Shown: one piece after another, positions 1 to 64,000 of the stretch
Layout of the letters: the number at the start of each line of letters is the position of its first letter
How positions within the stretch are numbered: position 1 is the first letter of the stretch
Virus record (IMG/VR): IMGVR_UViG_3300042561_000440
Location: 1 to 64,000 of that record
Reading direction: 5' to 3' (one strand)
Origin: a virus
Length of the DNA: 64,000 bases
The notes under the pieces: model-generated
What the model was told of the DNA's origin: nothing
What the model saw: only the letters and a program-made list of their open reading frames with translations
The model's database searches: none
Made by a program: the position numbers and the translations under genes

Positions 1-498
1 AACCCCGACTACTTTGCTGACCACCGGGAGCCGGATGACCTCGTAACCCATGTCCATGAGCTAACCCACGGGGTCAGCAACAGGCTCCACGCCAGCACCA
101 TAAAGCACGGGATTTACCTAGGGGACGGCAAGGGCATCGTCCTCAAGCACCCCAAGATCACCATCGAGCAGGTGGCCAACCACGTTCCCAAGGAAGATCG
201 AGGACCAATCTTCAAGCTCTATCTGGTGGACCAACGCCGGGACTGGAACACCAGCCCTGCCTACCTGCTGGACGAGTGGAACGCCTACATCCACGGCTCC
301 ATTGCCCGCAAACAACTGGGCTGGCAGAAGCGGAAGGAAACAGAGGACTTTGCCAAGGAGATGGAGCGTTACTGCCGGGTGATGCTGACCGTGGTCAAGA
401 AGCACGACCCTGAATACCCGGACCTCCAGCACCTCTCCAACTTCATTGATTGGCAATCTGAGAGGTTTGACCGAATCGTCAAAGGGGAAGACAAATGA
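1..498 (+). CDS. Partial HExxH metallopeptidase-like protein (5' end outside window)
   Basis: The reading frame is open to the left edge, so only the C-terminal 165 residues are visible. About 20 residues in, the sequence HVHELTHGVSNRL contains a zinc-protease HExxH motif (HELTH). The rest is charged and helical with no membrane segment. It overlaps the next gene by the four bases ATGA, which indicates translational coupling. I infer a phage-encoded zinc metallopeptidase-like protein. A role in virion maturation or lysis is possible, but nothing here shows it. A third zinc ligand cannot be assigned with confidence. A second HExxH protein lies at 58542-59726. Confidence 0.6.
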   Translation, partial: NPDYFADHREPDDLVTHVHELTHGVSNRLHASTIKHGIYLGDGKGIVLKHPKITIEQVANHVPKEDRGPIFKLYLVDQRRDWNTSPAYLLDEWNAYIHGSIARKQLGWQKRKETEDFAKEMERYCRVMLTVVKKHDPEYPDLQHLSNFIDWQSERFDRIVKGEDK

Positions 499-758
499 GC
501 CTGACCGATCCGCAGACGTTGATCCTTTTGGTTGGAGTCCTGTTGCTGGCGTCCCCGGCCCTCATGGGTAGTGCAGTCCTATGGATCAAGAACCTCCTGT
601 ACCGGAACTCCATCAAGGAGGATGCCCAGATCAGCACGGTGGTCCAGCTTCTCCAGTTGAAGAACCGGCTGGAAAAGGAGGGCTGCACGGTTGCCTCCGA
701 CTCCACCAAAGACCTTGTGTTCGCCCTTGTGTACGGAGAGAAGCCGAAGAAGGACTGA
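495..758 (+). CDS. Small membrane protein, holin-like position
   Basis: This 87-residue protein has one strong N-terminal hydrophobic segment (about residues 8-31, LILLVGVLLLASPAL...) followed by a charged helical tail ending in KPKKD. Its ATG overlaps the previous stop (ATGA), and a secreted CAP-domain gene follows 3 bases downstream. Small single-span proteins next to secreted hydrolase-like genes and just before the terminase are often holins or spanins. That role is inferred from position and topology only, since no holin family is recognisable. Confidence 0.55.
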   Translation: MSLTDPQTLILLVGVLLLASPALMGSAVLWIKNLLYRNSIKEDAQISTVVQLLQLKNRLEKEGCTVASDSTKDLVFALVYGEKPKKD

Positions 759-761
759 CCA

Positions 762-1214
762 GTGAAGTGGGCCAGAGGGCTATTCGGGGCAGCACTGATC
801 CTCTTTGCCCTCTACGGGATCAAGGAGGTGGTGGTCCCTGTTGTCTGCCCGCCTCCAAGACCGCCCAAGCCGCCAGTTCAGGTCCTCGTCGGTAACCACT
901 TTGAGCATGAAGTCATAAGGCTGACCAACCAAGAGCGAACCCGCCGTGGACTTCGACCGTTGAAGATGAACACCCAGATGATGGCCTTCGCCAGAAACTG
1001 GTCAGCAGTCCAAAGCCGAACCCGAATGCACCACTCAAGAGGAAGCGGTTACGGCGAAAATGTTGCTGTTGGACAGTCCAGTCCAGAGGCAGTCATGCAG
1101 GCTTGGATGACATCAATTGGCCATCGTCGGAACATACTCAACCCAAACTACAGTTATATTGGTGTCGGCTATGTAAACGCTGGCCGCCCCTACTGGACGC
1201 AAAACTTCAAATGA
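762..1214 (+). CDS. CAP-domain (SCP/PR1, YkwD-like) secreted protein
   Basis: It is 150 residues with a GTG start preceded by GAAGGA. Residues 1-27 form a signal or anchor segment (GLFGAALILFALYGI), then comes a short proline-rich linker, then a CAP domain. Diagnostic pieces are LTNQERTRRGLRPL, a histidine region (MHHSRGSGYGEN) and the SIGHRRNILNPNY block ending in YIGVGY. Bacterial CAP proteins are extracytoplasmic and their biochemical role is poorly known. In phage it could act at the envelope during lysis or be a superinfection or host-surface factor. The next gene starts inside its last codons (ATGA). Confidence 0.82.
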   Translation: MKWARGLFGAALILFALYGIKEVVVPVVCPPPRPPKPPVQVLVGNHFEHEVIRLTNQERTRRGLRPLKMNTQMMAFARNWSAVQSRTRMHHSRGSGYGENVAVGQSSPEAVMQAWMTSIGHRRNILNPNYSYIGVGYVNAGRPYWTQNFK

Positions 1215-1810
1215 GAAAACTACCGCCGGGAACGTGCTGTGACTGTGGATGCGTCACATCCAGCAAGTACCGATTGCGATGCACTTCATGCGGACAGAGG
1301 AAGCGTCGAGGCAGTGAGCCGGGGCTGCCAGACGGCTTTGTTGTGGACGAGTGCTTTGGAGATCAGGTAGGCAAGCTCATTTGGACGCTTAGAAAAGGTT
1401 ATGCCGTCAATCGACGCACTGAAAACGGAAAGATCAAAAAGGTCCCTCTTCACGATCTCGTCTGGGAGTTATCGGGCAGGCCAGCCCCGAAGTTCCCCAT
1501 GACCATCGACCACTGCAACCGCGACCCCAAAGACAGCCGTCTTGAAAACCTGCGAATCGCCACGCCATCACTTCAGGCCCTGAACACCAGAAAGCCAACA
1601 GGCAAGTACGGATTACCTGCGGGCGTGTCTTTTGTGGAGTTCAATGGCAGCGGCAAGAAGAGGGCAAAGCCATACGCAGCCAGAATACGCCACAGAGACA
1701 AGAGGACTTTCATCGGGATGTTCACCACCCCCGAAGAAGCGTCCGCAGCCTACGAAAAGAAACGTGCCGAACTCATTTCCCTTGAGTGTTCCCTTTCCTC
1801 CCCGGAGTAA
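1211..1810 (+). CDS. HNH homing endonuclease with zinc-finger and AP2-like domains
   Basis: I chose ATG 1211, which overlaps the CAP stop by four bases, although the frame is open further upstream. An N-terminal Cys cluster (CCDCGC, CTSCG) suggests a zinc finger. The middle shows the HNH core (TIDHCNRDPKDSRLENLR). The C-terminal ~60 residues (YAARIRHRDKRTFIGMFTTPEEASAAY) match the AP2-type DNA-binding domain common in homing endonucleases. It cuts DNA site-specifically and is probably a selfish element inserted between late genes. Confidence 0.85.
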   Translation: MRKLPPGTCCDCGCVTSSKYRLRCTSCGQRKRRGSEPGLPDGFVVDECFGDQVGKLIWTLRKGYAVNRRTENGKIKKVPLHDLVWELSGRPAPKFPMTIDHCNRDPKDSRLENLRIATPSLQALNTRKPTGKYGLPAGVSFVEFNGSGKKRAKPYAARIRHRDKRTFIGMFTTPEEASAAYEKKRAELISLECSLSSPE

Positions 1811-1815
1811 CTCCC

Positions 1816-2229
1816 ATGAAAAAGTATGTGATCTTTGCCATTGCTCTTCTCCTTGGCTGTCTGGCCATCCCGGTCGTTGAGCCGGTTCAGGCTGGCAACT
1901 GCCACGGCAAGAAGAAGGCGACCCCCACGGCGGTGACCGTGGAGGAAGATGTTGTTGTCGAAGGTGCCAAGGTCAAGGTGAAGGACACCGTGACCGTCGA
2001 AGAGGGCCCGGCTGGCGTGACCGTGGTCGAGAAGATCGAGGTGGACGAGGGCCCGGTCGGTGGCCCCGTCGGCGTCCATGCTTCTCGGAAGGCTGCCCGT
2101 AAGGTGAAGCGAGCGACCATTGCGGAGGCTAAGGCCGAACGCAAGGCTGCCCGTGCCGCCCAGAAGGAAGCCAACGCCGAGTTTGAAGCCGGTGCTGAGG
2201 AAGCCGTCCGCGAGGCCTACTCCAAGTAG
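1816..2229 (+). CDS. Secreted protein with Val/Glu-rich and Ala/Lys-rich regions
   Basis: It is 137 residues starting at ATG 1816, seven bases after GGAG. There is a clear signal peptide (KKYVIFAIALLLGCLAIPV...VQAG) with probable cleavage after QA-G. The mature part has imperfect Val/Thr/Glu repeats (VTVEEDVVVEGAKVKV, VTVEEGPAGVTVVEK) followed by a highly charged Ala/Lys/Arg/Glu helix. I recognise no family. The signal peptide points to export or the envelope. A very strong hairpin follows the stop. Confidence 0.6.
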   Translation: MKKYVIFAIALLLGCLAIPVVEPVQAGNCHGKKKATPTAVTVEEDVVVEGAKVKVKDTVTVEEGPAGVTVVEKIEVDEGPVGGPVGVHASRKAARKVKRATIAEAKAERKAARAAQKEANAEFEAGAEEAVREAYSK

Positions 2230-2241
2230 TCGTTGGCATCA

Positions 2242-2282
2242 CTCCGGGGGGCCATGCTTCCGGCGCATGGTCCCCCGGGGAG
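2242..2282 (+). terminator. Strong GC hairpin after the secreted-protein gene
   Basis: Perfect or near-perfect inverted arms (CTCCGGGGGGCCATGC and GCATGG-TCCCCCGGGGAG) enclose a short TTCCG-type loop. No U-run follows, so it is not a canonical intrinsic terminator. It may instead protect the upstream mRNA's 3' end or attenuate transcription into the packaging genes. Confidence 0.5.
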
Positions 2283-2300
2283 CCGGTTCAGGAGTTAAGA

Positions 2301-2591
2301 ATGAGCAGACTTTTGAGAACGCTGCGAGAAAGCAGGATGTCTCCTCAACAGCAGGAGTTGCTCAAGTTTTTAATCACTGGTGGCCAGTACAGCAGCCTGC
2401 CACCTGACATTGGTGCTGATCCCATCGGAGACCCGGCGGCTGACTATCTGGATGGCCCCAGCATGGCAGACATTCTCTTGAAGAACGCCAAGGCCATGGC
2501 CGTCCACGACATGCTCAGGCAGGCCCGGTCAGAGGACGGCAACCCACGGATGGCACCCATGATCGCATCTATTGGCCAACTGGACCGATGA
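2301..2591 (+). CDS. Small phage protein of unknown function
   Basis: It is 96 residues with a good ribosome site (AGGAGTTAAGA) before ATG. It is mostly helical and soluble with no recognisable motif, and Asp/Pro/Gly-rich around residues 35-52. It overlaps the TerS-like gene start by ATGA, so it is probably translated in the packaging operon. Confidence 0.55.
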   Translation: MSRLLRTLRESRMSPQQQELLKFLITGGQYSSLPPDIGADPIGDPAADYLDGPSMADILLKNAKAMAVHDMLRQARSEDGNPRMAPMIASIGQLDR

Positions 2592-3259
2592 GCGAAACAC
2601 CTAAACCACCCGACCAGACCCGGCAGTGTGACAACTGCAAGCAAGTTAAGCCGCTTAACCCTAAGCATTTTCCTAGGGTAAAGGGCACCCAGCACAGCTA
2701 TCAATGGGTCTGCCGCCCCTGCAAGGTCAAGATCAAACAGCAGGCCCAGATGGAGCGGCTGGAGAGGACTGCCATTGGCAACTACCTCTCTCGGACGGTC
2801 TCGGGCGGCTCCAACATCCCCCACACAGCAGAGCTTCTAGAGGGGATCATGCACTACTTTGGTGGTGCAAACGGGTTCGCCAGTCTGGTGATGAAGCAAT
2901 ACTTTGAGGCCGCCCCGGGCAGCAGGATGCGCAACTCCCTGCTTGAAATGGTCGTTCGGCTGGCGTCCAAGAACACCGAGCAGGGCGGTGCCAAGAAGCC
3001 CATCGACCTGTATTCAGAGGAGGAGCTAGAGGCCGAGATTGACAAGCGTCTCAGGCAGGCCGTCCTGACCTATGGAGGAGTAAGGCACATCGATGTCCAA
3101 GAAGAAGAACCAGATTCCACCAACCCCACTCCCAACGGTCCAGAGCATATCGAGCTTCCAGCGGGACGAGTTGAAGAGCTTGCAGAGCGAGCTAGCAGAG
3201 AGGCGCATAGAAGCCTTGAGGCTGTACAGGCCAACCGACAGGCAGAAGGAGTTTCATGA
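2588..3259 (+). CDS. Zinc-ribbon protein, candidate small terminase subunit
   Basis: This 223-residue protein has an N-terminal treble-clef/zinc-ribbon (CDNCKQVKPL...CRPCKVK), a helical middle and an acidic to charged C-terminus. Its place immediately before, and overlapping, the large terminase gene suggests a DNA-recognition (TerS) role. No canonical TerS family is recognised from sequence. The last 167 bp overlap the TerL frame out of phase, which is unusually long. Confidence 0.5.
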   Translation: MSETPKPPDQTRQCDNCKQVKPLNPKHFPRVKGTQHSYQWVCRPCKVKIKQQAQMERLERTAIGNYLSRTVSGGSNIPHTAELLEGIMHYFGGANGFASLVMKQYFEAAPGSRMRNSLLEMVVRLASKNTEQGGAKKPIDLYSEEELEAEIDKRLRQAVLTYGGVRHIDVQEEEPDSTNPTPNGPEHIELPAGRVEELAERASREAHRSLEAVQANRQAEGVS

Positions 3260-4769
3260 GTGCCGCTCTAGTGAAACACTTGTGCTGGGTGGAAATCGTT
3301 CCGGCAAGTCCCTCTGTTCATTCATAGAGGACGCATGGGCCGCAACTGGCACCCATCCCGTCGAAGGAAAGTACAGAAAAGAGGGCGGGAATCTCGTCAT
3401 CGTCGGCCAGAACTGGAAACACATCGGATTAGTCGTAGTGCCCTATTTGTTCAAGGCCGGGGCCTTCAAGATCATCAAGGACAAGGCGACGGGCCAGTTC
3501 CGAGCCTACGATCCGGTTCTCGACGCCGACCGGGCCAAGGAAGCCAAGCCAGCCCCGCCCCTGATCCCGCCCCGAATGGTCAAGAGCTTTTCATGGGTGC
3601 TGAAGTCAGCAGGTTACTTGAACTCCTGCGAGCTACATAACGGCTGGACAATCTATTGCTTCTCTTCAGAGGGTGATCCCCCCCAAGGCTTCCAAGCTGA
3701 TAGGGTCCATATAGATGAAGACCTTAACAACGAATCATGGGTTCCTGAAATGCAAGCTCGCCTTGCCGACAGGAAAGGTCTCTTCTGTTGGTCAGCCATG
3801 CCACATTCCAAGAACGAGGCTCTGCTTGGGCTAAACGAACGAGCCGACAAGGCAGAGGAAGTTGGCAATACCAAGGACATCAGGCGGTTTGTCCTGAGGT
3901 TTCTTGATAACCCCCATATCGATGGCGATGAGAAACGGAAGGCCATCGAGCGGTGGTCGGCCATTGGTGATGACGTTCTTAGGCAGAGGTCCGAGGGTGA
4001 GTTCGTCATCGACAGCATCCTCGTCTACCCGAACTTCAACCCCAACATCCACTCCTGCGAGCTAGAGACACCGGACATCCCAGACGATTGGTGCCGGTAT
4101 GCCGTGGTGGACCCGGGTCACGCCGTCACCGCCGTGCTGTTTGCAGCCGTCCCACCAGAAGGCGACCGGGTGGTGTGCTACGACGAGCTTTACATAAGGA
4201 ACTGCAACGCCACCATATTTGCCACTGAGTTTCATAAGAAGGCGGGCGGCAAGCAGTTCTATGCCTTTTTGATTGACTCGCACGGTGCCCGCCTGACGGA
4301 TATTGGCTCAGGAAAATCCCCTCAGGACCAGTATTCCGAACAGCTTTCAGCCCTAGGAATCAAGTCCAAGGTGACTGGCTCAAGCTTCATCCCCGGCTCT
4401 GATGACATCCAGTCCGGCCTTCACGCTGTCCGGCAGATGCTCCACATCCGCCCGGACGGAACCCCTCGCATCCGGTATGTCAGGAGCAGGATGCCCAACT
4501 TTGAGCGGGAGATGAAGCGGTACAAGAAGAAGACCGTGAGCGTGGCGGGCACCACCATCGTGACAGACGAGCCCAACAAGAGAGGCGAGTTCCATCTGGT
4601 GGACTGCCTCAGATACCTGTGTGCTTATAGCCCCGATTACCACAAGCCAGAGGTAAAGGTGGAAGCACCATGGTGGCAGGCATGGAAAGAGCGCAGGGAC
4701 AAAGAGCAGGGCAAAACTGGTGCTATTTACTTAGCCCCTGCTAGCTATTCCGAAGTGTACTACGCCTGA
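3093..4769 (+). CDS. terL: Terminase large subunit (packaging ATPase/nuclease)
   Basis: It is 558 residues. Walker A is GGNRSGKS at residues 66-73. The Walker B-like strand is RVHIDED around residue 205, followed by a coupling segment. The RNase H-fold nuclease half shows YAVVDPGH near 340 and FLIDSHGARL near 395, supplying metal-binding aspartates. The enzyme translocates DNA into the prohead and cuts concatemers. ATG 3093 follows GGAGGAG at about 12 bases. In-frame TTG codons near 3170 would shorten the overlap with TerS. Confidence in function is high, in the exact start moderate. Confidence 0.92.
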   Translation: MSKKKNQIPPTPLPTVQSISSFQRDELKSLQSELAERRIEALRLYRPTDRQKEFHECRSSETLVLGGNRSGKSLCSFIEDAWAATGTHPVEGKYRKEGGNLVIVGQNWKHIGLVVVPYLFKAGAFKIIKDKATGQFRAYDPVLDADRAKEAKPAPPLIPPRMVKSFSWVLKSAGYLNSCELHNGWTIYCFSSEGDPPQGFQADRVHIDEDLNNESWVPEMQARLADRKGLFCWSAMPHSKNEALLGLNERADKAEEVGNTKDIRRFVLRFLDNPHIDGDEKRKAIERWSAIGDDVLRQRSEGEFVIDSILVYPNFNPNIHSCELETPDIPDDWCRYAVVDPGHAVTAVLFAAVPPEGDRVVCYDELYIRNCNATIFATEFHKKAGGKQFYAFLIDSHGARLTDIGSGKSPQDQYSEQLSALGIKSKVTGSSFIPGSDDIQSGLHAVRQMLHIRPDGTPRIRYVRSRMPNFEREMKRYKKKTVSVAGTTIVTDEPNKRGEFHLVDCLRYLCAYSPDYHKPEVKVEAPWWQAWKERRDKEQGKTGAIYLAPASYSEVYYA

Positions 4770-4782
4770 CAAAAGCCTCTTG
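4767..4782 (+). promoter_or_regulatory. 16-nt leader repeat, copy 1
   Basis: TGACAAAAGCCTCTTG begins at the terL stop codon and recurs exactly at 60979-60994, also at a stop codon. In both places it lies 55-65 nt upstream of a gene whose ribosome site reads CTGGAGGTT(A/T)T. A promoter or leader element shared by two late genes is the simplest reading. Confidence 0.4.
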
Positions 4783-4847
4783 TTGTCTTGCATTTCGCTC
4801 CGGTAAATGGTGTCAGCGTTGCTTGAACACCAATTTCTGGAGGTTAT

Positions 4848-5174
4848 ATGGCCACCTTTCAAATGCCCGCCCTGTCGGTGGGTGACATGGTTCTCTTCTA
4901 CGACAACCCTTTCACCGATGGGAATCCGGTGATGGGTTGGGTCACCTGCAAGCCCGGCACCCAGACCATCAAAGTGCTGGTGTTTGCCGAGGACGCTGGC
5001 TTTGTCGAGAAGCCGTCCGTCCGGCACAGGGATGACCCGTTCTGGAGGGAGAGCGAAACGGCACAGGCGTGGCAGAAGTGGGGTGCGTTCGATCTTCACC
5101 CCAACACCAAGGCCTTGAAGGAACTCCAAGCTCTTTTGACCAAGACCAAGATCGAGGCCGCTAAGAAGGGTTGA
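4848..5174 (+). CDS. Small phage protein of unknown function
   Basis: It is 108 residues, with ATG after GGAGGTTAT. The N-terminal half looks like a small beta domain (VGDMVLFYDNPFTDGNPVMGWV...IKVLVF) and the C-terminal ~35 residues are helical and Lys-rich. It sits between terminase and portal. No family is recognised. Confidence 0.6.
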   Translation: MATFQMPALSVGDMVLFYDNPFTDGNPVMGWVTCKPGTQTIKVLVFAEDAGFVEKPSVRHRDDPFWRESETAQAWQKWGAFDLHPNTKALKELQALLTKTKIEAAKKG

Positions 5175-5196
5175 TGCGCGTCCAGAAGCCCGACAG

Positions 5197-5206
5197 GTAC
5201 ATAAAT
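5197..5206 (+). promoter_or_regulatory. GTACATAAAT box, copy 1
   Basis: This AT-rich 10-mer lies in the short gap 16 nt before ATG 5222, in GC-rich surroundings. The same box recurs at 8348, 24281, 57835 and 61788. It is a candidate -10-like element for a phage-specified sigma factor (see 42044-42598). Confidence 0.4.
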
Positions 5207-5221
5207 ACAAAGGAGAGTTCC

Positions 5222-5563
5222 ATGAAGCGGTTTTTGATCGCAGCTACGGCTTTCGGGATGTGTTTGAACTGGACGGTGGAAGCCCATGCAAAGCCCCGCC
5301 GCCAGTACCAGCAAGGCCAGCCGGTCCAGAACGTAGTGCGAGCCATGACCAACACCGCTCAAGGGGTGGCCGAGGCCTGTGCCCGCATGGGTCGGCTTCA
5401 GCACATGGGCGGCAACGGCGGCATGATGGAAGGCATCGGGATGGCCAGCACCCCGGAAGCAGCGGTCAGGAACTGCTGCTACTACGGGCAGATTGCCATT
5501 CAGGATCAGGGTGTAGCTCAGGGGCCGAACGGGATGTGGTACGCCTGTATCCGAGGTAGGTGA
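5222..5563 (+). CDS. Small secreted protein, Gly/Met-rich
   Basis: It is 113 residues, with ATG 5222 following AGGAGAG. There is a signal peptide (MKRFLIAATAFGMCLNWTVEAHA). The mature region is Gln/Gly/Met-rich with a Cys pair (NCCYYG) and the end QGVAQGPNGMWYACIRG, which looks like a small disulfide-containing repeat. The function is unknown. The stop overlaps the portal start (TGATG). Confidence 0.6.
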   Translation: MKRFLIAATAFGMCLNWTVEAHAKPRRQYQQGQPVQNVVRAMTNTAQGVAEACARMGRLQHMGGNGGMMEGIGMASTPEAAVRNCCYYGQIAIQDQGVAQGPNGMWYACIRGR

Positions 5564-7680
5564 TGGACGAAAACCTGTATCCCGAGCTTCCCTCAGAGGG
5601 CTCCGATGGTGGCCCGTTTGAGGCCCCGCCGCAGGACATTATCCCGCAAAAGAGGATGGAGGATGCCCTTAGGGCTATCTCTACCTCTTGGCTGTCGAAG
5701 CTCAAGCAGGCCCAGAAGCACAAGAAGCCGTTCTCCGATGACTCCAAAGAGTGCATGAACTTCTTTGACGGTCACGGGGACTGGTTCTGGAAGTCTGACG
5801 GCAAGAGCGACAAGAGCTATTCCAAGCTGGCACCGCCCAGCTTCAGGATGTGCATCAACAAGGCTTTTGAGGCTGTAAAGCTCTTTGGGTCAGTCATTTA
5901 CCACCGCAACCCGGTAAGGACTGTCACCCCAAGGACGTTCCCGGCGATCCCGCCACAGGCCATGGGCATCGACCCCAGCCAGCCGCCACAGATCGATCCG
6001 ATGACCGGGCAGCCCATGCCCGATCCCATGCTCCAGCAGTACATGCAGGCCTCAAGTCAGATAGACATGATGGAGGAGCAGAGGCGAACGGTAGCCCAGC
6101 TTGTAGAGACCTACCTGAATTACACGCCCGTGGAGTTGAACCTCAAGGAACACTCCAGAAAGGCTGTTGACGAGGCCATTATCAAGGGCATGGGGGTGTG
6201 GTGGACCGAATTGGTCGAACTCCCAGCCACAGAAGACGGCCAGACCTTCGGGATCATCGGCTCGTTCTATGACTCCTGTGACAATCTCTTGATGGACCCG
6301 GACGCAGACGAGCAGGAGGACATCCTGTGGTGTGCCCGGCGGTGCGTTCACCCGATTGACGAAGTGGCGGCCCAGTATGGCCTGAGCAAAGAGGACCTAA
6401 AGGGTCATCTAGAGAGCTTCGTGGCCCGATCCCAAGAAGAAGACCGGGACTACAAGACCAAGAAGCAGAACGGCAAAACCAACGACCTGTGCGTTTACTG
6501 GAAGATTTGGTCTAAGACCGGATTCGGCCACACGCTCAAGGGATTCCCCAAAGAGTTTGCCGGGATGTTCGATGCCCTTGGTCAGAACTGCTATGTGGTT
6601 GTGGCAGAAGGCGTAGATTTCCCTTTGAATTGCCCCAAGGAAATAGCCCTTGAGCAGCCAGACGAGACGGGCCTTCCAAACAGCCTTTTCACCAAGAGCC
6701 GCTGGCCCATTCCCTACTACGCGGACATCAATGGCTGGCCTTTCACTCCGCTTCAGTTCCACAGAAAGCCGGGGTACATCTGGCCCATCTCCCATCTGAA
6801 GCCGGGTCTGAGTGAGCTTAAGTTCCTGAACTGGGCCATGTCCTTCTTGGCGGGCCGCATCATGGTGTCCTGCAAGACCATGGTGGGCGTGGCCAAGGCT
6901 GCCGGGGATGACATTAAAGACCAGATTCTCAAGCACGAAGAGTCTGGGTTTTCCCTTGTGGAACTCTCTGAAACGCTCGGACGGTCAGTCAACGACATTG
7001 TTTCAGTGTTTCAGATGCCCAACGTCTCGCAGGACGTATGGACCATTTTGCAAGCCGTCTCTGAGATGTTCGACAAAAGGGTCGGACTTACAGAGTTGGT
7101 CTATGGAATGACTCGCAACCAGTTTAGGTCAGCCGCAGAGGCACAGGTCAAGTCTGAGCAGATTTCAGTAAGGCCGGATGACATGGCCAATGTACTGGAA
7201 GACGCTATGTCCACCTTGTCTAGGAAAGAGGCCTTGGCTGCCCGTTGGCTCCTCCAGCCCCAAGACGTTGCCCCTATCCTTGGACCGCTTGGGGCTCAGG
7301 TGTGGAGCGGGATCATCCAGCAGATCGACGTTCACGGTCTTGCCCGGGAGTTTGACTACAGGATCGAGGCCGGTTCTGCCCGCAAGCCGAACAAGGCGGG
7401 CAGAGTCGAGCAGATGAACTTGGCCATGCAGAATCTTGGGCCACTTCTCCAAGGCCTCCTCCCCATGGGCCAAGTGGGCCCCATGAATGCCCTCCTGTCG
7501 GATTGGTGCAAGTCGCTCGACCTTGACCCCAAGCCGTACATGATCCCCGAGCCGCCCCCGCCGCCGCCTCCCGGCCCGCCACCCGGACCTCCAGCCGGTG
7601 AGAGCGGGGCTTCGCCCGAAGAGAGCGGCGGCGGGGCTCCCCCTCCTGAGCCACAGCAAATGCCACCGGAGTTTCAGTAA
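5563..7680 (+). CDS. Portal protein
   Basis: The 705-residue protein directly follows the terminase block and has the size of P22/N4-type portals. Its helical body carries Trp/Tyr-rich segments and typical portal-like stretches (WAMSFLAGRIMVSCKTMVGV, FDKRVGLTELVYGMTRNQFRSAAEAQ). The C-terminus is a disordered poly-Pro/Gly tail from about residue 660. The portal forms the dodecameric DNA entry/exit ring at one capsid vertex. A GTG three bases earlier (5560) is an alternative start. The stop overlaps the next ATG (TAATG). Confidence 0.8.
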   Translation: MDENLYPELPSEGSDGGPFEAPPQDIIPQKRMEDALRAISTSWLSKLKQAQKHKKPFSDDSKECMNFFDGHGDWFWKSDGKSDKSYSKLAPPSFRMCINKAFEAVKLFGSVIYHRNPVRTVTPRTFPAIPPQAMGIDPSQPPQIDPMTGQPMPDPMLQQYMQASSQIDMMEEQRRTVAQLVETYLNYTPVELNLKEHSRKAVDEAIIKGMGVWWTELVELPATEDGQTFGIIGSFYDSCDNLLMDPDADEQEDILWCARRCVHPIDEVAAQYGLSKEDLKGHLESFVARSQEEDRDYKTKKQNGKTNDLCVYWKIWSKTGFGHTLKGFPKEFAGMFDALGQNCYVVVAEGVDFPLNCPKEIALEQPDETGLPNSLFTKSRWPIPYYADINGWPFTPLQFHRKPGYIWPISHLKPGLSELKFLNWAMSFLAGRIMVSCKTMVGVAKAAGDDIKDQILKHEESGFSLVELSETLGRSVNDIVSVFQMPNVSQDVWTILQAVSEMFDKRVGLTELVYGMTRNQFRSAAEAQVKSEQISVRPDDMANVLEDAMSTLSRKEALAARWLLQPQDVAPILGPLGAQVWSGIIQQIDVHGLAREFDYRIEAGSARKPNKAGRVEQMNLAMQNLGPLLQGLLPMGQVGPMNALLSDWCKSLDLDPKPYMIPEPPPPPPPGPPPGPPAGESGASPEESGGGAPPPEPQQMPPEFQ

Positions 7681-8336
7681 TGCACGGAAACAGCGTAGAC
7701 CCGGAACTGCGGTTTCCTTGCACGTTGGATTGGTGTCAGCACGGCCACTATCAGCGACATTTCCGCTGGAAGAAGTTGGAGGACTACATGAACAAACAAT
7801 TCATGCCAATTGAAATCCTAAATGCCCCTGCCCACGTTCAGCAGCACTACATCAAGGTGCTTGCTATGGGCTATGGAGAGAGGTGGGCCACGATGGTGGC
7901 ATTGCAGCAGCCCCCGGGCACCAAGGGCACCGACCGCGCCTTTCAAGAGGGCCGCCTTGCTGGCAACCAGTGGGACGAACTGCCTCCCCGTCAGGCCAAG
8001 AAGATGATCCGAGAGGCCAAGGCGGCAGGCATCAACATCTCTGGAAAGCAATATGTAAGCGGGTTGGCCAACAAGCTTGGGCATTGCGACCCTATGGCTT
8101 GGGTGTCTGATCTGTCTGATGTGAAGAGGGTTGCCAAGGCTAGGAACCTCAACGTCACGGGCATGGTCAACATGGAGGCCACCGAGCTTCCCGTCATCAG
8201 GCACGACCTGAACCCGCGAATCGCCAAGGAGCTTGCCAAGAAAGAGATCGCCAAAAACCCCAAGCTTTCTATGGCCGCTGCCCTTGAGAAGGTCAAAGAA
8301 AAGCACGCCCCCCGCTGGAAGAAGCCTGCACGCTGA
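7680..8336 (+). CDS. Phage protein downstream of portal, unknown function
   Basis: It is 218 residues, with an ATG overlapping the portal stop. It has an N-terminal CxxxWC/His segment (CTLDWCQHGHY) and a helical Lys-rich C-terminus (LAKKEIAKNPKLSMAAALEKVKEKH). The centre (EGRLAGNQWDELPPRQAKKMIREAKAAGINISGKQYVSGLA) looks like a small, conserved soluble domain that I cannot name. Confidence 0.55.
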   Translation: MHGNSVDPELRFPCTLDWCQHGHYQRHFRWKKLEDYMNKQFMPIEILNAPAHVQQHYIKVLAMGYGERWATMVALQQPPGTKGTDRAFQEGRLAGNQWDELPPRQAKKMIREAKAAGINISGKQYVSGLANKLGHCDPMAWVSDLSDVKRVAKARNLNVTGMVNMEATELPVIRHDLNPRIAKELAKKEIAKNPKLSMAAALEKVKEKHAPRWKKPAR

Positions 8337-8347
8337 CGCCCCTGCCC

Positions 8348-8357
8348 GTACATAAAA
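8348..8357 (+). promoter_or_regulatory. GTACATAAAA box, copy 2
   Basis: It is intergenic, 17 nt before the ATG of the first tail-fibre gene (8374). It matches the box at 5197 in nine of ten positions and is at a comparable distance from the start codon. Confidence 0.4.
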
Positions 8358-8373
8358 GAGGTAGGAGCGTCCC

Positions 8374-9642
8374 ATGTCTCTTCCAGCCATCCCCTGCCAC
8401 TCGCCCTCGACTTTCTCCAACTGCGCCTCCGATGAGCGGGGCTACTGGAAAATCCGGGTACGGCAAGACACCGCAGAAAACTGGGCCAAGAACGACCCTG
8501 TTCTTGCCTCTGGTGAGTTTGGCTATGTGATTGGCTCTGCCAATCCGGGCCAGCTTCTGAAGATTGGCGACGGCACCCTGCGGTGGAGCCAGCTTCCTTG
8601 GCTCATGGCCACGGGTAACTCCGGGCCCCCGGGTCCAGTCGGCCCTCCCGGCGGGAACATGGCCCTGACCATTCAGGCCAACGAGCCAGCCGTTGCCCCT
8701 CTGGGTGACCTGTGGCTCCAGCCTGTTTCAGCCAGTTCAGCCAACCTGTTCATCTCCAACGGGTTTGACTGGATTTCGGCAGGCTCTGCGGGCGGTGCAG
8801 CGGGCACCATCGACACCACGGCATTCAGCTATGGCAACCCACCGTACACGGGCGGTGCCACATACATTCCGCCCAACTCCATTGCCGCCAATCCCAGCCC
8901 GGCGTACCCGCTTCAGGAGTACATCAACAGGCTGGAAGCTGCCCTGCGGAGCGGCCAGATCGCCAACTCAGGAAGCAGCACTGCCCTGTGGAGGCTGACG
9001 GTTGGCTCAAGCGTCACCATCGGCGGCCTTCTCAGCGTGGCTGGTGGCATCCGATACGGTGGAACCCTTGGGCCGATCACCAGAGCGGACGAGGAGCCCG
9101 AGTACACAGGCGGCTTTGAGCTTCCCCCTCCGACCCAAGACGGCTACCTCCGGGCCGATGCCGACGATAACAACTGGTACTTCCACGATCCGGTCATTGT
9201 CTCGGACACCCAGCCGCCGGAACCCCCGGTAGTTGGAACTCTCTGGGTCTATCCCGATGGTACGGCCCCTTCCGAGAACTTCAGCTTTGTCAACCCTCCG
9301 GTCTACGCCGACGCCCCCATAGTCGAGCAACCCAACGGGCTCTCCATTGGCCTGTCTCCAGACGGTCAGGAAATCCACCAGCCCTACATGGTTGGCGGTG
9401 TGAAAGTCCTCGTTGGCGGGAAGGCATACCTCCTGCCGCTTCTGGAAGCCCCGGCATTTGCCCCCGGGTCAGAGCCCACTCCCCTGTTCACCTACGACGA
9501 TGACCCGATCACCCAGCAACTGAACGGCACCATCATCGGCATGAACGCTGATGGCACAGAGATCACCCAGCCCTACATGGTGGGTGGCATTGCCGTCATC
9601 GTCCAAGGCAAGCGTTATTTGTTGCCGGTTATTGAAGAATAA
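8374..9642 (+). CDS. Tail fibre/adhesin with Mtd-like N-terminal domain and collagen-like segment
   Basis: It is 422 residues. Residues ~25-75 (RVRQDTAENWAKNDPVLASGEFGYV...LKIGDGTLRWSQLPW) match the small N-terminal domain found on major-tropism-determinant-like phage fibres. A short collagen-like GPPGPVGPPGG stretch follows. The C-terminus has two imperfect repeats of ~60 residues, each containing DG.EI.QPYMVGG and ending in YLLP. It is probably a trimeric receptor-binding fibre and the first of an array of related fibre genes. Confidence 0.75.
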   Translation: MSLPAIPCHSPSTFSNCASDERGYWKIRVRQDTAENWAKNDPVLASGEFGYVIGSANPGQLLKIGDGTLRWSQLPWLMATGNSGPPGPVGPPGGNMALTIQANEPAVAPLGDLWLQPVSASSANLFISNGFDWISAGSAGGAAGTIDTTAFSYGNPPYTGGATYIPPNSIAANPSPAYPLQEYINRLEAALRSGQIANSGSSTALWRLTVGSSVTIGGLLSVAGGIRYGGTLGPITRADEEPEYTGGFELPPPTQDGYLRADADDNNWYFHDPVIVSDTQPPEPPVVGTLWVYPDGTAPSENFSFVNPPVYADAPIVEQPNGLSIGLSPDGQEIHQPYMVGGVKVLVGGKAYLLPLLEAPAFAPGSEPTPLFTYDDDPITQQLNGTIIGMNADGTEITQPYMVGGIAVIVQGKRYLLPVIEE

Positions 9643-9657
9643 GGTAACGCTCAGTCC

Positions 9658-10266
9658 ATGGTCATCGACATCAAAAAACTGCGACTGCAACAGAGGAACG
9701 CTCGTCCCGAGAACAGGGAGCGAAGGCGACTGTACTCACTGGCTAATAAAGAAAAGCACGCTGCGTACTCAAAGAAATGGCGGGAAGCCAACCCTGAACT
9801 GCGGAGAGCCTCCAAGCGCAGGTGGGAAAAGGCCAACCCAGAAAAACACGCCGAGTCCACCCGCCGCCAACACCGCGAATACATGAAGAAACGCAAGGCA
9901 CAAGACCTAGACTTTCGGATTTGCGTCCAGTTGCGGGATAGGACAAGTCAAGCCATCAAGAACGAATCCAAAGCTGGCTCTGCCGTCCGAGATTTGGGCA
10001 TGAGCAGTGCCGACTTCAAGCTACACATTGCGTCCCAGTTCAGCCCCGGAATGGAATGGGAAACGTGGGGCAGTTCCTTTGAGCTTGACCACATTTACCC
10101 CCTCGCTGGTGCCGACCTGAACGACCGTTGCCAATTCAAGGCCGTAGCCAACTGGCGTAACTACCAGCCCCTGACCCCCGAAGACAACAGCACGAAGGGC
10201 GACTCCATCACTGACGCTGCCCGTGAGCGGTTTGAGGTTCTCGCCAACTTTTTGGAGGTGATGTAA
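9658..10266 (+). CDS. HNH homing endonuclease
   Basis: It is 202 residues. The N-terminal ~80 residues are basic helical repeats of the KWREANPE/RRWEKANPEKH type seen in free-standing HNH endonucleases. The HNH core is FELDHIYPLAGADLNDRCQFKAVANWRNYQPLTPEDN. It lies between two tail-fibre genes and its stop overlaps the next ATG (TAATG). It is likely a mobile gene that moves by cutting fibre-region DNA. Confidence 0.85.
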   Translation: MVIDIKKLRLQQRNARPENRERRRLYSLANKEKHAAYSKKWREANPELRRASKRRWEKANPEKHAESTRRQHREYMKKRKAQDLDFRICVQLRDRTSQAIKNESKAGSAVRDLGMSSADFKLHIASQFSPGMEWETWGSSFELDHIYPLAGADLNDRCQFKAVANWRNYQPLTPEDNSTKGDSITDAARERFEVLANFLEVM

Positions 10267-12350
10267 TGCCCGCCCCAGCCCGTCCCGCCCCCATCAAGGT
10301 CATTGCTGACTCGACCCGCTTCGCAAACGGGATCGTGGGTGTCTACACGGACGCTGAAGTCGATGCTCTGCTTGCAAATCTGCCAGCAGGAGTTGGCGAA
10401 CCCGCCATCACTGTCCACGCTGGGTCGCCCCCTGTGCCGCTCTCCGGTGACCCAACCCCGCAAGAGCTAGAAGACTCTTTTGCGGCCCTGTCCAATGGAT
10501 TGCATTACTACCCAGACGGCGGGGCTCTTATTGCTGTCTTGCGTGGAGAATATCAGACAACCATTACGATCACTGGTGCCGTCAAGTCGGTTGCCCAGAT
10601 CGTCAAGTCTTCGGCGGGCCTGCCCACTCCCGACAACCCGTCAATGGTTGTCACGCAGATGGCTGACGGGAAGTGGTTTAGGGTCAAGGGCGACAGGCGG
10701 GATCAGCCGTTTGGCGACCCGGAGATAGTTGACATCTTCAAGTTGGTCAGTGGCGGTGACCTGACGGCTCTGAATGCCTACTACACGGGGCTGGAGGTCG
10801 AGGCCCTACTGGCTCCGATCAAGAATGACATCGCAGCCTTGGCATCCAACCAAGGCCAACAGCCACAGCCGGTAGACCTTGACCTTATCAACAGCCAGTT
10901 GCAGAGCCTCGCCACCATCACCCAAGACGTGATGGACAAGGTGGACGCCAAGGCCGACAAGACCACGGTGGCAACTCTTAGCACCACCCTGATGAACTCC
11001 ATCATGGAGGTGAAGGATGACGTTTACACCAAGTCCGAAGTCGATGACAAGCTGGAAGCCGACAAGGACTTCTCCATTGCCAACGACAACGTGCTTCTGG
11101 GTCAGATCACCTCCCTCCAAGAGATCGTGTCCAATCTGGGCACTGACATCGGAACTGGCCAGATCGACGTTCTGGATGCCATTCGGGACGTTGAGATTGA
11201 ACCCTCAATGGTGTCGCTCACAGGGGATGCAAACTCCCCGATTGCGTGGAAGGGTGGCCTGTCCCTGACTCCGGTCAAAGAAGGTGACCACTGGCGGCTG
11301 AATTGGAATGACGGCAAGGCCATCCACACCCTTGTTCATGGCGACGAGTTCACTTCAGCCAATATCGTCGCCGCACTGGCTAGCCAAGACGTTTCGGTGG
11401 CGAACCTCCAGACCGGGGGGCTTGAACTCAACGAACTGTTTATGGGTGCTGCCGGTGACCGGCTCATCACTCAGGTGGCTGGTGGCTCCGAGAACACGGT
11501 TGCCTACCTGTCTGACCTATCTGGCTATGCCCCGATCTCCACGACCACGCTCATCACAACCCAGATTCAGGCACTGTTCGACAGCATCTACACCCGGGCA
11601 GAGAGCGATGATCGGTATGCGGCCAAGTCGGACAACAGCCAGAACCTTTTTGCCAAGACCATTGTGGCCCAAGCGGTTGGCTTTGGTGACTCAGCCCTAA
11701 CCCCAGCCGCCCTGACCTATACCGATACCGGAGAAGGCTTTGGCCCACGGCTGGTGTTCGCGGTTGGCATGGTCAACGACTATGTGGCCCTGCGGAGTGA
11801 CTTTGAGCCAATCAAGTCCCGCATAGACGCCCTTGAGAGCAAGGCCGAACCGGCTTCGGTTGATGCCTACACGAAGGCACAGGTTGATGCCAAGCTGGCT
11901 GCCATTAACCCGACCAGTGCCGCCAACATCAATGACCCTGCCTTGGCTGCTTTCAAGAAGTCTGTGCTTGATGAAGTGAAGTTGATGCTGGTGGGCGGCA
12001 CGAAAATGCCACCGGCAGACATTGATTGGACACCGATCATCCGAATGGAGGGCGCGAAGGAAACAGCCTCAACGCAGATTGAAGCCCGAATGCTTGGCGG
12101 GTTCATCGAACTCAAGGGGACTTTGACGTTCAATGCTGGCAGCGGCGATTGGGTGCCGCTGCGACTGCCGCCACAGTTCCCGATGGCCGAAATTGAAGCG
12201 AAATACCCGCTTGCCATGCGGCTCGTTGGGTCTGCCGTTACCTATGGCTACTGCACCGTCAGCAACAAAAACCGCGACATCTATGTAAGTCCCGGCGCAC
12301 GATCAAGCGAGGCGACATTTTCTGGCATTCGATGGAAGGCGGCGTACTGA
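10266..12350 (+). CDS. Tail fibre with coiled-coil repeats
   Basis: The 694-residue protein contains several phage-fibre repeats of the YT(K/R)(A/S)(Q/E)(V/S)D.(K/R)(L/Y) type ([44 protein letters not shown]), typical of trimeric fibre stalks. The last ~130 residues (from about WTPIIRMEG) form a compact beta-rich tip. The ATG overlaps the upstream HNH gene's stop. Confidence 0.75.
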
Positions 12351-12352
12351 CA

Positions 12353-13315
12353 ATGCAAAACCGAAAAGCCTTTACCCTCGTTGAGTTGCTGGTGGTCATT
12401 GCCATCATCGGCACCCTCGTTGGCTTTCTCCTCCCGGCCATTCAGGCTGCGAGGGAGTCGGCCCGCAGGACCACCTGCACCAACAACCTCAAGCAGTTGT
12501 CCTTGGCCTGCATCAGCCATGAATCGGCCCAAAAGACATTCCCAAGAGGCACCAAGTGCTATGACGGCAGCTATGCCAATCTGGCCAAGAAGAGCCCGGT
12601 GGTAGACGGGGATTTGCGCTGGCATCACGATCATGCCTTTTTGAGTTACGCCCTGCCCTACATTGAGTCAGAGGCCACCATCAAGAGGTTCGATCAGGAC
12701 AAGAGCTTCACCAACGAGGCCAACAAAGAGGCCCGCAGGGGAATGCTTGCCTTGTCATTCATGGCCTGCCCTTCTGACATCGGACTCCAGAAGAACGAAT
12801 GGGACTTGGATCGCTGGGCTAGGGTTCGCATGAACTACGTCTGCAACTACGGCAACACCAACTACGGTCAGGCCACCAAGTCCGGCGTTGCCCACGGCGG
12901 TGCCCCTTTCACTATGGTGGTGGGAGTCAAGCCCGCACAGGTCACAGACGGCCTCTCCAAGACGATGTTGCTGTCCGAAACAACTGTCACAGGCCCAGAG
13001 GACTCATGGCAGGGGCCACCTTCCGATGTGTCTTTTGCAAACGGCGGGCAAACATACACCGCATGGCTCATCCCTAATAGCACTGTCTGCGAAGAGACTG
13101 TTAGGTATCCGACTGCCCTGAACGGCAGGCCAGCCGGATGTACTACGCTGGAGGATTGGGAGTTGCAGGTGCTGTCAGCCCGCTCCAAGCACCCGGCTGG
13201 TGTGGTGATAGCGAACTGTGATGGGGCCACCCGGCTCGTTGCCAATCAAGTTGACCTTGCCGTCTGGCGGTCTGCCAGCACTGCCAAGGGCGGCGAAACA
13301 CTGGTACTGGAATAA
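12353..13315 (+). CDS. DUF1559 pilin-like protein (SBP_bac_10 family)
   Basis: It is 320 residues, with start ATG 12353 three bases after the fibre stop (an earlier in-frame ATG at 12332 lies inside the fibre gene). It has a type IV prepilin N-terminus ([35 protein letters not shown]). It then carries the family signature [17 protein letters not shown]...TFPRG and a C-terminal H-x8-DG-type motif ([17 protein letters not shown]). DUF1559 proteins occur in very large numbers in Planctomycetes and are thought to be surface pseudopilins. A complete copy inside the fibre block suggests capture from the host and possible use in adsorption. The cleavage-site residue is Ala rather than the usual Gly. 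Confidence 0.9.
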
Positions 13316-13319
13316 GACC

Positions 13320-13529
13320 ATGGCATCACTCGCATATTGGAGCGGCACGAAGTGGGTCACCATCTCCACTGGTAGTGGTGGTGGTGGCAGTGGACTGCCC
13401 GGACCTCCCGGCCCCAAGGGGGACAAAGGTGACAAGGGAGAGGACGGCAAGTCCATCTCTGTCAGCAAGCAACCTTCCCAGCCTGCTACCGCAGAGATGG
13501 GCGACGTTTGGATTCAGGAACAACCCTAA
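13320..13529 (+). CDS. Short collagen-like protein
   Basis: It is 69 residues. The N-terminus LAYWSGTKWVTIS is followed by poly-Gly, a GLPGPPGPKGDKGDKGEDG collagen-like run, and an end module DGKSISVSKQPSQPATAEMGDVWIQEQ. The end module recurs at the C-terminus of the next gene, so the two share a modular origin. It is probably a minor fibre, or a fibre truncated by rearrangement. Confidence 0.6.
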   Translation: MASLAYWSGTKWVTISTGSGGGGSGLPGPPGPKGDKGDKGEDGKSISVSKQPSQPATAEMGDVWIQEQP

Positions 13530-13547
13530 TAAGAAAGGTGATGGAAG

Positions 13548-14018
13548 ATGGCCAATAACGCATACATCTACGACGGTACAAGGTGGGTCAGCATCGTTGG
13601 TCCCGAAGGCCCGGAAGGTCCCGAAGGTCCCAAGGGCGACCCGGGCGAGGACGGCAAGGACGGCAGTGGCGTAACCATCAAGGGAACGGCCACGGTCTAT
13701 CCCCCATCTGCGACCCCCACTGCCGGTGATATGTACCTTGTCGATGACCCGGTTCCGGCTGGCTTTCCCCCCGGCACTCAGCCCGGCGACGGCCTCGTCT
13801 GGACCGGCACGGCTTGGGAAAACGTCGGTGCCATCCGTGGTCCTAAGGGCGAGCGCGGCGACAGGGGTGACAAGGGTGCTGACGGTGCCGATGGTGCCGA
13901 TGGTGCCCCCGGCGTGGACGGTCAGGCCGGTGAGGATGGCAAATCCATCAAGGTCAGCGTCCAGAACTCCCAGCCTGCTACGGCAGCGGCGGGCGATGTC
14001 TGGATAGATCCCGCCTAA
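13548..14018 (+). CDS. Collagen-like fibre protein
   Basis: It is 156 residues. The YIYDGTRWVSIVGP head is shared with the fibre at 14624 (KIYDGSDWHSIKGP). Then come collagen-like triplets, a non-collagen insert (GTATVYPPSATPTAGDMYLV...GDGLVWTGTAWENVG) also found in the fibre at 16246, a second collagen run, and the DGKSI...GDVWI tail module. The modules are shuffled among neighbouring genes. It is probably a virion surface fibre. Confidence 0.65.
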   Translation: MANNAYIYDGTRWVSIVGPEGPEGPEGPKGDPGEDGKDGSGVTIKGTATVYPPSATPTAGDMYLVDDPVPAGFPPGTQPGDGLVWTGTAWENVGAIRGPKGERGDRGDKGADGADGADGAPGVDGQAGEDGKSIKVSVQNSQPATAAAGDVWIDPA

Positions 14019-14099
14019 AGGGGGGGTATCGCTAACAAACCCCAAGAATCAGGGGGGTGCGCTGGTGGGAATGCCACCGCCCCCCTTGGAGGAAGAGCA

Positions 14100-14624
14100 A
14101 TGAGAGATTGGTCGAAGTCCAGCCCGAAAGTCCACGTTACCGCCGAGCAACTCCGTGAGATGCACCATGATCGCCGGATGTCGTTCAAGGAAATGGGTGC
14201 CCAGCTTGGGTGCGGCAGGTCGCAAGTCCAGAGGCTAATGAAGAAGCACGGCATCGAAGCACTCCCCGTAAACCGTCCAGAAAGAAGTGCCAAGATCGCC
14301 GCCAAGCGGAAAGGCCAGTTCACCCCCATGCAGGCCAAGTGGTCTGGTCGCTCCTGCCTCAAGGTCACCGTGGACGGCAAGCGAGTTCAAGCCCACCGAG
14401 CAATGGCAGAAATGATCCTTGGCCGAAAGCTCACTGCGGACGAGACAGTCCACCACTGCGACAACGACCAAAAGAACAACAGCCCAGACAACCTGTGGGT
14501 GTTTCCAACCAAGGCAGATCACACCCGATACCACCGCACCGGAGAAGTCGCCATCGGCACCATGCCGCTGGGCGAGTTTGTCATGCGGGGCCCACAACCA
14601 GTCAGCAATAACAAGGTGGCATAG
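14100..14624 (+). CDS. HNH homing endonuclease
   Basis: It is 174 residues, with ATG after GGAGGAAGAGCA. The N-terminal helix-turn-helix-like region (VTAEQLREMHHDRRMSFKEMGAQLGCGRSQVQRLMKKHGI) is followed by an HNH core (AHRAMAEMILGRKLTADETVHHCDNDQKNNSPDNLWVF). It is the second free-standing endonuclease in the fibre block and overlaps the next fibre's GTG start (TAGTG). Confidence 0.85.
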   Translation: MRDWSKSSPKVHVTAEQLREMHHDRRMSFKEMGAQLGCGRSQVQRLMKKHGIEALPVNRPERSAKIAAKRKGQFTPMQAKWSGRSCLKVTVDGKRVQAHRAMAEMILGRKLTADETVHHCDNDQKNNSPDNLWVFPTKADHTRYHRTGEVAIGTMPLGEFVMRGPQPVSNNKVA

Positions 14625-16063
14625 TGGCTAAAGACGTAAAAATCTATGACGGCTCCGATTGGCACTCCATCAAAGGCCCCAAGGGTGATGACGGAGCCAA
14701 GGGCGATGCTGGTGTGCCCGGACCAACGGCTGTTTCTGCGGACGCTGGCAATGTCCTAGAGGTAGGTGCCGATAGCCTCCTCAAGCTGGACCCCGCCAAG
14801 CTCGACTCCCGATTCGTCAACGTCACGGGCGACACGATGACCGGGCAGTTGAGGATTGAGGGGCCGTCCAGCCCCAACGGGCTTATGCACCTTGTAGGCG
14901 AAACGGCGGCTTTTACTGCCGAAAGCTACTCCAACACGGCATCCAGCGGAGCGATCTACCGTGCAAGGCGGGCGAGGGGAACATCTGCCGCACCGCTGGC
15001 CGTCCAAGCTGGCGACCGGATTCTCGGCCTGAGCCAAGCGGGCGCAAGGCAGGATGGCACCTTCCGCAATGCGGGCCTGTTTGCACTCAATGTCACGGAC
15101 ACGCCGCTCCCGACTGACAATGCGCTAAAGACTCATTGGCAGTTGTCGGCTGGCAATGGGCTGGGTACGGGCGTGAGTGTCATAGCGGAGTTCGGAATCA
15201 AGGGCTCCTTTCTCAACACCGAAGCCCTTGGCGTGAACCTCCTTGACCCGACTCACAATTTGGAAGTGGGCGGCGATACGATGTTACGCGGCCCGCTGGA
15301 AGTGGTGGGGGACATTACCAGCACAGGAACTGCCCACAACTTCGCTGCCGATAGCATCCTCGTTTCCGCCGTCAGTGGTGCCGTCAAAAAGACGGGCGAC
15401 ACCATGACGGGGCCGCTCAAGATCGAGGCACCCGCCGCTCCGAACGGATGGTTTCAAGCGGTCGGTGATGCTGCGTCATTCACGGGCGAGAGCTATTCAA
15501 ACACAGCCACCAGCGGAGCTATTTATCGGTCGAGGCGGGCGAGGGGAACTGCGTCGGCACCGCTGGCCGTTCAAGCTGGGGATCGGATTTCCTCCATGAG
15601 CCAAATGGGCCAGCGTGGGGACGGAACATGGAGGAATTGCGGTGCGATTCTTCTTGATGTTTTGGACACGCCAGCCCCGACCGACAACACGATCAAGACG
15701 CGATGGATCATTCAAGCCGGAAACGGCTCTATCGTGACGCCGATTCTGGTTATGGAGGCCGGTTCGTCCTATTTCGCCTGTCCGCGCGTTGGCATTGGAT
15801 CGGCCGTTCCAACTTGCCAGCTTGACGTTCTCGGTGACACGGCACTGCGTGGCAATGTTGATGTCACTGGCAACATCACAAGCACCGGCACGGCTCACTC
15901 GTTCGCCGCTGGCTCCATCCCCGCCCCCGCCGTTATCGGCGGCACGGCCAGCACCCCGACCGCTGGCACTGTGGCGGCATGGGGTTCGATGCGGTGGGAT
16001 GAAAACTTCCTCTACATCCGCACCGGAACAGGCTGGAAAAAAGTAGCCCTCTCAGCCCTCTAG
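14624..16063 (+). CDS. Tail fibre with collagen-like stem and tandem duplicated beta domain
   Basis: It is 479 residues with a GTG start. The head is KIYDGSDWHSIKGP, followed by a short collagen-like run. Two copies of a ~100-residue module follow, each with GDTMTG.L(R/K)IE, ESYSNTA(S/T)SGAIYR(A/S)RRARGT and APLAVQAGDRI. An end module contains TPTAGTVAAWGSMRWDENFLYIRTGTGWKKV. It is probably a receptor-binding fibre built by internal duplication. Confidence 0.75.
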   Translation: MAKDVKIYDGSDWHSIKGPKGDDGAKGDAGVPGPTAVSADAGNVLEVGADSLLKLDPAKLDSRFVNVTGDTMTGQLRIEGPSSPNGLMHLVGETAAFTAESYSNTASSGAIYRARRARGTSAAPLAVQAGDRILGLSQAGARQDGTFRNAGLFALNVTDTPLPTDNALKTHWQLSAGNGLGTGVSVIAEFGIKGSFLNTEALGVNLLDPTHNLEVGGDTMLRGPLEVVGDITSTGTAHNFAADSILVSAVSGAVKKTGDTMTGPLKIEAPAAPNGWFQAVGDAASFTGESYSNTATSGAIYRSRRARGTASAPLAVQAGDRISSMSQMGQRGDGTWRNCGAILLDVLDTPAPTDNTIKTRWIIQAGNGSIVTPILVMEAGSSYFACPRVGIGSAVPTCQLDVLGDTALRGNVDVTGNITSTGTAHSFAAGSIPAPAVIGGTASTPTAGTVAAWGSMRWDENFLYIRTGTGWKKVALSAL

Positions 16064-16072
16064 GAGTTAACC

Positions 16073-16243
16073 ATGACCGACGAGATTGATCGAGAAGTTG
16101 CCGACACTGAAGCCATGCTTGCCGAACTGAAGAAACGTCAGGCCGAAGAGGCAAAAATAACTGCCGTTCAGGACGCAGCACTTGCGAAAGTTCGTGCTGA
16201 ATGTGCAGCGGCCCGTGCCGGACATTCAATTGACGAGGAGTGA
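16073..16243 (+). CDS. Small coiled-coil protein
   Basis: It is 56 residues, with ATG 16073 after TAGGAGTTAACC. It is almost entirely an acidic/basic amphipathic helix (TDEIDREVADTEAMLAELKK...), likely a coiled coil. It is packed tightly between two fibre genes, and its ribosome site and tight spacing support translation. A fibre chaperone or trimerisation helper is possible but unproven. Confidence 0.6.
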   Translation: MTDEIDREVADTEAMLAELKKRQAEEAKITAVQDAALAKVRAECAAARAGHSIDEE

Positions 16244-16245
16244 CC

Positions 16246-18855
16246 ATGGTCTTTTCCCCCAGCACCTGCGAGCCCAAGCCCCAGACCTCTCCATTCAGGA
16301 TGGTGAGCCGTCCTGCTATTGAGTGGTCTACGATCAACCCTGTGCTTGGGCTGGGGGAATGTGCCCATGAAACTGACACTGGCCGATTCAAGGTTGGTGA
16401 CGGCAAGACTCCCTATAAGAACCTCGCCTACCAGATGAGCATTGGGGTTCCGGGCGAGCCGGGTCCAGTGGGCTCAGACGGACCTCCGGGCCCCCCGGGC
16501 CCTCGCGGCGAACGTGGTGAACAGGGTCCTGTCGGAGCGGCTGGTCCTGCCACGGTTCTCCAGATTGGGACGGTTGCATCTGGGCCAATTCCCAGCGTCA
16601 CTCTGGTGGGCAATGCTCCCTTGCAGACTCTGAACTGGGTCATCCCCAAGGGTGAGAAGGGTGATGCCGGGGCCACCAACTCCTTGAAGATTGGCACGGT
16701 GGTGGCGGGCATCAACCCTGCCGCAACGATCACCGGAAATGCCCCCGATCAGACCCTCAATCTGGTGCTGCCAAGAGGCGAGAAGGGTGATGCCGGTGCG
16801 CAGGGGACCCCGGGTGTCAAGGGTGACCGTGGTGACGTAGGGCCCAAGGGGGACACCGGCGCAGGTGCTGTCATCAAGGGAACCGCCAGTGCCTATCCGC
16901 CCGTAGCGAACCCTGTAGTCAACGACCTCTACATCTTGGGCAGTGCCGCCTCCCTGACTGGTGCCCCTGCCTCCAGCGTTGGTCCTGCATCTGTTGGTGA
17001 TGGCGTGGTGTGGACTGGGACTAGCTGGGTCAACGTCGGCCCGCTGCGAGGCTCCCAAGGTATTCAGGGTAACGTCGGCCCTTCTGGTCCGGCTGGCCCC
17101 GCCGGTCCTGCCACCACCCTTGCCATCGGGGCTGTGTCAGCGGGCACTATTGCTCAGGCATCGCTGACGGGCACGGCTCCCAACCAGACCTTGAACTTGG
17201 TCCTGCCCAAAGGTGATGCCGGTGTGGCCGGGCCCAAGGGGGATGCTGGTGCGGTTGGCCCGGCTGGCCCGCCCAACTCGCTCACTGTCGGAACGGTCAC
17301 CCAAGGCGTGGCTGGAAGTGCCCCCACTGTGACCATTACCGGAGTGGCCCCGGCCCAGACCATCTCGTTCCGGTTCCCGGTTCCCGCCGACCCGGCTGTC
17401 AACAAGCTCTCGATTGGCACGGTGACTCAAGGTGGTGTCCCCAGTGCCACGATCACCGGGACGCCCCCGAATCAGATACTCAATCTGGTGCTGCCTAATC
17501 CGCAGGTCACGCAGTCCACTTCGTTCTCGGTCAACCCTGTCAACGCCTCTGGGTTTGTAGGCGAGTCTGTTTCATTTACGGCCACCGCCCAATCCACAGA
17601 AGGCCCTCTGGTCTACAAGTGGCAGGTGTCAAACGACAACGGGGCGACCTTCGCCGACATTACCGGGGCTGGCACAAACACCTACACATTCACCCCTGTT
17701 CTTGCAGATTCTGGGAAGCGGTACAGGTGTGTTGCTACCACTCCCACGCTGGGGCCCACTTACAGCCTGATTGCAACACTGACTGTCACGGTCAGGCCCA
17801 TTCCAGATGGCTCGTCGTGGCGAGCCGGGGTCGCAAATGGCTCAGGATACATCGAGTTCCTCAATGGCCTGTTCATTGCTGGCAACGGACGTTGGTCTAC
17901 GGACGGTGCCGAATGGACGAACGCAATGCCGACAGGAATCGATCTGTTTCATCGCGGAGCTTTCGGGAACGGAACGTGGGTTGCTGGCAAGAGAGTGCCA
18001 GCGGAGTTCGTGACCGGCCTCAGCACAAGGCCCGAATACTTTGTTGCCTGCACTAGTGCTGACGGCAAAAACTGGACTGCAAGAGAGTCCTTCAGTTTGT
18101 TTGGCGGAAATCTTTTGGGATCACAAAACGCAATCTTTGGATACGGATTTGGAAAGTTTGTCTGCTTCTACAGCACAGAAAGAAACTACTACGTCCAAGG
18201 GTCCACCGTTGTCCGAAAGCTAAATGTAATTGTTGCTATGTGGAGTTCTGACGGGATCACTTGGAACAACTGCCCTGCCATTACCGGAATGGTGACAGGA
18301 AACTCGCCGCTAAATACCGCTGCAACGGGCTTTACGGCAACGGCACAGGCCAATGCCTTTACGAGAATGACCTCCGTGGCCACAGGCACCGGCAACAGCC
18401 CGCTCATGGTAGCCACCGGATTGATAGTGTCAGGCGCAACGAACCAATACTTAGCCAGTGCCGATGGAATCACTTGGGTTCTGAAAACTTTCCCAGCGTT
18501 TGTTGCCGTGCAGGACGTTGCTTTTGGTGCCACTAACTTTGTGGCTGTCGGAACGGGCGGTGTCTGCTTCCGCACAGCTACGCCAGCAACTCCGCTTACC
18601 ACCGCAAGCATTGCTTTCTCGGTTGCCAATATGCCAGCAACTGCAAGCTGGAGTGGCATCACCTATGGAAACGGCAAGTTCGTGGCAGTGGCAAACGGAT
18701 CGGCCACGGCAGCTAACTCCGTTGACGGGGCTACATGGGCACAGAAGACCCTGCCGAGCAGTTCTTTGTGGGATGGCGTGGCGTTCGGCAACAACAGGTT
18801 TATTGCGTCAGCCGCCGCTGGCACCACCACTGCCGCCACCGCCATCAGTGATTAG
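16246..18855 (+). CDS. Large multidomain tail fibre (Mtd-like N-terminus, collagen, Ig-like, propeller-like)
   Basis: It is 869 residues. ATG 16246 follows GAGGAG and a GTG at 16240 is an alternative. The order is: an Mtd-like N-terminal domain (IEWSTINPVLGLGECAHETDTGRFKVGDGKTPYKNLAY), several collagen-like runs alternating with beta inserts (L.IGTV..G..P..T(I/L)TG.AP.QTLN.VLP), an Ig-like domain (ESVSFTATAQ...YKWQVSNDNG...YRCVAT), and a C-terminal ~320 residues with repeated (S/A)(A/S)DG..W and (Y/F)GN(G/N).(F/W)(V/I)A units. The last part resembles a beta-propeller. It is likely the main adhesin. Confidence 0.75.
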   Translation: MVFSPSTCEPKPQTSPFRMVSRPAIEWSTINPVLGLGECAHETDTGRFKVGDGKTPYKNLAYQMSIGVPGEPGPVGSDGPPGPPGPRGERGEQGPVGAAGPATVLQIGTVASGPIPSVTLVGNAPLQTLNWVIPKGEKGDAGATNSLKIGTVVAGINPAATITGNAPDQTLNLVLPRGEKGDAGAQGTPGVKGDRGDVGPKGDTGAGAVIKGTASAYPPVANPVVNDLYILGSAASLTGAPASSVGPASVGDGVVWTGTSWVNVGPLRGSQGIQGNVGPSGPAGPAGPATTLAIGAVSAGTIAQASLTGTAPNQTLNLVLPKGDAGVAGPKGDAGAVGPAGPPNSLTVGTVTQGVAGSAPTVTITGVAPAQTISFRFPVPADPAVNKLSIGTVTQGGVPSATITGTPPNQILNLVLPNPQVTQSTSFSVNPVNASGFVGESVSFTATAQSTEGPLVYKWQVSNDNGATFADITGAGTNTYTFTPVLADSGKRYRCVATTPTLGPTYSLIATLTVTVRPIPDGSSWRAGVANGSGYIEFLNGLFIAGNGRWSTDGAEWTNAMPTGIDLFHRGAFGNGTWVAGKRVPAEFVTGLSTRPEYFVACTSADGKNWTARESFSLFGGNLLGSQNAIFGYGFGKFVCFYSTERNYYVQGSTVVRKLNVIVAMWSSDGITWNNCPAITGMVTGNSPLNTAATGFTATAQANAFTRMTSVATGTGNSPLMVATGLIVSGATNQYLASADGITWVLKTFPAFVAVQDVAFGATNFVAVGTGGVCFRTATPATPLTTASIAFSVANMPATASWSGITYGNGKFVAVANGSATAANSVDGATWAQKTLPSSSLWDGVAFGNNRFIASAAAGTTTAATAISD

Positions 18856-18863
18856 GAGTCCCC

Positions 18864-19928
18864 ATGTACACAGCACTCGATGCTTGCCAGTACCTCATGG
18901 ACTCCGTTGGTGGCGGTGCCCAAGACCAAGAACACCGGGTCCTGCGGCAGTCGATCTTCCATGCCTACCGGGACTTGGTGGCCGTCAGGGATTGGCGGTG
19001 GTATCAGGCCGAAGAGGAAATCAGCCTGTGCTGCCAGAACACAGTCTCCCGACATACCCTGCCGTGGGGCGTCCAATCCATAGATGCCTTCATGCTGCCC
19101 CAGACCGGGGTGGTGGCTGACTACCTGCGGCCTACTGAATGGACGCGATTGATCGAGTCCCAGTTCCGGGGGTTTGCCCGGATTGCTTGGACGATCCTGC
19201 CCTCGACCCTCCTGCCGGACAGGTTCGACCTGTGCGTTTTCAATGGGTGGGCGGGTGACAACACTGCCACCGTGACCTATCGCCGTCGCCCCCGTGACCT
19301 CCGTTTCACGGGCTGGGAGCCACAGGCCAGAAACGGCACGATTTCTTGGGATGGGGTGGATGTGGACGGTGACGGCACCACCTTTACCAACTTGATGGTG
19401 GGCAGTGTGATCCGCGTTTCGGCTGACCCAAAGCGGCACCCAGAGCCCCTCACCGGGATGAACGCCTACTCGGACGAGGGCCTGATCTACGGGATCAACA
19501 ACGGCAACTCCCTTTACGCCCGCAGTCCAGCCGGTGACATGAAGTATCAGGCGGGCACCAAGTTCGTCATTACCGACTACTTGGACTTGTCTCCCGGGAT
19601 GTACACGGCCTTGTTGAGCGGCGCAGAAGTCTGGCTGGCTAGGCTGATGGGCAAGAACATCGAGGGGGCCACCGGCATCTACGGGCGTGACCTCCGCATG
19701 GCCTTTGAGTCTGACGCCATGGCTCCGCTCTCTGGAAGACGGGACAACGGTGGGAATGGGTATGGCGGCGGGTACTACGCCATGTGGTATCTCCGACCGG
19801 GTGTTGACCAAGGCGTCCCCTCTCGCCCCTTTGGTGGCCCAAATGCTCAAGGAACCTGCCCAATCCCGGCAGAGGTCTTTGGCGGCTCCTCCAGTTCCTC
19901 GTTTGATGACTGCGGGGCTCCCCAGTGA
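18864..19928 (+). CDS. Tail-tube/head-tail adaptor-like protein
   Basis: It is 354 residues, with ATG after TAGGAGTCCCC. The N-terminal helical part (YTALDACQYLMDSVGGGAQDQEHRVLRQSIFHAYRDLVAVRDWRWY) is typical of podoviral adaptor/tail tubular A-type proteins, in which helical residues contact the portal ring. The middle is beta-rich and the C-terminus disordered and Ser/Gly-rich. The downstream 968-residue gene overlaps by four bases, matching the usual order tubular A then tubular B. The assignment rests on architecture and position. Confidence 0.65.
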   Translation: MYTALDACQYLMDSVGGGAQDQEHRVLRQSIFHAYRDLVAVRDWRWYQAEEEISLCCQNTVSRHTLPWGVQSIDAFMLPQTGVVADYLRPTEWTRLIESQFRGFARIAWTILPSTLLPDRFDLCVFNGWAGDNTATVTYRRRPRDLRFTGWEPQARNGTISWDGVDVDGDGTTFTNLMVGSVIRVSADPKRHPEPLTGMNAYSDEGLIYGINNGNSLYARSPAGDMKYQAGTKFVITDYLDLSPGMYTALLSGAEVWLARLMGKNIEGATGIYGRDLRMAFESDAMAPLSGRRDNGGNGYGGGYYAMWYLRPGVDQGVPSRPFGGPNAQGTCPIPAEVFGGSSSSSFDDCGAPQ

Positions 19929-22831
19929 GGATCAACCAGTTCAAGGGCTGGGCCCCTGCCTTCTCTCGATACCTCTTGCCAGTTGGCGGTGCGGTCGAGC
20001 AGGTCAATGCCACCTGCCTGACGCCGGGGCAACTCACCATTCGGGGCGGCAGCAAGAAGATCGCCAGCACCCAAGACAGAATGATCGAAATGTGGGGCCT
20101 CTCGGTCGGCTCCACTCAGACCGATGTGATCCTCGCCCAAGACGATGACGGCAAGATCGTCCAGTTCTCTGGGATCGGGGGCACGGTCACCCAGAAGACT
20201 CTCTACACAGGGCAGTTCTCTGGCCAGCACCCCGTGTCGTTTTCTCAGGGCAGGCGAGGGGAAATCTATTTGTATCAGGGCTTTGGCCGCAGAGGGCTGG
20301 TCAGAACCTCTGATGGCAAGGTCCGTCCAGTAGGGCTCGATGCCCCGGCCACCAAGCCCACGGTGGTGATCGACTCCACGGTCAGCTACTACTTGGCCAG
20401 AATCGACATCATCGATGCTGGCAATGGCTACAACATCCCGCCCTCTGTCTACATTGGCGAGCCCGGATTGGGAGGTCGGCAGGCCAAGGCCATCACCAGA
20501 ATTGCCGATGCCCAAGTCTCGGAGATCGAGGTCACTGACGGTGGCTCGGGCTACACCAAGGCCCCGTGCGTCAAGCTCACCGACACCCCCAACGGCCCTG
20601 CCACTGGAACAGGTGCGGCTGCGGCACTGGAGCTAGAGACTGGCTGTGCCAATGGCGACCCGGAGACTGGCATCGTCTATTGGGAGATCAGCCAACTACC
20701 CACTTGGTTCTGGCTGTGCTTGAGCGAGTACGCCCGGGAAGGCAAGGGGATCATCGTGCCAGCAGTGGGTGGTTCTGGCACAGGGGCCAAGGCAATCTTT
20801 TGGATCGACGGCCTCTATGACGGCAACTGCTACAAGCAAAACTCAGACGGCACAGACCTAGAGAACTTCGGGGTGCGTGTTCAGGTCTACGACTTTGGTC
20901 AAGGCTACAAGCCAGACGATGTGGTCACCGCCACCATCAAGACGGCTGGGGCTTTTCAGGCTGGATTTGGGTTTAACGGCCCCCGCTGCGACACGGTGCA
21001 GCAGTGCCAAGTCAAGGCCGAAGGGATTGGGCTCTACCACCCCAAGGCCCCCGACAAGCTGACCATCATTGACTCCAATTCGTACAAGCAGCGGAAGCTC
21101 AAGACCGTCATCACCAAGGGCGGCTCGGGCTACCTGACACCGCCGACGTTCGTGACTGAAGATGGCGACATCATCAACACGGAAGTGGATTGCAACGGCT
21201 CGGTCACCAAGCTCAAGGTGGCCCAGCCCAACAAGCTCTACTTGTTTCCCCCCAGACTGCTAGACACCAGCGGGGATGTGGGCGGGGCTACTGCACTTGC
21301 GATTGTCCGGCCCAACTTCCGGGGCAAGTACCAGTGTTACTACCGCTATGTGGATGAGAGCCTCACCAAGGAGCAGGGTGGGCCGATCTACTCCAACCTG
21401 TCTCCGCTCACAGAGGTGGACTGCGGGGAAGCGGCGAAGAAGCTGACTTGGAGCAACCTGCCGTCTGCGGCTCAGGCCACCCATGTGGAGCTTTGGCGGT
21501 CCACCAGCAATCAGGCGACCACCCTGTTCCGCGTGGCCAAGCTGCCCATCGGCACAGACTCCTATGTGGATGAGCTTTCGGACTACGACCTGACCAATGC
21601 CGACCGCAAGGACTTTGAAGGCCAGCCGATCCTGTTGTCAGACGGGCGGCTGAACATGAACCGCTACGGGGTGGCCAGCACCGACTTTGCCGTGGGCGTG
21701 ATCTTCCAAGACAGGACGTTCTTGGGGGTGGACACAACCGGCAAGCGGCCCAACACCTTGCTCTACTCAGAAGCCGACGCCCCAGAAGCTATCCCAGAGA
21801 TCAACGAGCTAGTCTTGCAGACCAACCTGCGAGACACCGACTACATCACAGCTCTGATTCCCTATGCGGGAGCCCTGATGGTGATGCAGTCCCGGCACTG
21901 CCACCGGCTGAACTTCGTGAACCGCCCTGAACTCGATGCCACCTCCTCTTTGGTGGCCTACCGGGGCTGCCTAAACCAGAGATGCTGGGACATCTGGCTC
22001 GGGACCGCCTACATTGCCGACGATTGCGGGTTCTACACCCTTGATCCGCAGGGTCAGGTAGAGGACATCTCGGCTGCCATCTCGACCTTGTTCCGCACCA
22101 ACACCGACCCGACCCAGCCGACCATCGACTTTGCCAAGCGGGAGTGGTTCTTCGTCCGGGCCGACAAGGATCAGGGCTTGATCCGGTTCCATGTCAGCTT
22201 CACCGGGGACGAGGGTACGTTCCCCACCCGGCAGATCGTCTACGACCCGGACTCCAAGACTTATTGGCTAGAGCAATACCCCTATGTTTTCTCGGCAGCC
22301 ACTCAGGTGCGGGCCAGCGACGGCTCTATCCAGATGGTCACGGCCAGCGAAGAGGCCCTCCACATTTTCTCTGTGGGCCTGACCGATGACGGCATCCCCG
22401 TGGACTACTCGTTCCGCACTGGGCACATGGCCTACGAAACAGACGAAACTGCCAAGAACGGGGGCCAGCAGCAGAGCCGGAATGTCTCGGTGGTCTACCG
22501 GCCAACGGACTCTAGCTCCGTATTGAAACTGGCCAATTACTACAACGGCTCCAATACCCCCAGAGCCAACGTGGCCATGAGGGATCGAGGGGTAGGTTTT
22601 GTCCACCAGACAGACGAGCCTGCCGCCACAGTGGATATGGTCAAGCTGCCCCACCAAGAGGCCGAGTCCCATGGTGTTGCTAAGGCCCTGTTTGCAGGCA
22701 AGACCATCACCGACTTCTACGGGTCCGACTCCCATGTCTCGATCAAGCTCTACGGCCAACAGACCGACGCCGGGCCCGTGGTCATCCACCAGATCGACGT
22801 AGCCGGGGTAGCTGCCAGCGGAGGTGACTGA
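19925..22831 (+). CDS. Tail nozzle/tubular B-like protein
   Basis: It is 968 residues with a GTG start overlapping the previous stop. It opens like a tail nozzle protein (FKGWAPAFSRYLLPVGGAVEQVNATCLTPGQLTIRGG) and continues with long beta-strand-rich sequence. It has repeated Gly-rich turns of the D(G/A)G(S/N)GY type (IDAGNGYNIPPSVYI, VTDGGSGYTKAPCV, ITKGGSGYLTPPTF), a repeat common in phage and surface proteins. Its size and place after the adaptor fit the short-tail nozzle that penetrates the envelope. Confidence 0.65.
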   Translation: MRINQFKGWAPAFSRYLLPVGGAVEQVNATCLTPGQLTIRGGSKKIASTQDRMIEMWGLSVGSTQTDVILAQDDDGKIVQFSGIGGTVTQKTLYTGQFSGQHPVSFSQGRRGEIYLYQGFGRRGLVRTSDGKVRPVGLDAPATKPTVVIDSTVSYYLARIDIIDAGNGYNIPPSVYIGEPGLGGRQAKAITRIADAQVSEIEVTDGGSGYTKAPCVKLTDTPNGPATGTGAAAALELETGCANGDPETGIVYWEISQLPTWFWLCLSEYAREGKGIIVPAVGGSGTGAKAIFWIDGLYDGNCYKQNSDGTDLENFGVRVQVYDFGQGYKPDDVVTATIKTAGAFQAGFGFNGPRCDTVQQCQVKAEGIGLYHPKAPDKLTIIDSNSYKQRKLKTVITKGGSGYLTPPTFVTEDGDIINTEVDCNGSVTKLKVAQPNKLYLFPPRLLDTSGDVGGATALAIVRPNFRGKYQCYYRYVDESLTKEQGGPIYSNLSPLTEVDCGEAAKKLTWSNLPSAAQATHVELWRSTSNQATTLFRVAKLPIGTDSYVDELSDYDLTNADRKDFEGQPILLSDGRLNMNRYGVASTDFAVGVIFQDRTFLGVDTTGKRPNTLLYSEADAPEAIPEINELVLQTNLRDTDYITALIPYAGALMVMQSRHCHRLNFVNRPELDATSSLVAYRGCLNQRCWDIWLGTAYIADDCGFYTLDPQGQVEDISAAISTLFRTNTDPTQPTIDFAKREWFFVRADKDQGLIRFHVSFTGDEGTFPTRQIVYDPDSKTYWLEQYPYVFSAATQVRASDGSIQMVTASEEALHIFSVGLTDDGIPVDYSFRTGHMAYETDETAKNGGQQQSRNVSVVYRPTDSSSVLKLANYYNGSNTPRANVAMRDRGVGFVHQTDEPAATVDMVKLPHQEAESHGVAKALFAGKTITDFYGSDSHVSIKLYGQQTDAGPVVIHQIDVAGVAASGGD

Positions 22832-23460
22832 TGGCTATTAGCCAGCGGGCGGCACAGGAAATAGCCAGCCTCCTGATTCAGGGCGGCATCCCAGCAGGCC
22901 ATGCCACCGACATCGGCCAGCGGCTCCTGTCTCTGGCGGGCTCGTCCTCCTCGTCATCGTCCTCTAGCTCAGACGAGCAGAGGGTGATCGACTCCAGCAC
23001 CGCCCGGTCTAGCAGGTTCAGAAACCAGTTCCGGCAACCCGAACAGCCAGCCCAAGTAGGTGAGGCCGGGAAGGATGGCATCGCAGGCCAAGCCGGATGG
23101 GAGGGCACAGCAGGCAAGGATGGAACCAGCGGCGTGGATGGCCAAGCTGGCACTGCGGGCGAGGCTGGTGCTGCCGGGGAAGCCGGGGCAGCAGGTGCAG
23201 CCGGTGCTGGGATCGACCCCCGGCTGGTGAACAACATTCTCAGGCGGCTGCGGGACCTAGAGCAAAAGGACCCGGGCGAGCCCAAGTGCGACAACTTCCA
23301 AGCCTTCGGTCAGTCCAGCCTGTGCAACATCGTCAAGCAGCAGGCCAAGGAGTTGGGCCGGGTCAAGGAGCGGCTCGACAGCATTGAAAAAACACTGAAG
23401 GCCCTCGACCGGCGGCTGGAGGCCATCGAGAAGTTCATGCCCCCGCAGGAATGCCTGTGA
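22831..23460 (+). CDS. Collagen-like structural protein with Ser-rich linker
   Basis: It is 209 residues. An N-terminal helix (ISQRAAQEIASLLIQGGI) leads into a poly-Ser linker. A collagen-like region of GxxGxxG triplets (residues ~75-130, Ala/Glu-rich) follows, and then a C-terminal coiled coil (LGRVKERLDSIEKTLKALDRRLEAIEKF). It is probably a trimeric virion decoration or fibre. It overlaps the next gene by 10 bases. Confidence 0.65.
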   Translation: MAISQRAAQEIASLLIQGGIPAGHATDIGQRLLSLAGSSSSSSSSSSDEQRVIDSSTARSSRFRNQFRQPEQPAQVGEAGKDGIAGQAGWEGTAGKDGTSGVDGQAGTAGEAGAAGEAGAAGAAGAGIDPRLVNNILRRLRDLEQKDPGEPKCDNFQAFGQSSLCNIVKQQAKELGRVKERLDSIEKTLKALDRRLEAIEKFMPPQECL

Positions 23461-23861
23461 AGACCTTCCTGAAACGGGACGGCAGGCTCATCGCCAAAAA
23501 TGGCAAGTTCGTGGTGGCTGACAACCCAGCCGACTGCGAATGCTGCGAGCCCCCGTGCGGGGTGTCAGCCAGTTCCGGTGGTCAGGGCGTGACGGTCACT
23601 GACTACGCCATGCCAACGCGAGGTGGGGATGTGGAGTTCCGTTACGACTCCTTTGGAATCCCTGACGCCTACAAAATCGAGGGCGGCGGGCAGGTCTTCA
23701 TCGACACCGGGCCGGTTTCAGGACAGGGGACTCGGACGTTCAACAAGCCACAGGGGCTAAAGAAGGTAACCGTGACTGTTACCGGGCCCCAAGGAACGGC
23801 ATGGCGGTACTTCCTTGGATGCCCCCCGGAAACCCGGGATGGGGATAACCCACTCCCATGA
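23451..23861 (+). CDS. Small Cys-containing beta protein, unknown function
   Basis: It is 136 residues. The N-terminus (VKTFLKRDGRLIAKNGKFVVADNPADCECCEPPC) has a CxCCxxPC cluster. The rest is beta-rich with Gly-Gly turns and resembles a small carbohydrate-binding or calcium-type beta sandwich, though no family is identified. The ATG at 23451 lies within the upstream gene's last codons, and a GTG at 23457 is an alternative. Confidence 0.55.
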   Translation: MPVKTFLKRDGRLIAKNGKFVVADNPADCECCEPPCGVSASSGGQGVTVTDYAMPTRGGDVEFRYDSFGIPDAYKIEGGGQVFIDTGPVSGQGTRTFNKPQGLKKVTVTVTGPQGTAWRYFLGCPPETRDGDNPLP

Positions 23862-24292
23862 TTACCTGCCACAAGAAGCACCTGATCGCCCGCTGCAACG
23901 AGCGGGGCTACTTGCTATCAGAGGCAATGCCGTGCGTGGTCAAGCAGGACGGCCCGTACTGGACAATCGACACCAGTCACCCGAGTTACCCGCATGACAG
24001 GGAGCCCCAGCCCTGCAAAGCCGGGACCGCCCTCAAGTCTTTGCTAGGGCGGGTTGGCATTACCTCAACCCCTGACTGTAGCTGTGACGCCAAGGCAGCC
24101 CACATGGACATGATGGGATGCCCATGGGTTAGGGAGAACCTAGACATGGTGGTGGAATGGCTAGAGGAAGAGGCCATCAAGAGGGGCCTGCCGTTTTGCC
24201 GCATGGCAGGCAAGGCTCTGGTGAGGCTGGCGGTGAGGCTGGCTGAAACAAAAGCCAATGTCCCGCCCGGTCAGGGGTCGGTACATAAATGA
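23858..24292 (+). CDS. Cys-rich conserved hypothetical protein
   Basis: It is 144 residues. Its core is CKAGTALKSLLGRVGI...CSCDAKAAHMDMMGCPWVRENLDMVVEWLEEEAIKRGLPF...ALVRLAVRLA. From memory, a similar arrangement of Cys-rich segment, metal-binding-like CxC and EEAxxRGLPF helix recurs in hypothetical proteins of planctomycete genomes. Its last codons (VHK-stop) are formed by the GTACATAAAT box, so this late-gene boundary doubles as a possible promoter. Confidence 0.6.
   Translation: MITCHKKHLIARCNERGYLLSEAMPCVVKQDGPYWTIDTSHPSYPHDREPQPCKAGTALKSLLGRVGITSTPDCSCDAKAAHMDMMGCPWVRENLDMVVEWLEEEAIKRGLPFCRMAGKALVRLAVRLAETKANVPPGQGSVHK
24281..24290 (+). promoter_or_regulatory. GTACATAAAT box, copy 3
   Basis: It overlaps the last codons of the upstream gene and lies 23 nt before the ATG of the internal-protein block (24313). 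It is identical to the boxes at 5197 and 57835. Confidence 0.4.
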
Positions 24293-24312
24293 GATAGGCG
24301 AGGACCATTCTC

Positions 24313-24957
24313 ATGGCATTCAACAAATTCTTGGCGTACAGGTCGCAGGGCGTTAATCCGTCCATGTACAGCGACAACCGGCAAGAAGCCATGAGGATGA
24401 TGGACGAGGACATGGCCGCCCGGTGGGACAAAGACCGGAACGGCTTTCAGCAGGCCATGCTCCGTCAGGCCCAGCAAGAGCGGCAAGGCAGGCTAGGCGA
24501 GGCTGCCCCAGAGGAAACCAAGAAGGACCAGCCCGCACCGCAGCAGCCAGCCCAGCAGCCCGCCCCCCACGGCAATGCCATGGGAGGTGCCCCTATTCGG
24601 TGGCCCGGGATGCACCCAGCCCATCACTTTGGTGCGCTCCAGAACATGGTTGCCTCCACCAATCAGGCTTGGGCTAACGAGATGGACTCCAGAAGGGAGC
24701 AGGCCGAAGCGGAGCGGTCACGGCAACACGCATACGAAATGCAGTCTCTGGAGCAGCAGCAGAACAACTACCAGCAAGCTAGCCAGCAAGAGTCCGCTCA
24801 GTTGGAAAACTCGGCTAGGCAGGCCAGAAACCGCAGCCTTCTCGGGGCGGCGGGACTAGGTGGAGTCACTGTGCGGTCGGACGGTCGCGGGAACACCAGC
24901 CGCAGCCGACATCCGTTTGGCCGCAGCCCCTTTGCACGCTCACTACTGGGTGATTAA
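24313..24957 (+). CDS. Gln-rich putative internal virion protein
   Basis: It is 214 residues. It is helical with a Pro/Gln-rich middle (QPAPQQPAQQPAPHG) and a long Gln/Glu helix (MQSLEQQQNNYQQASQQESAQ), ending in a basic Arg/Ser tail. It opens a run of Gln/Ala-rich proteins that leads to the giant internal proteins, a layout common for podoviral ejection proteins. No family is recognised. Confidence 0.55.
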   Translation: MAFNKFLAYRSQGVNPSMYSDNRQEAMRMMDEDMAARWDKDRNGFQQAMLRQAQQERQGRLGEAAPEETKKDQPAPQQPAQQPAPHGNAMGGAPIRWPGMHPAHHFGALQNMVASTNQAWANEMDSRREQAEAERSRQHAYEMQSLEQQQNNYQQASQQESAQLENSARQARNRSLLGAAGLGGVTVRSDGRGNTSRSRHPFGRSPFARSLLGD

Positions 24958-25370
24958 TGGCATCTTTTGCCGCACAACAACCCGGAGCCCCTCGCTCAAA
25001 CGTCCAGACCAACGGTCAGGCTGTTAATCCGGCCAGCCTTTTGTCTGGCCTCACGCGAGAGTCACAAGTGAACGCCAACACCGGGACCGCTACCGGAGAT
25101 CGGGCCGTTCAGGACTACGCCAAGGGGATGCTGTATGCCAACCGTGCAGCACTAGGCCGAAGCTCGGCCACTCAGAACGCGAAGACGAACATGGAACGAA
25201 TGAGCCAAGGGGAGCAAATGAATCAGGCGTGGAGCCAAGCTCAGATGAACAGATTCAAGAGCATGTCTCAGCAGAAGTCCCAGCAATCTTCCCTTGCCCA
25301 AAGCCTTTTAGCTCAACAGATCGGTCTCAATTCTCAGTGGCAAACTAGCGTCTTGGGGATGATGAGATGA
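24957..25370 (+). CDS. Gln/Ser-rich putative internal virion protein
   Basis: It is 137 residues. The start overlaps the previous stop (TAATG). It is mostly helical with repeated Gln/Ser/Met (QSQQKSQQSSLAQSLLAQQ) and compositionally close to its two neighbours. An ejection or core-protein role is inferred from position and composition only. Confidence 0.5.
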   Translation: MASFAAQQPGAPRSNVQTNGQAVNPASLLSGLTRESQVNANTGTATGDRAVQDYAKGMLYANRAALGRSSATQNAKTNMERMSQGEQMNQAWSQAQMNRFKSMSQQKSQQSSLAQSLLAQQIGLNSQWQTSVLGMMR

Positions 25371-25828
25371 TCGGTGCCAGCCAAACTCCATTCCGAATCA
25401 AGCCGCCTCGATTGCTGGCCGACTCTGCCACCGAGAGCATGGCCAACAACGTCTACGCCTCAACGCTCCAGCAGGGCCAGACCAAGGGCTACGACGCTCA
25501 ATTCCAGAACGCTGGCAAGGGCTTCTCTGTCGGCAGCAAAGACCGGATGTTTGCCGACCAGCAGCGGGCAGCCGGTGCAGCCGAAGGGGCCCAAGCAGCA
25601 GCCTCAATTCGTGCCGATGACCAGCAGTTCAACGAGTCCCAAAAGAATGCGCATCAGATGCTCAGGGACCAAGCTCTTGTCTTTGACAAAAACCAAGCCA
25701 CTGAGCGTAACAACGCCAACTTCCAAAGAATGTTTGCCAACCGTCAGGGCAAATCAGAGATAGCAATGGCCCGCCAAAGGGCTGCCATGAACCTTCGTCT
25801 TGCACTCATGTCCCAAGGACTTGATTAA
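25367..25828 (+). CDS. Gln/Ala-rich putative internal virion protein
   Basis: It is 153 residues and overlaps the previous gene by four bases. It is helical, rich in Gln, Ala and Asn, and ends in basic MARQRAAMNLRLALM. It belongs with the two upstream Gln-rich proteins. Confidence 0.5.
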   Translation: MIGASQTPFRIKPPRLLADSATESMANNVYASTLQQGQTKGYDAQFQNAGKGFSVGSKDRMFADQQRAAGAAEGAQAAASIRADDQQFNESQKNAHQMLRDQALVFDKNQATERNNANFQRMFANRQGKSEIAMARQRAAMNLRLALMSQGLD

Positions 25829-25839
25829 AGGATCGCACG

Positions 25840-26097
25840 ATGAGTCACGTTGTAGGACTGGACCTTGAAGACCTGAGCCCCGCCCAGCTTCGCAAGTTGC
25901 TGAGGCACACCATGCGGAACTCCATGCCCAAGGGCAAGCGTCCACCCGAGGATGACAACGACGAAGACGATGCCGATGACGAGGAGAACGAAGACCTCGT
26001 TGACCTGCACCGGGAGAAGAAGGGCGACTCTAAGCCGCCCAAGGTAACGAAAGACGATCTGCCCAAAGACTCCAAGCTGGACAAAGAGGAAGACTGA
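25840..26097 (+). CDS. Small acidic protein
   Basis: It is 85 residues. An N-terminal helix (LEDLSPAQLRKLLRHTMRNS) precedes a very acidic Asp/Glu run (EDDNDEDDADDEENEDL) and a Lys/Asp tail. It may be a scaffold-like or DNA-mimicking disordered protein. The stop overlaps the next ATG (TGATGA). Confidence 0.55.
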   Translation: MSHVVGLDLEDLSPAQLRKLLRHTMRNSMPKGKRPPEDDNDEDDADDEENEDLVDLHREKKGDSKPPKVTKDDLPKDSKLDKEED

Positions 26098-28889
26098 TGA
26101 CCCTCCCGAAGAAGCCTAGCTCTGCCGGTCGCATCCCCTCGCTCATTGCAGCTAAGAAGGGGACTCGGGTGATCAACGGCAAGACCTTTGACATCCCCAA
26201 GGTCGATCTCGTTCGTGCCATGTTCAAGGGCTCGGATGCAGACCGTGCTGCCCTGCGGGAAATGTGGGGCCAGCTAGAGCCCAGCCAGAAGCAAGAGCTT
26301 GCCATCTCCATGGCCAACGAGATGCCCAGTGCCACCCTGAAAGAGGGTGCCCAGCGCGGGCTTGGCGACACTCTGAGTTTTGAAGGCAAGGAAATCCTCG
26401 ACTACATGAGGGGCGTTGACCTGCCCCCAGAGCGGATTGCTGTCTTGTCTGGTGACGAAGCTGCTGGAGGCAGGAAGGGGAGCGACAGTTCCGCAGGTTC
26501 TGTTGTGGATGGCAACAAGGAGCCGGGTGCTGTAGACGAAAGCATTAGGGATGCTGGCGATGAGGGTGCCACGGACGAGGTTTCGACCGAGGAGCCCTCT
26601 GATGACACCCGCCCTACCATGCAGCGGCGCAAGCTGCCGGACGGCATGGACCCTGACGCGCTGGGGCTCAAAGACCCTAACTCAGAGAAGTCCACCTCCA
26701 AGATAAGCAAGCAGACCCCGCTCCACTCCCAAAGAACAGTTTCGATTGTCGAGGTGCCGGGCCCAGACGGCAAGCCCCAAAAGACCGTGCTTGTCGAAAC
26801 AGAGGGGAGATACTCTGACCCGGACATGGCCCGCGTCCGCAAGGCCGAAAGTGGCAAAGACCCGGGCGGCATGGAGAGGGTCAAGACATACAAAGACCCA
26901 GAGACCGGCGTCAGTGGCCAAGGCTACTCCGGTCGTGGCCCAGCCGACATGACGGAGCGGGCCCCGAATGACGTATACAACGACACCTTCAGGCAAATCC
27001 TTGAGGGCACCCGTGGGGAAGCCGACCGCATTGGCTCCATGTATGAGGCTCTCCGCAACAACGACAACTTCCACGAAGACCCCCGCGTTGCTTTTCAGAG
27101 CCCACGCCAAATGGCAGAGGCCCTCTGGAGGAACGCTGATCAAGTCTCTTTCTTGGAAGCCCGCAATCCCGTCAGCCCTCTGGACCGCAGGCGGCTAACT
27201 GGCGACATCGAGAGCGAGAATGTTGGCAGCCGATACCTTGGCCTGCCCGACACCACTCCGGGCCAAGCTGCCCGCATGGCTCAAGAAGCCGGGATGCCAA
27301 CCGACAACACCAAGCTTCGATCCCGAGCCGAAGAGGACATCCTTCAGACCATCGAGAAGGAGGTGGCTCTCAGGTACGGTGGCTCTGGCTGGGGCCGCAA
27401 GTATGACGAAGCTGGCAACCTCGTTGAGCCGGGGATTGGCGAATCCAACACGCCCAGCAACATGCCCGCCGTCACCTCCGAGGGGCCGAGCAGGCTCCCC
27501 GAGCAGTCGGCAGATCAGGGCCTGTGGCAGCCAGAGCCCGACGATCCCATGTACGACAGGGTTCAGGAGTTTCGCCAAGCTGCTTACCGGCAGGGTACGC
27601 AAGACCGTGTTGGCGGCTTGCCCATGGACAATCCCGGCACCCCCGAGGGTTCGTCCAAGTCATCTGGATTCCGAGAAAAGCCAGACAACCGCAGCCCCGC
27701 ACAAATCGAACGGGACAATGCTGACAAGCAGGCCGCATGGGAGGGCCGCCGCAACTCCGCAGCGGATCGGTTCAACTCCTACTCCAAAGACAAGAACATG
27801 CAGGGGGTCATTAAGACCCGACGCACAGCCCGAGAAGTGCAGGCTGACATCAATGATGCCCATGACCGTGGTGCTGATGACGCCTACATTGCCGGTCTTC
27901 AGGAGGAATTGAGGCAGGCCAAGATTCTCGACGGCATCACCAGCAGGATTGAAAACGTCCGGGCAAAGAGCGATCCCGCCCAGCCCACGCAAGTTGGCAC
28001 AGAGGATGACGGTCAGGCTGTTAGCACCAGAGGCCGACAAGGCAGAAGGGCCGACCCACACAAGGACATGAAGGACAGGGTTCGTCTCATGGCTGAACAA
28101 GCCCGTGACGGACAGAAGGCCCCGCCCAAAGAAAATAATGCCGATGTGGCTGTGTCGGAAGATACGGTCAATCAGATGCTTGAAGAAGGACGCCCCGGCT
28201 CCATTGACGATCCAGACAGCCCCGACTACATCCCGCCTGTCAATGCAATGGGCGAGCCGGACGGAGGCCTGTCTGGCCCGCCAGAGCGAGCCCCCGCCCC
28301 AAGAAGCACTCCTTCTGCGGCAGCGGCAGACAATGCCACCCCTGAGGATTTGGCTCTTGAGGCATCGGCTACCGAGATCACCCCAGACCCAGTGCCTGAA
28401 CCAGACGCACCGGCTACGCCAGACATCACGGCTTCTCCCGACGAGCCGGAAGTGCCACGAACTCCAGAAGAGACAGTAACGCCCGACCCCAGCACTAAGG
28501 TGGACGAGGCTACTGTTGCCGCTGATGCTGATCCGAAGTCCACAACGAAACCCACAGCAAAGCCCAAGCAGACTTGGGGCAGAAGGCTTGGCCAAGTTGC
28601 GGGTCTGGCGGCACCAACCATTGGCGTTGGTCTGATCCTCAGGGCCATGCTGGGATCGGGTGGCAGTGCTGGTCTTGCCCAGCCTATCGGCAGTGCCGCC
28701 AATGCCGCACCGCCAGAAGACGAACTTGGGCTTGGAGGCGGCAAGGGGGGGATGCCAATGGCGTCACCGTATCCGGCTGGCGACAGCTTTACCCCAATGA
28801 GTTCTGCCGACCGAATCAAGCTCATGCAGCAAATGAATAGCTGGCAGCCAAGCTCAGGCACCCAAACAGCACAGAGTTGGAGACACTAA
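26097..28889 (+). CDS. Large disordered putative internal virion protein
   Basis: It is 930 residues. A short folded N-terminus (~115 residues) precedes long low-complexity sequence rich in Asp, Glu, Pro, Arg and Gly. Near residue 830 there is one hydrophobic segment (LGQVAGLAAPTIGVGLILRAMLG). Its size, disorder and location before two more giant proteins fit podoviral ejection proteins that leave the capsid with the DNA. No enzymatic motif was seen. Confidence 0.55.
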   Translation: MTLPKKPSSAGRIPSLIAAKKGTRVINGKTFDIPKVDLVRAMFKGSDADRAALREMWGQLEPSQKQELAISMANEMPSATLKEGAQRGLGDTLSFEGKEILDYMRGVDLPPERIAVLSGDEAAGGRKGSDSSAGSVVDGNKEPGAVDESIRDAGDEGATDEVSTEEPSDDTRPTMQRRKLPDGMDPDALGLKDPNSEKSTSKISKQTPLHSQRTVSIVEVPGPDGKPQKTVLVETEGRYSDPDMARVRKAESGKDPGGMERVKTYKDPETGVSGQGYSGRGPADMTERAPNDVYNDTFRQILEGTRGEADRIGSMYEALRNNDNFHEDPRVAFQSPRQMAEALWRNADQVSFLEARNPVSPLDRRRLTGDIESENVGSRYLGLPDTTPGQAARMAQEAGMPTDNTKLRSRAEEDILQTIEKEVALRYGGSGWGRKYDEAGNLVEPGIGESNTPSNMPAVTSEGPSRLPEQSADQGLWQPEPDDPMYDRVQEFRQAAYRQGTQDRVGGLPMDNPGTPEGSSKSSGFREKPDNRSPAQIERDNADKQAAWEGRRNSAADRFNSYSKDKNMQGVIKTRRTAREVQADINDAHDRGADDAYIAGLQEELRQAKILDGITSRIENVRAKSDPAQPTQVGTEDDGQAVSTRGRQGRRADPHKDMKDRVRLMAEQARDGQKAPPKENNADVAVSEDTVNQMLEEGRPGSIDDPDSPDYIPPVNAMGEPDGGLSGPPERAPAPRSTPSAAAADNATPEDLALEASATEITPDPVPEPDAPATPDITASPDEPEVPRTPEETVTPDPSTKVDEATVAADADPKSTTKPTAKPKQTWGRRLGQVAGLAAPTIGVGLILRAMLGSGGSAGLAQPIGSAANAAPPEDELGLGGGKGGMPMASPYPAGDSFTPMSSADRIKLMQQMNSWQPSSGTQTAQSWRH

Positions 28890-30907
28890 TGGACGGCACT
28901 TCCCAGTCTATTGACCGCATTCGCCGTGCCCGTAAGTCTGGCCAAGAAATGATGGCCGACGTTGAGCGGCTGCCTTGGCAGCTTGACCCGCATCACACTG
29001 TCACTACGCCCCATGCTGCGGGTGATACTGATGTGCCGCTGCCTGTTGCCAATCCACTCTGGCCGCGACGAGAGCCCGACCTACAGGCCGCACGCGAGGC
29101 CCAGTACCCAGAAGTAGACCCCGCCCCCGGCGAGGAAAGCCCACACAGGCAATACAGATTTCTTGATGACGTTGCCAGCGGCAGCCGTGGCGTTGACAAC
29201 CGACGCTCCTTGGAAGAGGACGGGCTCGACAATCCTCTGGAGCAAGATGCCCAATACAGGGACCAGTCCGGCCTGTCACAGCAGGACTGGGAGGTTTCCG
29301 GCGGCATGACTGGCAGAGAGCGCATGAAGGCCATGTCCGATCAGGCTATAGCTGCCGACAAGGCCAAGTTCGCCCAAGGGGAGGCCGTTGCTAAAAGAAG
29401 GGCTGCCGTCCGAGAGCGGAGCAACCAAGAGTATGAAGAGTGGATGGCTGGCAGGCCCGAGCGGATGGCACAGGCCGAGAAGGAGCGAGAGGCTCTCCTG
29501 ACCAAGAAGCGTGAAGAAACCCAGAGGCAGAACGCCGCTGACTCCGAGGCTGCATTTGAAGCAGGTATCAGTGCTGACCTTTCGACAGACCCAAATTTCA
29601 CCTTTGATCCAGTTCAAAAGAGAGCAGACCTTGCAGCCACCGAAGAAAACAGGGATGTGAAAAGGGCTGCCGAGTATGACCAAGAGATTTTTGAAGATGA
29701 CTATGGGAATGACCCTATTGAGTCAACGCCCATGGAGGCCCCGCTGCCCGGAGAAGAGACCCTTCCTCCCTCAGTTGCTGGCTGGGCACAGAGAAGAGCC
29801 GAGCGTGGTCAGGGCGGTCTCAATGCACTGAGGGCTCGATACCACAAAGAAGTTCCCGAAGACGCCAGAACCGGGGGGATGCACACTTTTGAGGACTGGC
29901 TTGCCCGCAATGGCATTAAGCCCGACATGCCGGTCGCAGAAGCCATGCCGATACTGAACAAACTGTCTCCAATGAACGCCGATCATGTTGGCAGGCGGCG
30001 AGAGCAGTACGTCAGCACCATGATGAAGCGTCATGCGGATGAGCTTAAAGCCCGTGGCATTACCCGCGATCAACTGTTGCAGGCCTATGACTACGGTGTC
30101 TCGTCAGACCAGAGCGGCGACCCGATCTTGGCTGGCTCCCGTGCCGCCAACAAGATGATAGTCAACGGCCTGAAAGACGGACGCGACCAGCAGATTGCAA
30201 TCAACCACAACAAGCGGGTTGACGCACGAAACCGTGCCCGAGACTTTGGTGTGCCGCTTGGTGCAGTCCAGTTCTTTGACTCACTCCAAGCCGCCAAGAC
30301 CCCGGAGGAGAGGGCCAACATTTTCGCTCTGGCCCACCGGGCTCAACCCATGATGGGCTGGGACAAGATGGCTGGCCTGCTCATGAAGGGCGAGATCGAC
30401 AACGATGCCCTGACTCAGTGGGCACAGAGCATGGGCGGGAATGCCAAGCCTAATCCACTGGATCAGGTCGGGCAGAACGGACAGGCTATTGCCAGCGGGC
30501 CGCTAACCGCCTCCACCATGGCCATGGCCAAAGCCGAGGTGCAGAGGGAGATGCCAAACGCAAAGCCCGCCGAACAGAAGGCTGCCCTTGCAAACAAGAT
30601 GCTGCCAGCTATTCGGAATCACATTGCTAGCGGTCAGCCTCTGGGCATCGAGAACATCACGCAGGCTGCCATGGTCTTGTCTGATGACCCGGCTGACTTT
30701 GCTTACCAGATTGGGCTTCCCGCCAACGACCCGAGGGTGGGCCAGCTTTACCAGCAGATTCATGGCAAACCTATTCCTAGGGGCTGGGCTGGCACATTCA
30801 ACTCAATCGGCCAGTGGTTCGACCGATTTGCGGCCCCCGGTGCCGCTCAAGCTGCCCAGCCCGGAGCAATCCCGCCCGAGGTCAAGGCGTGGGGTGGAGG
30901 AGCCTAA
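28889..30907 (+). CDS. Putative internal virion/ejection protein
   Basis: It is 672 residues. ATG 28889 overlaps the previous stop (TAATG) and follows GGAG, and an in-frame TTG lies upstream. It is charged and helical, with a coiled-coil zone around residues 140-220 (AQAEKEREALLTKKREETQRQNAADSE). The C-terminal third is more globular and ends in an Ala/Pro tail. The role is inferred from location in the internal-protein run. Confidence 0.55.
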   Translation: MDGTSQSIDRIRRARKSGQEMMADVERLPWQLDPHHTVTTPHAAGDTDVPLPVANPLWPRREPDLQAAREAQYPEVDPAPGEESPHRQYRFLDDVASGSRGVDNRRSLEEDGLDNPLEQDAQYRDQSGLSQQDWEVSGGMTGRERMKAMSDQAIAADKAKFAQGEAVAKRRAAVRERSNQEYEEWMAGRPERMAQAEKEREALLTKKREETQRQNAADSEAAFEAGISADLSTDPNFTFDPVQKRADLAATEENRDVKRAAEYDQEIFEDDYGNDPIESTPMEAPLPGEETLPPSVAGWAQRRAERGQGGLNALRARYHKEVPEDARTGGMHTFEDWLARNGIKPDMPVAEAMPILNKLSPMNADHVGRRREQYVSTMMKRHADELKARGITRDQLLQAYDYGVSSDQSGDPILAGSRAANKMIVNGLKDGRDQQIAINHNKRVDARNRARDFGVPLGAVQFFDSLQAAKTPEERANIFALAHRAQPMMGWDKMAGLLMKGEIDNDALTQWAQSMGGNAKPNPLDQVGQNGQAIASGPLTASTMAMAKAEVQREMPNAKPAEQKAALANKMLPAIRNHIASGQPLGIENITQAAMVLSDDPADFAYQIGLPANDPRVGQLYQQIHGKPIPRGWAGTFNSIGQWFDRFAAPGAAQAAQPGAIPPEVKAWGGGA

Positions 30908-33900
30908 TTGGACCCGTTTGCCTACCCCGGGTTCTCGGACAAACCCAAGAAACCAATCATTGGGTACGGGCAGCAGTACGGCCTGACATACAACGGCTTT
31001 GATGAGGACGTTCAGAAGGAGCAGTTGTCTCTCCCTGAACGGAACGAACTCCTAGACACCCTTTCCGACTACGGTGCCCCGGCTGTCAGCGGTCTGTTTG
31101 ACGGACTGGACTGGCTGGGGTCTCAGGCACGGTCTGCTATCACAGGCAAGGAAGACGCCAGCGAGGAAGACGTTCTGAAGGCTGCCGGTCTGCTCCCATC
31201 TGAAGAAGCATTGGGTGGGTGGGGCAGGCCGATTGCCAAGATTGCGGCTGGCATTGCAACTGACCCGCTGACATACACCGGGCTTGGGGCTCTTGGCAGT
31301 GCTGCCACGCAGGCCGGTAAGGCAGCCAAGGCGGCTGGGTTTCTTGATGATGCCGCCCGTGCTGCTAGCCGAACCCAAGTAGACAACATCATCAGTGGTG
31401 CAGCCAAGGTGGATGACCTTAGCTGGATAGGCAAGAGGGCACAGAAGCAGTTCCTTGATGACACTGGCACCGACATCACCAGACTGAGCGACGAGGACCT
31501 GTTTGCCAGACCGCTCATTGGTCAGGGTCAGGCCCGCCGAGACATGACACTGGGCGAGTTGTTAGAACGCCAGAGAGACTGGGGTCAGGCCCATTACGAC
31601 GAGTCCTTTGAGAACCTTCAGGACTTCTTTGCCCGCAACGGCGGCGACCTTGCCTCTCTTCAGGACACCAAGCTCACTAACGACATCAACTTCGGCCTGC
31701 CTTCTTATGGCTGGAACGTGGGATTTAACGTGCCGCTGGGTGAGTCGGCCATGAAGGCTGCCGATGCTGCGGGCGATCTCTTTAGGTGGAGTGCCCCGGG
31801 CCGGTATGCCCACGCTGCTTTTGACCAGAGCGTCCACGGTGCCACTCAGGCCGCAGACCAGATCGAACTTGCAAAGCTATCCCGGTCAGATGCCATCACC
31901 TCTGCCGCCGGGAGAAGGGAAGCCAACCGAGTGGTCTCCCTGCTACCCCAGTTTAAAGACGCCGCCACTGACATCAGGATGGGCAACGCCATCCGCAACG
32001 TCATTGAAGAAGTGGGGCCAACTCTGGCGGGTGATGCCCGGGTTGCCCATGACGAAGTGCTGAAGGCTCTCACGGACTTCCGGGCTGGAACTGCCACTGG
32101 CGAGGCCGCACAGATTGGGCAGTTCATTGACGAGTGGAAGAACTTGTCCAAGAGGTACATAGACCGCAGCCGGGATGTTGGCATAGGCGGCGGGGAATTG
32201 GATGACACCTTTGGCACACAGTATTTTCCGCGAGTTCTGGACGATGCCACATTCAATAAGGGCGGCGGCGGGCCAAGTCGAGGCACTGATTACAGTCGGA
32301 TGACCTCTGACCAGATCGCCCGCAAGGCCTCCTTTCATGTACCGGGCGGCACCAACACTCTCCAAGAGTTGAGCCTTGACCCCCGTCTTGCTGGCCAGAT
32401 GCGGACTGCCGCAAACGACGAGCTTGCTGCGGACATTATCCAGCAGGTCATGCAGCAGAAGATCGGTCAGCTTAGGGCAGCCGGTCGCCCAATGGTGGAC
32501 GCCACCGGGGCACCGCTCACCTACAGCCGACAGAACGCCATTAGCCTAGCCAAGACCCTGAGGGAAATAGACCCAGACGCCATTGCCAAAAAGCTTCCCA
32601 TATTTGGGCAGCACCCGGCAGAGTCGGTCGCCAAATACATTACCGGCAGGGAGAAGGCCATGGGCCGGGCGGGCGTGATCTACAACACGCTTGGCAGGTC
32701 AGCCATGCCGGTCAGGCATACGCAAGTTACTGGTGGTGGTGCTGATTCTGCACTCGACACCCTTAATGACTTGGGTCTGAACACCATCGACCGCCGGGGG
32801 CTGATGCTTCCGCCGGGAGTGGCCGACATCGAGGGGGCCAAAGTTCAACTTCTAGACAGGCTGCACGCCATCGGCCTGAAGAACGGCATCCCAGAGTTTG
32901 CCTACGGGAATGTGGACAGCCTGTCGAACGTCTCCTTTGACTCCCGGGCCATCAAGACACTGCAACGAATCGCTGACTTCTACGAGGTCCCAGAAGTCCA
33001 GAGCAGCATGTTTAAGATACTGGATGCGGTGACAACCCTATGGAAGTCATCTATTTTGGCTTGGCCATCCCGGTTCGTAAGGGACTTTTACTCAGGTGCG
33101 TTCTCTAACTTTGTTCTAGTGACACACCCGACCGACATGATGAATGGCTATGCCTCTGCCAAGCACCTCATCCAAGGACGTTCGGAAGAGCTTGACGAAA
33201 TCCTTCAGCTTATGCCTCGATACAAGAGGTACGCGACCCCAGAAGAGCGGGCCCAGAAATACCTTGGCGACCTAGCCGCCGCCGGTATCAGCAAGGGTCG
33301 CCAGCTTGAGGACGTTGGCCAGTCCGCACTGGCCAAGCAGTCGGGCGAAGGCATCAGGGCCGAGCTTCACGCAGGTGCAGCACCGCAGACTACTTTTGGT
33401 TTTCAGGTGACAGACCTGCTTTCGGGGCGTATGCCACTGTCATCCAGACACTCAGCCGGTGCCGAGCTTCTTGACTTGGGCAACTGGAAGAAGTCCCTGT
33501 CCGACGCACCTCAGACATTCCTCGATGCTGTTCAAGGGAAAAAGTCTGATGAGTTGGTCAACCCCGTGCTTCGTGCCTCTGCCAAGCTTGGCGACACCAC
33601 CGACAAGCTCAACCGCATCGCTGGGTACAACGGCCTTCTTTTGCAGGGGGTATCACCAGAGCAAGCGGCAAAGATGGTAATGGAGTTTCATGTTGATTAC
33701 TCCTCCCTAACCAAGTTTGAGAAGGGCTGGATCAGGAACGCTATTCCGTTTTGGTCTTACCAAAGCCGCATTGGCAAGTGGGCACTCAAGCAAATCGTGA
33801 CCAAGCCGGGCGGTGCCTTCACTCAGGCTGGCATCCGGGCCCCTCAGGTGCTGTCCCAAAACGGTGCCGAGGACGAGTACGTTCCCGCCCGCATTGCTGA

Positions 33901-34654
33901 CAAGTATGGTGTCTCTCTTGAGCCTCTCCGCAAGATTCCCGGCATGGCACCCCTTGTTGACGCCATTGCACCAGCCGATGCTAGCGTTACATCGTGGGTA
34001 TCCGACATTGATCTTCCCGGCATAGATCAGATCAATATGTTCCGGCCTAAGGTGGACCCTGAAACCGGGGCCATCTACCCGCTCAAGACCACGACCGACT
34101 CGCTTCTTAGCTTGGCCGAAGGTGCCCACCCACTTATCAAGGCTGGCGTTGAGCTAGGCACCGGACGGGACACATACACCGGGATCAAAAAAAACTACGC
34201 CCGCTCGACCCTGCCTAAAGTCCTGTCCAATCTGGGGATGCTGGGCCCCGAGAGCTACAAAACAGCAGAAAGCCTAGGCATCCTCGACACCGCACTTCAG
34301 TTCGCAGTGCCCGGCTACAGCCGATCTGGCCAGCTAATCCGCAGGCTGACAGACCCGAGGCTAGAGAACCCCGGGACGGCGGCGGCTCAGGCTCTATTCA
34401 ATATGTTCACTGGAGCCAAGATCGAAAACATTGACGATCAGGAAAAGACCCGAGACGCCTTGGATAAGATCAGCGAGATTCTGGCAGACGATCCAGCCGT
34501 CAGGAACTTTGAAAGCACCTATATCCCTAAAGAACTCCTGCCGGTGGTGGACGAGCGAACCCGGCAGCTATACCAACTCGACCGCCAGCTTCGGAAAGAA
34601 CGCAGGCAGATTCAGAATGTGAAGCCAGACCGCTATAACCCGCTCAATTACTAG
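30908..34654 (+). CDS. Giant (1248 aa) putative internal virion protein
   Basis: It begins with TTG directly after the upstream stop, with GGAGGAG just before. It is helical throughout. Around residues 700-735 is a segment TLWKSSILAWPSRFVRDFYSGAFSNFVL, of the kind seen in very large phage internal or polyvalent proteins. A second conserved-looking stretch lies near 930-960 (FHVDYSSLTKFEKGWIRNAIPFWSYQS). It is the longest gene in the window and closes the late operon. I infer an ejected core protein, with no catalytic motif identified. Confidence 0.6.
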   Translation: MDPFAYPGFSDKPKKPIIGYGQQYGLTYNGFDEDVQKEQLSLPERNELLDTLSDYGAPAVSGLFDGLDWLGSQARSAITGKEDASEEDVLKAAGLLPSEEALGGWGRPIAKIAAGIATDPLTYTGLGALGSAATQAGKAAKAAGFLDDAARAASRTQVDNIISGAAKVDDLSWIGKRAQKQFLDDTGTDITRLSDEDLFARPLIGQGQARRDMTLGELLERQRDWGQAHYDESFENLQDFFARNGGDLASLQDTKLTNDINFGLPSYGWNVGFNVPLGESAMKAADAAGDLFRWSAPGRYAHAAFDQSVHGATQAADQIELAKLSRSDAITSAAGRREANRVVSLLPQFKDAATDIRMGNAIRNVIEEVGPTLAGDARVAHDEVLKALTDFRAGTATGEAAQIGQFIDEWKNLSKRYIDRSRDVGIGGGELDDTFGTQYFPRVLDDATFNKGGGGPSRGTDYSRMTSDQIARKASFHVPGGTNTLQELSLDPRLAGQMRTAANDELAADIIQQVMQQKIGQLRAAGRPMVDATGAPLTYSRQNAISLAKTLREIDPDAIAKKLPIFGQHPAESVAKYITGREKAMGRAGVIYNTLGRSAMPVRHTQVTGGGADSALDTLNDLGLNTIDRRGLMLPPGVADIEGAKVQLLDRLHAIGLKNGIPEFAYGNVDSLSNVSFDSRAIKTLQRIADFYEVPEVQSSMFKILDAVTTLWKSSILAWPSRFVRDFYSGAFSNFVLVTHPTDMMNGYASAKHLIQGRSEELDEILQLMPRYKRYATPEERAQKYLGDLAAAGISKGRQLEDVGQSALAKQSGEGIRAELHAGAAPQTTFGFQVTDLLSGRMPLSSRHSAGAELLDLGNWKKSLSDAPQTFLDAVQGKKSDELVNPVLRASAKLGDTTDKLNRIAGYNGLLLQGVSPEQAAKMVMEFHVDYSSLTKFEKGWIRNAIPFWSYQSRIGKWALKQIVTKPGGAFTQAGIRAPQVLSQNGAEDEYVPARIADKYGVSLEPLRKIPGMAPLVDAIAPADASVTSWVSDIDLPGIDQINMFRPKVDPETGAIYPLKTTTDSLLSLAEGAHPLIKAGVELGTGRDTYTGIKKNYARSTLPKVLSNLGMLGPESYKTAESLGILDTALQFAVPGYSRSGQLIRRLTDPRLENPGTAAAQALFNMFTGAKIENIDDQEKTRDALDKISEILADDPAVRNFESTYIPKELLPVVDERTRQLYQLDRQLRKERRQIQNVKPDRYNPLNY

Positions 34655-35625
34655 CCTGCTATTGGAGGCGGTGATGGACAGGAGTTTGGCAGTAGGCTCT
34701 TATCAATATAGTGCTTCATAGCAAGCTCGGGTGAGCGGTGTCCCAAGAAGCGGCTGGCCTGACCGGGATTGGTCGCCTCGACCCACGTTGCCCCGGTCCT
34801 TCGCATCCACTTGCAGGTGCCAATCACGCCCGCCTGTTTCACCAGACGCGCCCACCTGATCCGCAGCCACCGCTCTGCCAGTGCCCAGCGGAAAATGGTG
34901 CCGTCTTTTGAGCGGACACTTAGGTCGTTGAGAATCCGGCTGCACTCCGGTGACAGAACGTGGACGATGCCGTCGCCGGTTTTGTGCTGGATGGTGTGCA
35001 GCCTGCCGTCCCGAATCTGGTGTGCCTTGAGGTTGAGCAGGTCGCTGAACCTGAGGCCGCACTCGTACCCCGCCAACAGCCAGCCGCTGAAGAAGAGGGC
35101 CGCCGGGCACCCGCTCTGTAGGTTGCCAGAAAGTTGACGGGCGTGGTGCAGCAGACGCCGCAGTTCCTCCTGTGTCCATGCAACCGGCGGTGACAGCGGT
35201 GCCTTGACTCTGCGCACACCGTCCGTAAAATGTGTGGCACTGGGACCGAGGGCAGCCCGCACAACCGTACAGGCCTGCCGCCGGTAATTCGCCTTGGTTT
35301 GTTTGGAGCAGGCCAGCGAGTCGAGCCAGTTGTTGATCGATTCAGGATTCAGGTTGGCCACGGATGTCACGCCAAACGCGGACAGTCTCTCGACTGTCCT
35401 GTACAGATGCCGCCGGTAGTTGGGGCAGACCTCTCTCTGCGAGAGGTATCGGTCCAGCACTGCCTTCAGCGGTGTCTTGTCTGTCATTGGTGGTACGTCG
35501 TGGCGTCCACTATCCTGACCAGTCTTTCGCGGTCGTGCCGTTCCCCCCAAAGATGGCGACTTCTTTTTGGGGGTCTTCTCCCCGCTGTGTTTTTTCCGAC
35601 AAAAAAAGGAATCGTGAACCCTCAT
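34651..35625 (-). CDS. int: Tyrosine recombinase (phage integrase)
   Basis: It is 324 residues. ATG at 35625 is chosen because GGAG lies seven bases upstream on this strand. An N-terminal SAM-like core-binding domain (LKAVLDRYLSQREVCPNYRRHLYRTVERL) precedes the catalytic domain. That domain has box I Arg (AGYECGLRFSDLLNLK), a Lys (HKTGDG), Arg of box II (KWMRRTGATW), LGH and the terminal Tyr (MKHYID). The usual box II His is replaced by Lys. It catalyses site-specific integration and excision. A tRNA-Gly fragment 66 bp beyond its start is the likely attP. Confidence 0.9.
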   Translation of the reverse strand: MRVHDSFFCRKKHSGEKTPKKKSPSLGGTARPRKTGQDSGRHDVPPMTDKTPLKAVLDRYLSQREVCPNYRRHLYRTVERLSAFGVTSVANLNPESINNWLDSLACSKQTKANYRRQACTVVRAALGPSATHFTDGVRRVKAPLSPPVAWTQEELRRLLHHARQLSGNLQSGCPAALFFSGWLLAGYECGLRFSDLLNLKAHQIRDGRLHTIQHKTGDGIVHVLSPECSRILNDLSVRSKDGTIFRWALAERWLRIRWARLVKQAGVIGTCKWMRRTGATWVEATNPGQASRFLGHRSPELAMKHYIDKSLLPNSCPSPPPIAG

Positions 35626-42598: not shown

Positions 42599-43370
42599 TG
42601 TATTTCCTTGGGGTCTTGGTGGCCTTGCCCATCTTGATTGACCCACCCCGGGCGGTGAGTTCCCTGAACCCGTCCCGCCCGGGGTAGCCAGCAGCCCTAG
42701 CCTTGAGGGCATAGTGGAACCAGCACTGCCAATACTGGTCGCCATTGGCCCGCCTTATCCCCTTCTTCCTAAGGTATTCTGCGATCCCCTTCCAAGTCTT
42801 GCCGTGCTGGTCATGCTGCACGATGGCCCACTCAATGATCTTGCGTTCGGTGTGGTCCCAGTCCCACTGACCGGCACTGTTCTTCTTCCAGCCTACGGGC
42901 GGCCTATTCCCAGCAGGCAGGCCCTTCTCTGCCCGGATGGCCATGGCTTCTTTGGTTCGCTGGCTAATCCAGTGTCGCTCCAGTTCCGCCACTGACCCAA
43001 GCAAGTGCATGACGAACTTGCCCAGCGGGGTGGCTGTATCCAAGGCAACGTCCAGAGACAGGAAGCCAATGCCCTTGGCGTCGAACATCTGGATCAAGTG
43101 GGTCATGTCGAACAGGTTACGGAAGGCCCGGTCCATCTTGGACCAGCACACAACGTCACCCTTCTGGGCCAGCACCCACAGCTTCAGCCCCTCAGGCCGC
43201 TCGGTAAAAGGCTTGCCGCCCGAGGTAGCCTTGTCCTCAAAGAACCCGCCCCACTCATGGGTCTCACTAAACCGTGCATCATAGGTGGCACGGATAACCT
43301 TTTGCTGTGCCTCAAAGGTATAGGCCTGACCAGATGTCGAAGCCCGGCAGTATCCGTAGAAGGTTGGCAT
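42417..43370 (-). CDS. Serine recombinase (resolvase/invertase family)
   Basis: It is 317 residues from ATG 43370. The catalytic domain shows YGYCRASTSGQ (Ser11 nucleophile), SKMDRAFRN and ELERHWISQRTKEAM. A recombinase-type middle (GNRPPVGWKK...GKTWKGIAEYLRKKGI) follows, then a disordered Ser/Pro/Gln/Thr tail. That last ~60 residues is antisense to the sigma-like gene, so the C-terminus may be a chance extension. It could act in fibre-region inversion, or be a second integration or excision enzyme. Confidence 0.82.
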   Translation of the reverse strand: MPTFYGYCRASTSGQAYTFEAQQKVIRATYDARFSETHEWGGFFEDKATSGGKPFTERPEGLKLWVLAQKGDVVCWSKMDRAFRNLFDMTHLIQMFDAKGIGFLSLDVALDTATPLGKFVMHLLGSVAELERHWISQRTKEAMAIRAEKGLPAGNRPPVGWKKNSAGQWDWDHTERKIIEWAIVQHDQHGKTWKGIAEYLRKKGIRRANGDQYWQCWFHYALKARAAGYPGRDGFRELTARGGSIKMGKATKTPRKYTRRQGDPQSQTEACPESSEASSSQSDNHAPTPCQTPESSPPCSDHQTQTAPPNPSQSQSA

Positions 43371-43378
43371 GGTTTCCC

Positions 43379-43684
43379 CTAAGTACAATACCTCATGACA
43401 TTAACGAACCCGTCGAATCCCTTTTCGCCAGCTTCCGGCAGCCGTGCAAACACCTTTGCGTTGTGCTTCCTGACCTCTGTTAAATACCTTTTCTTGTAGG
43501 TGCGGTTAGGAAACGTCTCGTACAAAACGTGGTTAATGACACGCCCATCTCTTGCAGTTTCTGACAAGCATGTGGCGTTCACAACCATCGAGGTGCAGAA
43601 GGGGAAGCCAGCGTACTGGCATTGCTGCCACCGAACAGACCACCCCAAGGCAGTGGCACACTCAATGAATTCATTCACTGTCAT
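43379..43684 (-). CDS. Small phage protein of unknown function
   Basis: It is 101 residues. ATG 43684 follows AGGAGG, and the open frame further upstream is not used. The Cys/aromatic-rich N-terminus (ECATALGWSVRWQQCQYAGFPFCTSMVV) and basic C-terminus suggest a small folded domain of unknown role. Confidence 0.55.
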   Translation of the reverse strand: MTVNEFIECATALGWSVRWQQCQYAGFPFCTSMVVNATCLSETARDGRVINHVLYETFPNRTYKKRYLTEVRKHNAKVFARLPEAGEKGFDGFVNVMRYCT

Positions 43685-43889
43685 CGCCGCCCTCCTGACT
43701 GATGTGCTTGTCTTTCCACCCCGCTGGTGACCAGTGGTGTTCAGCGTACCGGACGGCAGCCAGAACCTTTTGCTTAGTCTCATCGTCCAAGAAATTGGTT
43801 GGCCCCTCTGCCGCCATGACTGTCGCACTTCGGGAAACGATTGTCCACATTCCGTCCTGAACTGTCTTAGTCCACGCTGGCTTACTCAT
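43671..43889 (-). CDS. Small phage protein of unknown function
   Basis: It is 72 residues from ATG 43889. It is soluble and helical (DETKQKVLAAVRYAEHHW) and overlaps both neighbours by a few bases, in a compact leftward operon with the LexA-like gene. Confidence 0.5.
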   Translation of the reverse strand: MSKPAWTKTVQDGMWTIVSRSATVMAAEGPTNFLDDETKQKVLAAVRYAEHHWSPAGWKDKHISQEGGDDSE

Positions 43890-44110
43890 TTGAGGTAGTC
43901 TCTCCAGTTGAATTGAATTGCTCGGCACCCGCTCCGTTTGCAGGCACCCTTCTTCTCGCAGGCTTTCAAGTGGCCTAGCACCGCGCCCGGTGACTTGAAT
44001 CCAAAGTGCCGCATGATCTCTCGGTACGATGGCTGGATTCCTTTCTTGTCGATTGACTTGGCGATATACCCAAGGACTTTCTGCTGTTGCTTGGTAAGTG
44101 CTTTATGCAC
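43886..44110 (-). CDS. LexA-type winged-helix DNA-binding protein (no peptidase domain)
   Basis: It is 74 residues. GTG 44110 sits seven bases after AGGAG. The sequence LTKQQQKVLGYIAKSIDKKGIQPSYREIMRHFGFKSPGAVLGHLKACEKKGACKR closely follows the LexA N-terminal winged helix, including the PSYREI and KSPGAV recognition region. The autocleavage (S24) domain is absent, so it would bind LexA-like operators without being removed by RecA. A basic Cys pair at the end (CKRSGC) is unusual. Confidence 0.8.
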   Translation of the reverse strand: MHKALTKQQQKVLGYIAKSIDKKGIQPSYREIMRHFGFKSPGAVLGHLKACEKKGACKRSGCRAIQFNWRDYLK

Positions 44111-44120
44111 AGGTGAACTC

Positions 44121-44447
44121 CTAGTTTGACGCTGCCTCTGCCGAAGCCGCCGCACACTCTGGACACCGATCCAGAAACCCCTTGTGCAGGAGGTCGGCCC
44201 GGACGCAAGCCTTGGTTCCGCAGGTACACTGAACGTGGACCAGTTCGATACGCTCCTCATCAACGAGTGTGACCTCCCCGTCAGACAGAACCTTCAGCCC
44301 GGTAGCAATCATGAGTTCGCCGTTGGCCGGGTCCACCCAGTAGTTGGCGATCCTTGGGTGGAAGGCGGGCTCGATGCTGGGCCAAAATTTATGGAACAAA
44401 CAGTTGGGTGTGACACACTTTGGCTTCCGTTTCTTTTTCTTAGCCAT
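44121..44447 (-). CDS. Zinc-finger protein of unknown function
   Basis: It is 108 residues. It has a poly-basic N-terminus (AKKKKRKPKCVTPNCLFHKFWPS), a beta middle and a Cys-rich C-terminus (CTCGTKACVRADLLHKGFLDRCPEC). Zinc binding is likely. It is the promoter-distal neighbour of a strong intrinsic terminator at 44459. Confidence 0.55.
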   Translation of the reverse strand: MAKKKKRKPKCVTPNCLFHKFWPSIEPAFHPRIANYWVDPANGELMIATGLKVLSDGEVTLVDEERIELVHVQCTCGTKACVRADLLHKGFLDRCPECAAASAEAASN

Positions 44448-44458
44448 CCCGTGGCCCC

Positions 44459-44509
44459 TAAATAAAAAGACCGGGGGGCATGGGAGATACGCTTCCCTGC
44501 CCCCCGGTC
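44459..44509 (-). terminator. Intrinsic terminator
   Basis: On the minus strand, a 12-bp GC-rich stem (GACCGGGGGGCA with TGCCCCCCGGTC) is followed by TTTTTATTT. It lies just after the HTH protein gene ending at 44533 and would stop that leftward transcript. Confidence 0.8.
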
Positions 44510-44532
44510 CTGCCTAGTTGTGGTGCTGACGA

Positions 44533-44898
44533 TCAGCCAAAGATGTTGGCAAGCTCGTCCTCTTCGGTCCCATCCTCCTTCTCCAGCACCGGCTCGTCAG
44601 CCGCCGCCTCCACCTTGGCAGGCTTGGCCTTGGGCTTCTCAGCCTTTGCCACCTTGCCGCCGCCCAGCCGAGCCTTGAGAATCTCACGGGCCCGCTCAAT
44701 CTTCGGCACCCGCCCCTCAGTCCTGAGGAGAGGGATGTCATCAGCCAGACCGGCACGGCGAAGCTCATAGACACGCTGGTAAACGGTCTCGGGCTTCACT
44801 CCGATCTTGGTGGCGAACTCCTCCTTGGTCATGCCGCTCTCAGCGGCAGCCATGTAGAGGGGCAGAAACTTTTCAATCGGCATACGGTCCTTAGCCAT
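44533..44898 (-). CDS. Helix-turn-helix protein with Lys/Ala/Glu-rich tail
   Basis: It is 121 residues, with ATG 44898 after AAGGAG. The N-terminal half (IEKFLPLYMAAAESGMTKEEFATKIGVKPETVYQRVYELRRAGL) is a clear helix-turn-helix resembling those that regulate or bridge DNA. The C-terminal tail is Lys/Ala/Glu-rich and disordered. It is a probable DNA-binding regulator, followed by a strong terminator. Confidence 0.65.
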   Translation of the reverse strand: MAKDRMPIEKFLPLYMAAAESGMTKEEFATKIGVKPETVYQRVYELRRAGLADDIPLLRTEGRVPKIERAREILKARLGGGKVAKAEKPKAKPAKVEAAADEPVLEKEDGTEEDELANIFG

Positions 44899-45157
44899 CG
44901 ATCTTGCTCCTTTCAAACTCTTCCACTGTGTCAGTCGGCTGGACAAGCAGGGCACACACCCTGCATTCAATGCCCTTGGACTTCAGAAATTCCGCACGGT
45001 CAAAAGCCTGTGGTGCAAACGGGAAGTGGGCTGGAAGGTTGGAATACTCATCGTCTTGGTCGGCCCGCCAGTCCCCGTCCTTCTTGTAAACTACTAACCA
45101 TCCGTACACCTGTATGTCTGTAGGTTTTACATCTCGTTTGCCCTCTTCGTCAAGCAT
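44891..45157 (-). CDS. Small protein of unknown function
   Basis: It is 88 residues and begins DVKPTDIQVYGWLVVYKKDGDW. A CRVC pair near the C-terminus is the only notable motif. It overlaps the gene on either side by eight bases in a leftward operon. Confidence 0.5.
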   Translation of the reverse strand: MLDEEGKRDVKPTDIQVYGWLVVYKKDGDWRADQDDEYSNLPAHFPFAPQAFDRAEFLKSKGIECRVCALLVQPTDTVEEFERSKIDG

Positions 45158-45419
45158 CTTTTCTCCTAAATATCATGGTGGGATTAAACACATTGGCCAC
45201 AACGGATATGTAATGGCACAGGCACAAGGTCTGGCACAGCCAGTCCATGATAGTGCCGTATGCCCTCTGGTCTCCGAACATAAACACAGAGTAAGACACT
45301 GCCATGACTGTCCTCATGCCATACCAAAAGGGGTCTCTTGCCCCATGCTCGTATGTTCCCAGCATGAACAGTCCGTAACTAAACTGCATAGCAACCATCG
45401 TTTCCCAAGAGATTTCCAT
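45150..45419 (-). CDS. Small membrane protein
   Basis: It is 89 residues with hydrophobic and aromatic segments (MVAMQFSYGLFMLG, VMAVSYSVFMFG, LCQTLCLCHYISVVANVF) that suggest two or three membrane spans. It ends in a short basic tail. Its function is unknown. Confidence 0.5.
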   Translation of the reverse strand: MEISWETMVAMQFSYGLFMLGTYEHGARDPFWYGMRTVMAVSYSVFMFGDQRAYGTIMDWLCQTLCLCHYISVVANVFNPTMIFRRKDA

Positions 45420-45428
45420 TGCAGCCCC

Positions 45429-46784
45429 CTAGCAGAGAGGCATGGAATCAATAAGCTCACGCTCAATGATCCCAGCAAAGGCTTCCTCTGGCACACACTC
45501 AGTAGCCTGAACGACAAGGCCATACCCCATCATTTCATCGGGGCTCAGGTCACTACAGATAACCTTGTCGTGATTGTCCGGCCAATACACCAGCTTGTCT
45601 CTGGCCTTGAGGTCGTTCAGCATCACGGCCCGGTTGGCATCGAAGGCAGTCACTCCCTTCTTGAGGACCCGGAGGGTGTGGTAGCAACGCTCCAGTGGGG
45701 TGCCCCGCTTGAGGCTTCTTTGCGCACTGTCCCCACCCCATCGGTAGGTGCTTCTGAACGGGCTGTCATCCGCACTGCCAGCCTTCAGCATGTAATTGCC
45801 ATGGGGTGGAATGATTACTTGAACGCAGCGAATCTGCTCACCGTAAGAATCCATATACCCAGCCTTGGCCGCACTGACAGTCCAGTACATGACCAACTGG
45901 GGGAGATAATAGAACACACCATCCAAGTGGCGATCCCTAGCCAAGCAGTGTGAACCAATGGGCGAGAACCGTCGGTCAACAAACCGTGAGGTCAGCCGCA
46001 CCCCGGCAAGGTCATCTTGCTGCTTGAGCATGGGGTACAGTGCAATCTTCAGGTGCTTGTGTCGCTCCTGAATCTTCAGTGCCTCTCGATGGACACGGGC
46101 AGCGGCCATCCTCACCATTGCCGAGTCCCACAACTTCTCACCGTCTGGCCCAAGAGGAGAAAGCATGGATTCATACCAAGCTTCCTTGCCAACAGAGCCG
46201 GGAAGAAAGCCAAGCTGAATATCCAGCGGGGACCGGAAGTAATTGAGCAGGCCTCTCTGGATTTCGCCCTCCTCACGGTGGGAGAAGTCAAGCATCTTCC
46301 CGTCTTTGTCACGGAGGAATACGCTAGTCGTGTTGGTTGTGCAGACAACACCGCAGCTTCCCCTGCTGTTGACCTTGAATCCGCCGGCAGTCTTCCACAT
46401 TTCACTGCCATCGGCATTGTAAAAGGTTGCCGGAACCCACCGCTTGAACGCCACCCCAGCAGGAAGCGAGATAGGCAGCCACCTCATGACAGTCTTTCTG
46501 TAGTCGCTGATCCTGATCTCAAGCTGATACCTTGTGTAGCACTTGCCGTCCTTCTTGCTGCCTGAGATTTCAGCAATCCGAGTGCCTTTGACGTAATAGT
46601 TAAAGCTGTAGATGCTGCCATTGCCCGTGCCGTGCGGGGTGGCACCAACTTTCAGGCCCGGAATGAGCTTCTCGCTGCCCCCGTCAAACAGCTTGGCATA
46701 CTCAACAGGGTCAGACTTGTAGAGCTTCGCCGCCCGGAGCAGCAAGCTGGTGAACGTGTAGATTTCCTTGGCTGGTTTAGCCAT
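45429..46784 (-). CDS. Large conserved-looking protein encoded with the VWA/MoxR genes
   Basis: It is 451 residues, with ATG 46784 after AGGAGGAG. It is soluble and mixed alpha/beta with no recognised motif. Segments such as SIYSFNYYVKGTRIAEISGSKKDGKCYTRYQLEIRISDY are strongly beta. It is encoded directly downstream of the VWA/metallopeptidase gene (eight-base overlap), so it is probably a partner or substrate of that system. Confidence 0.55.
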   Translation of the reverse strand: MAKPAKEIYTFTSLLLRAAKLYKSDPVEYAKLFDGGSEKLIPGLKVGATPHGTGNGSIYSFNYYVKGTRIAEISGSKKDGKCYTRYQLEIRISDYRKTVMRWLPISLPAGVAFKRWVPATFYNADGSEMWKTAGGFKVNSRGSCGVVCTTNTTSVFLRDKDGKMLDFSHREEGEIQRGLLNYFRSPLDIQLGFLPGSVGKEAWYESMLSPLGPDGEKLWDSAMVRMAAARVHREALKIQERHKHLKIALYPMLKQQDDLAGVRLTSRFVDRRFSPIGSHCLARDRHLDGVFYYLPQLVMYWTVSAAKAGYMDSYGEQIRCVQVIIPPHGNYMLKAGSADDSPFRSTYRWGGDSAQRSLKRGTPLERCYHTLRVLKKGVTAFDANRAVMLNDLKARDKLVYWPDNHDKVICSDLSPDEMMGYGLVVQATECVPEEAFAGIIERELIDSMPLC

Positions 46785-48243
46785 CAAGCTCCTCCTTGTG
46801 TGGTGAATCGGGGATACGAACCTTGGTGGCCCACGGTGGAACAAACCCATCCTGAGTGGCAGCCACAATCAATTGACCCTTGAGCTTCTGGTCTGGCCAA
46901 GGGGTGCCGGTGTCCGTCACCAAGACGGTGACATCCGGCTCGTACTTATCCTCTGAGTAGGCAAGGGGGACTCTCATGTCTGTCCCGCCGCCGCCAACCA
47001 ACTCAAACTTGTCGTGAACTGCGGACACCATTTTGTCTTGGTGAACCTGAGCATCGCAGGTAATCACCGGGACGTTGCCAACGGCCTTGAGGCCCTGCTT
47101 GACCACGGTCAAGGCCTTGGCAAGACAGCCAGCGGTCATCGAACCAGAGGTGTCGATGATGACCACTGCCTTGGGGTTGTACTTCTTCACCCCCTTGAGG
47201 CGAACCTCCACGCTATCCTGCCTACGGTTAGGCCGATGATAGGTGTAGTCCGGGGCACCACGGTGATTGGCAATAGCCTTGGCCACCGTAGCCCGGAGCT
47301 TGTCCCAAGGGTTGGGTTGGGGGTGGAGCTTGGACTTGATGACCCGCTTCAGCCCAGCCGGAATAGTTCCCCGGCCATTAACCCAGTCCCGGTCAGCCTC
47401 AAGCTGCTCGATCTTGTTCTCCAGTGCCTCAAGCAGGTTGTCTTCCATGAAGGCATCCCACTTGGGGTCCGGCTCCTCCTCGTACTCACGGGGCAGACCG
47501 TCAGCGGCAGAGCCGTCACCAATCAGCTTGAAGTCACCGCCTTTTCCGTTGCCCTCATCTTCACCACCAGATGGGCCATCGCCTTCCTGATCTCCCGGCT
47601 CTCCCTTGCCGCCATCCTCTTCGCCGCCTTCAGAATCTTGGGGTTCGCCGCGACCATCGCCACCCTCCTCTTGCTCTTCGGATTCTTCGGTGCCATCGCC
47701 GCCATCCTCATCAGACTCTTCGCCCTCCTCCTCGTCCTCAGACTCACCACGGGGCGGCTCAGGAGGAATCGGCGGCTTGGGCTCAGGCTCACTGATGATC
47801 GCATACAACTGCTCGACCGTCATGTTCCTTTCGATCTTGGGCCACTGCTTCTTGGCATCGGGGAAGGTGACTCCATCCTTAGGGCAAAGGTGGGCAATGG
47901 CTTCCATCATCTCCCACACCACGATGTCCATGGCAATGTTCAGATTCCGCCGATCCTTGGGGGACGGGCGGTCACCGACAATCGACATAGACCGATGGCA
48001 GTGCCGAAGGATTAAGTGCCACGCCTCATGGCAAACAACGTAGCCGCCCTCCTCAAGCGTGATGGTCTCGCAAAAGGCAGGGTCGTAATAGAGGCGACCA
48101 TACTTGTCCACTGCCATGGTCCCGATGCCCGGTCGCTCAACAGGAGTCAAGCTATAGACATACGGTGCAATGTAGGGGAAGTGGTCGTAGACTGTCATTC
48201 GATATTGGGTAATCAGATCGACAAGGTTTGCTGCTGTGGTCAC
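46777..48243 (-). CDS. VWA-domain protein with N-terminal metallopeptidase-like domain (DUF2201-type)
   Basis: It is 488 residues with a GTG start. The N-terminal domain carries HEAWHLILRHCH (HExxH at 72-76), typical of the metallopeptidase-like half of this family. A long acidic Glu/Asp/Gly linker (~residues 150-260) follows. The C-terminal VWA domain has a metal-ion-dependent adhesion site (VVIIDTSGSMT near residue 365, GGGGTDMRVP, VLVTDTG). These proteins act with MoxR-type AAA+ ATPases in chaperone-like remodelling or metal insertion. The MoxR partner lies upstream at 48442. Confidence 0.88.
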   Translation of the reverse strand: MTTAANLVDLITQYRMTVYDHFPYIAPYVYSLTPVERPGIGTMAVDKYGRLYYDPAFCETITLEEGGYVVCHEAWHLILRHCHRSMSIVGDRPSPKDRRNLNIAMDIVVWEMMEAIAHLCPKDGVTFPDAKKQWPKIERNMTVEQLYAIISEPEPKPPIPPEPPRGESEDEEEGEESDEDGGDGTEESEEQEEGGDGRGEPQDSEGGEEDGGKGEPGDQEGDGPSGGEDEGNGKGGDFKLIGDGSAADGLPREYEEEPDPKWDAFMEDNLLEALENKIEQLEADRDWVNGRGTIPAGLKRVIKSKLHPQPNPWDKLRATVAKAIANHRGAPDYTYHRPNRRQDSVEVRLKGVKKYNPKAVVIIDTSGSMTAGCLAKALTVVKQGLKAVGNVPVITCDAQVHQDKMVSAVHDKFELVGGGGTDMRVPLAYSEDKYEPDVTVLVTDTGTPWPDQKLKGQLIVAATQDGFVPPWATKVRIPDSPHKEELDG

Positions 48244-48437
48244 TGCGAATTCTCCAAGTGTTTGATGGCCTGCTTGCCAGCCCTAAGCATCTGATCCTCG
48301 ACGGCTTTCCGGTTAAGCGGATTGCCAACATCAACAGGAGTGAAGAGGGCCAAGGCAAATCCCTTTAGCCGCAGCTTCCGCAAGAACTCACTGTCTTCCG
48401 GGGTCATTCCGGCACGGTACTTGTGGCGGTAAAGCAT
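48240..48437 (-). CDS. Small basic protein between MoxR and VWA genes
   Basis: It is 65 residues from ATG 48437. It is basic and helical (YRHKYRAGMTPEDSEFLRKLRLKGFALALF...VEDQMLRAGKQAIKHLE). Its stop overlaps the VWA GTG. It is probably an accessory of the MoxR-VWA unit. Confidence 0.5.
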   Translation of the reverse strand: MLYRHKYRAGMTPEDSEFLRKLRLKGFALALFTPVDVGNPLNRKAVEDQMLRAGKQAIKHLENSQ

Positions 48438-48441
48438 TGGT

Positions 48442-49602
48442 TCACCCCGCCTTCTTCTGACGGAGGTGGGCCGGGATGCGGTCGCCAAACTCACTCAGTG
48501 CAGCCAATGACTTGGCACTCAGCTTGGTCTTCTCAGGCCGGGCCTTGACCAAGTGCTTGAGTTGGGTGAACACAAGGTCTGCCGTGTCCTTGCCCACGTT
48601 CTTGCAGAACAGGTCAATGGCAGCGTCCATCCGGCTCTCGGAATACTGGTTCTTGATGGCAGTCACCACCGAAACCAGCAAGGTCACGGTCAAGTCAGCC
48701 CGCTTCTTGTCGTGCTGAAAGGTCTTGCGCCCGGCCAGCACTTCCTCAACATCAACGAGGTCACGCTGGTCAATGAACTGCATCAGGTTGCGGCCAGTGG
48801 TTGCACCAACCAGAGCCACGGCAATGTCCTTCTTGACAGTGGCCGGGGCATTGACTGACTCAGCAGCAGCCAGTGCATCTCGGCACCACCGCCAAGTACG
48901 GGGAGTGGCATAGGCCATGACATCATCCCCATTCGGCTTCACCAACCGCTCTGCTGAGTTCTTGTCGGTGTAGCTGGTGATGGCACTACCAAACAGGGCA
49001 CGGTAACGCTTCCAGTCAGAGGGAACATCGGGGATAAAGGCAGTGCCCCACTCGTCATCTTCCGAGTTCATGCCCCGCTTCCAAGACTCGTAGTCAGGCT
49101 TCCACTCAAAGTGAGCGAAGCGATTGGCCAGAGACTTCTCAAGCGGGCTGGCATTGGGTGCCCACTCAGGAGGATTGCAGGCTGCCATGAAGATGGTGTC
49201 CGGGTGGATCACCAAGTCACCGATCAAAAGCTCGGTGTAAATCTGAAGCAGTGCAGCCCGAACAGTTGGCGGGACGGTGGTCATCTCGTCGGTAAAGAGC
49301 AATGCCCCGGGCCGAGTCAATCGACCTGCCCACTTGGGCGGTGCCGCCACAAAGTAGGACTTGTCCTCAGACAGGAACGGGATGCCGCTGAAATCCTCAG
49401 GGGCATGGCAGGCACCGATGACATAGCTCAGGTCACGGCCCCAAGCCTTGGCCACCTGCTTGATAACAGCAGACTTGCCAACGCCGGGAGGCCCGGAGAA
49501 CAGGACCGGGGCACCAACCCTTGCGGTGATGAAGCCAGCAACATTGGGGTCAGCCTTCGCCCAATCCCGGCTGGTGTAGATAGGGTGAACAGTAGAAACC
49601 AT
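48442..49602 (-). CDS. MoxR-family AAA+ ATPase
   Basis: It is 386 residues, with ATG 49602 preceded by GGAGAAATCCAA. Walker A is GPPGVGKS (37-44), Walker B LLFTDE (D105-E106), sensor 1 ACNPPE and the arginine-finger region SLANRF. MoxR ATPases form hexamers and work with VWA proteins to remodel or activate client complexes. Here the partner VWA is two genes downstream. A repeated leader hairpin lies ~50 nt upstream of the start. Confidence 0.88.
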   Translation of the reverse strand: MVSTVHPIYTSRDWAKADPNVAGFITARVGAPVLFSGPPGVGKSAVIKQVAKAWGRDLSYVIGACHAPEDFSGIPFLSEDKSYFVAAPPKWAGRLTRPGALLFTDEMTTVPPTVRAALLQIYTELLIGDLVIHPDTIFMAACNPPEWAPNASPLEKSLANRFAHFEWKPDYESWKRGMNSEDDEWGTAFIPDVPSDWKRYRALFGSAITSYTDKNSAERLVKPNGDDVMAYATPRTWRWCRDALAAAESVNAPATVKKDIAVALVGATTGRNLMQFIDQRDLVDVEEVLAGRKTFQHDKKRADLTVTLLVSVVTAIKNQYSESRMDAAIDLFCKNVGKDTADLVFTQLKHLVKARPEKTKLSAKSLAALSEFGDRIPAHLRQKKAG

Positions 49603-49647
49603 TTGGATTTCTCCAGAGTGAGGGGGGGTGGTTGCCGGTGGCCTCCA

Positions 49648-49680
49648 GACCACAGGTCCCGGCCCAGCTTCGCTGGGCTC
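49648..49680 (-). repeat. Leader element U, copy 1
   Basis: This is the first of five copies of a block reading, on the minus strand, a short GC hairpin (GCCCAGC-GAA-GCTGGGC) followed by CCGGG(A/T)(C/T)CTGTGGT. It lies 46-78 nt upstream of the MoxR ATG and just past the stop of the preceding gene. Copies 2-5 are at 54046, 55848, 56474 and 56713. Confidence 0.65.
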
Positions 49681-49693
49681 ATGCGTCTAACGA

Positions 49694-49981
49694 TCAGGTG
49701 CAGAACCGCATCGCAAGATTTGCCTTGTTCTCGGCAATGTTCTTCTCCATGCACTCAACGCACTGGTTCTGCATGGCAATCAGGTTCGTCAGTTGAGACA
49801 CCAGCTTCTCGGCATCCTCAACAGTGAAGAACTTCTCCATGTTGGCTTCTTTCCAGTGGGCCTCATGCACAAGGCTGGACAGATACTTGCTGAACGGCAG
49901 CGTTCTTTCCTCAAGATGTGCAACCAAGGCACTTGCCGCTTCGTTGAACTCACTCCAATCGGGCTCTTCTTCTCTCGCCAT
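49694..49981 (-). CDS. Small helical protein
   Basis: It is 95 residues from ATG 49981, which follows AAGGA (in-frame alternatives lie at 50041 and 50050). It is acidic and helical (EEPDWSEFNEAASALVAHLEERTLPFSKYLSSL), ending with a Cys-containing helix (NQCVECMEKNIAEN). Its function is unknown. Confidence 0.5.
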   Translation of the reverse strand: MAREEEPDWSEFNEAASALVAHLEERTLPFSKYLSSLVHEAHWKEANMEKFFTVEDAEKLVSQLTNLIAMQNQCVECMEKNIAENKANLAMRFCT

Positions 49982-50037
49982 GTGGGTTTTTCCTTGTGAA
50001 GTAAGGGGAACTTGAGCAAGCCGCTTCTTGGTGCGCT

Positions 50038-50940
50038 TCATGAACACCATTCCAGTGCAGCATGGGCATTGACCGCATCCTTGACCTTCTTGACGATCTC
50101 CTTGGACTCAACCAGATCGACACCCAAGATTTCCGAGTAGTCATTCAGCAAGTCCAAGACTTCCTGACACTCCTTCAGCCGGGTGGCAGTGCCATTAGCC
50201 CGCTGCTTCTTGTCATCGCCAAGGTCATGGATCGAGGCCTCGACAGCCTTCATCCGGTCCTTGGCAATCTGCTTGACTGCCTTCATCACCGCCGCATAAG
50301 AAGTCTCAGTGGGGACCACCGGGAACTTCACCATCACCAACTCAGGCCCGCCGCCAATGGCATTGATGTGCTTGGCAAACTGATCGAACCGCTCAATCCC
50401 CTTCTCAGGCAGGAAGTAAAAGCCGCCCGTCCGTCGCACAAGGATTCCACCCAAGGTGGAGATGACCTTGGCAAAGCAGCCGGAAACCATGGCAGTTGGG
50501 TAGTAGTTGCAGCGGTGGTCAAACACCTTCTGCAACACCGCCTCCACCTGAGACTTATGGTTGTCGAGCTGGGGAAGAATGGCTGAGTTGTGCTTGGGGA
50601 TGCAGACCATCCCGTTGGCATCAATCACAACACTTGCCACAAACACCGGGTCAACATCCTCATTGCCGGGATTGATCTGGCGGGCATCAAACCCAGTGAC
50701 ATCTGCCGACAGCCGGAAGGTCTTGATTGGCTTGCCCCGCACCTTGATCTTGGCCTTCTCGATGAAGGTCATGAAAGCATCTTGCAGGGCAGCCGCCTTG
50801 ACGCTGTGCTTGGGAGCCAGCCCATCAAGGTTCACCCCCTTGAGTGCCGCAGCAAGGTCAGCAATCTTCATCTCCTCGGGCTCCCAGTAAATCATCCCAC
50901 CGTCCTTGCCCGATCCATCGACGTTGATGATCTTGTTCAT
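50038..50940 (-). CDS. Conserved phage-type protein of unknown function
   Basis: It is 300 residues, with ATG 50940 after AAGAGGTGAGT. It is globular and alpha/beta, with an apparent domain around DFGARQ-like and GGFYFLPEKGIERFDQFAKHINAIGGG segments. The C-terminus is a long helix (DRMKAVEASIHDLGDDKKQRANGTATRLKECQEVLDLLNDY). It lies between the ParB-like gene and the MoxR-VWA genes and may belong to that system. No family could be named. Confidence 0.55.
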   Translation of the reverse strand: MNKIINVDGSGKDGGMIYWEPEEMKIADLAAALKGVNLDGLAPKHSVKAAALQDAFMTFIEKAKIKVRGKPIKTFRLSADVTGFDARQINPGNEDVDPVFVASVVIDANGMVCIPKHNSAILPQLDNHKSQVEAVLQKVFDHRCNYYPTAMVSGCFAKVISTLGGILVRRTGGFYFLPEKGIERFDQFAKHINAIGGGPELVMVKFPVVPTETSYAAVMKAVKQIAKDRMKAVEASIHDLGDDKKQRANGTATRLKECQEVLDLLNDYSEILGVDLVESKEIVKKVKDAVNAHAALEWCS

Positions 50941-51030
50941 ACTCACCTCTTTCTTTAGTGCAGGCACAATGCCTGAGCCCACTTGCCAAGGCTTGCACTT
51001 GGCTGCCGCTAAGTAAGTGGGTGCCAGTTA

Positions 51031-51876
51031 CTAGACTGGCGGGAGTTCAAACGTGGCATCGGGCCGTGCATACAGCTTGCTCAGGCCGCGATGCTCAAGG
51101 AATGCAACAATCGCAGTGCAACACCGAACGTAGGTGTCGAACCGTGCCGGAATTCCCTTGTGAAGGACGTTGGACAACAGGTATTCCCGAAGCCTGATTG
51201 CCGCAGTGTCACCGGCAGAAGGGGCAATCCCGCTGGCAAGGATTTCCATGAACTCCTTGAGGCGGGTCTTGTTTGCTGAGAACGAAGCCGCAGCAATGGC
51301 AGCGTAGACCTGAGCAATGGCAATCTTCCGGTGCTGCCGGACGGACATGGCAAAGATCACTGCCTGTTCGTACTGGGACTGCATCTTGGCAAACTCACCA
51401 AGCTCAACCTCCTCATAGGTGGTCGAGTTCCAGCACTCAGCACCAATGGTCTGACGCTCAAGCTCAACAAGCATTGCCCGGTAGACAGCCAAGGCATTCC
51501 GGCTCAGGTGCTTGCCGGTAAAGTCCATGTTGTCCCCGAGAGTCCTCTTGTCGCCCTTGTCCAAAGAGTCATGGGCCTCAAGTGGCAGGCCGTAAGTCAC
51601 CATCACTTGGACCGGAACCCCGGCCAAGACAATGGCTGCAAGCCGGTGCTGTCCGTCAGCCAAGACATCGTTCTCGTAGAAGGCAATGCCTTGATGCGTC
51701 ACCCTCCACAGTCCCTTGGTGATGGACCGGGCAATCGACTTGACCTTTCGCTCCGACATCTTTCTGTTGCGTTTGTTGGCAGTTGTCAGCCAAGACTTGG
51801 CAACTTGTGGGGTGACGGTCATCACTTCGCTGATGAGACCGCTGGCGGAACTGTTGTTGGTAATGCTTTTAATCAT
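51031..51876 (-). CDS. ParB-like (ParB/Srx fold) protein
   Basis: It is 281 residues. The core NKRNRKMSERKVKSIARSITKGLWRVTHQGIAFYENDVLADGQHRLAAIVLAGVPVQVMVTYGL matches the ParB/sulfiredoxin-like domain common in phage (the RxTHQGIAF...DGQHRLxA signature). Many such domains bind nucleotide and DNA, and some are nucleases. The C-terminal ~150 residues are helical. A nucleic-acid or host-takeover function is inferred. Confidence 0.78.
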   Translation of the reverse strand: MIKSITNNSSASGLISEVMTVTPQVAKSWLTTANKRNRKMSERKVKSIARSITKGLWRVTHQGIAFYENDVLADGQHRLAAIVLAGVPVQVMVTYGLPLEAHDSLDKGDKRTLGDNMDFTGKHLSRNALAVYRAMLVELERQTIGAECWNSTTYEEVELGEFAKMQSQYEQAVIFAMSVRQHRKIAIAQVYAAIAAASFSANKTRLKEFMEILASGIAPSAGDTAAIRLREYLLSNVLHKGIPARFDTYVRCCTAIVAFLEHRGLSKLYARPDATFELPPV

Positions 51877-52088
51877 CGAGCCCTCCTGTATGCCCTTGAT
51901 GCCATCCGAATTTGTTCGGGGTCATGGCCTACAACAACCAATGACCCAGCAGTCTTGTGCCCGTAGCTCATAAACGTCACCTTGCGATGCTCACCGGAGC
52001 AGCCAAGGCAAGTAACCGACCGCCCAGTCTCAAGAAGAAACTCAGCCCGCTCGTCAGCAACAGGCTGGTCACACCTCAAGCACTTCAC
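51873..52088 (-). CDS. Small zinc-finger protein
   Basis: It is 71 residues with a GTG start. CLRCDQPVADERAEFLLETGRSVTCLGC is a DksA/TraR-like four-Cys arrangement. The rest is basic. Both ends overlap neighbours, so it is coupled within the leftward operon. Confidence 0.55.
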   Translation of the reverse strand: MKCLRCDQPVADERAEFLLETGRSVTCLGCSGEHRKVTFMSYGHKTAGSLVVVGHDPEQIRMASRAYRRAR

Positions 52089-52363
52089 TCAGCCCTCCTT
52101 TCAGACTCCCTTGCACCAGCCAAGGAAATCTTGTGTGTCGGGTCTTCGCTGTTGATGTCGGCCCAAATCAGCACCCAAAGCTGACCCTCATACCACTCAA
52201 CCTTGACGGGCAGGCCGCAGCCATCTTGAGAACCGCAGTCCCCGTAGCCTTCGGCACCAAACCAAAGGGTGCCGCCCTCTGCCAGCACCACAGTGAAAGG
52301 CACCTTGGTATTGTCGCCTGTGTGAAAGTCCTCCAAGACGCCACTGAACTTGATGTCACTCAT
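52085..52363 (-). CDS. Small beta-rich protein of unknown function
   Basis: It is 92 residues, with ATG 52363 after GGGAGGGG. It is beta-rich (KVPFTVVLAEGGTLWFGAEGYGDCGSQDGCGLPVKVEWYEGQLWVLIWADI) with a CGSQDGC loop. No family is recognised. Confidence 0.55.
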   Translation of the reverse strand: MSDIKFSGVLEDFHTGDNTKVPFTVVLAEGGTLWFGAEGYGDCGSQDGCGLPVKVEWYEGQLWVLIWADINSEDPTHKISLAGARESERRAE

Positions 52364-52652
52364 GGCCCCTCCCTTCTGCCTTGGCAATGGCGTCTGTAAA
52401 AACCTCAAACTCCCCGGACAGATGCTCGTCAATGTCGTAGTCCTGCATGACATCCACTGCTTTCTTGAGAGCGGCCAGCAAGTCATGGGCAGAGGCAGCG
52501 CGGCCTGCAACAACATCTTCCCGGCGAACCACATCGGCCTGCTCCATGAGGGCAAGCCTCATGTTGTCGGCGTGTTCGGAGAAAGCCATGGCCTGCCGAA
52601 CCCAGTAGTCCCGGCTTTTCCGAAGTCGATTGATCTCGTCGGCGTCACTCAT
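52356..52652 (-). CDS. Small helical protein
   Basis: It is 98 residues with a good ribosome site (AAGGAGATGAGG). It is acidic and helical, possibly coiled-coil (INRLRKSRDYWVRQAMAFSEHADNMRLALMEQADVV). The function is unknown. Confidence 0.5.
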   Translation of the reverse strand: MSDADEINRLRKSRDYWVRQAMAFSEHADNMRLALMEQADVVRREDVVAGRAASAHDLLAALKKAVDVMQDYDIDEHLSGEFEVFTDAIAKAEGRGHE

Positions 52653-52858
52653 TCCTCATCTCCTTTCTTAGGACCATAGATGTCCTTGAGCCTGTCCCTC
52701 TCAGCCGGGGACAGTGCGTCATAGATTTCGTACTGGGTCTCAACCGGCAGCTTGAAGATGTCCCTCAGGTCAACCATCCCCTTGAAGGGAGAGTCCTTTT
52801 CGATGGCCAGCTTGATGACCACCACCCAATCCTCAACCGTCTTGTCCTTGGCTTTCAC
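52649..52858 (-). CDS. Small helical protein
   Basis: It is 69 residues with a GTG start overlapping the upstream stop. It is helical and charged (VETQYEIYDALSPAERDRLKDIYG). The function is unknown. Confidence 0.5.
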   Translation of the reverse strand: MKAKDKTVEDWVVVIKLAIEKDSPFKGMVDLRDIFKLPVETQYEIYDALSPAERDRLKDIYGPKKGDEE

Positions 52859-53022
52859 TTCTTATCTCCCTCTCTTGTGGTGTGGCTCCAAGTCAGTTGC
52901 GGGGCCAGCCAGTTGCAGAAGGCTCTGACGTATTGCTCCCGGCTTTCCTCAGGTTGTGGCCCCCTGAAACCACGCAGCTTCAGGTGGGCAGCAAGCTCCT
53001 CGATGGTGCTGACGTTGCTCAT
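52855..53022 (-). CDS. Very small helical protein
   Basis: It is 55 residues (SNVSTIEELAAHLKLRGF...YVRAFCNWLAPQL). ATG 53022 overlaps the upstream stop as TGATG, and the stop overlaps the next GTG, so it is locked into the operon. No motif is recognised. Confidence 0.5.
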   Translation of the reverse strand: MSNVSTIEELAAHLKLRGFRGPQPEESREQYVRAFCNWLAPQLTWSHTTREGDKK

Positions 53023-53159
53023 CACTCATCCTCCTCATAGCTTTCGACAACAACTGACTCGTCCGGCCTTAGGTCAAGCAGGTCTTGCCAGTCCCAAGAG
53101 TCAGGGCTGGGCGTAAACTTCTCATTGAAAATGATGGTCAGGGTGACGGTGGCTTTCAT
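53022..53159 (-). CDS. Very small acidic protein
   Basis: It is 45 residues (KATVTLTIIFNEKFTPSPDSWDWQDLL...SYEEDE), with a beta start and an acidic end. ATG 53159 follows GGAGGGTGAAGA. It overlaps genes on both sides. Confidence 0.5.
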   Translation of the reverse strand: MKATVTLTIIFNEKFTPSPDSWDWQDLLDLRPDESVVVESYEEDE

Positions 53160-53254
53160 TCTTCACCCTCCCCTTGGACACACTTGGGGCAGGTCGTGAC
53201 TCCCTCAAGCTGGAGGAAGCAGCCGCAAGAATCGCAGTGGTCAGATTCACTCAT
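53156..53254 (-). CDS. Tiny zinc-ribbon peptide
   Basis: It is 32 residues with two CxxC-type pairs (CDSCGC, CPKC), enough for one zinc ribbon. AAGAAAGG stands upstream and the stop overlaps the next start. It would be missed by length filters. Confidence 0.5.
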   Translation of the reverse strand: MSESDHCDSCGCFLQLEGVTTCPKCVQGEGEE

Positions 53255-53309
53255 GGCAAACCTTTCTTACGCAGATTGGACAATCCAGATAGAGGCTTTT
53301 GTCGAGCCA

Positions 53310-53355
53310 CAAAAAAACCCGGCCAGCCCCAAGGTTTCCCTCAGGACTGGCCGGG
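53310..53355 (-). terminator. Intrinsic terminator with U7
   Basis: The minus-strand stem CCCGGCCAGTCC/GGGGCTGGCCGGG is followed by TTTTTTTG. It ends the unit containing the genes at 53387-54001. Confidence 0.85.
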
Positions 53356-53386
53356 CCACACACTTCACAGGAGTCTCTTAGTCAGG

Positions 53387-53497
53387 TCAGGAATAGGCCT
53401 CGGTCAAAATGAAGCCTTCAACGTCATCCAGCCACGAAATCACCTTGTCAGGAGTAGGAACAAGGGTTGGTGTCACGACTGCCACAACTTCCTTCAT
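53387..53497 (-). CDS. Tiny protein of unknown function
   Basis: It is 36 residues (KEVVAVVTPTLVPTPDKVISWLDDVEGFILTEAYS), with a hydrophobic start and an acidic end. It is placed between a small membrane peptide and a terminator. Confidence 0.4.
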   Translation of the reverse strand: MKEVVAVVTPTLVPTPDKVISWLDDVEGFILTEAYS

Positions 53498-53499
53498 AA

Positions 53500-53577
53500 T
53501 CACCCCATAGTAAAAAAGGTTGTGATAAACCAGTAGGAAACGGCACCGCACAGATAACTGAAGGCAAGGTCTTGCAT
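53500..53577 (-). CDS. Tiny membrane peptide
   Basis: It is 25 residues, almost all one hydrophobic segment (LAFSYLCGAVSYWFITTFF). The start overlaps the neighbourhood of the upstream stop after GAGGG. It is plausible as a single-span peptide but supported only by position. Confidence 0.35.
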   Translation of the reverse strand: MQDLAFSYLCGAVSYWFITTFFTMG

Positions 53578-53578
53578 C

Positions 53579-54001
53579 TCAGTTGCCCTCCCTCTTGACA
53601 CCCCGCTTTCGGAGCCCAGCAGCCTTGGCAGCAGCCCTCCAAGCTGGATATTCAGGCGACTGGAAGAAGGCAGCAAGCTCGTCAACTTGGTCCTCGTAGA
53701 GGCTGCAAGCGTTCTGGAACTTGGGATTCCGCCAGTGGAACTTGCAGTAGCCCAAGGGGTAGACCGTGGTGTCGCAAGGGGCTCCCTCAAGGGCAACCTT
53801 CTCGTCAGCAGGGATCGACCGATACTTAGCCTTGGCAGGCTCGGAAGGAATCGGGGCAGCAATTACTTGCTCGACAACAGCGTCAGTCACAGCTTCAGCA
53901 GCGGCCTCAACAGCGGCTTCCACAGCAGCAGCGGAAGGAGGAGTGTGGTCGCCCATGATTTCAGCAAACATTTCGTCAAAGTTGTCATTGTCATTGGACA
54001 T
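53579..54001 (-). CDS. Acidic/Ala-rich protein with conserved C-terminal domain
   Basis: It is 140 residues. The N-terminal 50 are Ala/Val/Glu-rich and disordered. The C-terminal domain (APCDTTVYPLGYCKFHWRNPKFQNACSLYEDQVDELAAFFQSPEYPAWRAA) has regularly spaced Cys/His and aromatics, suggesting metal binding. Leader element U copy 2 lies ~45 nt upstream. Confidence 0.5.
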   Translation of the reverse strand: MSNDNDNFDEMFAEIMGDHTPPSAAAVEAAVEAAAEAVTDAVVEQVIAAPIPSEPAKAKYRSIPADEKVALEGAPCDTTVYPLGYCKFHWRNPKFQNACSLYEDQVDELAAFFQSPEYPAWRAAAKAAGLRKRGVKREGN

Positions 54002-54045
54002 GGATACTCTCCAGAGGGGAAACGGGGGGAAACGGAACCGGCCCA

Positions 54046-54080
54046 GACCACAGAACCCGGCCCAGCGTTAGCTGGGCTCG
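54046..54080 (-). repeat. Leader element U, copy 2
   Basis: A hairpin (AGCCCAGC-TAA-CGCTGGGC on minus) is followed by CCGGGTTCTGTGGT. It overlaps the stop of the gene at 54068 and lies ~45 nt upstream of ATG 54001. Confidence 0.65.
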
Positions 54081-54391
54081 CGGGGGGAAATTGCTCTTGC
54101 CGCCATCGCCACCAAGGCTTCAAGCATGGCATTAAGCTTGGACTCATAGTCAGACTTCTCACTTGCCCTAAGCTCGGCAAGCTTGACGCACTCGTCTTGG
54201 GTGGCAGCAAGTTGGTTGCTGATGTTGCTGATCGTCTTGAAAAGCTCTGCCTCTCTTTCTCTTAGGGCTTGATTGCCCCGAATAACCTGCGCCTCAAGCT
54301 GGCTAACCCTGTCCCTAAGAAGGTTTTCTTCGGACAGGAGCAGCCTGCTACGCTTGGGCTTTGGCCCTAGCAAGAAGTCTTTCCTTGCCAT
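54068..54391 (-). CDS. Coiled-coil protein
   Basis: It is 107 residues, with ATG 54391 after AAGGAGAAAGC. It is an almost continuous helix (ENLLRDRVSQLEAQVIRGNQALREREAELFKTISNISNQLAATQDE) typical of a coiled coil, with a basic N-terminus (GPKPKRSRLLL). The function is unknown. Confidence 0.55.
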   Translation of the reverse strand: MARKDFLLGPKPKRSRLLLSEENLLRDRVSQLEAQVIRGNQALREREAELFKTISNISNQLAATQDECVKLAELRASEKSDYESKLNAMLEALVAMAARAISPREPS

Positions 54392-54422
54392 GCTTTCTCC
54401 TTGGTGGTGGGGAAGTGACAAC

Positions 54423-54465
54423 AAAAAAACCGGGGCAGCCAAGGATTTCTCCCTGACTGCCCCGG
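54423..54465 (-). terminator. Intrinsic terminator with U7
   Basis: The minus-strand stem CCGGGGCAG/CTGCCCCGG is followed by TTTTTTTGTT. It ends the unit of genes at 54483-55211. Confidence 0.85.
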
Positions 54466-54482
54466 TAAGCAATTGCCCCACT

Positions 54483-54638
54483 TCAGATAACGTCCCAACC
54501 ATTGAGCCGAATGTGCTGGGTCTCAAGCCTCTTGCCAGCCCTGCGGTTAGCCCGGTGGTTAAGCCTCTTGAAATCCTTCTTGCCGCGCCGCTTGGAGCCC
54601 TTGGTGACCATGCTCCAAGCCTTGGTCCAGTCAGTCAT
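54483..54638 (-). CDS. Small basic protein
   Basis: It is 51 residues, highly basic (TKGSKRRGKKDFKRLNHRANRRAGKRLETQH), and could bind RNA or DNA. It starts at ATG 54638 inside the upstream gene's last codons. Confidence 0.5.
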   Translation of the reverse strand: MTDWTKAWSMVTKGSKRRGKKDFKRLNHRANRRAGKRLETQHIRLNGWDVI

Positions 54639-54837
54639 TCAGCACCCCTTTCTTGAGTTCGGCAATATCTTCACTCAGCACGGCAATCCTTCTGGTCTTG
54701 GCGTTGCCCCACTTCTCAAGCCTCGCCTTTTCCTCTTCCAAGAACTTGACCCTTGCCAGAAGGGCCGCAATCTGAACGTCCTTGGCCTGAACCAAAATCT
54801 TGAGCCCGTCGTCGGTCAACCTATCCAAAATGGACAT
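54631..54837 (-). CDS. Small coiled-coil protein
   Basis: It is 68 residues (ILDRLTDDGLKILVQAKDVQIAALLARVKFLEEEKARLEKWGN), a leucine-heptad helix. AAGGAGTCTTGCC stands upstream of ATG 54837. It probably dimerises. Confidence 0.5.
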   Translation of the reverse strand: MSILDRLTDDGLKILVQAKDVQIAALLARVKFLEEEKARLEKWGNAKTRRIAVLSEDIAELKKGVLND

Positions 54838-54848
54838 GGCAAGACTCC

Positions 54849-55211
54849 TTAGGAAAAGAGGGACAACTGTTTAGATTGCTGCTGGCAACTACCCCCTTGG
54901 GCAGGACGCCAACGATGCCGCTCCTTGACCAACTCCCAGACTTCAAGAAACTCAGGAGTACCCTTGGCCCATTCCTTGCCGTAGTTGCGTCTCGGCACTC
55001 TCAAGAATTGCCGCTCAACCCGGTGGATAAGCTCATTCTCAGCAGCCACCATGTCATTGGTGGGGAAGGAATCTATTGGTGTGAGAATGTCTGGATTGGG
55101 CTTTCGGTAGGCAGGGTTTCTCTTGGATATATCCCGAGCCTTGCCGAAGCAGTAAAGCCTCTTGTCGGGGTCATACCTGAGGTAGATAAACCCAGCTTGG
55201 TAGCCATCCAT
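54849..55211 (-). CDS. GIY-YIG-like nuclease (T5orf172/MUG113 type)
   Basis: It is 120 residues. The pattern GFIYLRYDPDKRLYCFGKARDISKR...SFPTNDMVAAENELIHR resembles the GIY-YIG fold variant T5orf172: YxY strand, FGK/R motif and the catalytic Glu helix. The classic GIY/YIG letters are degenerate (FIY/CFG), so activity is uncertain. It is probably a DNA nuclease, perhaps a mobile element. Confidence 0.65.
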   Translation of the reverse strand: MDGYQAGFIYLRYDPDKRLYCFGKARDISKRNPAYRKPNPDILTPIDSFPTNDMVAAENELIHRVERQFLRVPRRNYGKEWAKGTPEFLEVWELVKERHRWRPAQGGSCQQQSKQLSLFS

Positions 55212-55232
55212 GAGTCCCTCCTTTCTGGGAAC

Positions 55233-55276
55233 AAAAAAACCCCCGGAACCCAAGGATTTCTCCAAGGATTCCGGGG
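55233..55276 (-). terminator. Intrinsic terminator with U7
   Basis: The minus-strand hairpin has stem CCCCGGAA/TTCCGGGG followed by GTTTTTTTG. It terminates the single gene at 55296-55505. Confidence 0.85.
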
Positions 55277-55295
55277 TAGTGGTGGCCCTCAAGGC

Positions 55296-55505
55296 TCAGT
55301 TGTCCGAAGGCTTGGCGTTCAGGTTGGCCCGGCAAGTCTCAATCACCAGCTTGACCGCCTCAGTCTGGAGGACAGCCAAGAACTTGACGCCCACTTCCTT
55401 GCTGACCTTTCCAGTGTGCATCCCAACAAAGACTTGGGCAGCGGTGGCCATGGCATTGTGAATCACGTTGTCCACCATGGCCCTATCTTCAGCGGTCATG
55501 TTCAT
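55296..55505 (-). CDS. Small helical protein
   Basis: It is 69 residues from ATG 55505. It is helical (MVDNVIHNAMATAAQVFVGMHTGKVSKEVGVKFLAVLQTEAVKLVIETC). It forms its own transcription unit between two U7 terminators. Confidence 0.5.
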   Translation of the reverse strand: MNMTAEDRAMVDNVIHNAMATAAQVFVGMHTGKVSKEVGVKFLAVLQTEAVKLVIETCRANLNAKPSDN

Positions 55506-55546
55506 GATTAAGCCTTCTTTTTGAGGGTGAAACTGACTGACTGAAC

Positions 55547-55585
55547 AAAAAAACCCCGGCCAACCCATTGAAGGGCTGACCGGGG
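55547..55585 (-). terminator. Intrinsic terminator with U7
   Basis: The minus-strand stem CCCCGGTCA/TTGGCCGGGG type (one mismatch) is followed by TTTTTTTGTT. It ends the gene at 55608. Confidence 0.85.
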
Positions 55586-55607
55586 TAATTGCTTGCCCAG
55601 AGGGGGC

Positions 55608-55805
55608 TCACTCAACAACGACGTAGCCGTTCTCCTCCAAGACTTCAGTTGCAGCGAGGTGGGCGCAAGCAACTTGCTCTTCGGGCTCCATGCCATCGTC
55701 ATAGAAGGCAAGGATGTTGGCCTCAGGATCGACATCCTTGAGGGGCTGCCCAGCAGTCTTGGAGACCAACTGAGCGACGTAGGCAACGAATTCATAGCGT
55801 TTCAT
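55608..55805 (-). CDS. Small acidic protein
   Basis: It is 65 residues, acidic (DVDPEANILAFYDDGMEPEEQVACAHLAATEVLEENGYVVVE). It is a single-gene unit between a terminator and leader element U copy 3. The function is unknown. Confidence 0.5.
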   Translation of the reverse strand: MKRYEFVAYVAQLVSKTAGQPLKDVDPEANILAFYDDGMEPEEQVACAHLAATEVLEENGYVVVE

Positions 55806-55847
55806 GGGAAAGACTCCTGAGAAGGGGTGTGAGAACCGGAACCGCTG

Positions 55848-55880
55848 AACCACAGAACCCGCCTCCCCTTTGGGGAGGAC
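55848..55880 (-). repeat. Leader element U, copy 3
   Basis: A hairpin (CCTCCCC-AAA-GGGGAGG on minus) precedes CGGGTTCTGTGGT, ~45 nt upstream of ATG 55805. The arm sequence differs from the other copies but the pairing and the flanking CTGTGGT are kept, which is evidence of conserved structure. Confidence 0.6.
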
Positions 55881-55909
55881 ACGGGGGGAAGATGCTGATG
55901 AACTTCAGG

Positions 55910-56023
55910 AGACCCACCCAAGAATCGAACTTGGCCCCCTGAGCAAGGCTCAAAGGTTCCATGTCGAGCTTCAGCCCCAAGCCCTCTAGAAAGACTTGAG
56001 AACGTCGTTAGCCCTTGTGGGCC
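55910..56023 (-). tRNA. tRNA-like element, possible CUA anticodon, very long variable region
   Basis: On the minus strand the ends GGCCCAC and GTGGGTC pair (one G-U). A perfect T arm CCAAG-TTCGATT-CTTGG with the canonical TTCGA core precedes the 3' strand. An anticodon arm AGTCT-TTCTAGA-GGGCT gives anticodon CTA (amber). A 45-nt variable region contains the hairpin CCTTTGAGC/GCTCAGGGG. The D arm is poor and lacks the usual GG. It may be a diverged suppressor tRNA or a tRNA mimic. Confidence 0.4.
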
Positions 56024-56040
56024 ACCTGAAATCCACCAAC

Positions 56041-56081
56041 AAAAAAACCCCCAGAGCAACCCGTTAAGGTCACTCTGGGGG
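56041..56081 (-). terminator. Intrinsic terminator with U7
   Basis: The minus-strand stem CCCCCAGAG/CTCTGGGGG is followed by TTTTTTTGTT. It ends the gene at 56104 and separates it from the tRNA-like element. Confidence 0.85.
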
Positions 56082-56103
56082 TTAGTTGGGAAGCCCCTAA
56101 GGC

Positions 56104-56427
56104 TTAAGCCTTGGGACGGTCAGAGAGGCTAGCAAGCTCACTCTGGAGGTGGGCAATGAGTTCCTCCACAGCGTTCTTGTAGAGGCAACCATTGCCTTGG
56201 TTGAGTTCCAGCCGGATGTATCCCTTGGGATACCGGGTGGTGGACATGGTGGAAGTCTTGGCCCTCCACTGAACCTTGCCCTCGACCGGCTGGTAATCCT
56301 TGGGCTTGGGCTCAAGGAAGGCCTTGATGGTGGGCTTGAGGTGGTCAAACACCCCAGACTTGTCCTCCAGCATGGCCTTGAGTTGAGTCTTGGGGAACTT
56401 GGTGGGGTCAAAAGCAACGGTGGACAT
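56104..56427 (-). CDS. Small protein of unknown function
   Basis: It is 107 residues, mixed alpha/beta (KVQWRAKTSTMSTTRYPKGYIRLELNQGNGCLYKNAVEELIAHLQSEL). It is a single-gene unit with leader U copy 4 upstream and a U7 terminator downstream. No family is recognised. Confidence 0.55.
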   Translation of the reverse strand: MSTVAFDPTKFPKTQLKAMLEDKSGVFDHLKPTIKAFLEPKPKDYQPVEGKVQWRAKTSTMSTTRYPKGYIRLELNQGNGCLYKNAVEELIAHLQSELASLSDRPKA

Positions 56428-56473
56428 GAGAAACTCCTTGGGAAAGTGTGAGAAACAAACCGAACCGAAACCG

Positions 56474-56508
56474 ACCAACCACAGAACCCGGCCCTCCTTC
56501 GGAGGGCT
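56474..56508 (-). repeat. Leader element U, copy 4
   Basis: The hairpin GCCCTCC-GAA-GGAGGGC (minus) is followed by CGGGTTCTGTGGTT, 47-80 nt upstream of ATG 56427. Compensatory changes relative to copies 1 and 5 (CCCAGC to CCCTCC arms) support RNA pairing. Confidence 0.65.
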
Positions 56509-56516
56509 CGCGGGGA

Positions 56517-56651
56517 TCAACTGTTGACTTCAACCTGCTCACTCCTCTGCTCCCAGAGTGAGAGAAACATGTCGAAGATTTCTTCTTGGGTGGCCCCTTG
56601 GTTCATCTCCAAGGTTTCTTGGAACCCCAAGAAGGGACAAGACAGGGACAT
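56517..56651 (-). CDS. Small protein of unknown function
   Basis: It is 44 residues (SLSCPFLGFQETLEMNQGATQEEIFDMFLSLWEQRSEQVEVNS). It is the first gene of the leftward block after the divergent control region, with leader U copy 5 about 60 nt upstream. Confidence 0.45.
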   Translation of the reverse strand: MSLSCPFLGFQETLEMNQGATQEEIFDMFLSLWEQRSEQVEVNS

Positions 56652-56712
56652 GGTGGAATCTCCAGAGAGGGAGAGAGGAGGAAGTGCCAGTTGCCAAGAG
56701 CGGCGACCGGCA

Positions 56713-56748
56713 CCAAACCACAGAGCCCGGCCCAGCTTCGCTGGGCAG
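56713..56748 (-). repeat. Leader element U, copy 5
   Basis: The hairpin GCCCAGC-GAA-GCTGGGC (minus) plus CCGGGCTCTGTGGTTTGG lies at the head of the leftward block. Its arm sequence matches copy 1. Confidence 0.65.
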
Positions 56749-56759
56749 AAACCACACAA

Positions 56760-57123
56760 GAGCTAACTACTGTGGTTCTTCTTGTTCAGCAGAACTGTTG
56801 GTGTTGGTAATTACCTACAGTTGGTGGTGCTGCAAGGAGGGAAGGTCATAGGTTTATGGCAAGTTTTCTTATAGAGCCGGGATACCGTTCCCAGCGATAT
56901 TCCCATTAATAGATCAAGCTGCAAGAGCCGCGCACGCACCCACCCGCCCACCCCCGCGCGTGAGTCAACTACAGTAACGTCCCCCTCTTGGATTTTTTCC
57001 AACTTTTGAAACCGGGGTATCCATCTCTACACCGGGGCATCCCACTAACCAACAAAAGCCCCTTACCAAAACGCACCACGGCCCACATAACGGTTCACAA
57101 GCCCAAGAACCACCGGAGCGGCC
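56760..57123. promoter_or_regulatory. Divergent control region without genes
   Basis: This 364-bp gap separates the leftward block from the rightward late genes. It holds two 12-bp direct repeats, ACCGGGG(T/C)ATCC at 57011 and 57031, exactly 20 bp apart. It also holds three ACTACWGT-like words (56765, 56814, 56969), an inverted repeat TTGGA-TCCAA around a T-run (56988-57002) and a C-rich stretch. I see no protein frame with support. Probable early promoters and repressor sites. Confidence 0.5.
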
Positions 57124-57264
57124 ATGTCAACGAACAGCCCCGCAAACAACAAGCGGTACTGCAAGGCGTGGTATCAGAGACTGAAGCAAGAACCTGCTAA
57201 GTGGCGGGCCTTTCTGGACCACCGGGCTCGCTACAAGAAGGTTGCGAATCTGGTGGCCAAATGA
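57124..57264 (+). CDS. Very small basic protein
   Basis: It is 46 residues, basic (NNKRYCKAWYQRLKQEPAKWRAFLDHRARYKKVANL), resembling small phage nucleic-acid-binding proteins. The stop overlaps the next ATG (ATGA). It is the first gene of the right-hand rightward block. Confidence 0.5.
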   Translation: MSTNSPANNKRYCKAWYQRLKQEPAKWRAFLDHRARYKKVANLVAK

Positions 57265-57467
57265 GTGGCTCCAAGCACGCTGCCCCACCCACCGGATATT
57301 GGGCAGAAGGGTTCACGCCGGAGCAGATTATTGAGGTCTACCGGCAGCACCACGCCGCACAATTACCCCCTGAGCCCGTCCCTCTGAACCAGCACCCCTT
57401 CATCAAGCTGGTCGAGGGCTTCTTTGGACCCCTTTCTCTAATCAAAGTCGATGGACCAAAAGTGTAG
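57261..57467 (+). CDS. Small protein of unknown function
   Basis: It is 68 residues (GYWAEGFTPEQIIEVYRQHHAAQLPPEPVPLNQHPFIKLVEGFFGPLS). It has an N-terminal loop, then a helix and a Pro-rich region. It is translationally coupled to the preceding small gene. Confidence 0.5.
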   Translation: MSGSKHAAPPTGYWAEGFTPEQIIEVYRQHHAAQLPPEPVPLNQHPFIKLVEGFFGPLSLIKVDGPKV

Positions 57468-57513
57468 TTTTGAGCCGAGCTAGTAGACATCTCTGTATAT
57501 GGGGACACAACCA

Positions 57514-57846
57514 ATGGCAAGGAAACCGATGACCGACAAAGAGCTAGACATCTTCATGCTTTCACAGATCGATGCGGAGGCCCTGATTCGGGAACTGCAC
57601 GACAAGATCACCTTCGTCAAAGAGGTTTTGGCAAAAGTTTCCAAACAGAGAGACGAGCTTGCTGCGGATGCCGCCATCACCAAAGAGGAGTGGGATGCCA
57701 TCGCATTTGCCTGCACCACCATCAGGGACGCTATGCACCGGGAGGTTGGCACACCAGATGCAGACCTTAGGCCACACGCCGATGCCATAGCCACTCTCTT
57801 CAAGCTCAGGGAACGTCTCACCAAGGCCCGCCCGGTACATAAATGA
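57514..57846 (+). CDS. Helical protein of unknown function
   Basis: It is 110 residues from ATG 57514 (an in-frame ATG 57499 lacks a ribosome site). A coiled-coil helix is present (ALIRELHDKITFVKEVLAKVSKQRDELAADAA). The last codons (VHK-stop) are supplied by the GTACATAAAT box, as in the gene at 23858. Confidence 0.55.
   Translation: MARKPMTDKELDIFMLSQIDAEALIRELHDKITFVKEVLAKVSKQRDELAADAAITKEEWDAIAFACTTIRDAMHREVGTPDADLRPHADAIATLFKLRERLTKARPVHK
57835..57844 (+). promoter_or_regulatory. GTACATAAAT box, copy 4
   Basis: It overlaps the stop region of the upstream gene and lies six bases before the ATG of the small membrane gene at 57850. A transcript starting from it would more likely serve the genes further right. 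Confidence 0.4.
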
Positions 57847-57849
57847 AGT

Positions 57850-57963
57850 ATGAGCGGCTTCCTTGCGGGTGCGGTCGGGTTTGTGGCTGCCCTTGTGGGC
57901 GGGACGCTGCTTGTCACCTTCGTGGCAATGGTGCTGATCGACCTGTTCGGGCGGCGCAAGTGA
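57850..57963 (+). CDS. Small membrane protein, possible holin-type
   Basis: It is 37 residues: one hydrophobic segment (GFLAGAVGFVAALVGGTLLVTFVAMVLIDLF) with a basic tail (GRRK). The ATG follows the box at 57835 closely. An unusually AT-rich gap (57964-58039) follows before the next gene and may hold a promoter. Confidence 0.5.
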   Translation: MSGFLAGAVGFVAALVGGTLLVTFVAMVLIDLFGRRK

Positions 57964-58039
57964 GCCAGTGTTCGTTTTATTTCTCATAGGCGCGTTCATA
58001 TTGTTTCACATTATGGACGCTTTGGTAGGAGATTAAGCC

Positions 58040-58339
58040 ATGCCAATGAACAGCAACCCGCCGATGTCCTCGGTGGACCGGATTCGCAAGATTTCACAGA
58101 AGGGCTATGGCCTTGGGGGCTCGATTCTCCCGCCGCCAGCACCTGCTCCTGCACCAGCACCAAGCCCATACGGCCAGCCGTCTGGACCCATGCACGACAG
58201 CATCCAGCAGGACTTCCAGCAGTTCACCGCCCCGCAGCCCCAGCCGATGCTGCCCCCCGACCGCGACTTGAACACTCCGGTCGCATACAACCCGATTACC
58301 GGGGCGGGCTATACGGCTGGGCCAAAGCGGAGAATGTGA
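58040..58339 (+). CDS. Small Pro/Ala-rich protein
   Basis: It is 99 residues, disordered with Pro-Ala repeats (PPPAPAPAPAPSPYG) and a Gly-rich end, preceded by TAGGAGATTAAGCC. It is probably a virion-associated linker protein. Confidence 0.5.
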   Translation: MPMNSNPPMSSVDRIRKISQKGYGLGGSILPPPAPAPAPAPSPYGQPSGPMHDSIQQDFQQFTAPQPQPMLPPDRDLNTPVAYNPITGAGYTAGPKRRM

Positions 58340-58539
58340 TGGCCAAGCTGGCGAAGGTCGAATTTCTGGGCGGCCCGATGGACGGCAAGCTAATCGCGGT
58401 GCCCAACTCAGTGGATGTCTACCACTGCTGCCTGAATCCCATGCTTATCCACCTGTATGTCAGGGATGAGCAATACACAGGCAAGGGATTCAGAACGGTG
58501 TTCCGGCATACAGAACTGATGGCTGCCAAGAGGGACTAG
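58339..58539 (+). CDS. Small conserved-looking phage protein
   Basis: It is 66 residues. The pattern VEFLGGPMDGKLIAVP is widespread in short phage proteins of unknown function. The start overlaps the previous stop (TGATG). Confidence 0.55.
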   Translation: MAKLAKVEFLGGPMDGKLIAVPNSVDVYHCCLNPMLIHLYVRDEQYTGKGFRTVFRHTELMAAKRD

Positions 58540-58541
58540 TC

Positions 58542-59726
58542 ATGCCATTGCCCAAAGGGTCGCCAAAAGTAATCAAGGTCCCGACGCTGGACCACACCAA
58601 GATCATGGGCGACATCCGAAACGTCCACGGCAATGCTCTGTTCAACCAGAACAGGGTCCCTGACAACATTGATGACACCTATGAGGTGTGGAAGAAGGCC
58701 ACAGACGATGTTTACGAGCAGGCCAGAAAGAACGCCCCCGACGCCCCGGCGGCCAAGGGTGGATTCCCGGGCATAGCCCACTATCCGATCGAATTCGTGG
58801 ACAGCGACGGCAAGAAGACCACTGCCACCTTAGGCAGAGGCAGCCTTTTCAATATGCTCGTTGATCAGTGGGGGCCGGACAGAGCCATGGAAATGGCCCG
58901 AGAGGCCGCTGCTCGAAACTGGAAGAAGCCCGACCCGCACGACATTTACCCCGCCCTGCACCCTTGGGGCCCAGACCACCACTTTGATCGAAACATCCAC
59001 ATCATCAGGGAAGACGGCAAGCCCATAAGCAACGGTGCCGCCTCCCCGGGGCCCGACTACATTCGCTACCGGAAGGCCGACGAAGGCAACACGGGCGACA
59101 TGGAGATTCACGAAACCGCCCACCAATCGGCAGACTATGGCGGCCTGTGGGATGACCGTGCAATCACCTCAAGCATCAGAGATTCCTCGCCGCTGTTCTG
59201 GATGTCTCATCTAAAAGACCCATCCAGCAAAACCGCCGTCACGAAGAGCATGAGGGACATTCTCATGGACTCTGCGGATGAGTACGGAATGAATTGGGAC
59301 CCACAGGCGGGTGAGTTTGGCCCAGTCAGCCCAGAAGAGTTTTTCCAGCTTATGACCAATGGGGCGGGCAACTACTTCTTAAGGCCTGCTGAGATGAGGG
59401 CCAATACGCAGGTGTGGAAGAACCTTGCCCTTCAACGCAACGGCTTCTACACATTGGCCGATCTGCCTAAGTCGGTGTCGCAGCGGGACTTCTTCAGGAA
59501 CGCACTCACCCAAGACATTGCCCCAATCCCGCCGAGAGAAGCCACGCCTGATTTTGACAACGAAAAGTACAACTACTTGCAGGTCATGCAGCGGGCCATC
59601 CGAGAGAACATGAACTCCAAGGGCACTGGGCTCCACGACAGCCTCATCGGCAGACTGCCAATGGTCGGAGGCATAGCTGCCGCCCTATCTCAAGGAGGTG
59701 CCAGCAATGGACCCGAGAGAAATTAA
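58542..59726 (+). CDS. HExxH metallopeptidase-like virion-block protein
   Basis: It is 394 residues. The central motif GDMEIHETAHQSADYG contains HETAH, a zinc-protease HExxH. The C-terminal half is helical. It lies just before scaffold and capsid genes, so a maturation protease or an ejected metalloprotease is possible. It shares the HExxH theme with the partial protein at the left edge, but the two do not look alike otherwise. Confidence 0.6.
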   Translation: MPLPKGSPKVIKVPTLDHTKIMGDIRNVHGNALFNQNRVPDNIDDTYEVWKKATDDVYEQARKNAPDAPAAKGGFPGIAHYPIEFVDSDGKKTTATLGRGSLFNMLVDQWGPDRAMEMAREAAARNWKKPDPHDIYPALHPWGPDHHFDRNIHIIREDGKPISNGAASPGPDYIRYRKADEGNTGDMEIHETAHQSADYGGLWDDRAITSSIRDSSPLFWMSHLKDPSSKTAVTKSMRDILMDSADEYGMNWDPQAGEFGPVSPEEFFQLMTNGAGNYFLRPAEMRANTQVWKNLALQRNGFYTLADLPKSVSQRDFFRNALTQDIAPIPPREATPDFDNEKYNYLQVMQRAIRENMNSKGTGLHDSLIGRLPMVGGIAAALSQGGASNGPERN

Positions 59727-60981
59727 CCGCCGCTCTGCCGTCACGGAGTCAGTCATCCGCGACCTTGAGGGTGCTGGCTTATTGAGTCACCCCAATGTGA
59801 ACAGGCAGGCCATCATCGACGGCTTGCTCCGGGGCGACGGCGACAGCAACGATGTCAAGCAATACCAACTCCTCCAGCACTACACCAATCCAGACACGGA
59901 ACTCAAAGGCCACGAAGATGCCATCTACGGCATCCCTCCAGAAGAACTCCGCAAGTTCGCCCACAGAGACTTTCAGGGTAGAGGATGGTCAGAAGCAGAT
60001 CAGGCCAAGCTAGGAAGGCCCGTCAAGCAATACGATGACTCCCTATCGACCGGGTGGTTGGGGCTCAACCCCGGTGCGGGTGCTGGAGAGCTTTCTGAGG
60101 GAGACAGGCAAGCGCAGGAGTGGCAACGCCGCCGCAGACTCACGGAAGGACTTCTGGATTCCAGCAAGGCAACCGCTGGCGGCGGGAACTACAACTACGG
60201 CTCACCGTCCGGCCCCATGCGAACTGCCGCCTACACGGCTGACGAGAACAGGCTCATTCAGCAGGACAATGCAACCGCCGAGTTTGACCGGACGCGAGGC
60301 CAGAGGTTCGGTGAGTCCGGCTACCACGGGATGCTGGAAAACCCTGAATACGTTGTTGGCGATGTCTTCACAAGATACCTCGACCCAACCAGTGCGTGGT
60401 TCAAGGCCCAAGTCCATGAAGGAATGAGTGGCGATCAGGCTGACGTTCTTGCCCAAAAGAGGGCACAAGCGGCCAAGATGTCAAACACCAACGCCACCAA
60501 GATACCCAAGAAGTTCGACACATCCACGCCCGAAGCCAAGGATAAGTCATACCAGCAGGTAAAAGGCATATACAAAGGCCTGCTACCAAAGAGCTATGAC
60601 GATTCCGAAAGGCAGGAAACAGGGCAATACCCAAGCTATGCCGCATCTACATTGGCAGAAGGCATAGGCAACTCAGCAGACATCGGCACTTTTATGTCCG
60701 CTGCGGGTGGGTGGAAGCACATGCTCAAGGAGCTTCTGACCGAAGACGTTCCCACGCAAGCTGGAATTAACGGTCTTTTTGGTGCTTGGAACAACGTCCC
60801 AAAGAAGTGGGGCACTCCCGGCAACGAGGCCAGAACAGACCTTTACAACCCCGCCACCGGCAAGCCCGAGACAGATGACGAGTTCAAGTCCAAGATGAGT
60901 CAGTGGCAGGCCGATAGGGATAATGCCCTAAGGAATTATCAAACCTACGAGGGCTATGGCAGGCCCTTAATGACAAGGTGA
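59707..60981 (+). CDS. Phage protein upstream of scaffold, unknown function
   Basis: It is 424 residues, with ATG 59707 after AAGGAGGTGCCAGC and an overlap with the HExxH gene. It is soluble, helical and charged, with no recognised motif. It may be a virion or ejection component by position. Confidence 0.55.
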   Translation: MDPREINRRSAVTESVIRDLEGAGLLSHPNVNRQAIIDGLLRGDGDSNDVKQYQLLQHYTNPDTELKGHEDAIYGIPPEELRKFAHRDFQGRGWSEADQAKLGRPVKQYDDSLSTGWLGLNPGAGAGELSEGDRQAQEWQRRRRLTEGLLDSSKATAGGGNYNYGSPSGPMRTAAYTADENRLIQQDNATAEFDRTRGQRFGESGYHGMLENPEYVVGDVFTRYLDPTSAWFKAQVHEGMSGDQADVLAQKRAQAAKMSNTNATKIPKKFDTSTPEAKDKSYQQVKGIYKGLLPKSYDDSERQETGQYPSYAASTLAEGIGNSADIGTFMSAAGGWKHMLKELLTEDVPTQAGINGLFGAWNNVPKKWGTPGNEARTDLYNPATGKPETDDEFKSKMSQWQADRDNALRNYQTYEGYGRPLMTR

Positions 60982-60994
60982 CAAAAGCCTCTTG
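60979..60994 (+). promoter_or_regulatory. 16-nt leader repeat, copy 2
   Basis: It is an exact copy of the 16-mer at 4767-4782, again starting at a stop codon and followed by a CTGGAGGTT ribosome site before the scaffold ATG. The spacing to the start codon is 55 nt against 65 nt at copy 1. Confidence 0.4.
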
Positions 60995-61049
60995 AGGGAT
61001 TGAGGTCATCGCCAAAGACTCCTAGTAGCCCTTTACTACTGGAGGTTTT

Positions 61050-62171
61050 ATGGCTGATGATTTTGCCAGCGTCCCGTCCGAGGCACCCGTTAGCTCCGCT
61101 CCCGAGGCCCCGTCTAGCAGCCCGGCACCAGAGCAGTCGAGCAGTCAGCCATCACCAGCATCTCAGCCAACCCAGTCGGCAGCACCAGCCCAACAGCAGG
61201 TTGGTTACTGGGACAGGTTCAAGTCCCTGCCTGAGTTCCAAGGGCAGGATGACCGTGCCATCGCCGCCCGCCTGTATCAGGCCATGGAGCGAGAGAAGGC
61301 CGCCGCCAAAGCCCTCGCCCAGTACCAGCAGGTGATCCCATACGCCCAAGAGTACATCACTTATCGCCCTGAATTCCAGAAGTGGCGGGCCTCGCAACAG
61401 CAAGCTCAACAGGCCCCCCAGCAACAGGCCGCCCCGCAACCACAGAAGTGGTGGAGCCCTCCCGAAGTCAAGGAAAGCTACAAGCGATACCTGACCAAGG
61501 ACGAGAACGGCAGGGAGATCATCCACCCGGATGCCCCCATTGACGCTCGCAATGCCCTGCTTGAGTACCAGAACTACAAGGCAGACTTTGCCCACAAGTT
61601 CTTGGCAAACCCAGAAGAGGCACTTGGCCCAATGGTGCAGGAGATGGCAGCCAAGCAGGCCCAAGAACTCATCCAGCAGACCATGGCCCAGAAGGAGAAC
61701 GAGAGCTTCGTGTCCCAGATCGAGAAGGACAACGAGGATTGGCTCTTCGATAAAGAAACAGGGAATGTCACACCGGAAGGGTTACTCGTACATAAATACA
61801 TTGAGCAAGCAAGAGAGAAGGGCATCGGCGGCCCCCAAGCACGTTGGGAATACGCTGTTGCCATGACCGAGAGAGACATGCTTGCTCAACAGTTCGACCA
61901 GCAGCAGCAACAGCAGAGTCAGGTTCAGCAGTCGGTGCAGCAGTTCATGGCCCAGCAGGCACAGGCCCCGCGCCCTGCCCCGCAGCCAGCAGCAGCCCCG
62001 CCTCGACAGCCGGATGTGGCCCAGCAGAACATGCAGTACCTGAGGAAAGAAGCCTCAAGAAACCCGAGTCGTTCAGCGGGAACGGCGACCAACGATCCAC
62101 GGGCCCCGAAGCCCAAGATGACCTTTGAACAAATGCTAAGGGAAGAAGCAAGTTCCCGAGGCTTTATCTGA
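61050..62171 (+). CDS. Scaffold-like protein
   Basis: It is 373 residues, encoded directly before the major capsid gene. The ends are Ala/Pro/Ser/Gln-rich and disordered. The middle is a long helix with charged and Gln-rich repeats (AKQAQELIQQTMAQKENESFVSQIEKD). Position, composition and size fit an internal scaffold that shapes the prohead and then leaves. Confidence 0.7.
   Translation: MADDFASVPSEAPVSSAPEAPSSSPAPEQSSSQPSPASQPTQSAAPAQQQVGYWDRFKSLPEFQGQDDRAIAARLYQAMEREKAAAKALAQYQQVIPYAQEYITYRPEFQKWRASQQQAQQAPQQQAAPQPQKWWSPPEVKESYKRYLTKDENGREIIHPDAPIDARNALLEYQNYKADFAHKFLANPEEALGPMVQEMAAKQAQELIQQTMAQKENESFVSQIEKDNEDWLFDKETGNVTPEGLLVHKYIEQAREKGIGGPQARWEYAVAMTERDMLAQQFDQQQQQQSQVQQSVQQFMAQQAQAPRPAPQPAAAPPRQPDVAQQNMQYLRKEASRNPSRSAGTATNDPRAPKPKMTFEQMLREEASSRGFI
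61788..61797 (+). promoter_or_regulatory. GTACATAAAT box, copy 5 (within scaffold gene)
   Basis: The same 10-mer occurs in frame inside the scaffold gene (encoding VHK), about 390 nt before the major capsid ATG. It could be an internal promoter boosting capsid transcription, or a chance match. Confidence 0.3.
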
Positions 62172-62184
62172 AAGGATAGCTTAG

Positions 62185-63321
62185 ATGGCAAGCTCGACTG
62201 ACTGGGCCCGTTCTATTGGCACGACCATTACCAATTACTTGAGGGAGGAAGAGCTAAACACCTTCCGCAAGTTCAAGGTATTCGCGGCTCTGGAGGGTTC
62301 TGGCAATGTCATCATGAATCAGGGAGGCTTGGGCCTCAACTGGCAGGTTCGTTATAGGAACCAGCCTGTGACGGGAAACAATGGTGAGACTCCCCGAGTC
62401 TTTGCCCGTCAGAACCTGTGGGTCGATGCCAACCTCCCTTACCGTGGCTATCAGGTAACGGACTCGATCTACAAGCGTGAGATGCTTGAGAACCGTGGCC
62501 AGCAGGCCCTGATCAATGTCGCTGGCAAGATGGCCAGTCGGCTTCAGGAGTCGATGGAGCAGCATCTCGCCAAGGAAATCTGGATCGACGGCAATTTGGC
62601 CGGAAACGAGCTGCGATTCCACGGGATTGAGAGCTTCTGTGCCGTCGATGGCACGGTCAACGTCGTGGACGGCACCAAGCGAGCTACGCCCAATGCCGAT
62701 GACCCGTTCGGCTGGCCTGCTGACGTTTACGCTGGCATCAACACTGGGCTCGGCGCTGTGGCCGGTTCCCAGCTTCAGGGGTCATGGCCGAATGGCGTGG
62801 CCGATCCTGAATACGACTTCTATAGCCCGATTGTAGTGAACTACACCAGCAAGTATTTCAAGGGCAAGAACTCCACTGGTGCTGACTCCTTCACTTGGCA
62901 GGACCAGTGTGTGCAGGCTGTCCGAGAGGGCATCCAGCAGGCAAAGAGAAACGACACCAAGGCCAGTCAGATCGACATGGTGATCCTCGACCGGAAGCTC
63001 TACATCGACTACATGAACAAGTTGGACAGCAAGGAGCGCATCCTTGCCAACAACAACGAAGGTCTTCGTAGCTACGGATTTAAGGACGTATTCCAGCAGG
63101 ACGGTGTGGATATCTCGACTGAGTATGCCGTGCCGAACGGATGTGGATACGGCTTGTCCATTGCCAACATGGAACTCCGATGCATGGAGGGTTCCCTGAT
63201 GACTTCCGAAGGTCCCTTCTACAACGAAGATACCCAAGCCTATCGGTATGTCGTGTCGGTTTTGGCAAACCTGAAATTTGTTTCGCCTCGTAACTTCTTC
63301 AAGTTGCAGGCCATCGCCTGA
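62185..63321 (+). CDS. Major capsid protein
   Basis: It is 378 residues. It has an N-terminal helical arm (SIGTTITNYLREEELNTFRKFKVFAALEGSGNVIMN), a beta core with LGLNWQVRYRNQPV, and SRLQESMEQHLAKEIWIDG. This is consistent with an HK97-fold coat protein of a podovirus-like phage. It lies directly after the scaffold and before a decoration-like gene. It forms the icosahedral shell. Confidence 0.82.
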   Translation: MASSTDWARSIGTTITNYLREEELNTFRKFKVFAALEGSGNVIMNQGGLGLNWQVRYRNQPVTGNNGETPRVFARQNLWVDANLPYRGYQVTDSIYKREMLENRGQQALINVAGKMASRLQESMEQHLAKEIWIDGNLAGNELRFHGIESFCAVDGTVNVVDGTKRATPNADDPFGWPADVYAGINTGLGAVAGSQLQGSWPNGVADPEYDFYSPIVVNYTSKYFKGKNSTGADSFTWQDQCVQAVREGIQQAKRNDTKASQIDMVILDRKLYIDYMNKLDSKERILANNNEGLRSYGFKDVFQQDGVDISTEYAVPNGCGYGLSIANMELRCMEGSLMTSEGPFYNEDTQAYRYVVSVLANLKFVSPRNFFKLQAIA

Positions 63322-63351
63322 TCCTAAGCCCAAGAAGGAAAGCAAAGACCC

Positions 63352-63924
63352 ATGAGCATTCTCAATTCTGATCCTTGGTTCGGGCGTGGCACTACGCTGT
63401 TCGCTGGTCCGGCTCGGTACGCTGGCTTTGATCTGGCCAACGCCACCGTGGACCCCCAGAACGGCAAGAACTGCACCGGCAGCCAGAAGGTGTTTGCGGA
63501 CTTTGACCCCCGCGTGACCAACACGGGTGTCTGGTTGAGCAACCGCCCCGTGACCTGCATCGCTGTCCGCAACACCAGCGGCGGCCCGCTCCTCCCGGGT
63601 GCGCTGGTGAAGTTCAAGAAGTCGGCCATCCTCGATGAGGTTGACGGCGTGGCTGCGGCTGCGACCGACGCCCCTCTGGGTGTGGTGGACGAGTACCTGC
63701 CCGCTTCGGGTGTTGCCAACAACGATGTGTTCTGGCTGGTGGTCTCTGGCCCGACCGCGATCAACACGGCGGCTGCCCTCACGGCTGGCTCGCTGGTGAC
63801 CGCCACGGCTGGTGCTGCCGCGACCGGGACCGCTGCCAATGCCATCGGGGTGACCATCTCGGCCCCTGCCAACGGCAAGGTGCGGACGCTGGTCAACACC
63901 GGCTACGGCCACTCGGCTGCCTGA
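63352..63924 (+). CDS. Capsid decoration-like protein
   Basis: It is 190 residues, mostly beta (TGVWLSNRPVTCIAVRNTSGGPLLPGALVKFKKSAIL, PLGVVDEYLPASGVANNDVFWLVVSGPT). It resembles the capsid decoration or DUF2190 type that sits on shell three-fold sites. It directly follows the major capsid gene. A head-stabilising role is inferred. Confidence 0.65.
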   Translation: MSILNSDPWFGRGTTLFAGPARYAGFDLANATVDPQNGKNCTGSQKVFADFDPRVTNTGVWLSNRPVTCIAVRNTSGGPLLPGALVKFKKSAILDEVDGVAAAATDAPLGVVDEYLPASGVANNDVFWLVVSGPTAINTAAALTAGSLVTATAGAAATGTAANAIGVTISAPANGKVRTLVNTGYGHSAA

Positions 63925-63928
63925 CATA

Positions 63929-63953
63929 ACCCATGAGGTAACCGCTCATGGGT
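63929..63953 (+). promoter_or_regulatory. Start-codon hairpin
   Basis: The arms ACCCATGAG and CTCATGGGT (nine pairs) enclose the GTAACCG loop. The ribosome site (GAGGT) and ATG 63948 of the next gene are both inside the hairpin, so the start would be masked unless the hairpin opens. Confidence 0.55.
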
Positions 63954-64000
63954 GCGGACAACATCTGTCTTAACGCAGCCCGTGTAGCAGTAGCCTTCTG
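63948..64000 (+). CDS. Partial CDS at right edge
   Basis: ATG 63948 opens a frame that runs off the window (GADNICLNAARVAVAF...). Only 17 codons are visible. It probably encodes the next virion protein. Its start codon lies in the preceding hairpin. Confidence 0.5.
   Translation, partial: MGADNICLNAARVAVAF

Follow-up and report, generated by a model that had tools for sequence, protein, structure and literature searches.

A planctomycete-type DUF1559 pilin-like gene beside a putative phage tail-fibre gene: a candidate envelope-targeted moron

Several phages encode envelope proteins next to genes for tail or receptor-binding proteins, and the outer-membrane protein Lom of phage lambda is one case, its gene adjoining the tail genes. 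The T5 Llp gene is described as 'adjacent and downstream to pb5' (PMC9586334), the exclusion factors of other small siphoviruses are placed in one account at a locus beside the J-like hub (PMC11990801), and for T1-like phages a Cor locus is described that has two membrane-associated genes upstream (PMC13164509). Exclusion of rivals through disabled type IV pili is also known in phages (PMC11656802, PMC11436027); Tip and Aqs1 of Pseudomonas phages are presented as gene products that disable type IV pili, and Tip as one that excludes other phages (PMC11656802). DUF1559 proteins are treated as a planctomycete family in the accounts consulted (PMC10632474, PMC2754498, PMC5352709), and in Planctopirus limnophila they are reported as the biggest paralogue group, with 68 paralogues, two of them essential, and with a function given as unknown (PMC10632474). 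In the literature searched, no paper joins DUF1559 with phage, and searches for H-X9-DG and for planctomycete-phage phrases returned nothing relevant.

We analysed a window of 64,000 nucleotides, taken from a linear IMG/VR record that is 64,362 bases long. The open reading frame at 12353-13315 (+) encodes a full-length DUF1559 protein of 320 residues, which matches PF07596 (Pfam) with E 8.3e-40 and 137.9 bits against a cut-off of 23.3, the alignment being near full length (residues 31-302 on model positions 1-267 of 268). This confirms the original prediction of a DUF1559 pilin-like gene, as well as its full prepilin leader, since PF07963 (N_methyl, E 5e-7, Pfam) and the prepilin domain TIGR02532 (NCBIfam) both lie above cut-off. 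The CTNNLKQ signature that it named is found in the protein, and so is the C-terminal 'H-x8-DG' motif, although the spacing is nine residues and not eight. The H-x9-DG motif (H280, D290 and G291; 13190-13225, +) lies within a C-terminal beta hairpin, in blocks with pLDDT of 82-85, and its three residues are invariant in the alignments examined. The NCBIfam model for H-X9-DG, TIGR04294, gave no match at E 0.05 in the DUF1559 protein of the window or of locus L004, and matched three other viral DUF1559s in the same scan. The full-length domain, the prepilin leader, the CxNNL motif and the residues of the H-x9-DG motif are all shared with DUF1559 proteins of Planctomycetia, from which the window gene differs in being phage-borne and in lying in a fibre region.

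A second in-frame ATG lies at 12332, upstream of the start at 12353, where the residues 'LTM' are common to 3/3 phage DUF1559 versions. The predicted leader, MQNRKA (12353-12370, +), would be cut by prepilin peptidase between A6 and F7; the residue at -1 of this predicted cut is A, as in 16 of 69 host sequences, the other 53 having G. It is followed by a long N-terminal helix (residues 9-60; 12377-12532, +) comprising a membrane segment and an amphipathic helix, as in type IV pilins. Among PHROG families, phrog_3433 ('pilin', moron category) matches residues 4-55 (E 2.7e-5); it likewise represents phage proteins with a pilin N-terminus, but it is 127 positions long and has no match to DUF1559 beyond that region. 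The Cor family is absent from the PHROG matches of the protein, and no lipobox was seen by eye. The GC3 of the gene, 0.71, lies within the range of six window genes (0.63-0.78), so that codon composition is uninformative.

A first AlphaFold model of the protein was too poor to keep (pLDDT 49.7); with 43 sequences, AlphaFold2 reached a pLDDT of 63, with a confident helix at residues 9-60 (mean pLDDT 90-95 in blocks within residues 11-60), a fair C-terminal hairpin and a poor middle part. Among solved chains, a profile search found 18 sequences, every one of them named as a pilin or pseudopilin; the best was geopilin domain 1 (E 2e-10), with the match in the N-terminal region. All nine of the entries shown with Z of at least 2 in the structural comparison are type IV pilins, led by PilA4 of Thermus (Z 5.3 over 122 residues), with Z values that are low throughout. 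The best Foldseek match had an E of 0.2, which is not significant, and viral structures gave nothing usable.

The gene lies between fibre-region genes, as had been claimed. The upstream frame at 10266-12350 (+) ends with TGA at 12348-12350, 2 nt before the DUF1559 ATG, and the DUF1559 stop codon TAA (13313-13315) is followed after 4 nt by the ATG at 13320 of a small collagen-like gene (13320-13529, +; MASLAYWSGTKW...). The 10266-12350 protein has no match in Pfam or PHROGs; it is putatively a tail fibre, a role assigned from its place, and as a receptor-binding protein it is likewise putative. To the right lie a collagen-like fibre gene (13548-14018, +; Pfam Collagen E 2.6e-10), an HNH endonuclease gene (14100-14624, +; PF13392 E 4.1e-7, phrog_7545 E 3.4e-21), a tail-fibre-like gene (14624-16063, +; PHROG tail families, best E 2.6e-5) and a collagen-like tail protein gene (16240-18855, +; phrog_21962 E 6.2e-57, Collagen E 8.6e-11). 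Left of the putative fibre gene we found an HNH-like gene (9658-10266, +), recognised by eye and with no Pfam match, then a tail-fibre-like gene (8374-9642, +; phrog_19976 tail assembly E 5.5e-10, Mtd_N below cut-off) and a portal-like gene (5560-7680, +; phrog_156 E 1.2e-4, P22_portal E 4.7e-5 and under cut-off). The protein labelled terminase-like 3093 has a weak Terminase_6N match (E 0.0026, under cut-off), and its label rests also on gene order. Just upstream of this terminase-like region, 1786-2229 encodes a second exported-looking phage protein (MKKYVIFAIALLLGCLAIPVVEPVQAG...), whose PHROG Cor-family match (E 0.24) is not significant.

The same DUF1559 gene is encoded at four other IMG/VR loci, L002 to L005, so that five contigs carry three distinct versions, 95-100% identical to that of the window. 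L002 is 99.995% identical to the window in DNA over 20.96 kb, with a DUF1559 gene identical letter for letter; the protein of L003 is 96% identical to that of the window and those of L004 and L005, which are identical to each other across the whole locus compared, 95%. The frame is intact in all versions found, and phage genes flank it on both sides in all five contigs. The original prediction had allowed that the region might be a chimeric assembly from host DNA, which is inapplicable here because other contigs, too, have the gene amid phage genes. Contamination would draw on a huge host family, with 169 matches in one genome, yet the same gene stands at the same place between phage flanks in other IMG/VR records, and no host protein found exceeds 50% identity; we therefore rejected chimeric assembly or host contamination as an explanation and regard its probability as negligible.

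Relatives of the phage were found with the portal-like protein (30 loci), which was also the query for prophage homologues, and with a tail-region protein (8 loci). The C-terminus ...SGIRWKAAY of the 10266-12350 product is common to relatives and marks the left edge of a slot, which we defined as the interval after the fibre gene with this ending and before a gene starting M..xYYWxGxxW, like the small collagen-like gene of the window; genes in relatives have the same start motif and other lengths. The slot is occupied by DUF1559 in the window, L002, L004 and L005. At L003 DUF1559 is preceded within the slot by a protein of 218 residues that has a signal peptide and a C-terminal tail both hydrophobic and basic; the occupant at L017, L155, L156 and L157 is a single-TM protein of 58 residues. 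A scan with the 58-residue protein placed it in the slot at 11/11 loci having it (7 distinct local sequences; L156:2462-2638 is one occurrence, and L237-L247 also carry it). In 11/11 the stop codon of its gene and the start codon of the collagen-like gene that follows share one base (TAATG). At the other end, the start codon overlaps in the same way (TGATG) with the stop of the fibre gene ending in ...SGIRWKAAY in 8/11, and in 3/11 the end of another gene precedes it. The slot is empty in L023/L024, where the fibre end is different, and in L035; in L016, L021, L025 and L029 the stretch read has no such fibre end and the slot is undefined.

An N-terminal hydrophobic segment is present in only 3/79 window ORFs, so that three membrane-targeted occupant types would be unlikely by chance, an indicative and post hoc estimate since the slot pattern was found after looking. 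The slot thus seems to hold envelope-targeted proteins, as all three occupant types look to be so from their sequences. The secreted protein just before DUF1559 in L003 (L003:9339-9995, IMGVR_UViG_3300044615_000496) has a C-terminal tail VPEFGG...AARKKI and a weak Pfam lectin match (E 0.053). We dropped a PEP-CTERM label for it, as it is PEP-CTERM-like by eye but has no NCBIfam match at E 0.05. No relative of it was found in 297 Planctomycetia genomes (searched without a positive control) or in other viral contigs.

The 58-residue protein has a single TM segment and a charged helix. This raises the alternative of a slot for membrane proteins of the holin, spanin or depolarisation type, in which DUF1559 would be a lysis or envelope-disruption accessory; the proteins scanned included no recognised holin or spanin, which would fit such a role. 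We consider it highly improbable. DUF1559, with its 320 residues and large outer domain, is pilin-like, the slot is empty in some relatives, and the 58-residue protein has no PHROG lysis match and no confident family (LapA_dom E 0.0077, under cut-off). The sole lysis-category PHROG match of the window lies elsewhere, in the ORF at 40962-41525 (phrog_2252 'endolysin', residues 105-179, E 2.2e-12). The same region matches a pyrophosphohydrolase family as well, and has a better match to a family of unknown function.

Comparison of the versions indicates that the gene has moved between phages. Between the window and L004, the dS of DUF1559 is 0.158; the backbone, represented by the tail-region genes p19925 and p18864 and the portal gene, gives 0.93-1.89, and the C-terminal part of the fibre gene 1.27. 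In this pair, divergence is below that of the backbone also for two genes right of the slot, the collagen gene (0.71) and the HNH gene (0.36). Identity to L004 is 0.62-0.67 at 12200-12319, rises to 0.80-1.00 in blocks within the DUF1559 gene, falls to 0.63 at 13340-13399 and is then mixed (0.72-1.00). Edges of identity thus lie near the gene ends, the left edge being present in L004 only. In the portal tree the DUF1559 carriers are scattered: L003 and the window group with L016, L029 and L017, all without DUF1559, and L004 falls with L035, which has an empty slot. The dS contrast, the identity edges and this patchy distribution together indicate that DUF1559, perhaps with some sequence to its right, passed between phages, which the sequence comparison shows for the L004 pair only. 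Between the window and L003, the dS of DUF1559 (0.136) is similar to that of the backbone (0.08-0.22), so that no exchange is needed for this pair; the left flank is similar apart from the extra gene, and identity in the right flank falls to about 0.2-0.55.

An alternative is functionless passenger DNA, spread by neighbouring HNH endonucleases or by recombination in a hot fibre region, and both the nearby HNH gene, conserved in L004 too, and the homology edges near the DUF1559 gene ends in L004 are compatible with it. However, the dN/dS (omega) of DUF1559 is 0.16-0.27 in three pairs, with a synonymous excess (Fisher p 3e-9, 3e-12 and 2e-6; the three pairs are not independent), and the frame is intact in all versions found, which makes a functionless passenger quite improbable. 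From these substitution patterns, DUF1559 is under purifying selection in the phages. The synonymous excess, together with the near full-length domain and the recurrence in four other contigs, also indicates that the DUF1559 match is not due to chance.

The original prediction had proposed that the protein may serve in adsorption or imitate a surface fibre of the host. As a virion component, DUF1559 would fit its place within a tight run of fibre-region genes, and in L004 the unusual similarity takes in part of the fibre region on its right. Its export and membrane leader, unlike its neighbours, and the membrane event of prepilin processing count against this, as does its replacement by a 58-residue membrane protein in 11 loci. 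Moreover, the gene does not diversify with the fibre gene, the amino acid identity of DUF1559 being 95-96% and that of the compared parts of fibre 10266 59-73%. The slot occupants have in common membrane or export targeting, not fibre likeness, and DUF1559 stays constant beside a varying fibre, so that a role in the virion is not borne out and appears unlikely.

We searched for the origin of the gene among host genomes. DUF1559 matches at E <= 1e-40 were found in 48 of 397 Planctomycetia genomes, the best being 50% identical and the four best host matches 47-50% identical to the phage protein; 3/294 genomes of a phylum sample and 7/45 of a family sample had matches. The host genome at locus L006 is that of Singulisphaera sp. 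GP187 (class Planctomycetia, family Isosphaeraceae), which has 169 DUF1559 matches in total. The maximum-likelihood tree has 86 rows, with 69 host rows from 64 of 65 host loci (L120, without a usable ORF, was dropped) and viral rows from 14 of 20 loci outside the lineage. The three phage DUF1559s come together as a single clade (100/100). The group of 41 rows that contains this clade (3 phage, 38 host; 87/81) adjoins nine host rows at a fork of 87/80. This tree is unrooted, its supports are moderate, many host rows were picked as best matches of the phage protein, and its host rows come from Planctomycetia.

The 14 other viral rows are placed elsewhere, 13 of them together with one host row. 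A single shared viral DUF1559 lineage was rejected, since the AU test rejects all viral rows together (p-AU 0.001), the tested group having been named after the tree was seen. Within the Planctomycetia sampling, the tree and the AU test bear out the planctomycete origin that had been claimed, and they support capture of the gene by the phage from Planctomycetia-type bacteria, with a clustering that holds within that class. A non-planctomycete closest relative, which the original prediction had singled out as the contrary result, was not met with in a host sampling confined to planctomycetes: the closest relatives found are planctomycete.

Use of the gene as a host indicator agrees with evidence that is independent of DUF1559. 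Portal-like homologues were found in 5/397 class genomes and 2/45 family genomes, and the genome stretches read also have matches to further window proteins, with the gene order kept (terminase-like 3093, then portal-like), the 7680 protein also being matched in two stretches and tail-region proteins in 3/4 regions. Since portal homologues of the phage also occur in Planctomycetia genomes, placing its host among Planctomycetia bacteria is sound as a sequence-based assignment. DUF1559 thus helps to place the host of a viral lineage that has no match among named phages: tblastn against INPHARED (50,697 phage records) gave no match to the DUF1559 protein, and none for host DUF1559, other viral DUF1559 or the portal-like protein (all run without a positive control). 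We note that L115/L116 (Singulisphaera sp. GP187, G001:C5) and L117-L119 are prophage-like regions with terminase-like and portal-like homologues in the same order, and in most of them tail-region homologues too. Neither a DUF1559 match nor a prepilin motif was found in the prophage-like stretches read.

These homologues bear on another explanation, in which DUF1559 converts the surface of the infected or lysogenic cell for some other benefit, such as adhesion, aggregation or protection, as with lambda Lom. Lom is similarly a host-like envelope protein encoded beside tail genes, although it is an outer-membrane barrel of an unrelated family. The exported occupants of the slot would fit surface conversion, some kin may be temperate as portal homologues lie on large Planctomycetia contigs, and other viral contigs carry DUF1559 outside fibre blocks. 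On the other side, no integrase was found among the part of the window ORFs scanned, the direct coupling to the fibre gene suggests late lytic expression, and the 20-kb prophage-like stretches read (L115-L119) have no DUF1559. On balance we regard surface conversion as rather unlikely, though it ranks next after the reading that we favour.

We tentatively favour, at somewhat less than an even chance, the reading that DUF1559 is a moron targeted to the envelope, whose likeliest purpose is to block a receptor or to bring about superinfection exclusion. Receptor blocking is favoured because the slot partners share membrane or export targeting, because DUF1559 is constant beside a varying fibre and because precedents are known. 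A planctomycete type IV pilin-like gene would have been captured and kept as a moron in a fibre-linked slot, where it may be translated together with the fibre gene. Envelope targeting is predicted from the prepilin leader and the hydrophobic segment, and the leader points to membrane insertion rather than assembly with tail proteins. The N-terminal helix would insert the protein into the host inner membrane, the host prepilin peptidase would trim it, and it might then join or jam a pilus- or pseudopilus-like surface assembly of the host. The receptor of the adjacent fibre would thereby be hidden or disabled, so that progeny and rival phages would not adsorb to the infected cell or its debris.

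The proposed moron resembles T5 Llp and T1 Cor in being an envelope-targeted phage protein, here as predicted from the leader, and T5 Llp also in the position of its gene beside that of a receptor-binding protein, here a putative fibre gene. It differs in being pilin-like and not a lipoprotein, and no sequence relation was found. Llp and Cor are described as early-acting, but the gap of only 2 nt behind the fibre gene suggests that DUF1559 is expressed late. Tip and Aqs1 are precedents as phage genes that disable type IV pili (PMC11656802), but they are small PilB-targeting peptides and not pilin homologues. Further points against blocking are that, with 169 matches in one Singulisphaera genome, one extra copy need not block, and that other viral DUF1559s have no collagen-like neighbours (0/35 loci). 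A bolder extension, which we consider doubtful, is that phages of Planctomycetia carry interchangeable receptor-blocking cassettes, one of which is a captured host pseudopilin that masks or poisons the pilus-like assembly recognised by the fibre. If this were true, DUF1559 assemblies would be phage receptors, and an arms race with phages would partly explain the expansion of DUF1559 in Planctomycetes. A phage that keeps one DUF1559 under selection in an envelope-protein slot would also offer a small, testable system for the function of the family.

The original prediction had called DUF1559 rarely reported in phage. This stands for the literature searched and for named phages, but a profile scan of IMG/VR gave 241 stretches that encode DUF1559 relatives, some of which may share only the pilin N-terminus; the best 80 of the 241 were retained. 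Among 95 viral loci viewed, repeats included, 86 have a full-length DUF1559 ORF, 38 of them non-redundant. A collagen-like neighbour, recognised by a simple pattern that would miss fibres without collagen repeats, was found within three ORFs on each side in none of 35 other viral DUF1559 loci (35 of the 38 non-redundant). The fibre slot for DUF1559 therefore looks special to this phage lineage, as judged from gene order. Other viral DUF1559s fall in different parts of the tree and lie in different contexts, for example a replication module in L047, and some of the contigs that carry them may be host-derived or chimeric.

Several further observations were made in these contigs. L043 and L053 belong to one large viral contig (IMGVR_UViG_3300024324_000009, 171 kb) with two DUF1559 genes, and Pfam matches place PSCyt/PSD1 (DUF1549/1553) and DUF1501 proteins in the stretch of L051, which is 99.97% identical to L053; neighbours in L196 and L203 seem DUF1501-like by eye. 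A PEP-CTERM protein (PF07589 and TIGR02595 above cut-off) is encoded at L059:11372-12112 in a viral contig with DUF1559. In hosts, a small lipoprotein lies beside DUF1559 at 29/45 loci by tblastn and at 8/45 by a simple pattern, with no match in the window, and a small lipoprotein that follows DUF1559 at L164:6966-7373 resembles by eye the one beside many host genes. In the window itself, DUF2201 (VWA/metallopeptidase-like) and AAA ATPase genes lie close together at 46777-49653 (-), forming a MoxR-VWA-like pair in a phage.

What the first reader, a model, noticed from the sequence alone, without database searches (positions are those of the whole stretch)
49648..56748. Five copies of a structured leader element in the leftward block
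Each copy is a short hairpin followed by CCGGG(T/A)(T/C)CTGTGGT and lies 45-80 nt upstream of a start codon (MoxR and four small genes). Arm sequences differ between copies while pairing is kept (CCCAGC, CCCTCC and CCTCCCC arms), a natural covariation signal. This looks like a common regulatory leader, perhaps bound by a protein such as the phage CsrA.
Basis: partly seen in the sequence, partly recalled or inferred. Interest (0 to 1): 0.75.

Follow-up and report, generated by a model that had tools for sequence, protein, structure and literature searches.

The report
Repeated hairpin leader of planctomycete-like phages
A family of uncultured phages places the same kind of small hairpin followed by a phage-specific signature sequence just before several of its genes, probably as an RNA signal that controls how those genes are expressed.

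Summary
Five copies of hairpin + CGGGNNCTGTGGT lie on the minus strand, 56-78 nt before MoxR and four small genes; the exact pattern occurs nowhere else in the 64,362-base viral record. In this record and seven relatives I count 32 core copies; 30 carry the hairpin. Among 21 alignable copies 5 of 6 pairs change on both sides, none on one side only. Arms vary within a genome. The 13-nt 3' flank is 87% identical within genomes and 50% between, pointing to a co-evolving recogniser. Most loops are C-GNA-G or UNAC, GNRA-like kinds known from phage boxB RNAs. No Rfam match. CsrA binding is not supported: no loop holds GGA, and the seven-copy relative lacks a detectable CsrA. An N4-type hairpin promoter is disfavoured: the GNA loop is on the other strand and no phage RNA polymerase was found (weak test). 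Best reading: a nascent-RNA leader element, more likely acting on polymerase elongation (nut/put-like antitermination) than on translation. The mechanism is inferred; boxA was not found, the stems lack G-U pairs, and the recogniser is unknown.

The parts
56730..56746 (-). copy A hairpin GCCCAGC-GAA-GCTGGGC
56717..56729 (-). copy A core CGGGCTCTGTGGT
56517..56651 (-). gene A, 44 aa, no homologue found by tblastn in nine related records
56491..56507 (-). copy B hairpin GCCCTCC-GAA-GGAGGGC
56478..56490 (-). copy B core CGGGTTCTGTGGT
56104..56427 (-). gene B, 107 aa, unknown; orthologues in G010, G028, L086, L087, each led by a core copy (in G028 the core without the hairpin)
55862..55878 (-). copy C hairpin CCTCCCC-AAA-GGGGAGG
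55849..55861 (-). copy C core CGGGTTCTGTGGT
55608..55805 (-). gene C, 65 aa, unknown
   Evidence: start taken at the inner ATG
54060..54077 (-). copy D hairpin GCCCAGC-TAAC-GCTGGGC; its loop holds the stop codon of the upstream gene
54047..54059 (-). copy D core CGGGTTCTGTGGT
53579..54001 (-). gene D, 140 aa, unknown; orthologues in G010, G028, L086, L087
49662..49678 (-). copy M hairpin GCCCAGC-GAA-GCTGGGC
49649..49661 (-). copy M core CGGGACCTGTGGT
48442..49602 (-). MoxR-type ATPase (phrog_1297; distant matches annotated MoxR ATPase)
50038..50940 (-). DUF6744 protein next to MoxR
56046..56083 (-). intrinsic terminator inside the block
55553..55586 (-). intrinsic terminator inside the block
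55241..55276 (-). intrinsic terminator inside the block (14-nt loop)
54429..54466 (-). intrinsic terminator inside the block
53316..53357 (-). intrinsic terminator inside the block
54483..54638 (-). 51-aa Arg/Lys-rich protein, candidate N-like partner; found in window, G010 and G028, not in L086, L087 or G031

Best explanation
The element is a cis-acting leader signal that is transcribed and works as nascent RNA. SHOWN from sequence: a 4-7 bp hairpin, mostly with a stable GNRA-like loop, whose base pairs covary; a flank of about 13 nt directly 3' of it that is nearly fixed within one phage but different in most related phages; orientation with the downstream gene on either strand; a start codon usually 47-112 nt on. 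INFERRED: the hairpin is a structural platform, as boxB is, and the flank is the sequence-specific part read by a recogniser that co-evolves with it (phage protein or host polymerase/Nus surface). MOST LIKELY STEP (inferred): RNA polymerase that has transcribed the element is modified or paused there and then reads through the intrinsic terminators between the genes, as with lambda nut or HK022 put. The confidence given is for this whole reading, a nascent-RNA leader acting on polymerase elongation; a translational operator is the first rival.
For: Covariation: 38 cells changed on both sides, 0 on one side; 98.4% paired versus 66% in shuffles and at most 53.2% in slid controls (21 of 30 hairpin copies, 9 dropped). 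Loops: 14 of 17 distinct element triloops are GNA versus 7 of 132 background hairpins; 3 of 5 tetraloops are UNAC versus 1 of 150. GAA triloops and UMAC loops occur as GNRA-like motifs, and UMAC is the fold of the phi21 boxB loop bound by N peptide (PMC12550061, passages). Flank identity 0.87 within versus 0.50 between genomes, 0.54 for the same gene between genomes; 0 of 2000 label permutations (26 of 30 hairpin copies, near-duplicate L087 left out). The blocks hold 26 long-stemmed intrinsic terminators; of 19 checked, 15 have no element within the next 200 nt, so read-through seems needed. In G010 one copy is followed by a terminator and only then by the gene. Sigma-70 promoter-like sites in the window block: 1, on the other strand, 2.0 expected.
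Against: Distance to the start codon is fairly constant (median 67, n=23), which antitermination does not require. No G-U pair occurs in 121 pairs of 20 distinct stems, whereas terminator stems of the same blocks have 63 of 373 (Fisher 7e-9); that is odd for RNA and would fit a DNA hairpin. BoxA-like sequences are not enriched upstream (p=0.07). No NusG paralogue in 9 records. The Arg-rich 51-aa protein is missing from L086, L087 and G031, which have the element. Two of four G028 core copies have no hairpin. Loops TTC (G015), AAA (window C) and AAAT (G028) are not of the GNA/UNAC kind. A lax terminator scan of the window block found 13 against 9.7 +/- 3.5 in shuffles, so their number alone is not above chance; only the long stems with 7-T tails are convincing. 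A second hairpin is optional (8 of 26 with z below -1).
Confidence: 0.35

Rival explanations
1. Translational or mRNA-stability operator: the hairpin and core sit in the 5' leader and a phage protein bound there changes ribosome access or decay of the gene behind it.
For: Fairly constant place before a start codon with Shine-Dalgarno sequence, median 67 nt. Pyrimidine-rich stretch between core and Shine-Dalgarno sequence in many leaders, by eye. Flank homogeneous within a genome.
Against: In L086, L087, G015 and G028 the first copy stands 95-125 nt before the next copy with no convincing gene of its own between them; the open frames seen there run across the next copy or, in G028, are at most 25 codons long or run across it. 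In G010 a terminator lies between one copy and its gene.
Confidence: 0.25
2. Hairpin promoter of the N4 type: the palindrome extrudes from DNA and a phage-encoded RNA polymerase starts there.
For: Exchangeable stem bases and a C-GNA-G loop are traits of N4 promoters (PMC4496689, passages); several copies per genome with a genome-specific consensus is a trait of phage polymerase promoters (recalled). All stems are strictly Watson-Crick. A divergent pair occurs in G031.
Against: In N4 the required G..A loop is on the template strand. Here GNA is on the coding strand in 14 of 17 distinct triloops; only G015 has the mirrored loop. No PF00940 polymerase in 7 records (its 14 control genomes were silent, so weak), nor a convincing set of polymerase motifs in the nine large window ORFs or in ORFs of 250 aa or more of four records.
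Confidence: 0.12
3. DNA-level site: cruciform or single-stranded hairpin bound by a protein (replication, recombination or repression).
For: Zero G-U pairs; perfect palindromes.
Against: Orientation with the gene and place before start codons, in G031 on both strands. Coding-strand bias of the loop class, and UNAC loops.
Confidence: 0.1
4. Hairpin-stabilised transcription pause only, with no further factor.
For: A pyrimidine-G step lies 9-11 nt after the hairpin in the representative core of 7 of 7 genomes; known pause hairpins sit 10-13 nt from the RNA end (PMC12288461 and PMC10268239, passages).
Against: p=0.03 only if that offset was fixed beforehand, 0.27 for any offset. G005 copy B lacks the step there. 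A bare pause does not need a nearly identical flank in all copies of a genome.
Confidence: 0.1
5. CsrA-bound leader.
For: Phage CsrA gene at 37690-37854, also in G010 and G028. Shine-Dalgarno GGA is present in the five window leaders.
Against: No GGA in any of 30 element loops. G031 has seven copies and no detectable CsrA. CsrA would not explain a genome-specific core.
Confidence: 0.04

Closest known systems
lambdoid nut site (boxA, boxB) with N protein
   Same: small GC-rich hairpin with GNRA-like loop (GNA; UAAC as in phi21 boxB), arms free to vary, operon with internal terminators; a small Arg-rich protein in three genomes
   Different: conserved single-stranded part lies 3' of the hairpin, not 5'; boxA not enriched; 2-7 copies per record, most of them close to start codons; no common N-like protein found
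HK022 put RNA
   Same: RNA leader of a phage operon that must pass terminators
   Different: put is about 70 nt with two stem-loops with bulges near the early promoters (PMC9378689, passages); here one short perfect hairpin plus a linear core, second hairpin optional
LoaP leader hairpin (dfn operon)
   Same: small leader hairpin upstream of an operon with several intrinsic terminators (PMC12691694, passages)
   Different: UNCG loop, needs a NusG paralogue; none found in these phages
SAS/ESAS repeats of cluster K mycobacteriophages
   Same: repeats tied to start codons in the non-structural half; inverted repeats with a consensus that differs between subclusters (PMC3203893, passages)
   Different: [quoted passage not shown] ESAS repeats are 17 bp, imperfect, with a consensus sequence, and the authors find little support for an mRNA hairpin
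N4 virion RNA polymerase promoters
   Same: short stem with C-GNA-G triloop, non-conserved stem bases exchangeable (PMC4496689, passages)
   Different: GNA on the template strand in N4, on the coding strand here; no polymerase found

Membership tests
lambdoid nut site | boxB hairpin with GNRA-like loop | tested here: met
   14 of 17 distinct triloops GNA, 3 of 5 tetraloops UNAC; fold inferred from sequence
lambdoid nut site | boxA upstream of the hairpin | tested here: not met
   best boxA match within 40 nt upstream of 26 copies no better than background, p=0.07 (boxA letters recalled)
lambdoid nut site | cognate N-like Arg-rich protein | tested here: inconclusive
   51-aa basic protein in window, G010, G028; not found in L086 and L087 (short contigs) nor in G031
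lambdoid nut site | antitermination activity | not testable with these tools
   needs a transcription assay
HK022 put | two adjacent stem-loops in about 70 nt | tested here: not met
   structure beyond shuffles (z below -1) after the core in 8 of 26 copies only; architecture of put
N4 vRNAP promoter | GNA loop on the template strand upstream of the start | tested here: not met
   GNA on the coding strand in five of seven genomes (L086 and L087 as one); mirrored (TTC) only in G015, neither in G028
N4 vRNAP promoter | phage encodes single-subunit RNA polymerase | tested here: inconclusive
   no PF00940 match in 7 records, but controls silent; no convincing motif set in large ORFs
CsrA target | GGA in hairpin loop | tested here: not met
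   0 of 30 loops; the feature is recalled
LoaP/RfaH-type target | NusG paralogue in the same genome | tested here: not met
   0 of 9 records, control rang in 11 of 14
cluster K SAS | 13-bp repeat within a few nt of the start codon | tested here: not met
   hairpin end lies 47-112 nt from the start
any Rfam family | gathering-score match | tested here: not met
   0 matches in the window; five matches far below gathering score in 56420-56820, taken as chance

The most novel reading that the evidence does not exclude
A new class of phage nascent-RNA element: a boxB-like hairpin joined to a 3' specificity core that is private to each phage lineage, repeated before several genes, recruiting an undescribed phage factor that carries polymerase through internal terminators.
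Probability: 0.25. Interest if true: 0.8.

Novelty: new variant of a known kind. Interest (0 to 1): 0.6.

Why it matters
The pattern (free arms, strict pairing, a core fixed within a genome but different between relatives) is what a co-evolving nucleic-acid operator and its reader should leave behind. It is seen in a phage group whose apparent hosts (planctomycetes, judged from one pilin-like gene) have little described phage biology (my knowledge). If it is an antiterminator it would give a second layout for boxB-type control, with the linear box behind the hairpin. It also gives a family of natural variants for testing exchange of specificity between related phages.

Tried and rejected
CsrA binding: not supported. 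Host sigma-70 promoter at the element: six -10-like hexamers gave 0 of 26 within 14 nt upstream, but 0 also in the background windows, so this is uninformative; the consensus scan of the window block found 1 site, on the other strand, against 2.0 expected. N4-like promoter: disfavoured by the strand of the loop. NusG/RfaH/LoaP partner: none found. Antisense partner of the core: in four genomes the longest complements were 9-13 nt, leaving aside those that are the opposite strand of element copies; shuffled cores, tried in three of the genomes, gave means of 9.4-10.2 and maxima of 13-14. Universal second hairpin: not universal. BoxA upstream: not enriched. The 51-aa basic protein as common reader: not in all genomes. 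DUF6744 and the C4 protein as readers: no structural match at E<=0.001. Relatives in bacterial genome contigs: two scans by MoxR, none confirmed. GGGGCTGTGGTTTGGT in viral contigs: 15 stretches, only the two already known have a hairpin. GGGCCGGGTTCTGTGGT in viral contigs: 0. A scan by gene B gave only records already known. Annotated phages: no DNA match to the block; 451 records matched MoxR as protein, all under 60% identity, and I did not look for elements in them.

Rows dropped before counts. From 32 core copies: core matches inside coding sequence without a Watson-Crick hairpin (G028 L111:8745 exact and L109:11653 one mismatch; G031 L114:12983 and L115:2334, one mismatch each; window 12182 and 52244, one mismatch each) were not counted as copies; two G028 matches without hairpin (L111:6566, 6691) were counted because of their place before gene B. 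In one search chance-like pairs in L089, L092, L096, a coding pair in the window and a terminator pair in L087 were left out. In the covariation count 9 of 30 hairpin copies were dropped (named in the report). In G010 copies D and M a triloop reading with one T-G pair is also possible; I used the TAAC reading without it. The covariance model from 21 copies found 25 of 30 known copies, 4 of them not used to build it, and 4 other weak hits (E 0.79 to 3.1; two the same sequence in window and L077, one the reverse strand of a known copy, one in L090) in 712,551 bases of 37 sources; it missed G010 D and M, both G028 hairpin copies and the G031 MoxR copy. Literature: searches for an earlier description listed no title or abstract start that describes this element; of the papers I saw listings, and passages only of PMC3203893, PMC4351075, PMC12288461, PMC12691694, PMC10268239, PMC9378689, PMC12550061 and PMC4496689.
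Full report
WHAT WAS CHECKED. The window is part of a 64,362-base IMG/VR viral record. It encodes portal and major head proteins, a tyrosine integrase (34651-35640), a serine recombinase (42417-43370, matches below the curated cut-offs), a helicase, a CsrA and a MoxR/VWA pair. The core CGGGNNCTGTGGT has 5 exact matches, all on the minus strand, none for the reversed control pattern. Each has a perfect 7-bp hairpin directly 5'; hairpins of that size end at 1.6e-4 of positions in the window. Hairpin end to start codon is 56-78 nt. No Rfam family matches (permissive scan of 401 bases).

RELATIVES. The core as spelled in the window was not found elsewhere in viral contigs, so relatives were sought by protein. 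Portal and terminase scans gave many contigs and MoxR gave records with the same block. In the five of eight MoxR loci with 34% identity or more the block carries the same architecture, with a core that is related in L086/L087 and different in the others: G010 (IMGVR_UViG_3300042518_000658; 4 copies, core AGCGGCGTYTGGT, one with two mismatches), L086 and L087 (nearly the same sequence by eye; 4 copies each, CGGGGCTGTGG / CCGGGCTGTGG), G028 (IMGVR_UViG_3300020048_000145; 4 core copies CGGCYCCGGCTG, 2 of them without a hairpin), G031 (IMGVR_UViG_3300018080_000215; 7 copies, AGCGATGG, on both strands and pointing at the gene behind). The automated scan added G005 (2) and G015 (2). With the window that is 32 core copies in eight records; 30 have a hairpin; the matches not counted are listed under Tried and rejected. 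The distant MoxR loci L089-L091 (25-26% identity) and the 9 of 17 phrog_5931 loci that I gave to the covariance model show no copy, apart from one hit in L090 at E 3.1.

COVARIATION. For 21 copies with a 3-nt loop, 98.4% of cells pair, 5 of 6 pairs change on both sides (the loop-closing C-G never varies), 38 cells changed on both sides and none on one side; covariation score 0.816 against 0.17 in shuffles and at most 0.213 in slid controls. Nine of 30 hairpin copies were dropped: four with a TAAC or TTAC loop (window D, G010 D and M, G031 MoxR), two of G028, the MoxR copies of L086 and L087 (same arms as their C copy) and one G031 copy that the aligner gapped. Copies within a genome are not independent, and L086/L087 are near duplicates. 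The two unpaired cells are G015, whose stems have 5 pairs.

STRICT PAIRING. Among 20 distinct element stems there are 121 Watson-Crick pairs (20 of them A-T) and no G-U; terminator stems in the same blocks have 310 Watson-Crick and 63 G-U (Fisher 7e-9). Short stems tolerate G-U less, so this is a hint towards a DNA-level role or a strong stability demand, not proof. It is the main result against a plain RNA reading.

LOOPS. 14 of 17 distinct triloops are GNA on the coding strand against 7 of 132 background hairpins, and 3 of 5 tetraloops are UNAC against 1 of 150. GNRA-like motifs include a GAA triloop and UMAC loops, the latter found in ribosomes and in the phi21 boxB RNA bound by N peptide (PMC12550061, passages). 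N4 promoters also have C-GNA-G, but on the template strand (PMC4496689, passages), the opposite of five of the seven genomes here; G015 has the mirrored loop and G028 neither.

CORE. In 26 copies (L087 left out) the first 13 nt 3' of the hairpin are 0.87 identical within genomes (46 pairs) and 0.50 between genomes (279 pairs), 0.54 for the same gene in different genomes (34 pairs), one-base shifts allowed; 0 of 2000 label permutations reach this. Cores follow the genome, not the gene. Window, L086/L087 and G005 cores resemble each other (GGGxxCTGTGG / GGGGCTGTGG). A pyrimidine-G step lies 9-11 nt after the hairpin in representative cores of 7 of 7 genomes, a pause-like spacing, but this is weak (p 0.03 if preset, 0.27 otherwise) and G005 copy B lacks it. 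Upstream, CGCG/CGCA/CACG/CGTG lies within 14 nt in 19 of 26 copies against 5.9% of background windows (motif chosen after looking).

CONTEXT. In the window the copies lie after the upstream stop codon, copy D with that stop in its loop, and before a start codon with a Shine-Dalgarno sequence. Over 26 copies my rule found a start for 23 (47-112 nt, median 67); the one for G015 A is doubtful, and G005 A has a 28-codon frame at 77 nt that the rule missed. The blocks hold 26 long-stemmed intrinsic terminators in seven block sequences, although a lax scan of the window block gives 13 terminator-like sites against 9.7 +/- 3.5 in shuffles. Of 19 terminators checked in five blocks (block-end ones, L087 and the G031 minus strand left out), 4 have an element within 200 nt downstream and 15 do not, so the genes behind those seem to depend on read-through. 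In G010 one element is followed by a terminator and only then by gene D. In L086, L087, G015 and G028 the first copy has no convincing gene of its own.

READER. CsrA: in window, G010 and G028, not in G031. NusG paralogue: none in nine records. Phage RNA polymerase: none found, weak test. A 51-aa Arg/Lys-rich protein is conserved in window, G010 and G028 but was not found in L086, L087 or G031. Of 34 window ORFs tried (four with bad coordinates), those found in G010, G028 and G031 but not in G020, where no element was seen, are MoxR, DUF6744, the VWA protein and a C4 zinc-like protein; L086 has the first two clearly and the C4 protein weakly. Structure models of DUF6744 and the C4 protein (mean pLDDT 75 each) had no match at E<=0.001.

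CONCLUSION. That it is a leader element recognised by something that co-evolves is well supported. That it acts as nascent RNA is likely (about 0.65 in my judgement, from loop class, strand and position, against the missing G-U pairs). The step it acts on is inferred: elongation/antitermination about 0.35, translation about 0.25. Membership in the nut, put, LoaP-type, SAS and N4 promoter families was tested, and each fails at least one defining feature.

Noticed in passing
L086:5748-5983 and L087:5102-5303: Arrays of seven (L086) and six (L087) CAACTGC-loop-GCAGTTG hairpins, one lacking the outer pair, with differing loops (GAA, AAA, GTA, CTAA, TAAA) in the gap upstream of the first element copy.
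   Followed up: no
window 56943-57006: Conserved non-coding stretch (TTGGAAAAAATCCAAGAGGGGGACGT) between the two divergent gene blocks, alignable in L040 and L041 and similar by eye in G010, L086, L087 and G031; might be a packaging or control site.
   Followed up: no
window 56770-56777 and 56716-56723: AACCACAG upstream of copy A is complementary to CTGTGGTT of its core, so an alternative fold is possible there; I did not look for the same in the other copies one by one.
   Followed up: partly
window 54068-54070: The stop codon of the gene before copy D is the UAA of the hairpin's UAAC loop.
   Followed up: no
window 51876-52088: 71-aa protein with CxxC...CxxC, conserved in G010, G028 and G031; looks a little like TraR/DksA zinc fingers (recalled), but no family or structure match.
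   Followed up: partly
window 37690-37854: Phage-encoded CsrA, also in G010 and G028.
   Followed up: partly
window 12332-13315: ORF with a type IV pilin-like start ([20 protein letters not shown]), which suggests a planctomycete-type host (recalled association).
   Followed up: no
L114:7197-7334 (G031): 138 bp between two divergent element copies must hold both promoters if the elements are transcribed; repeats of GGTTACGA and AGAAGACTT lie there.
   Followed up: no
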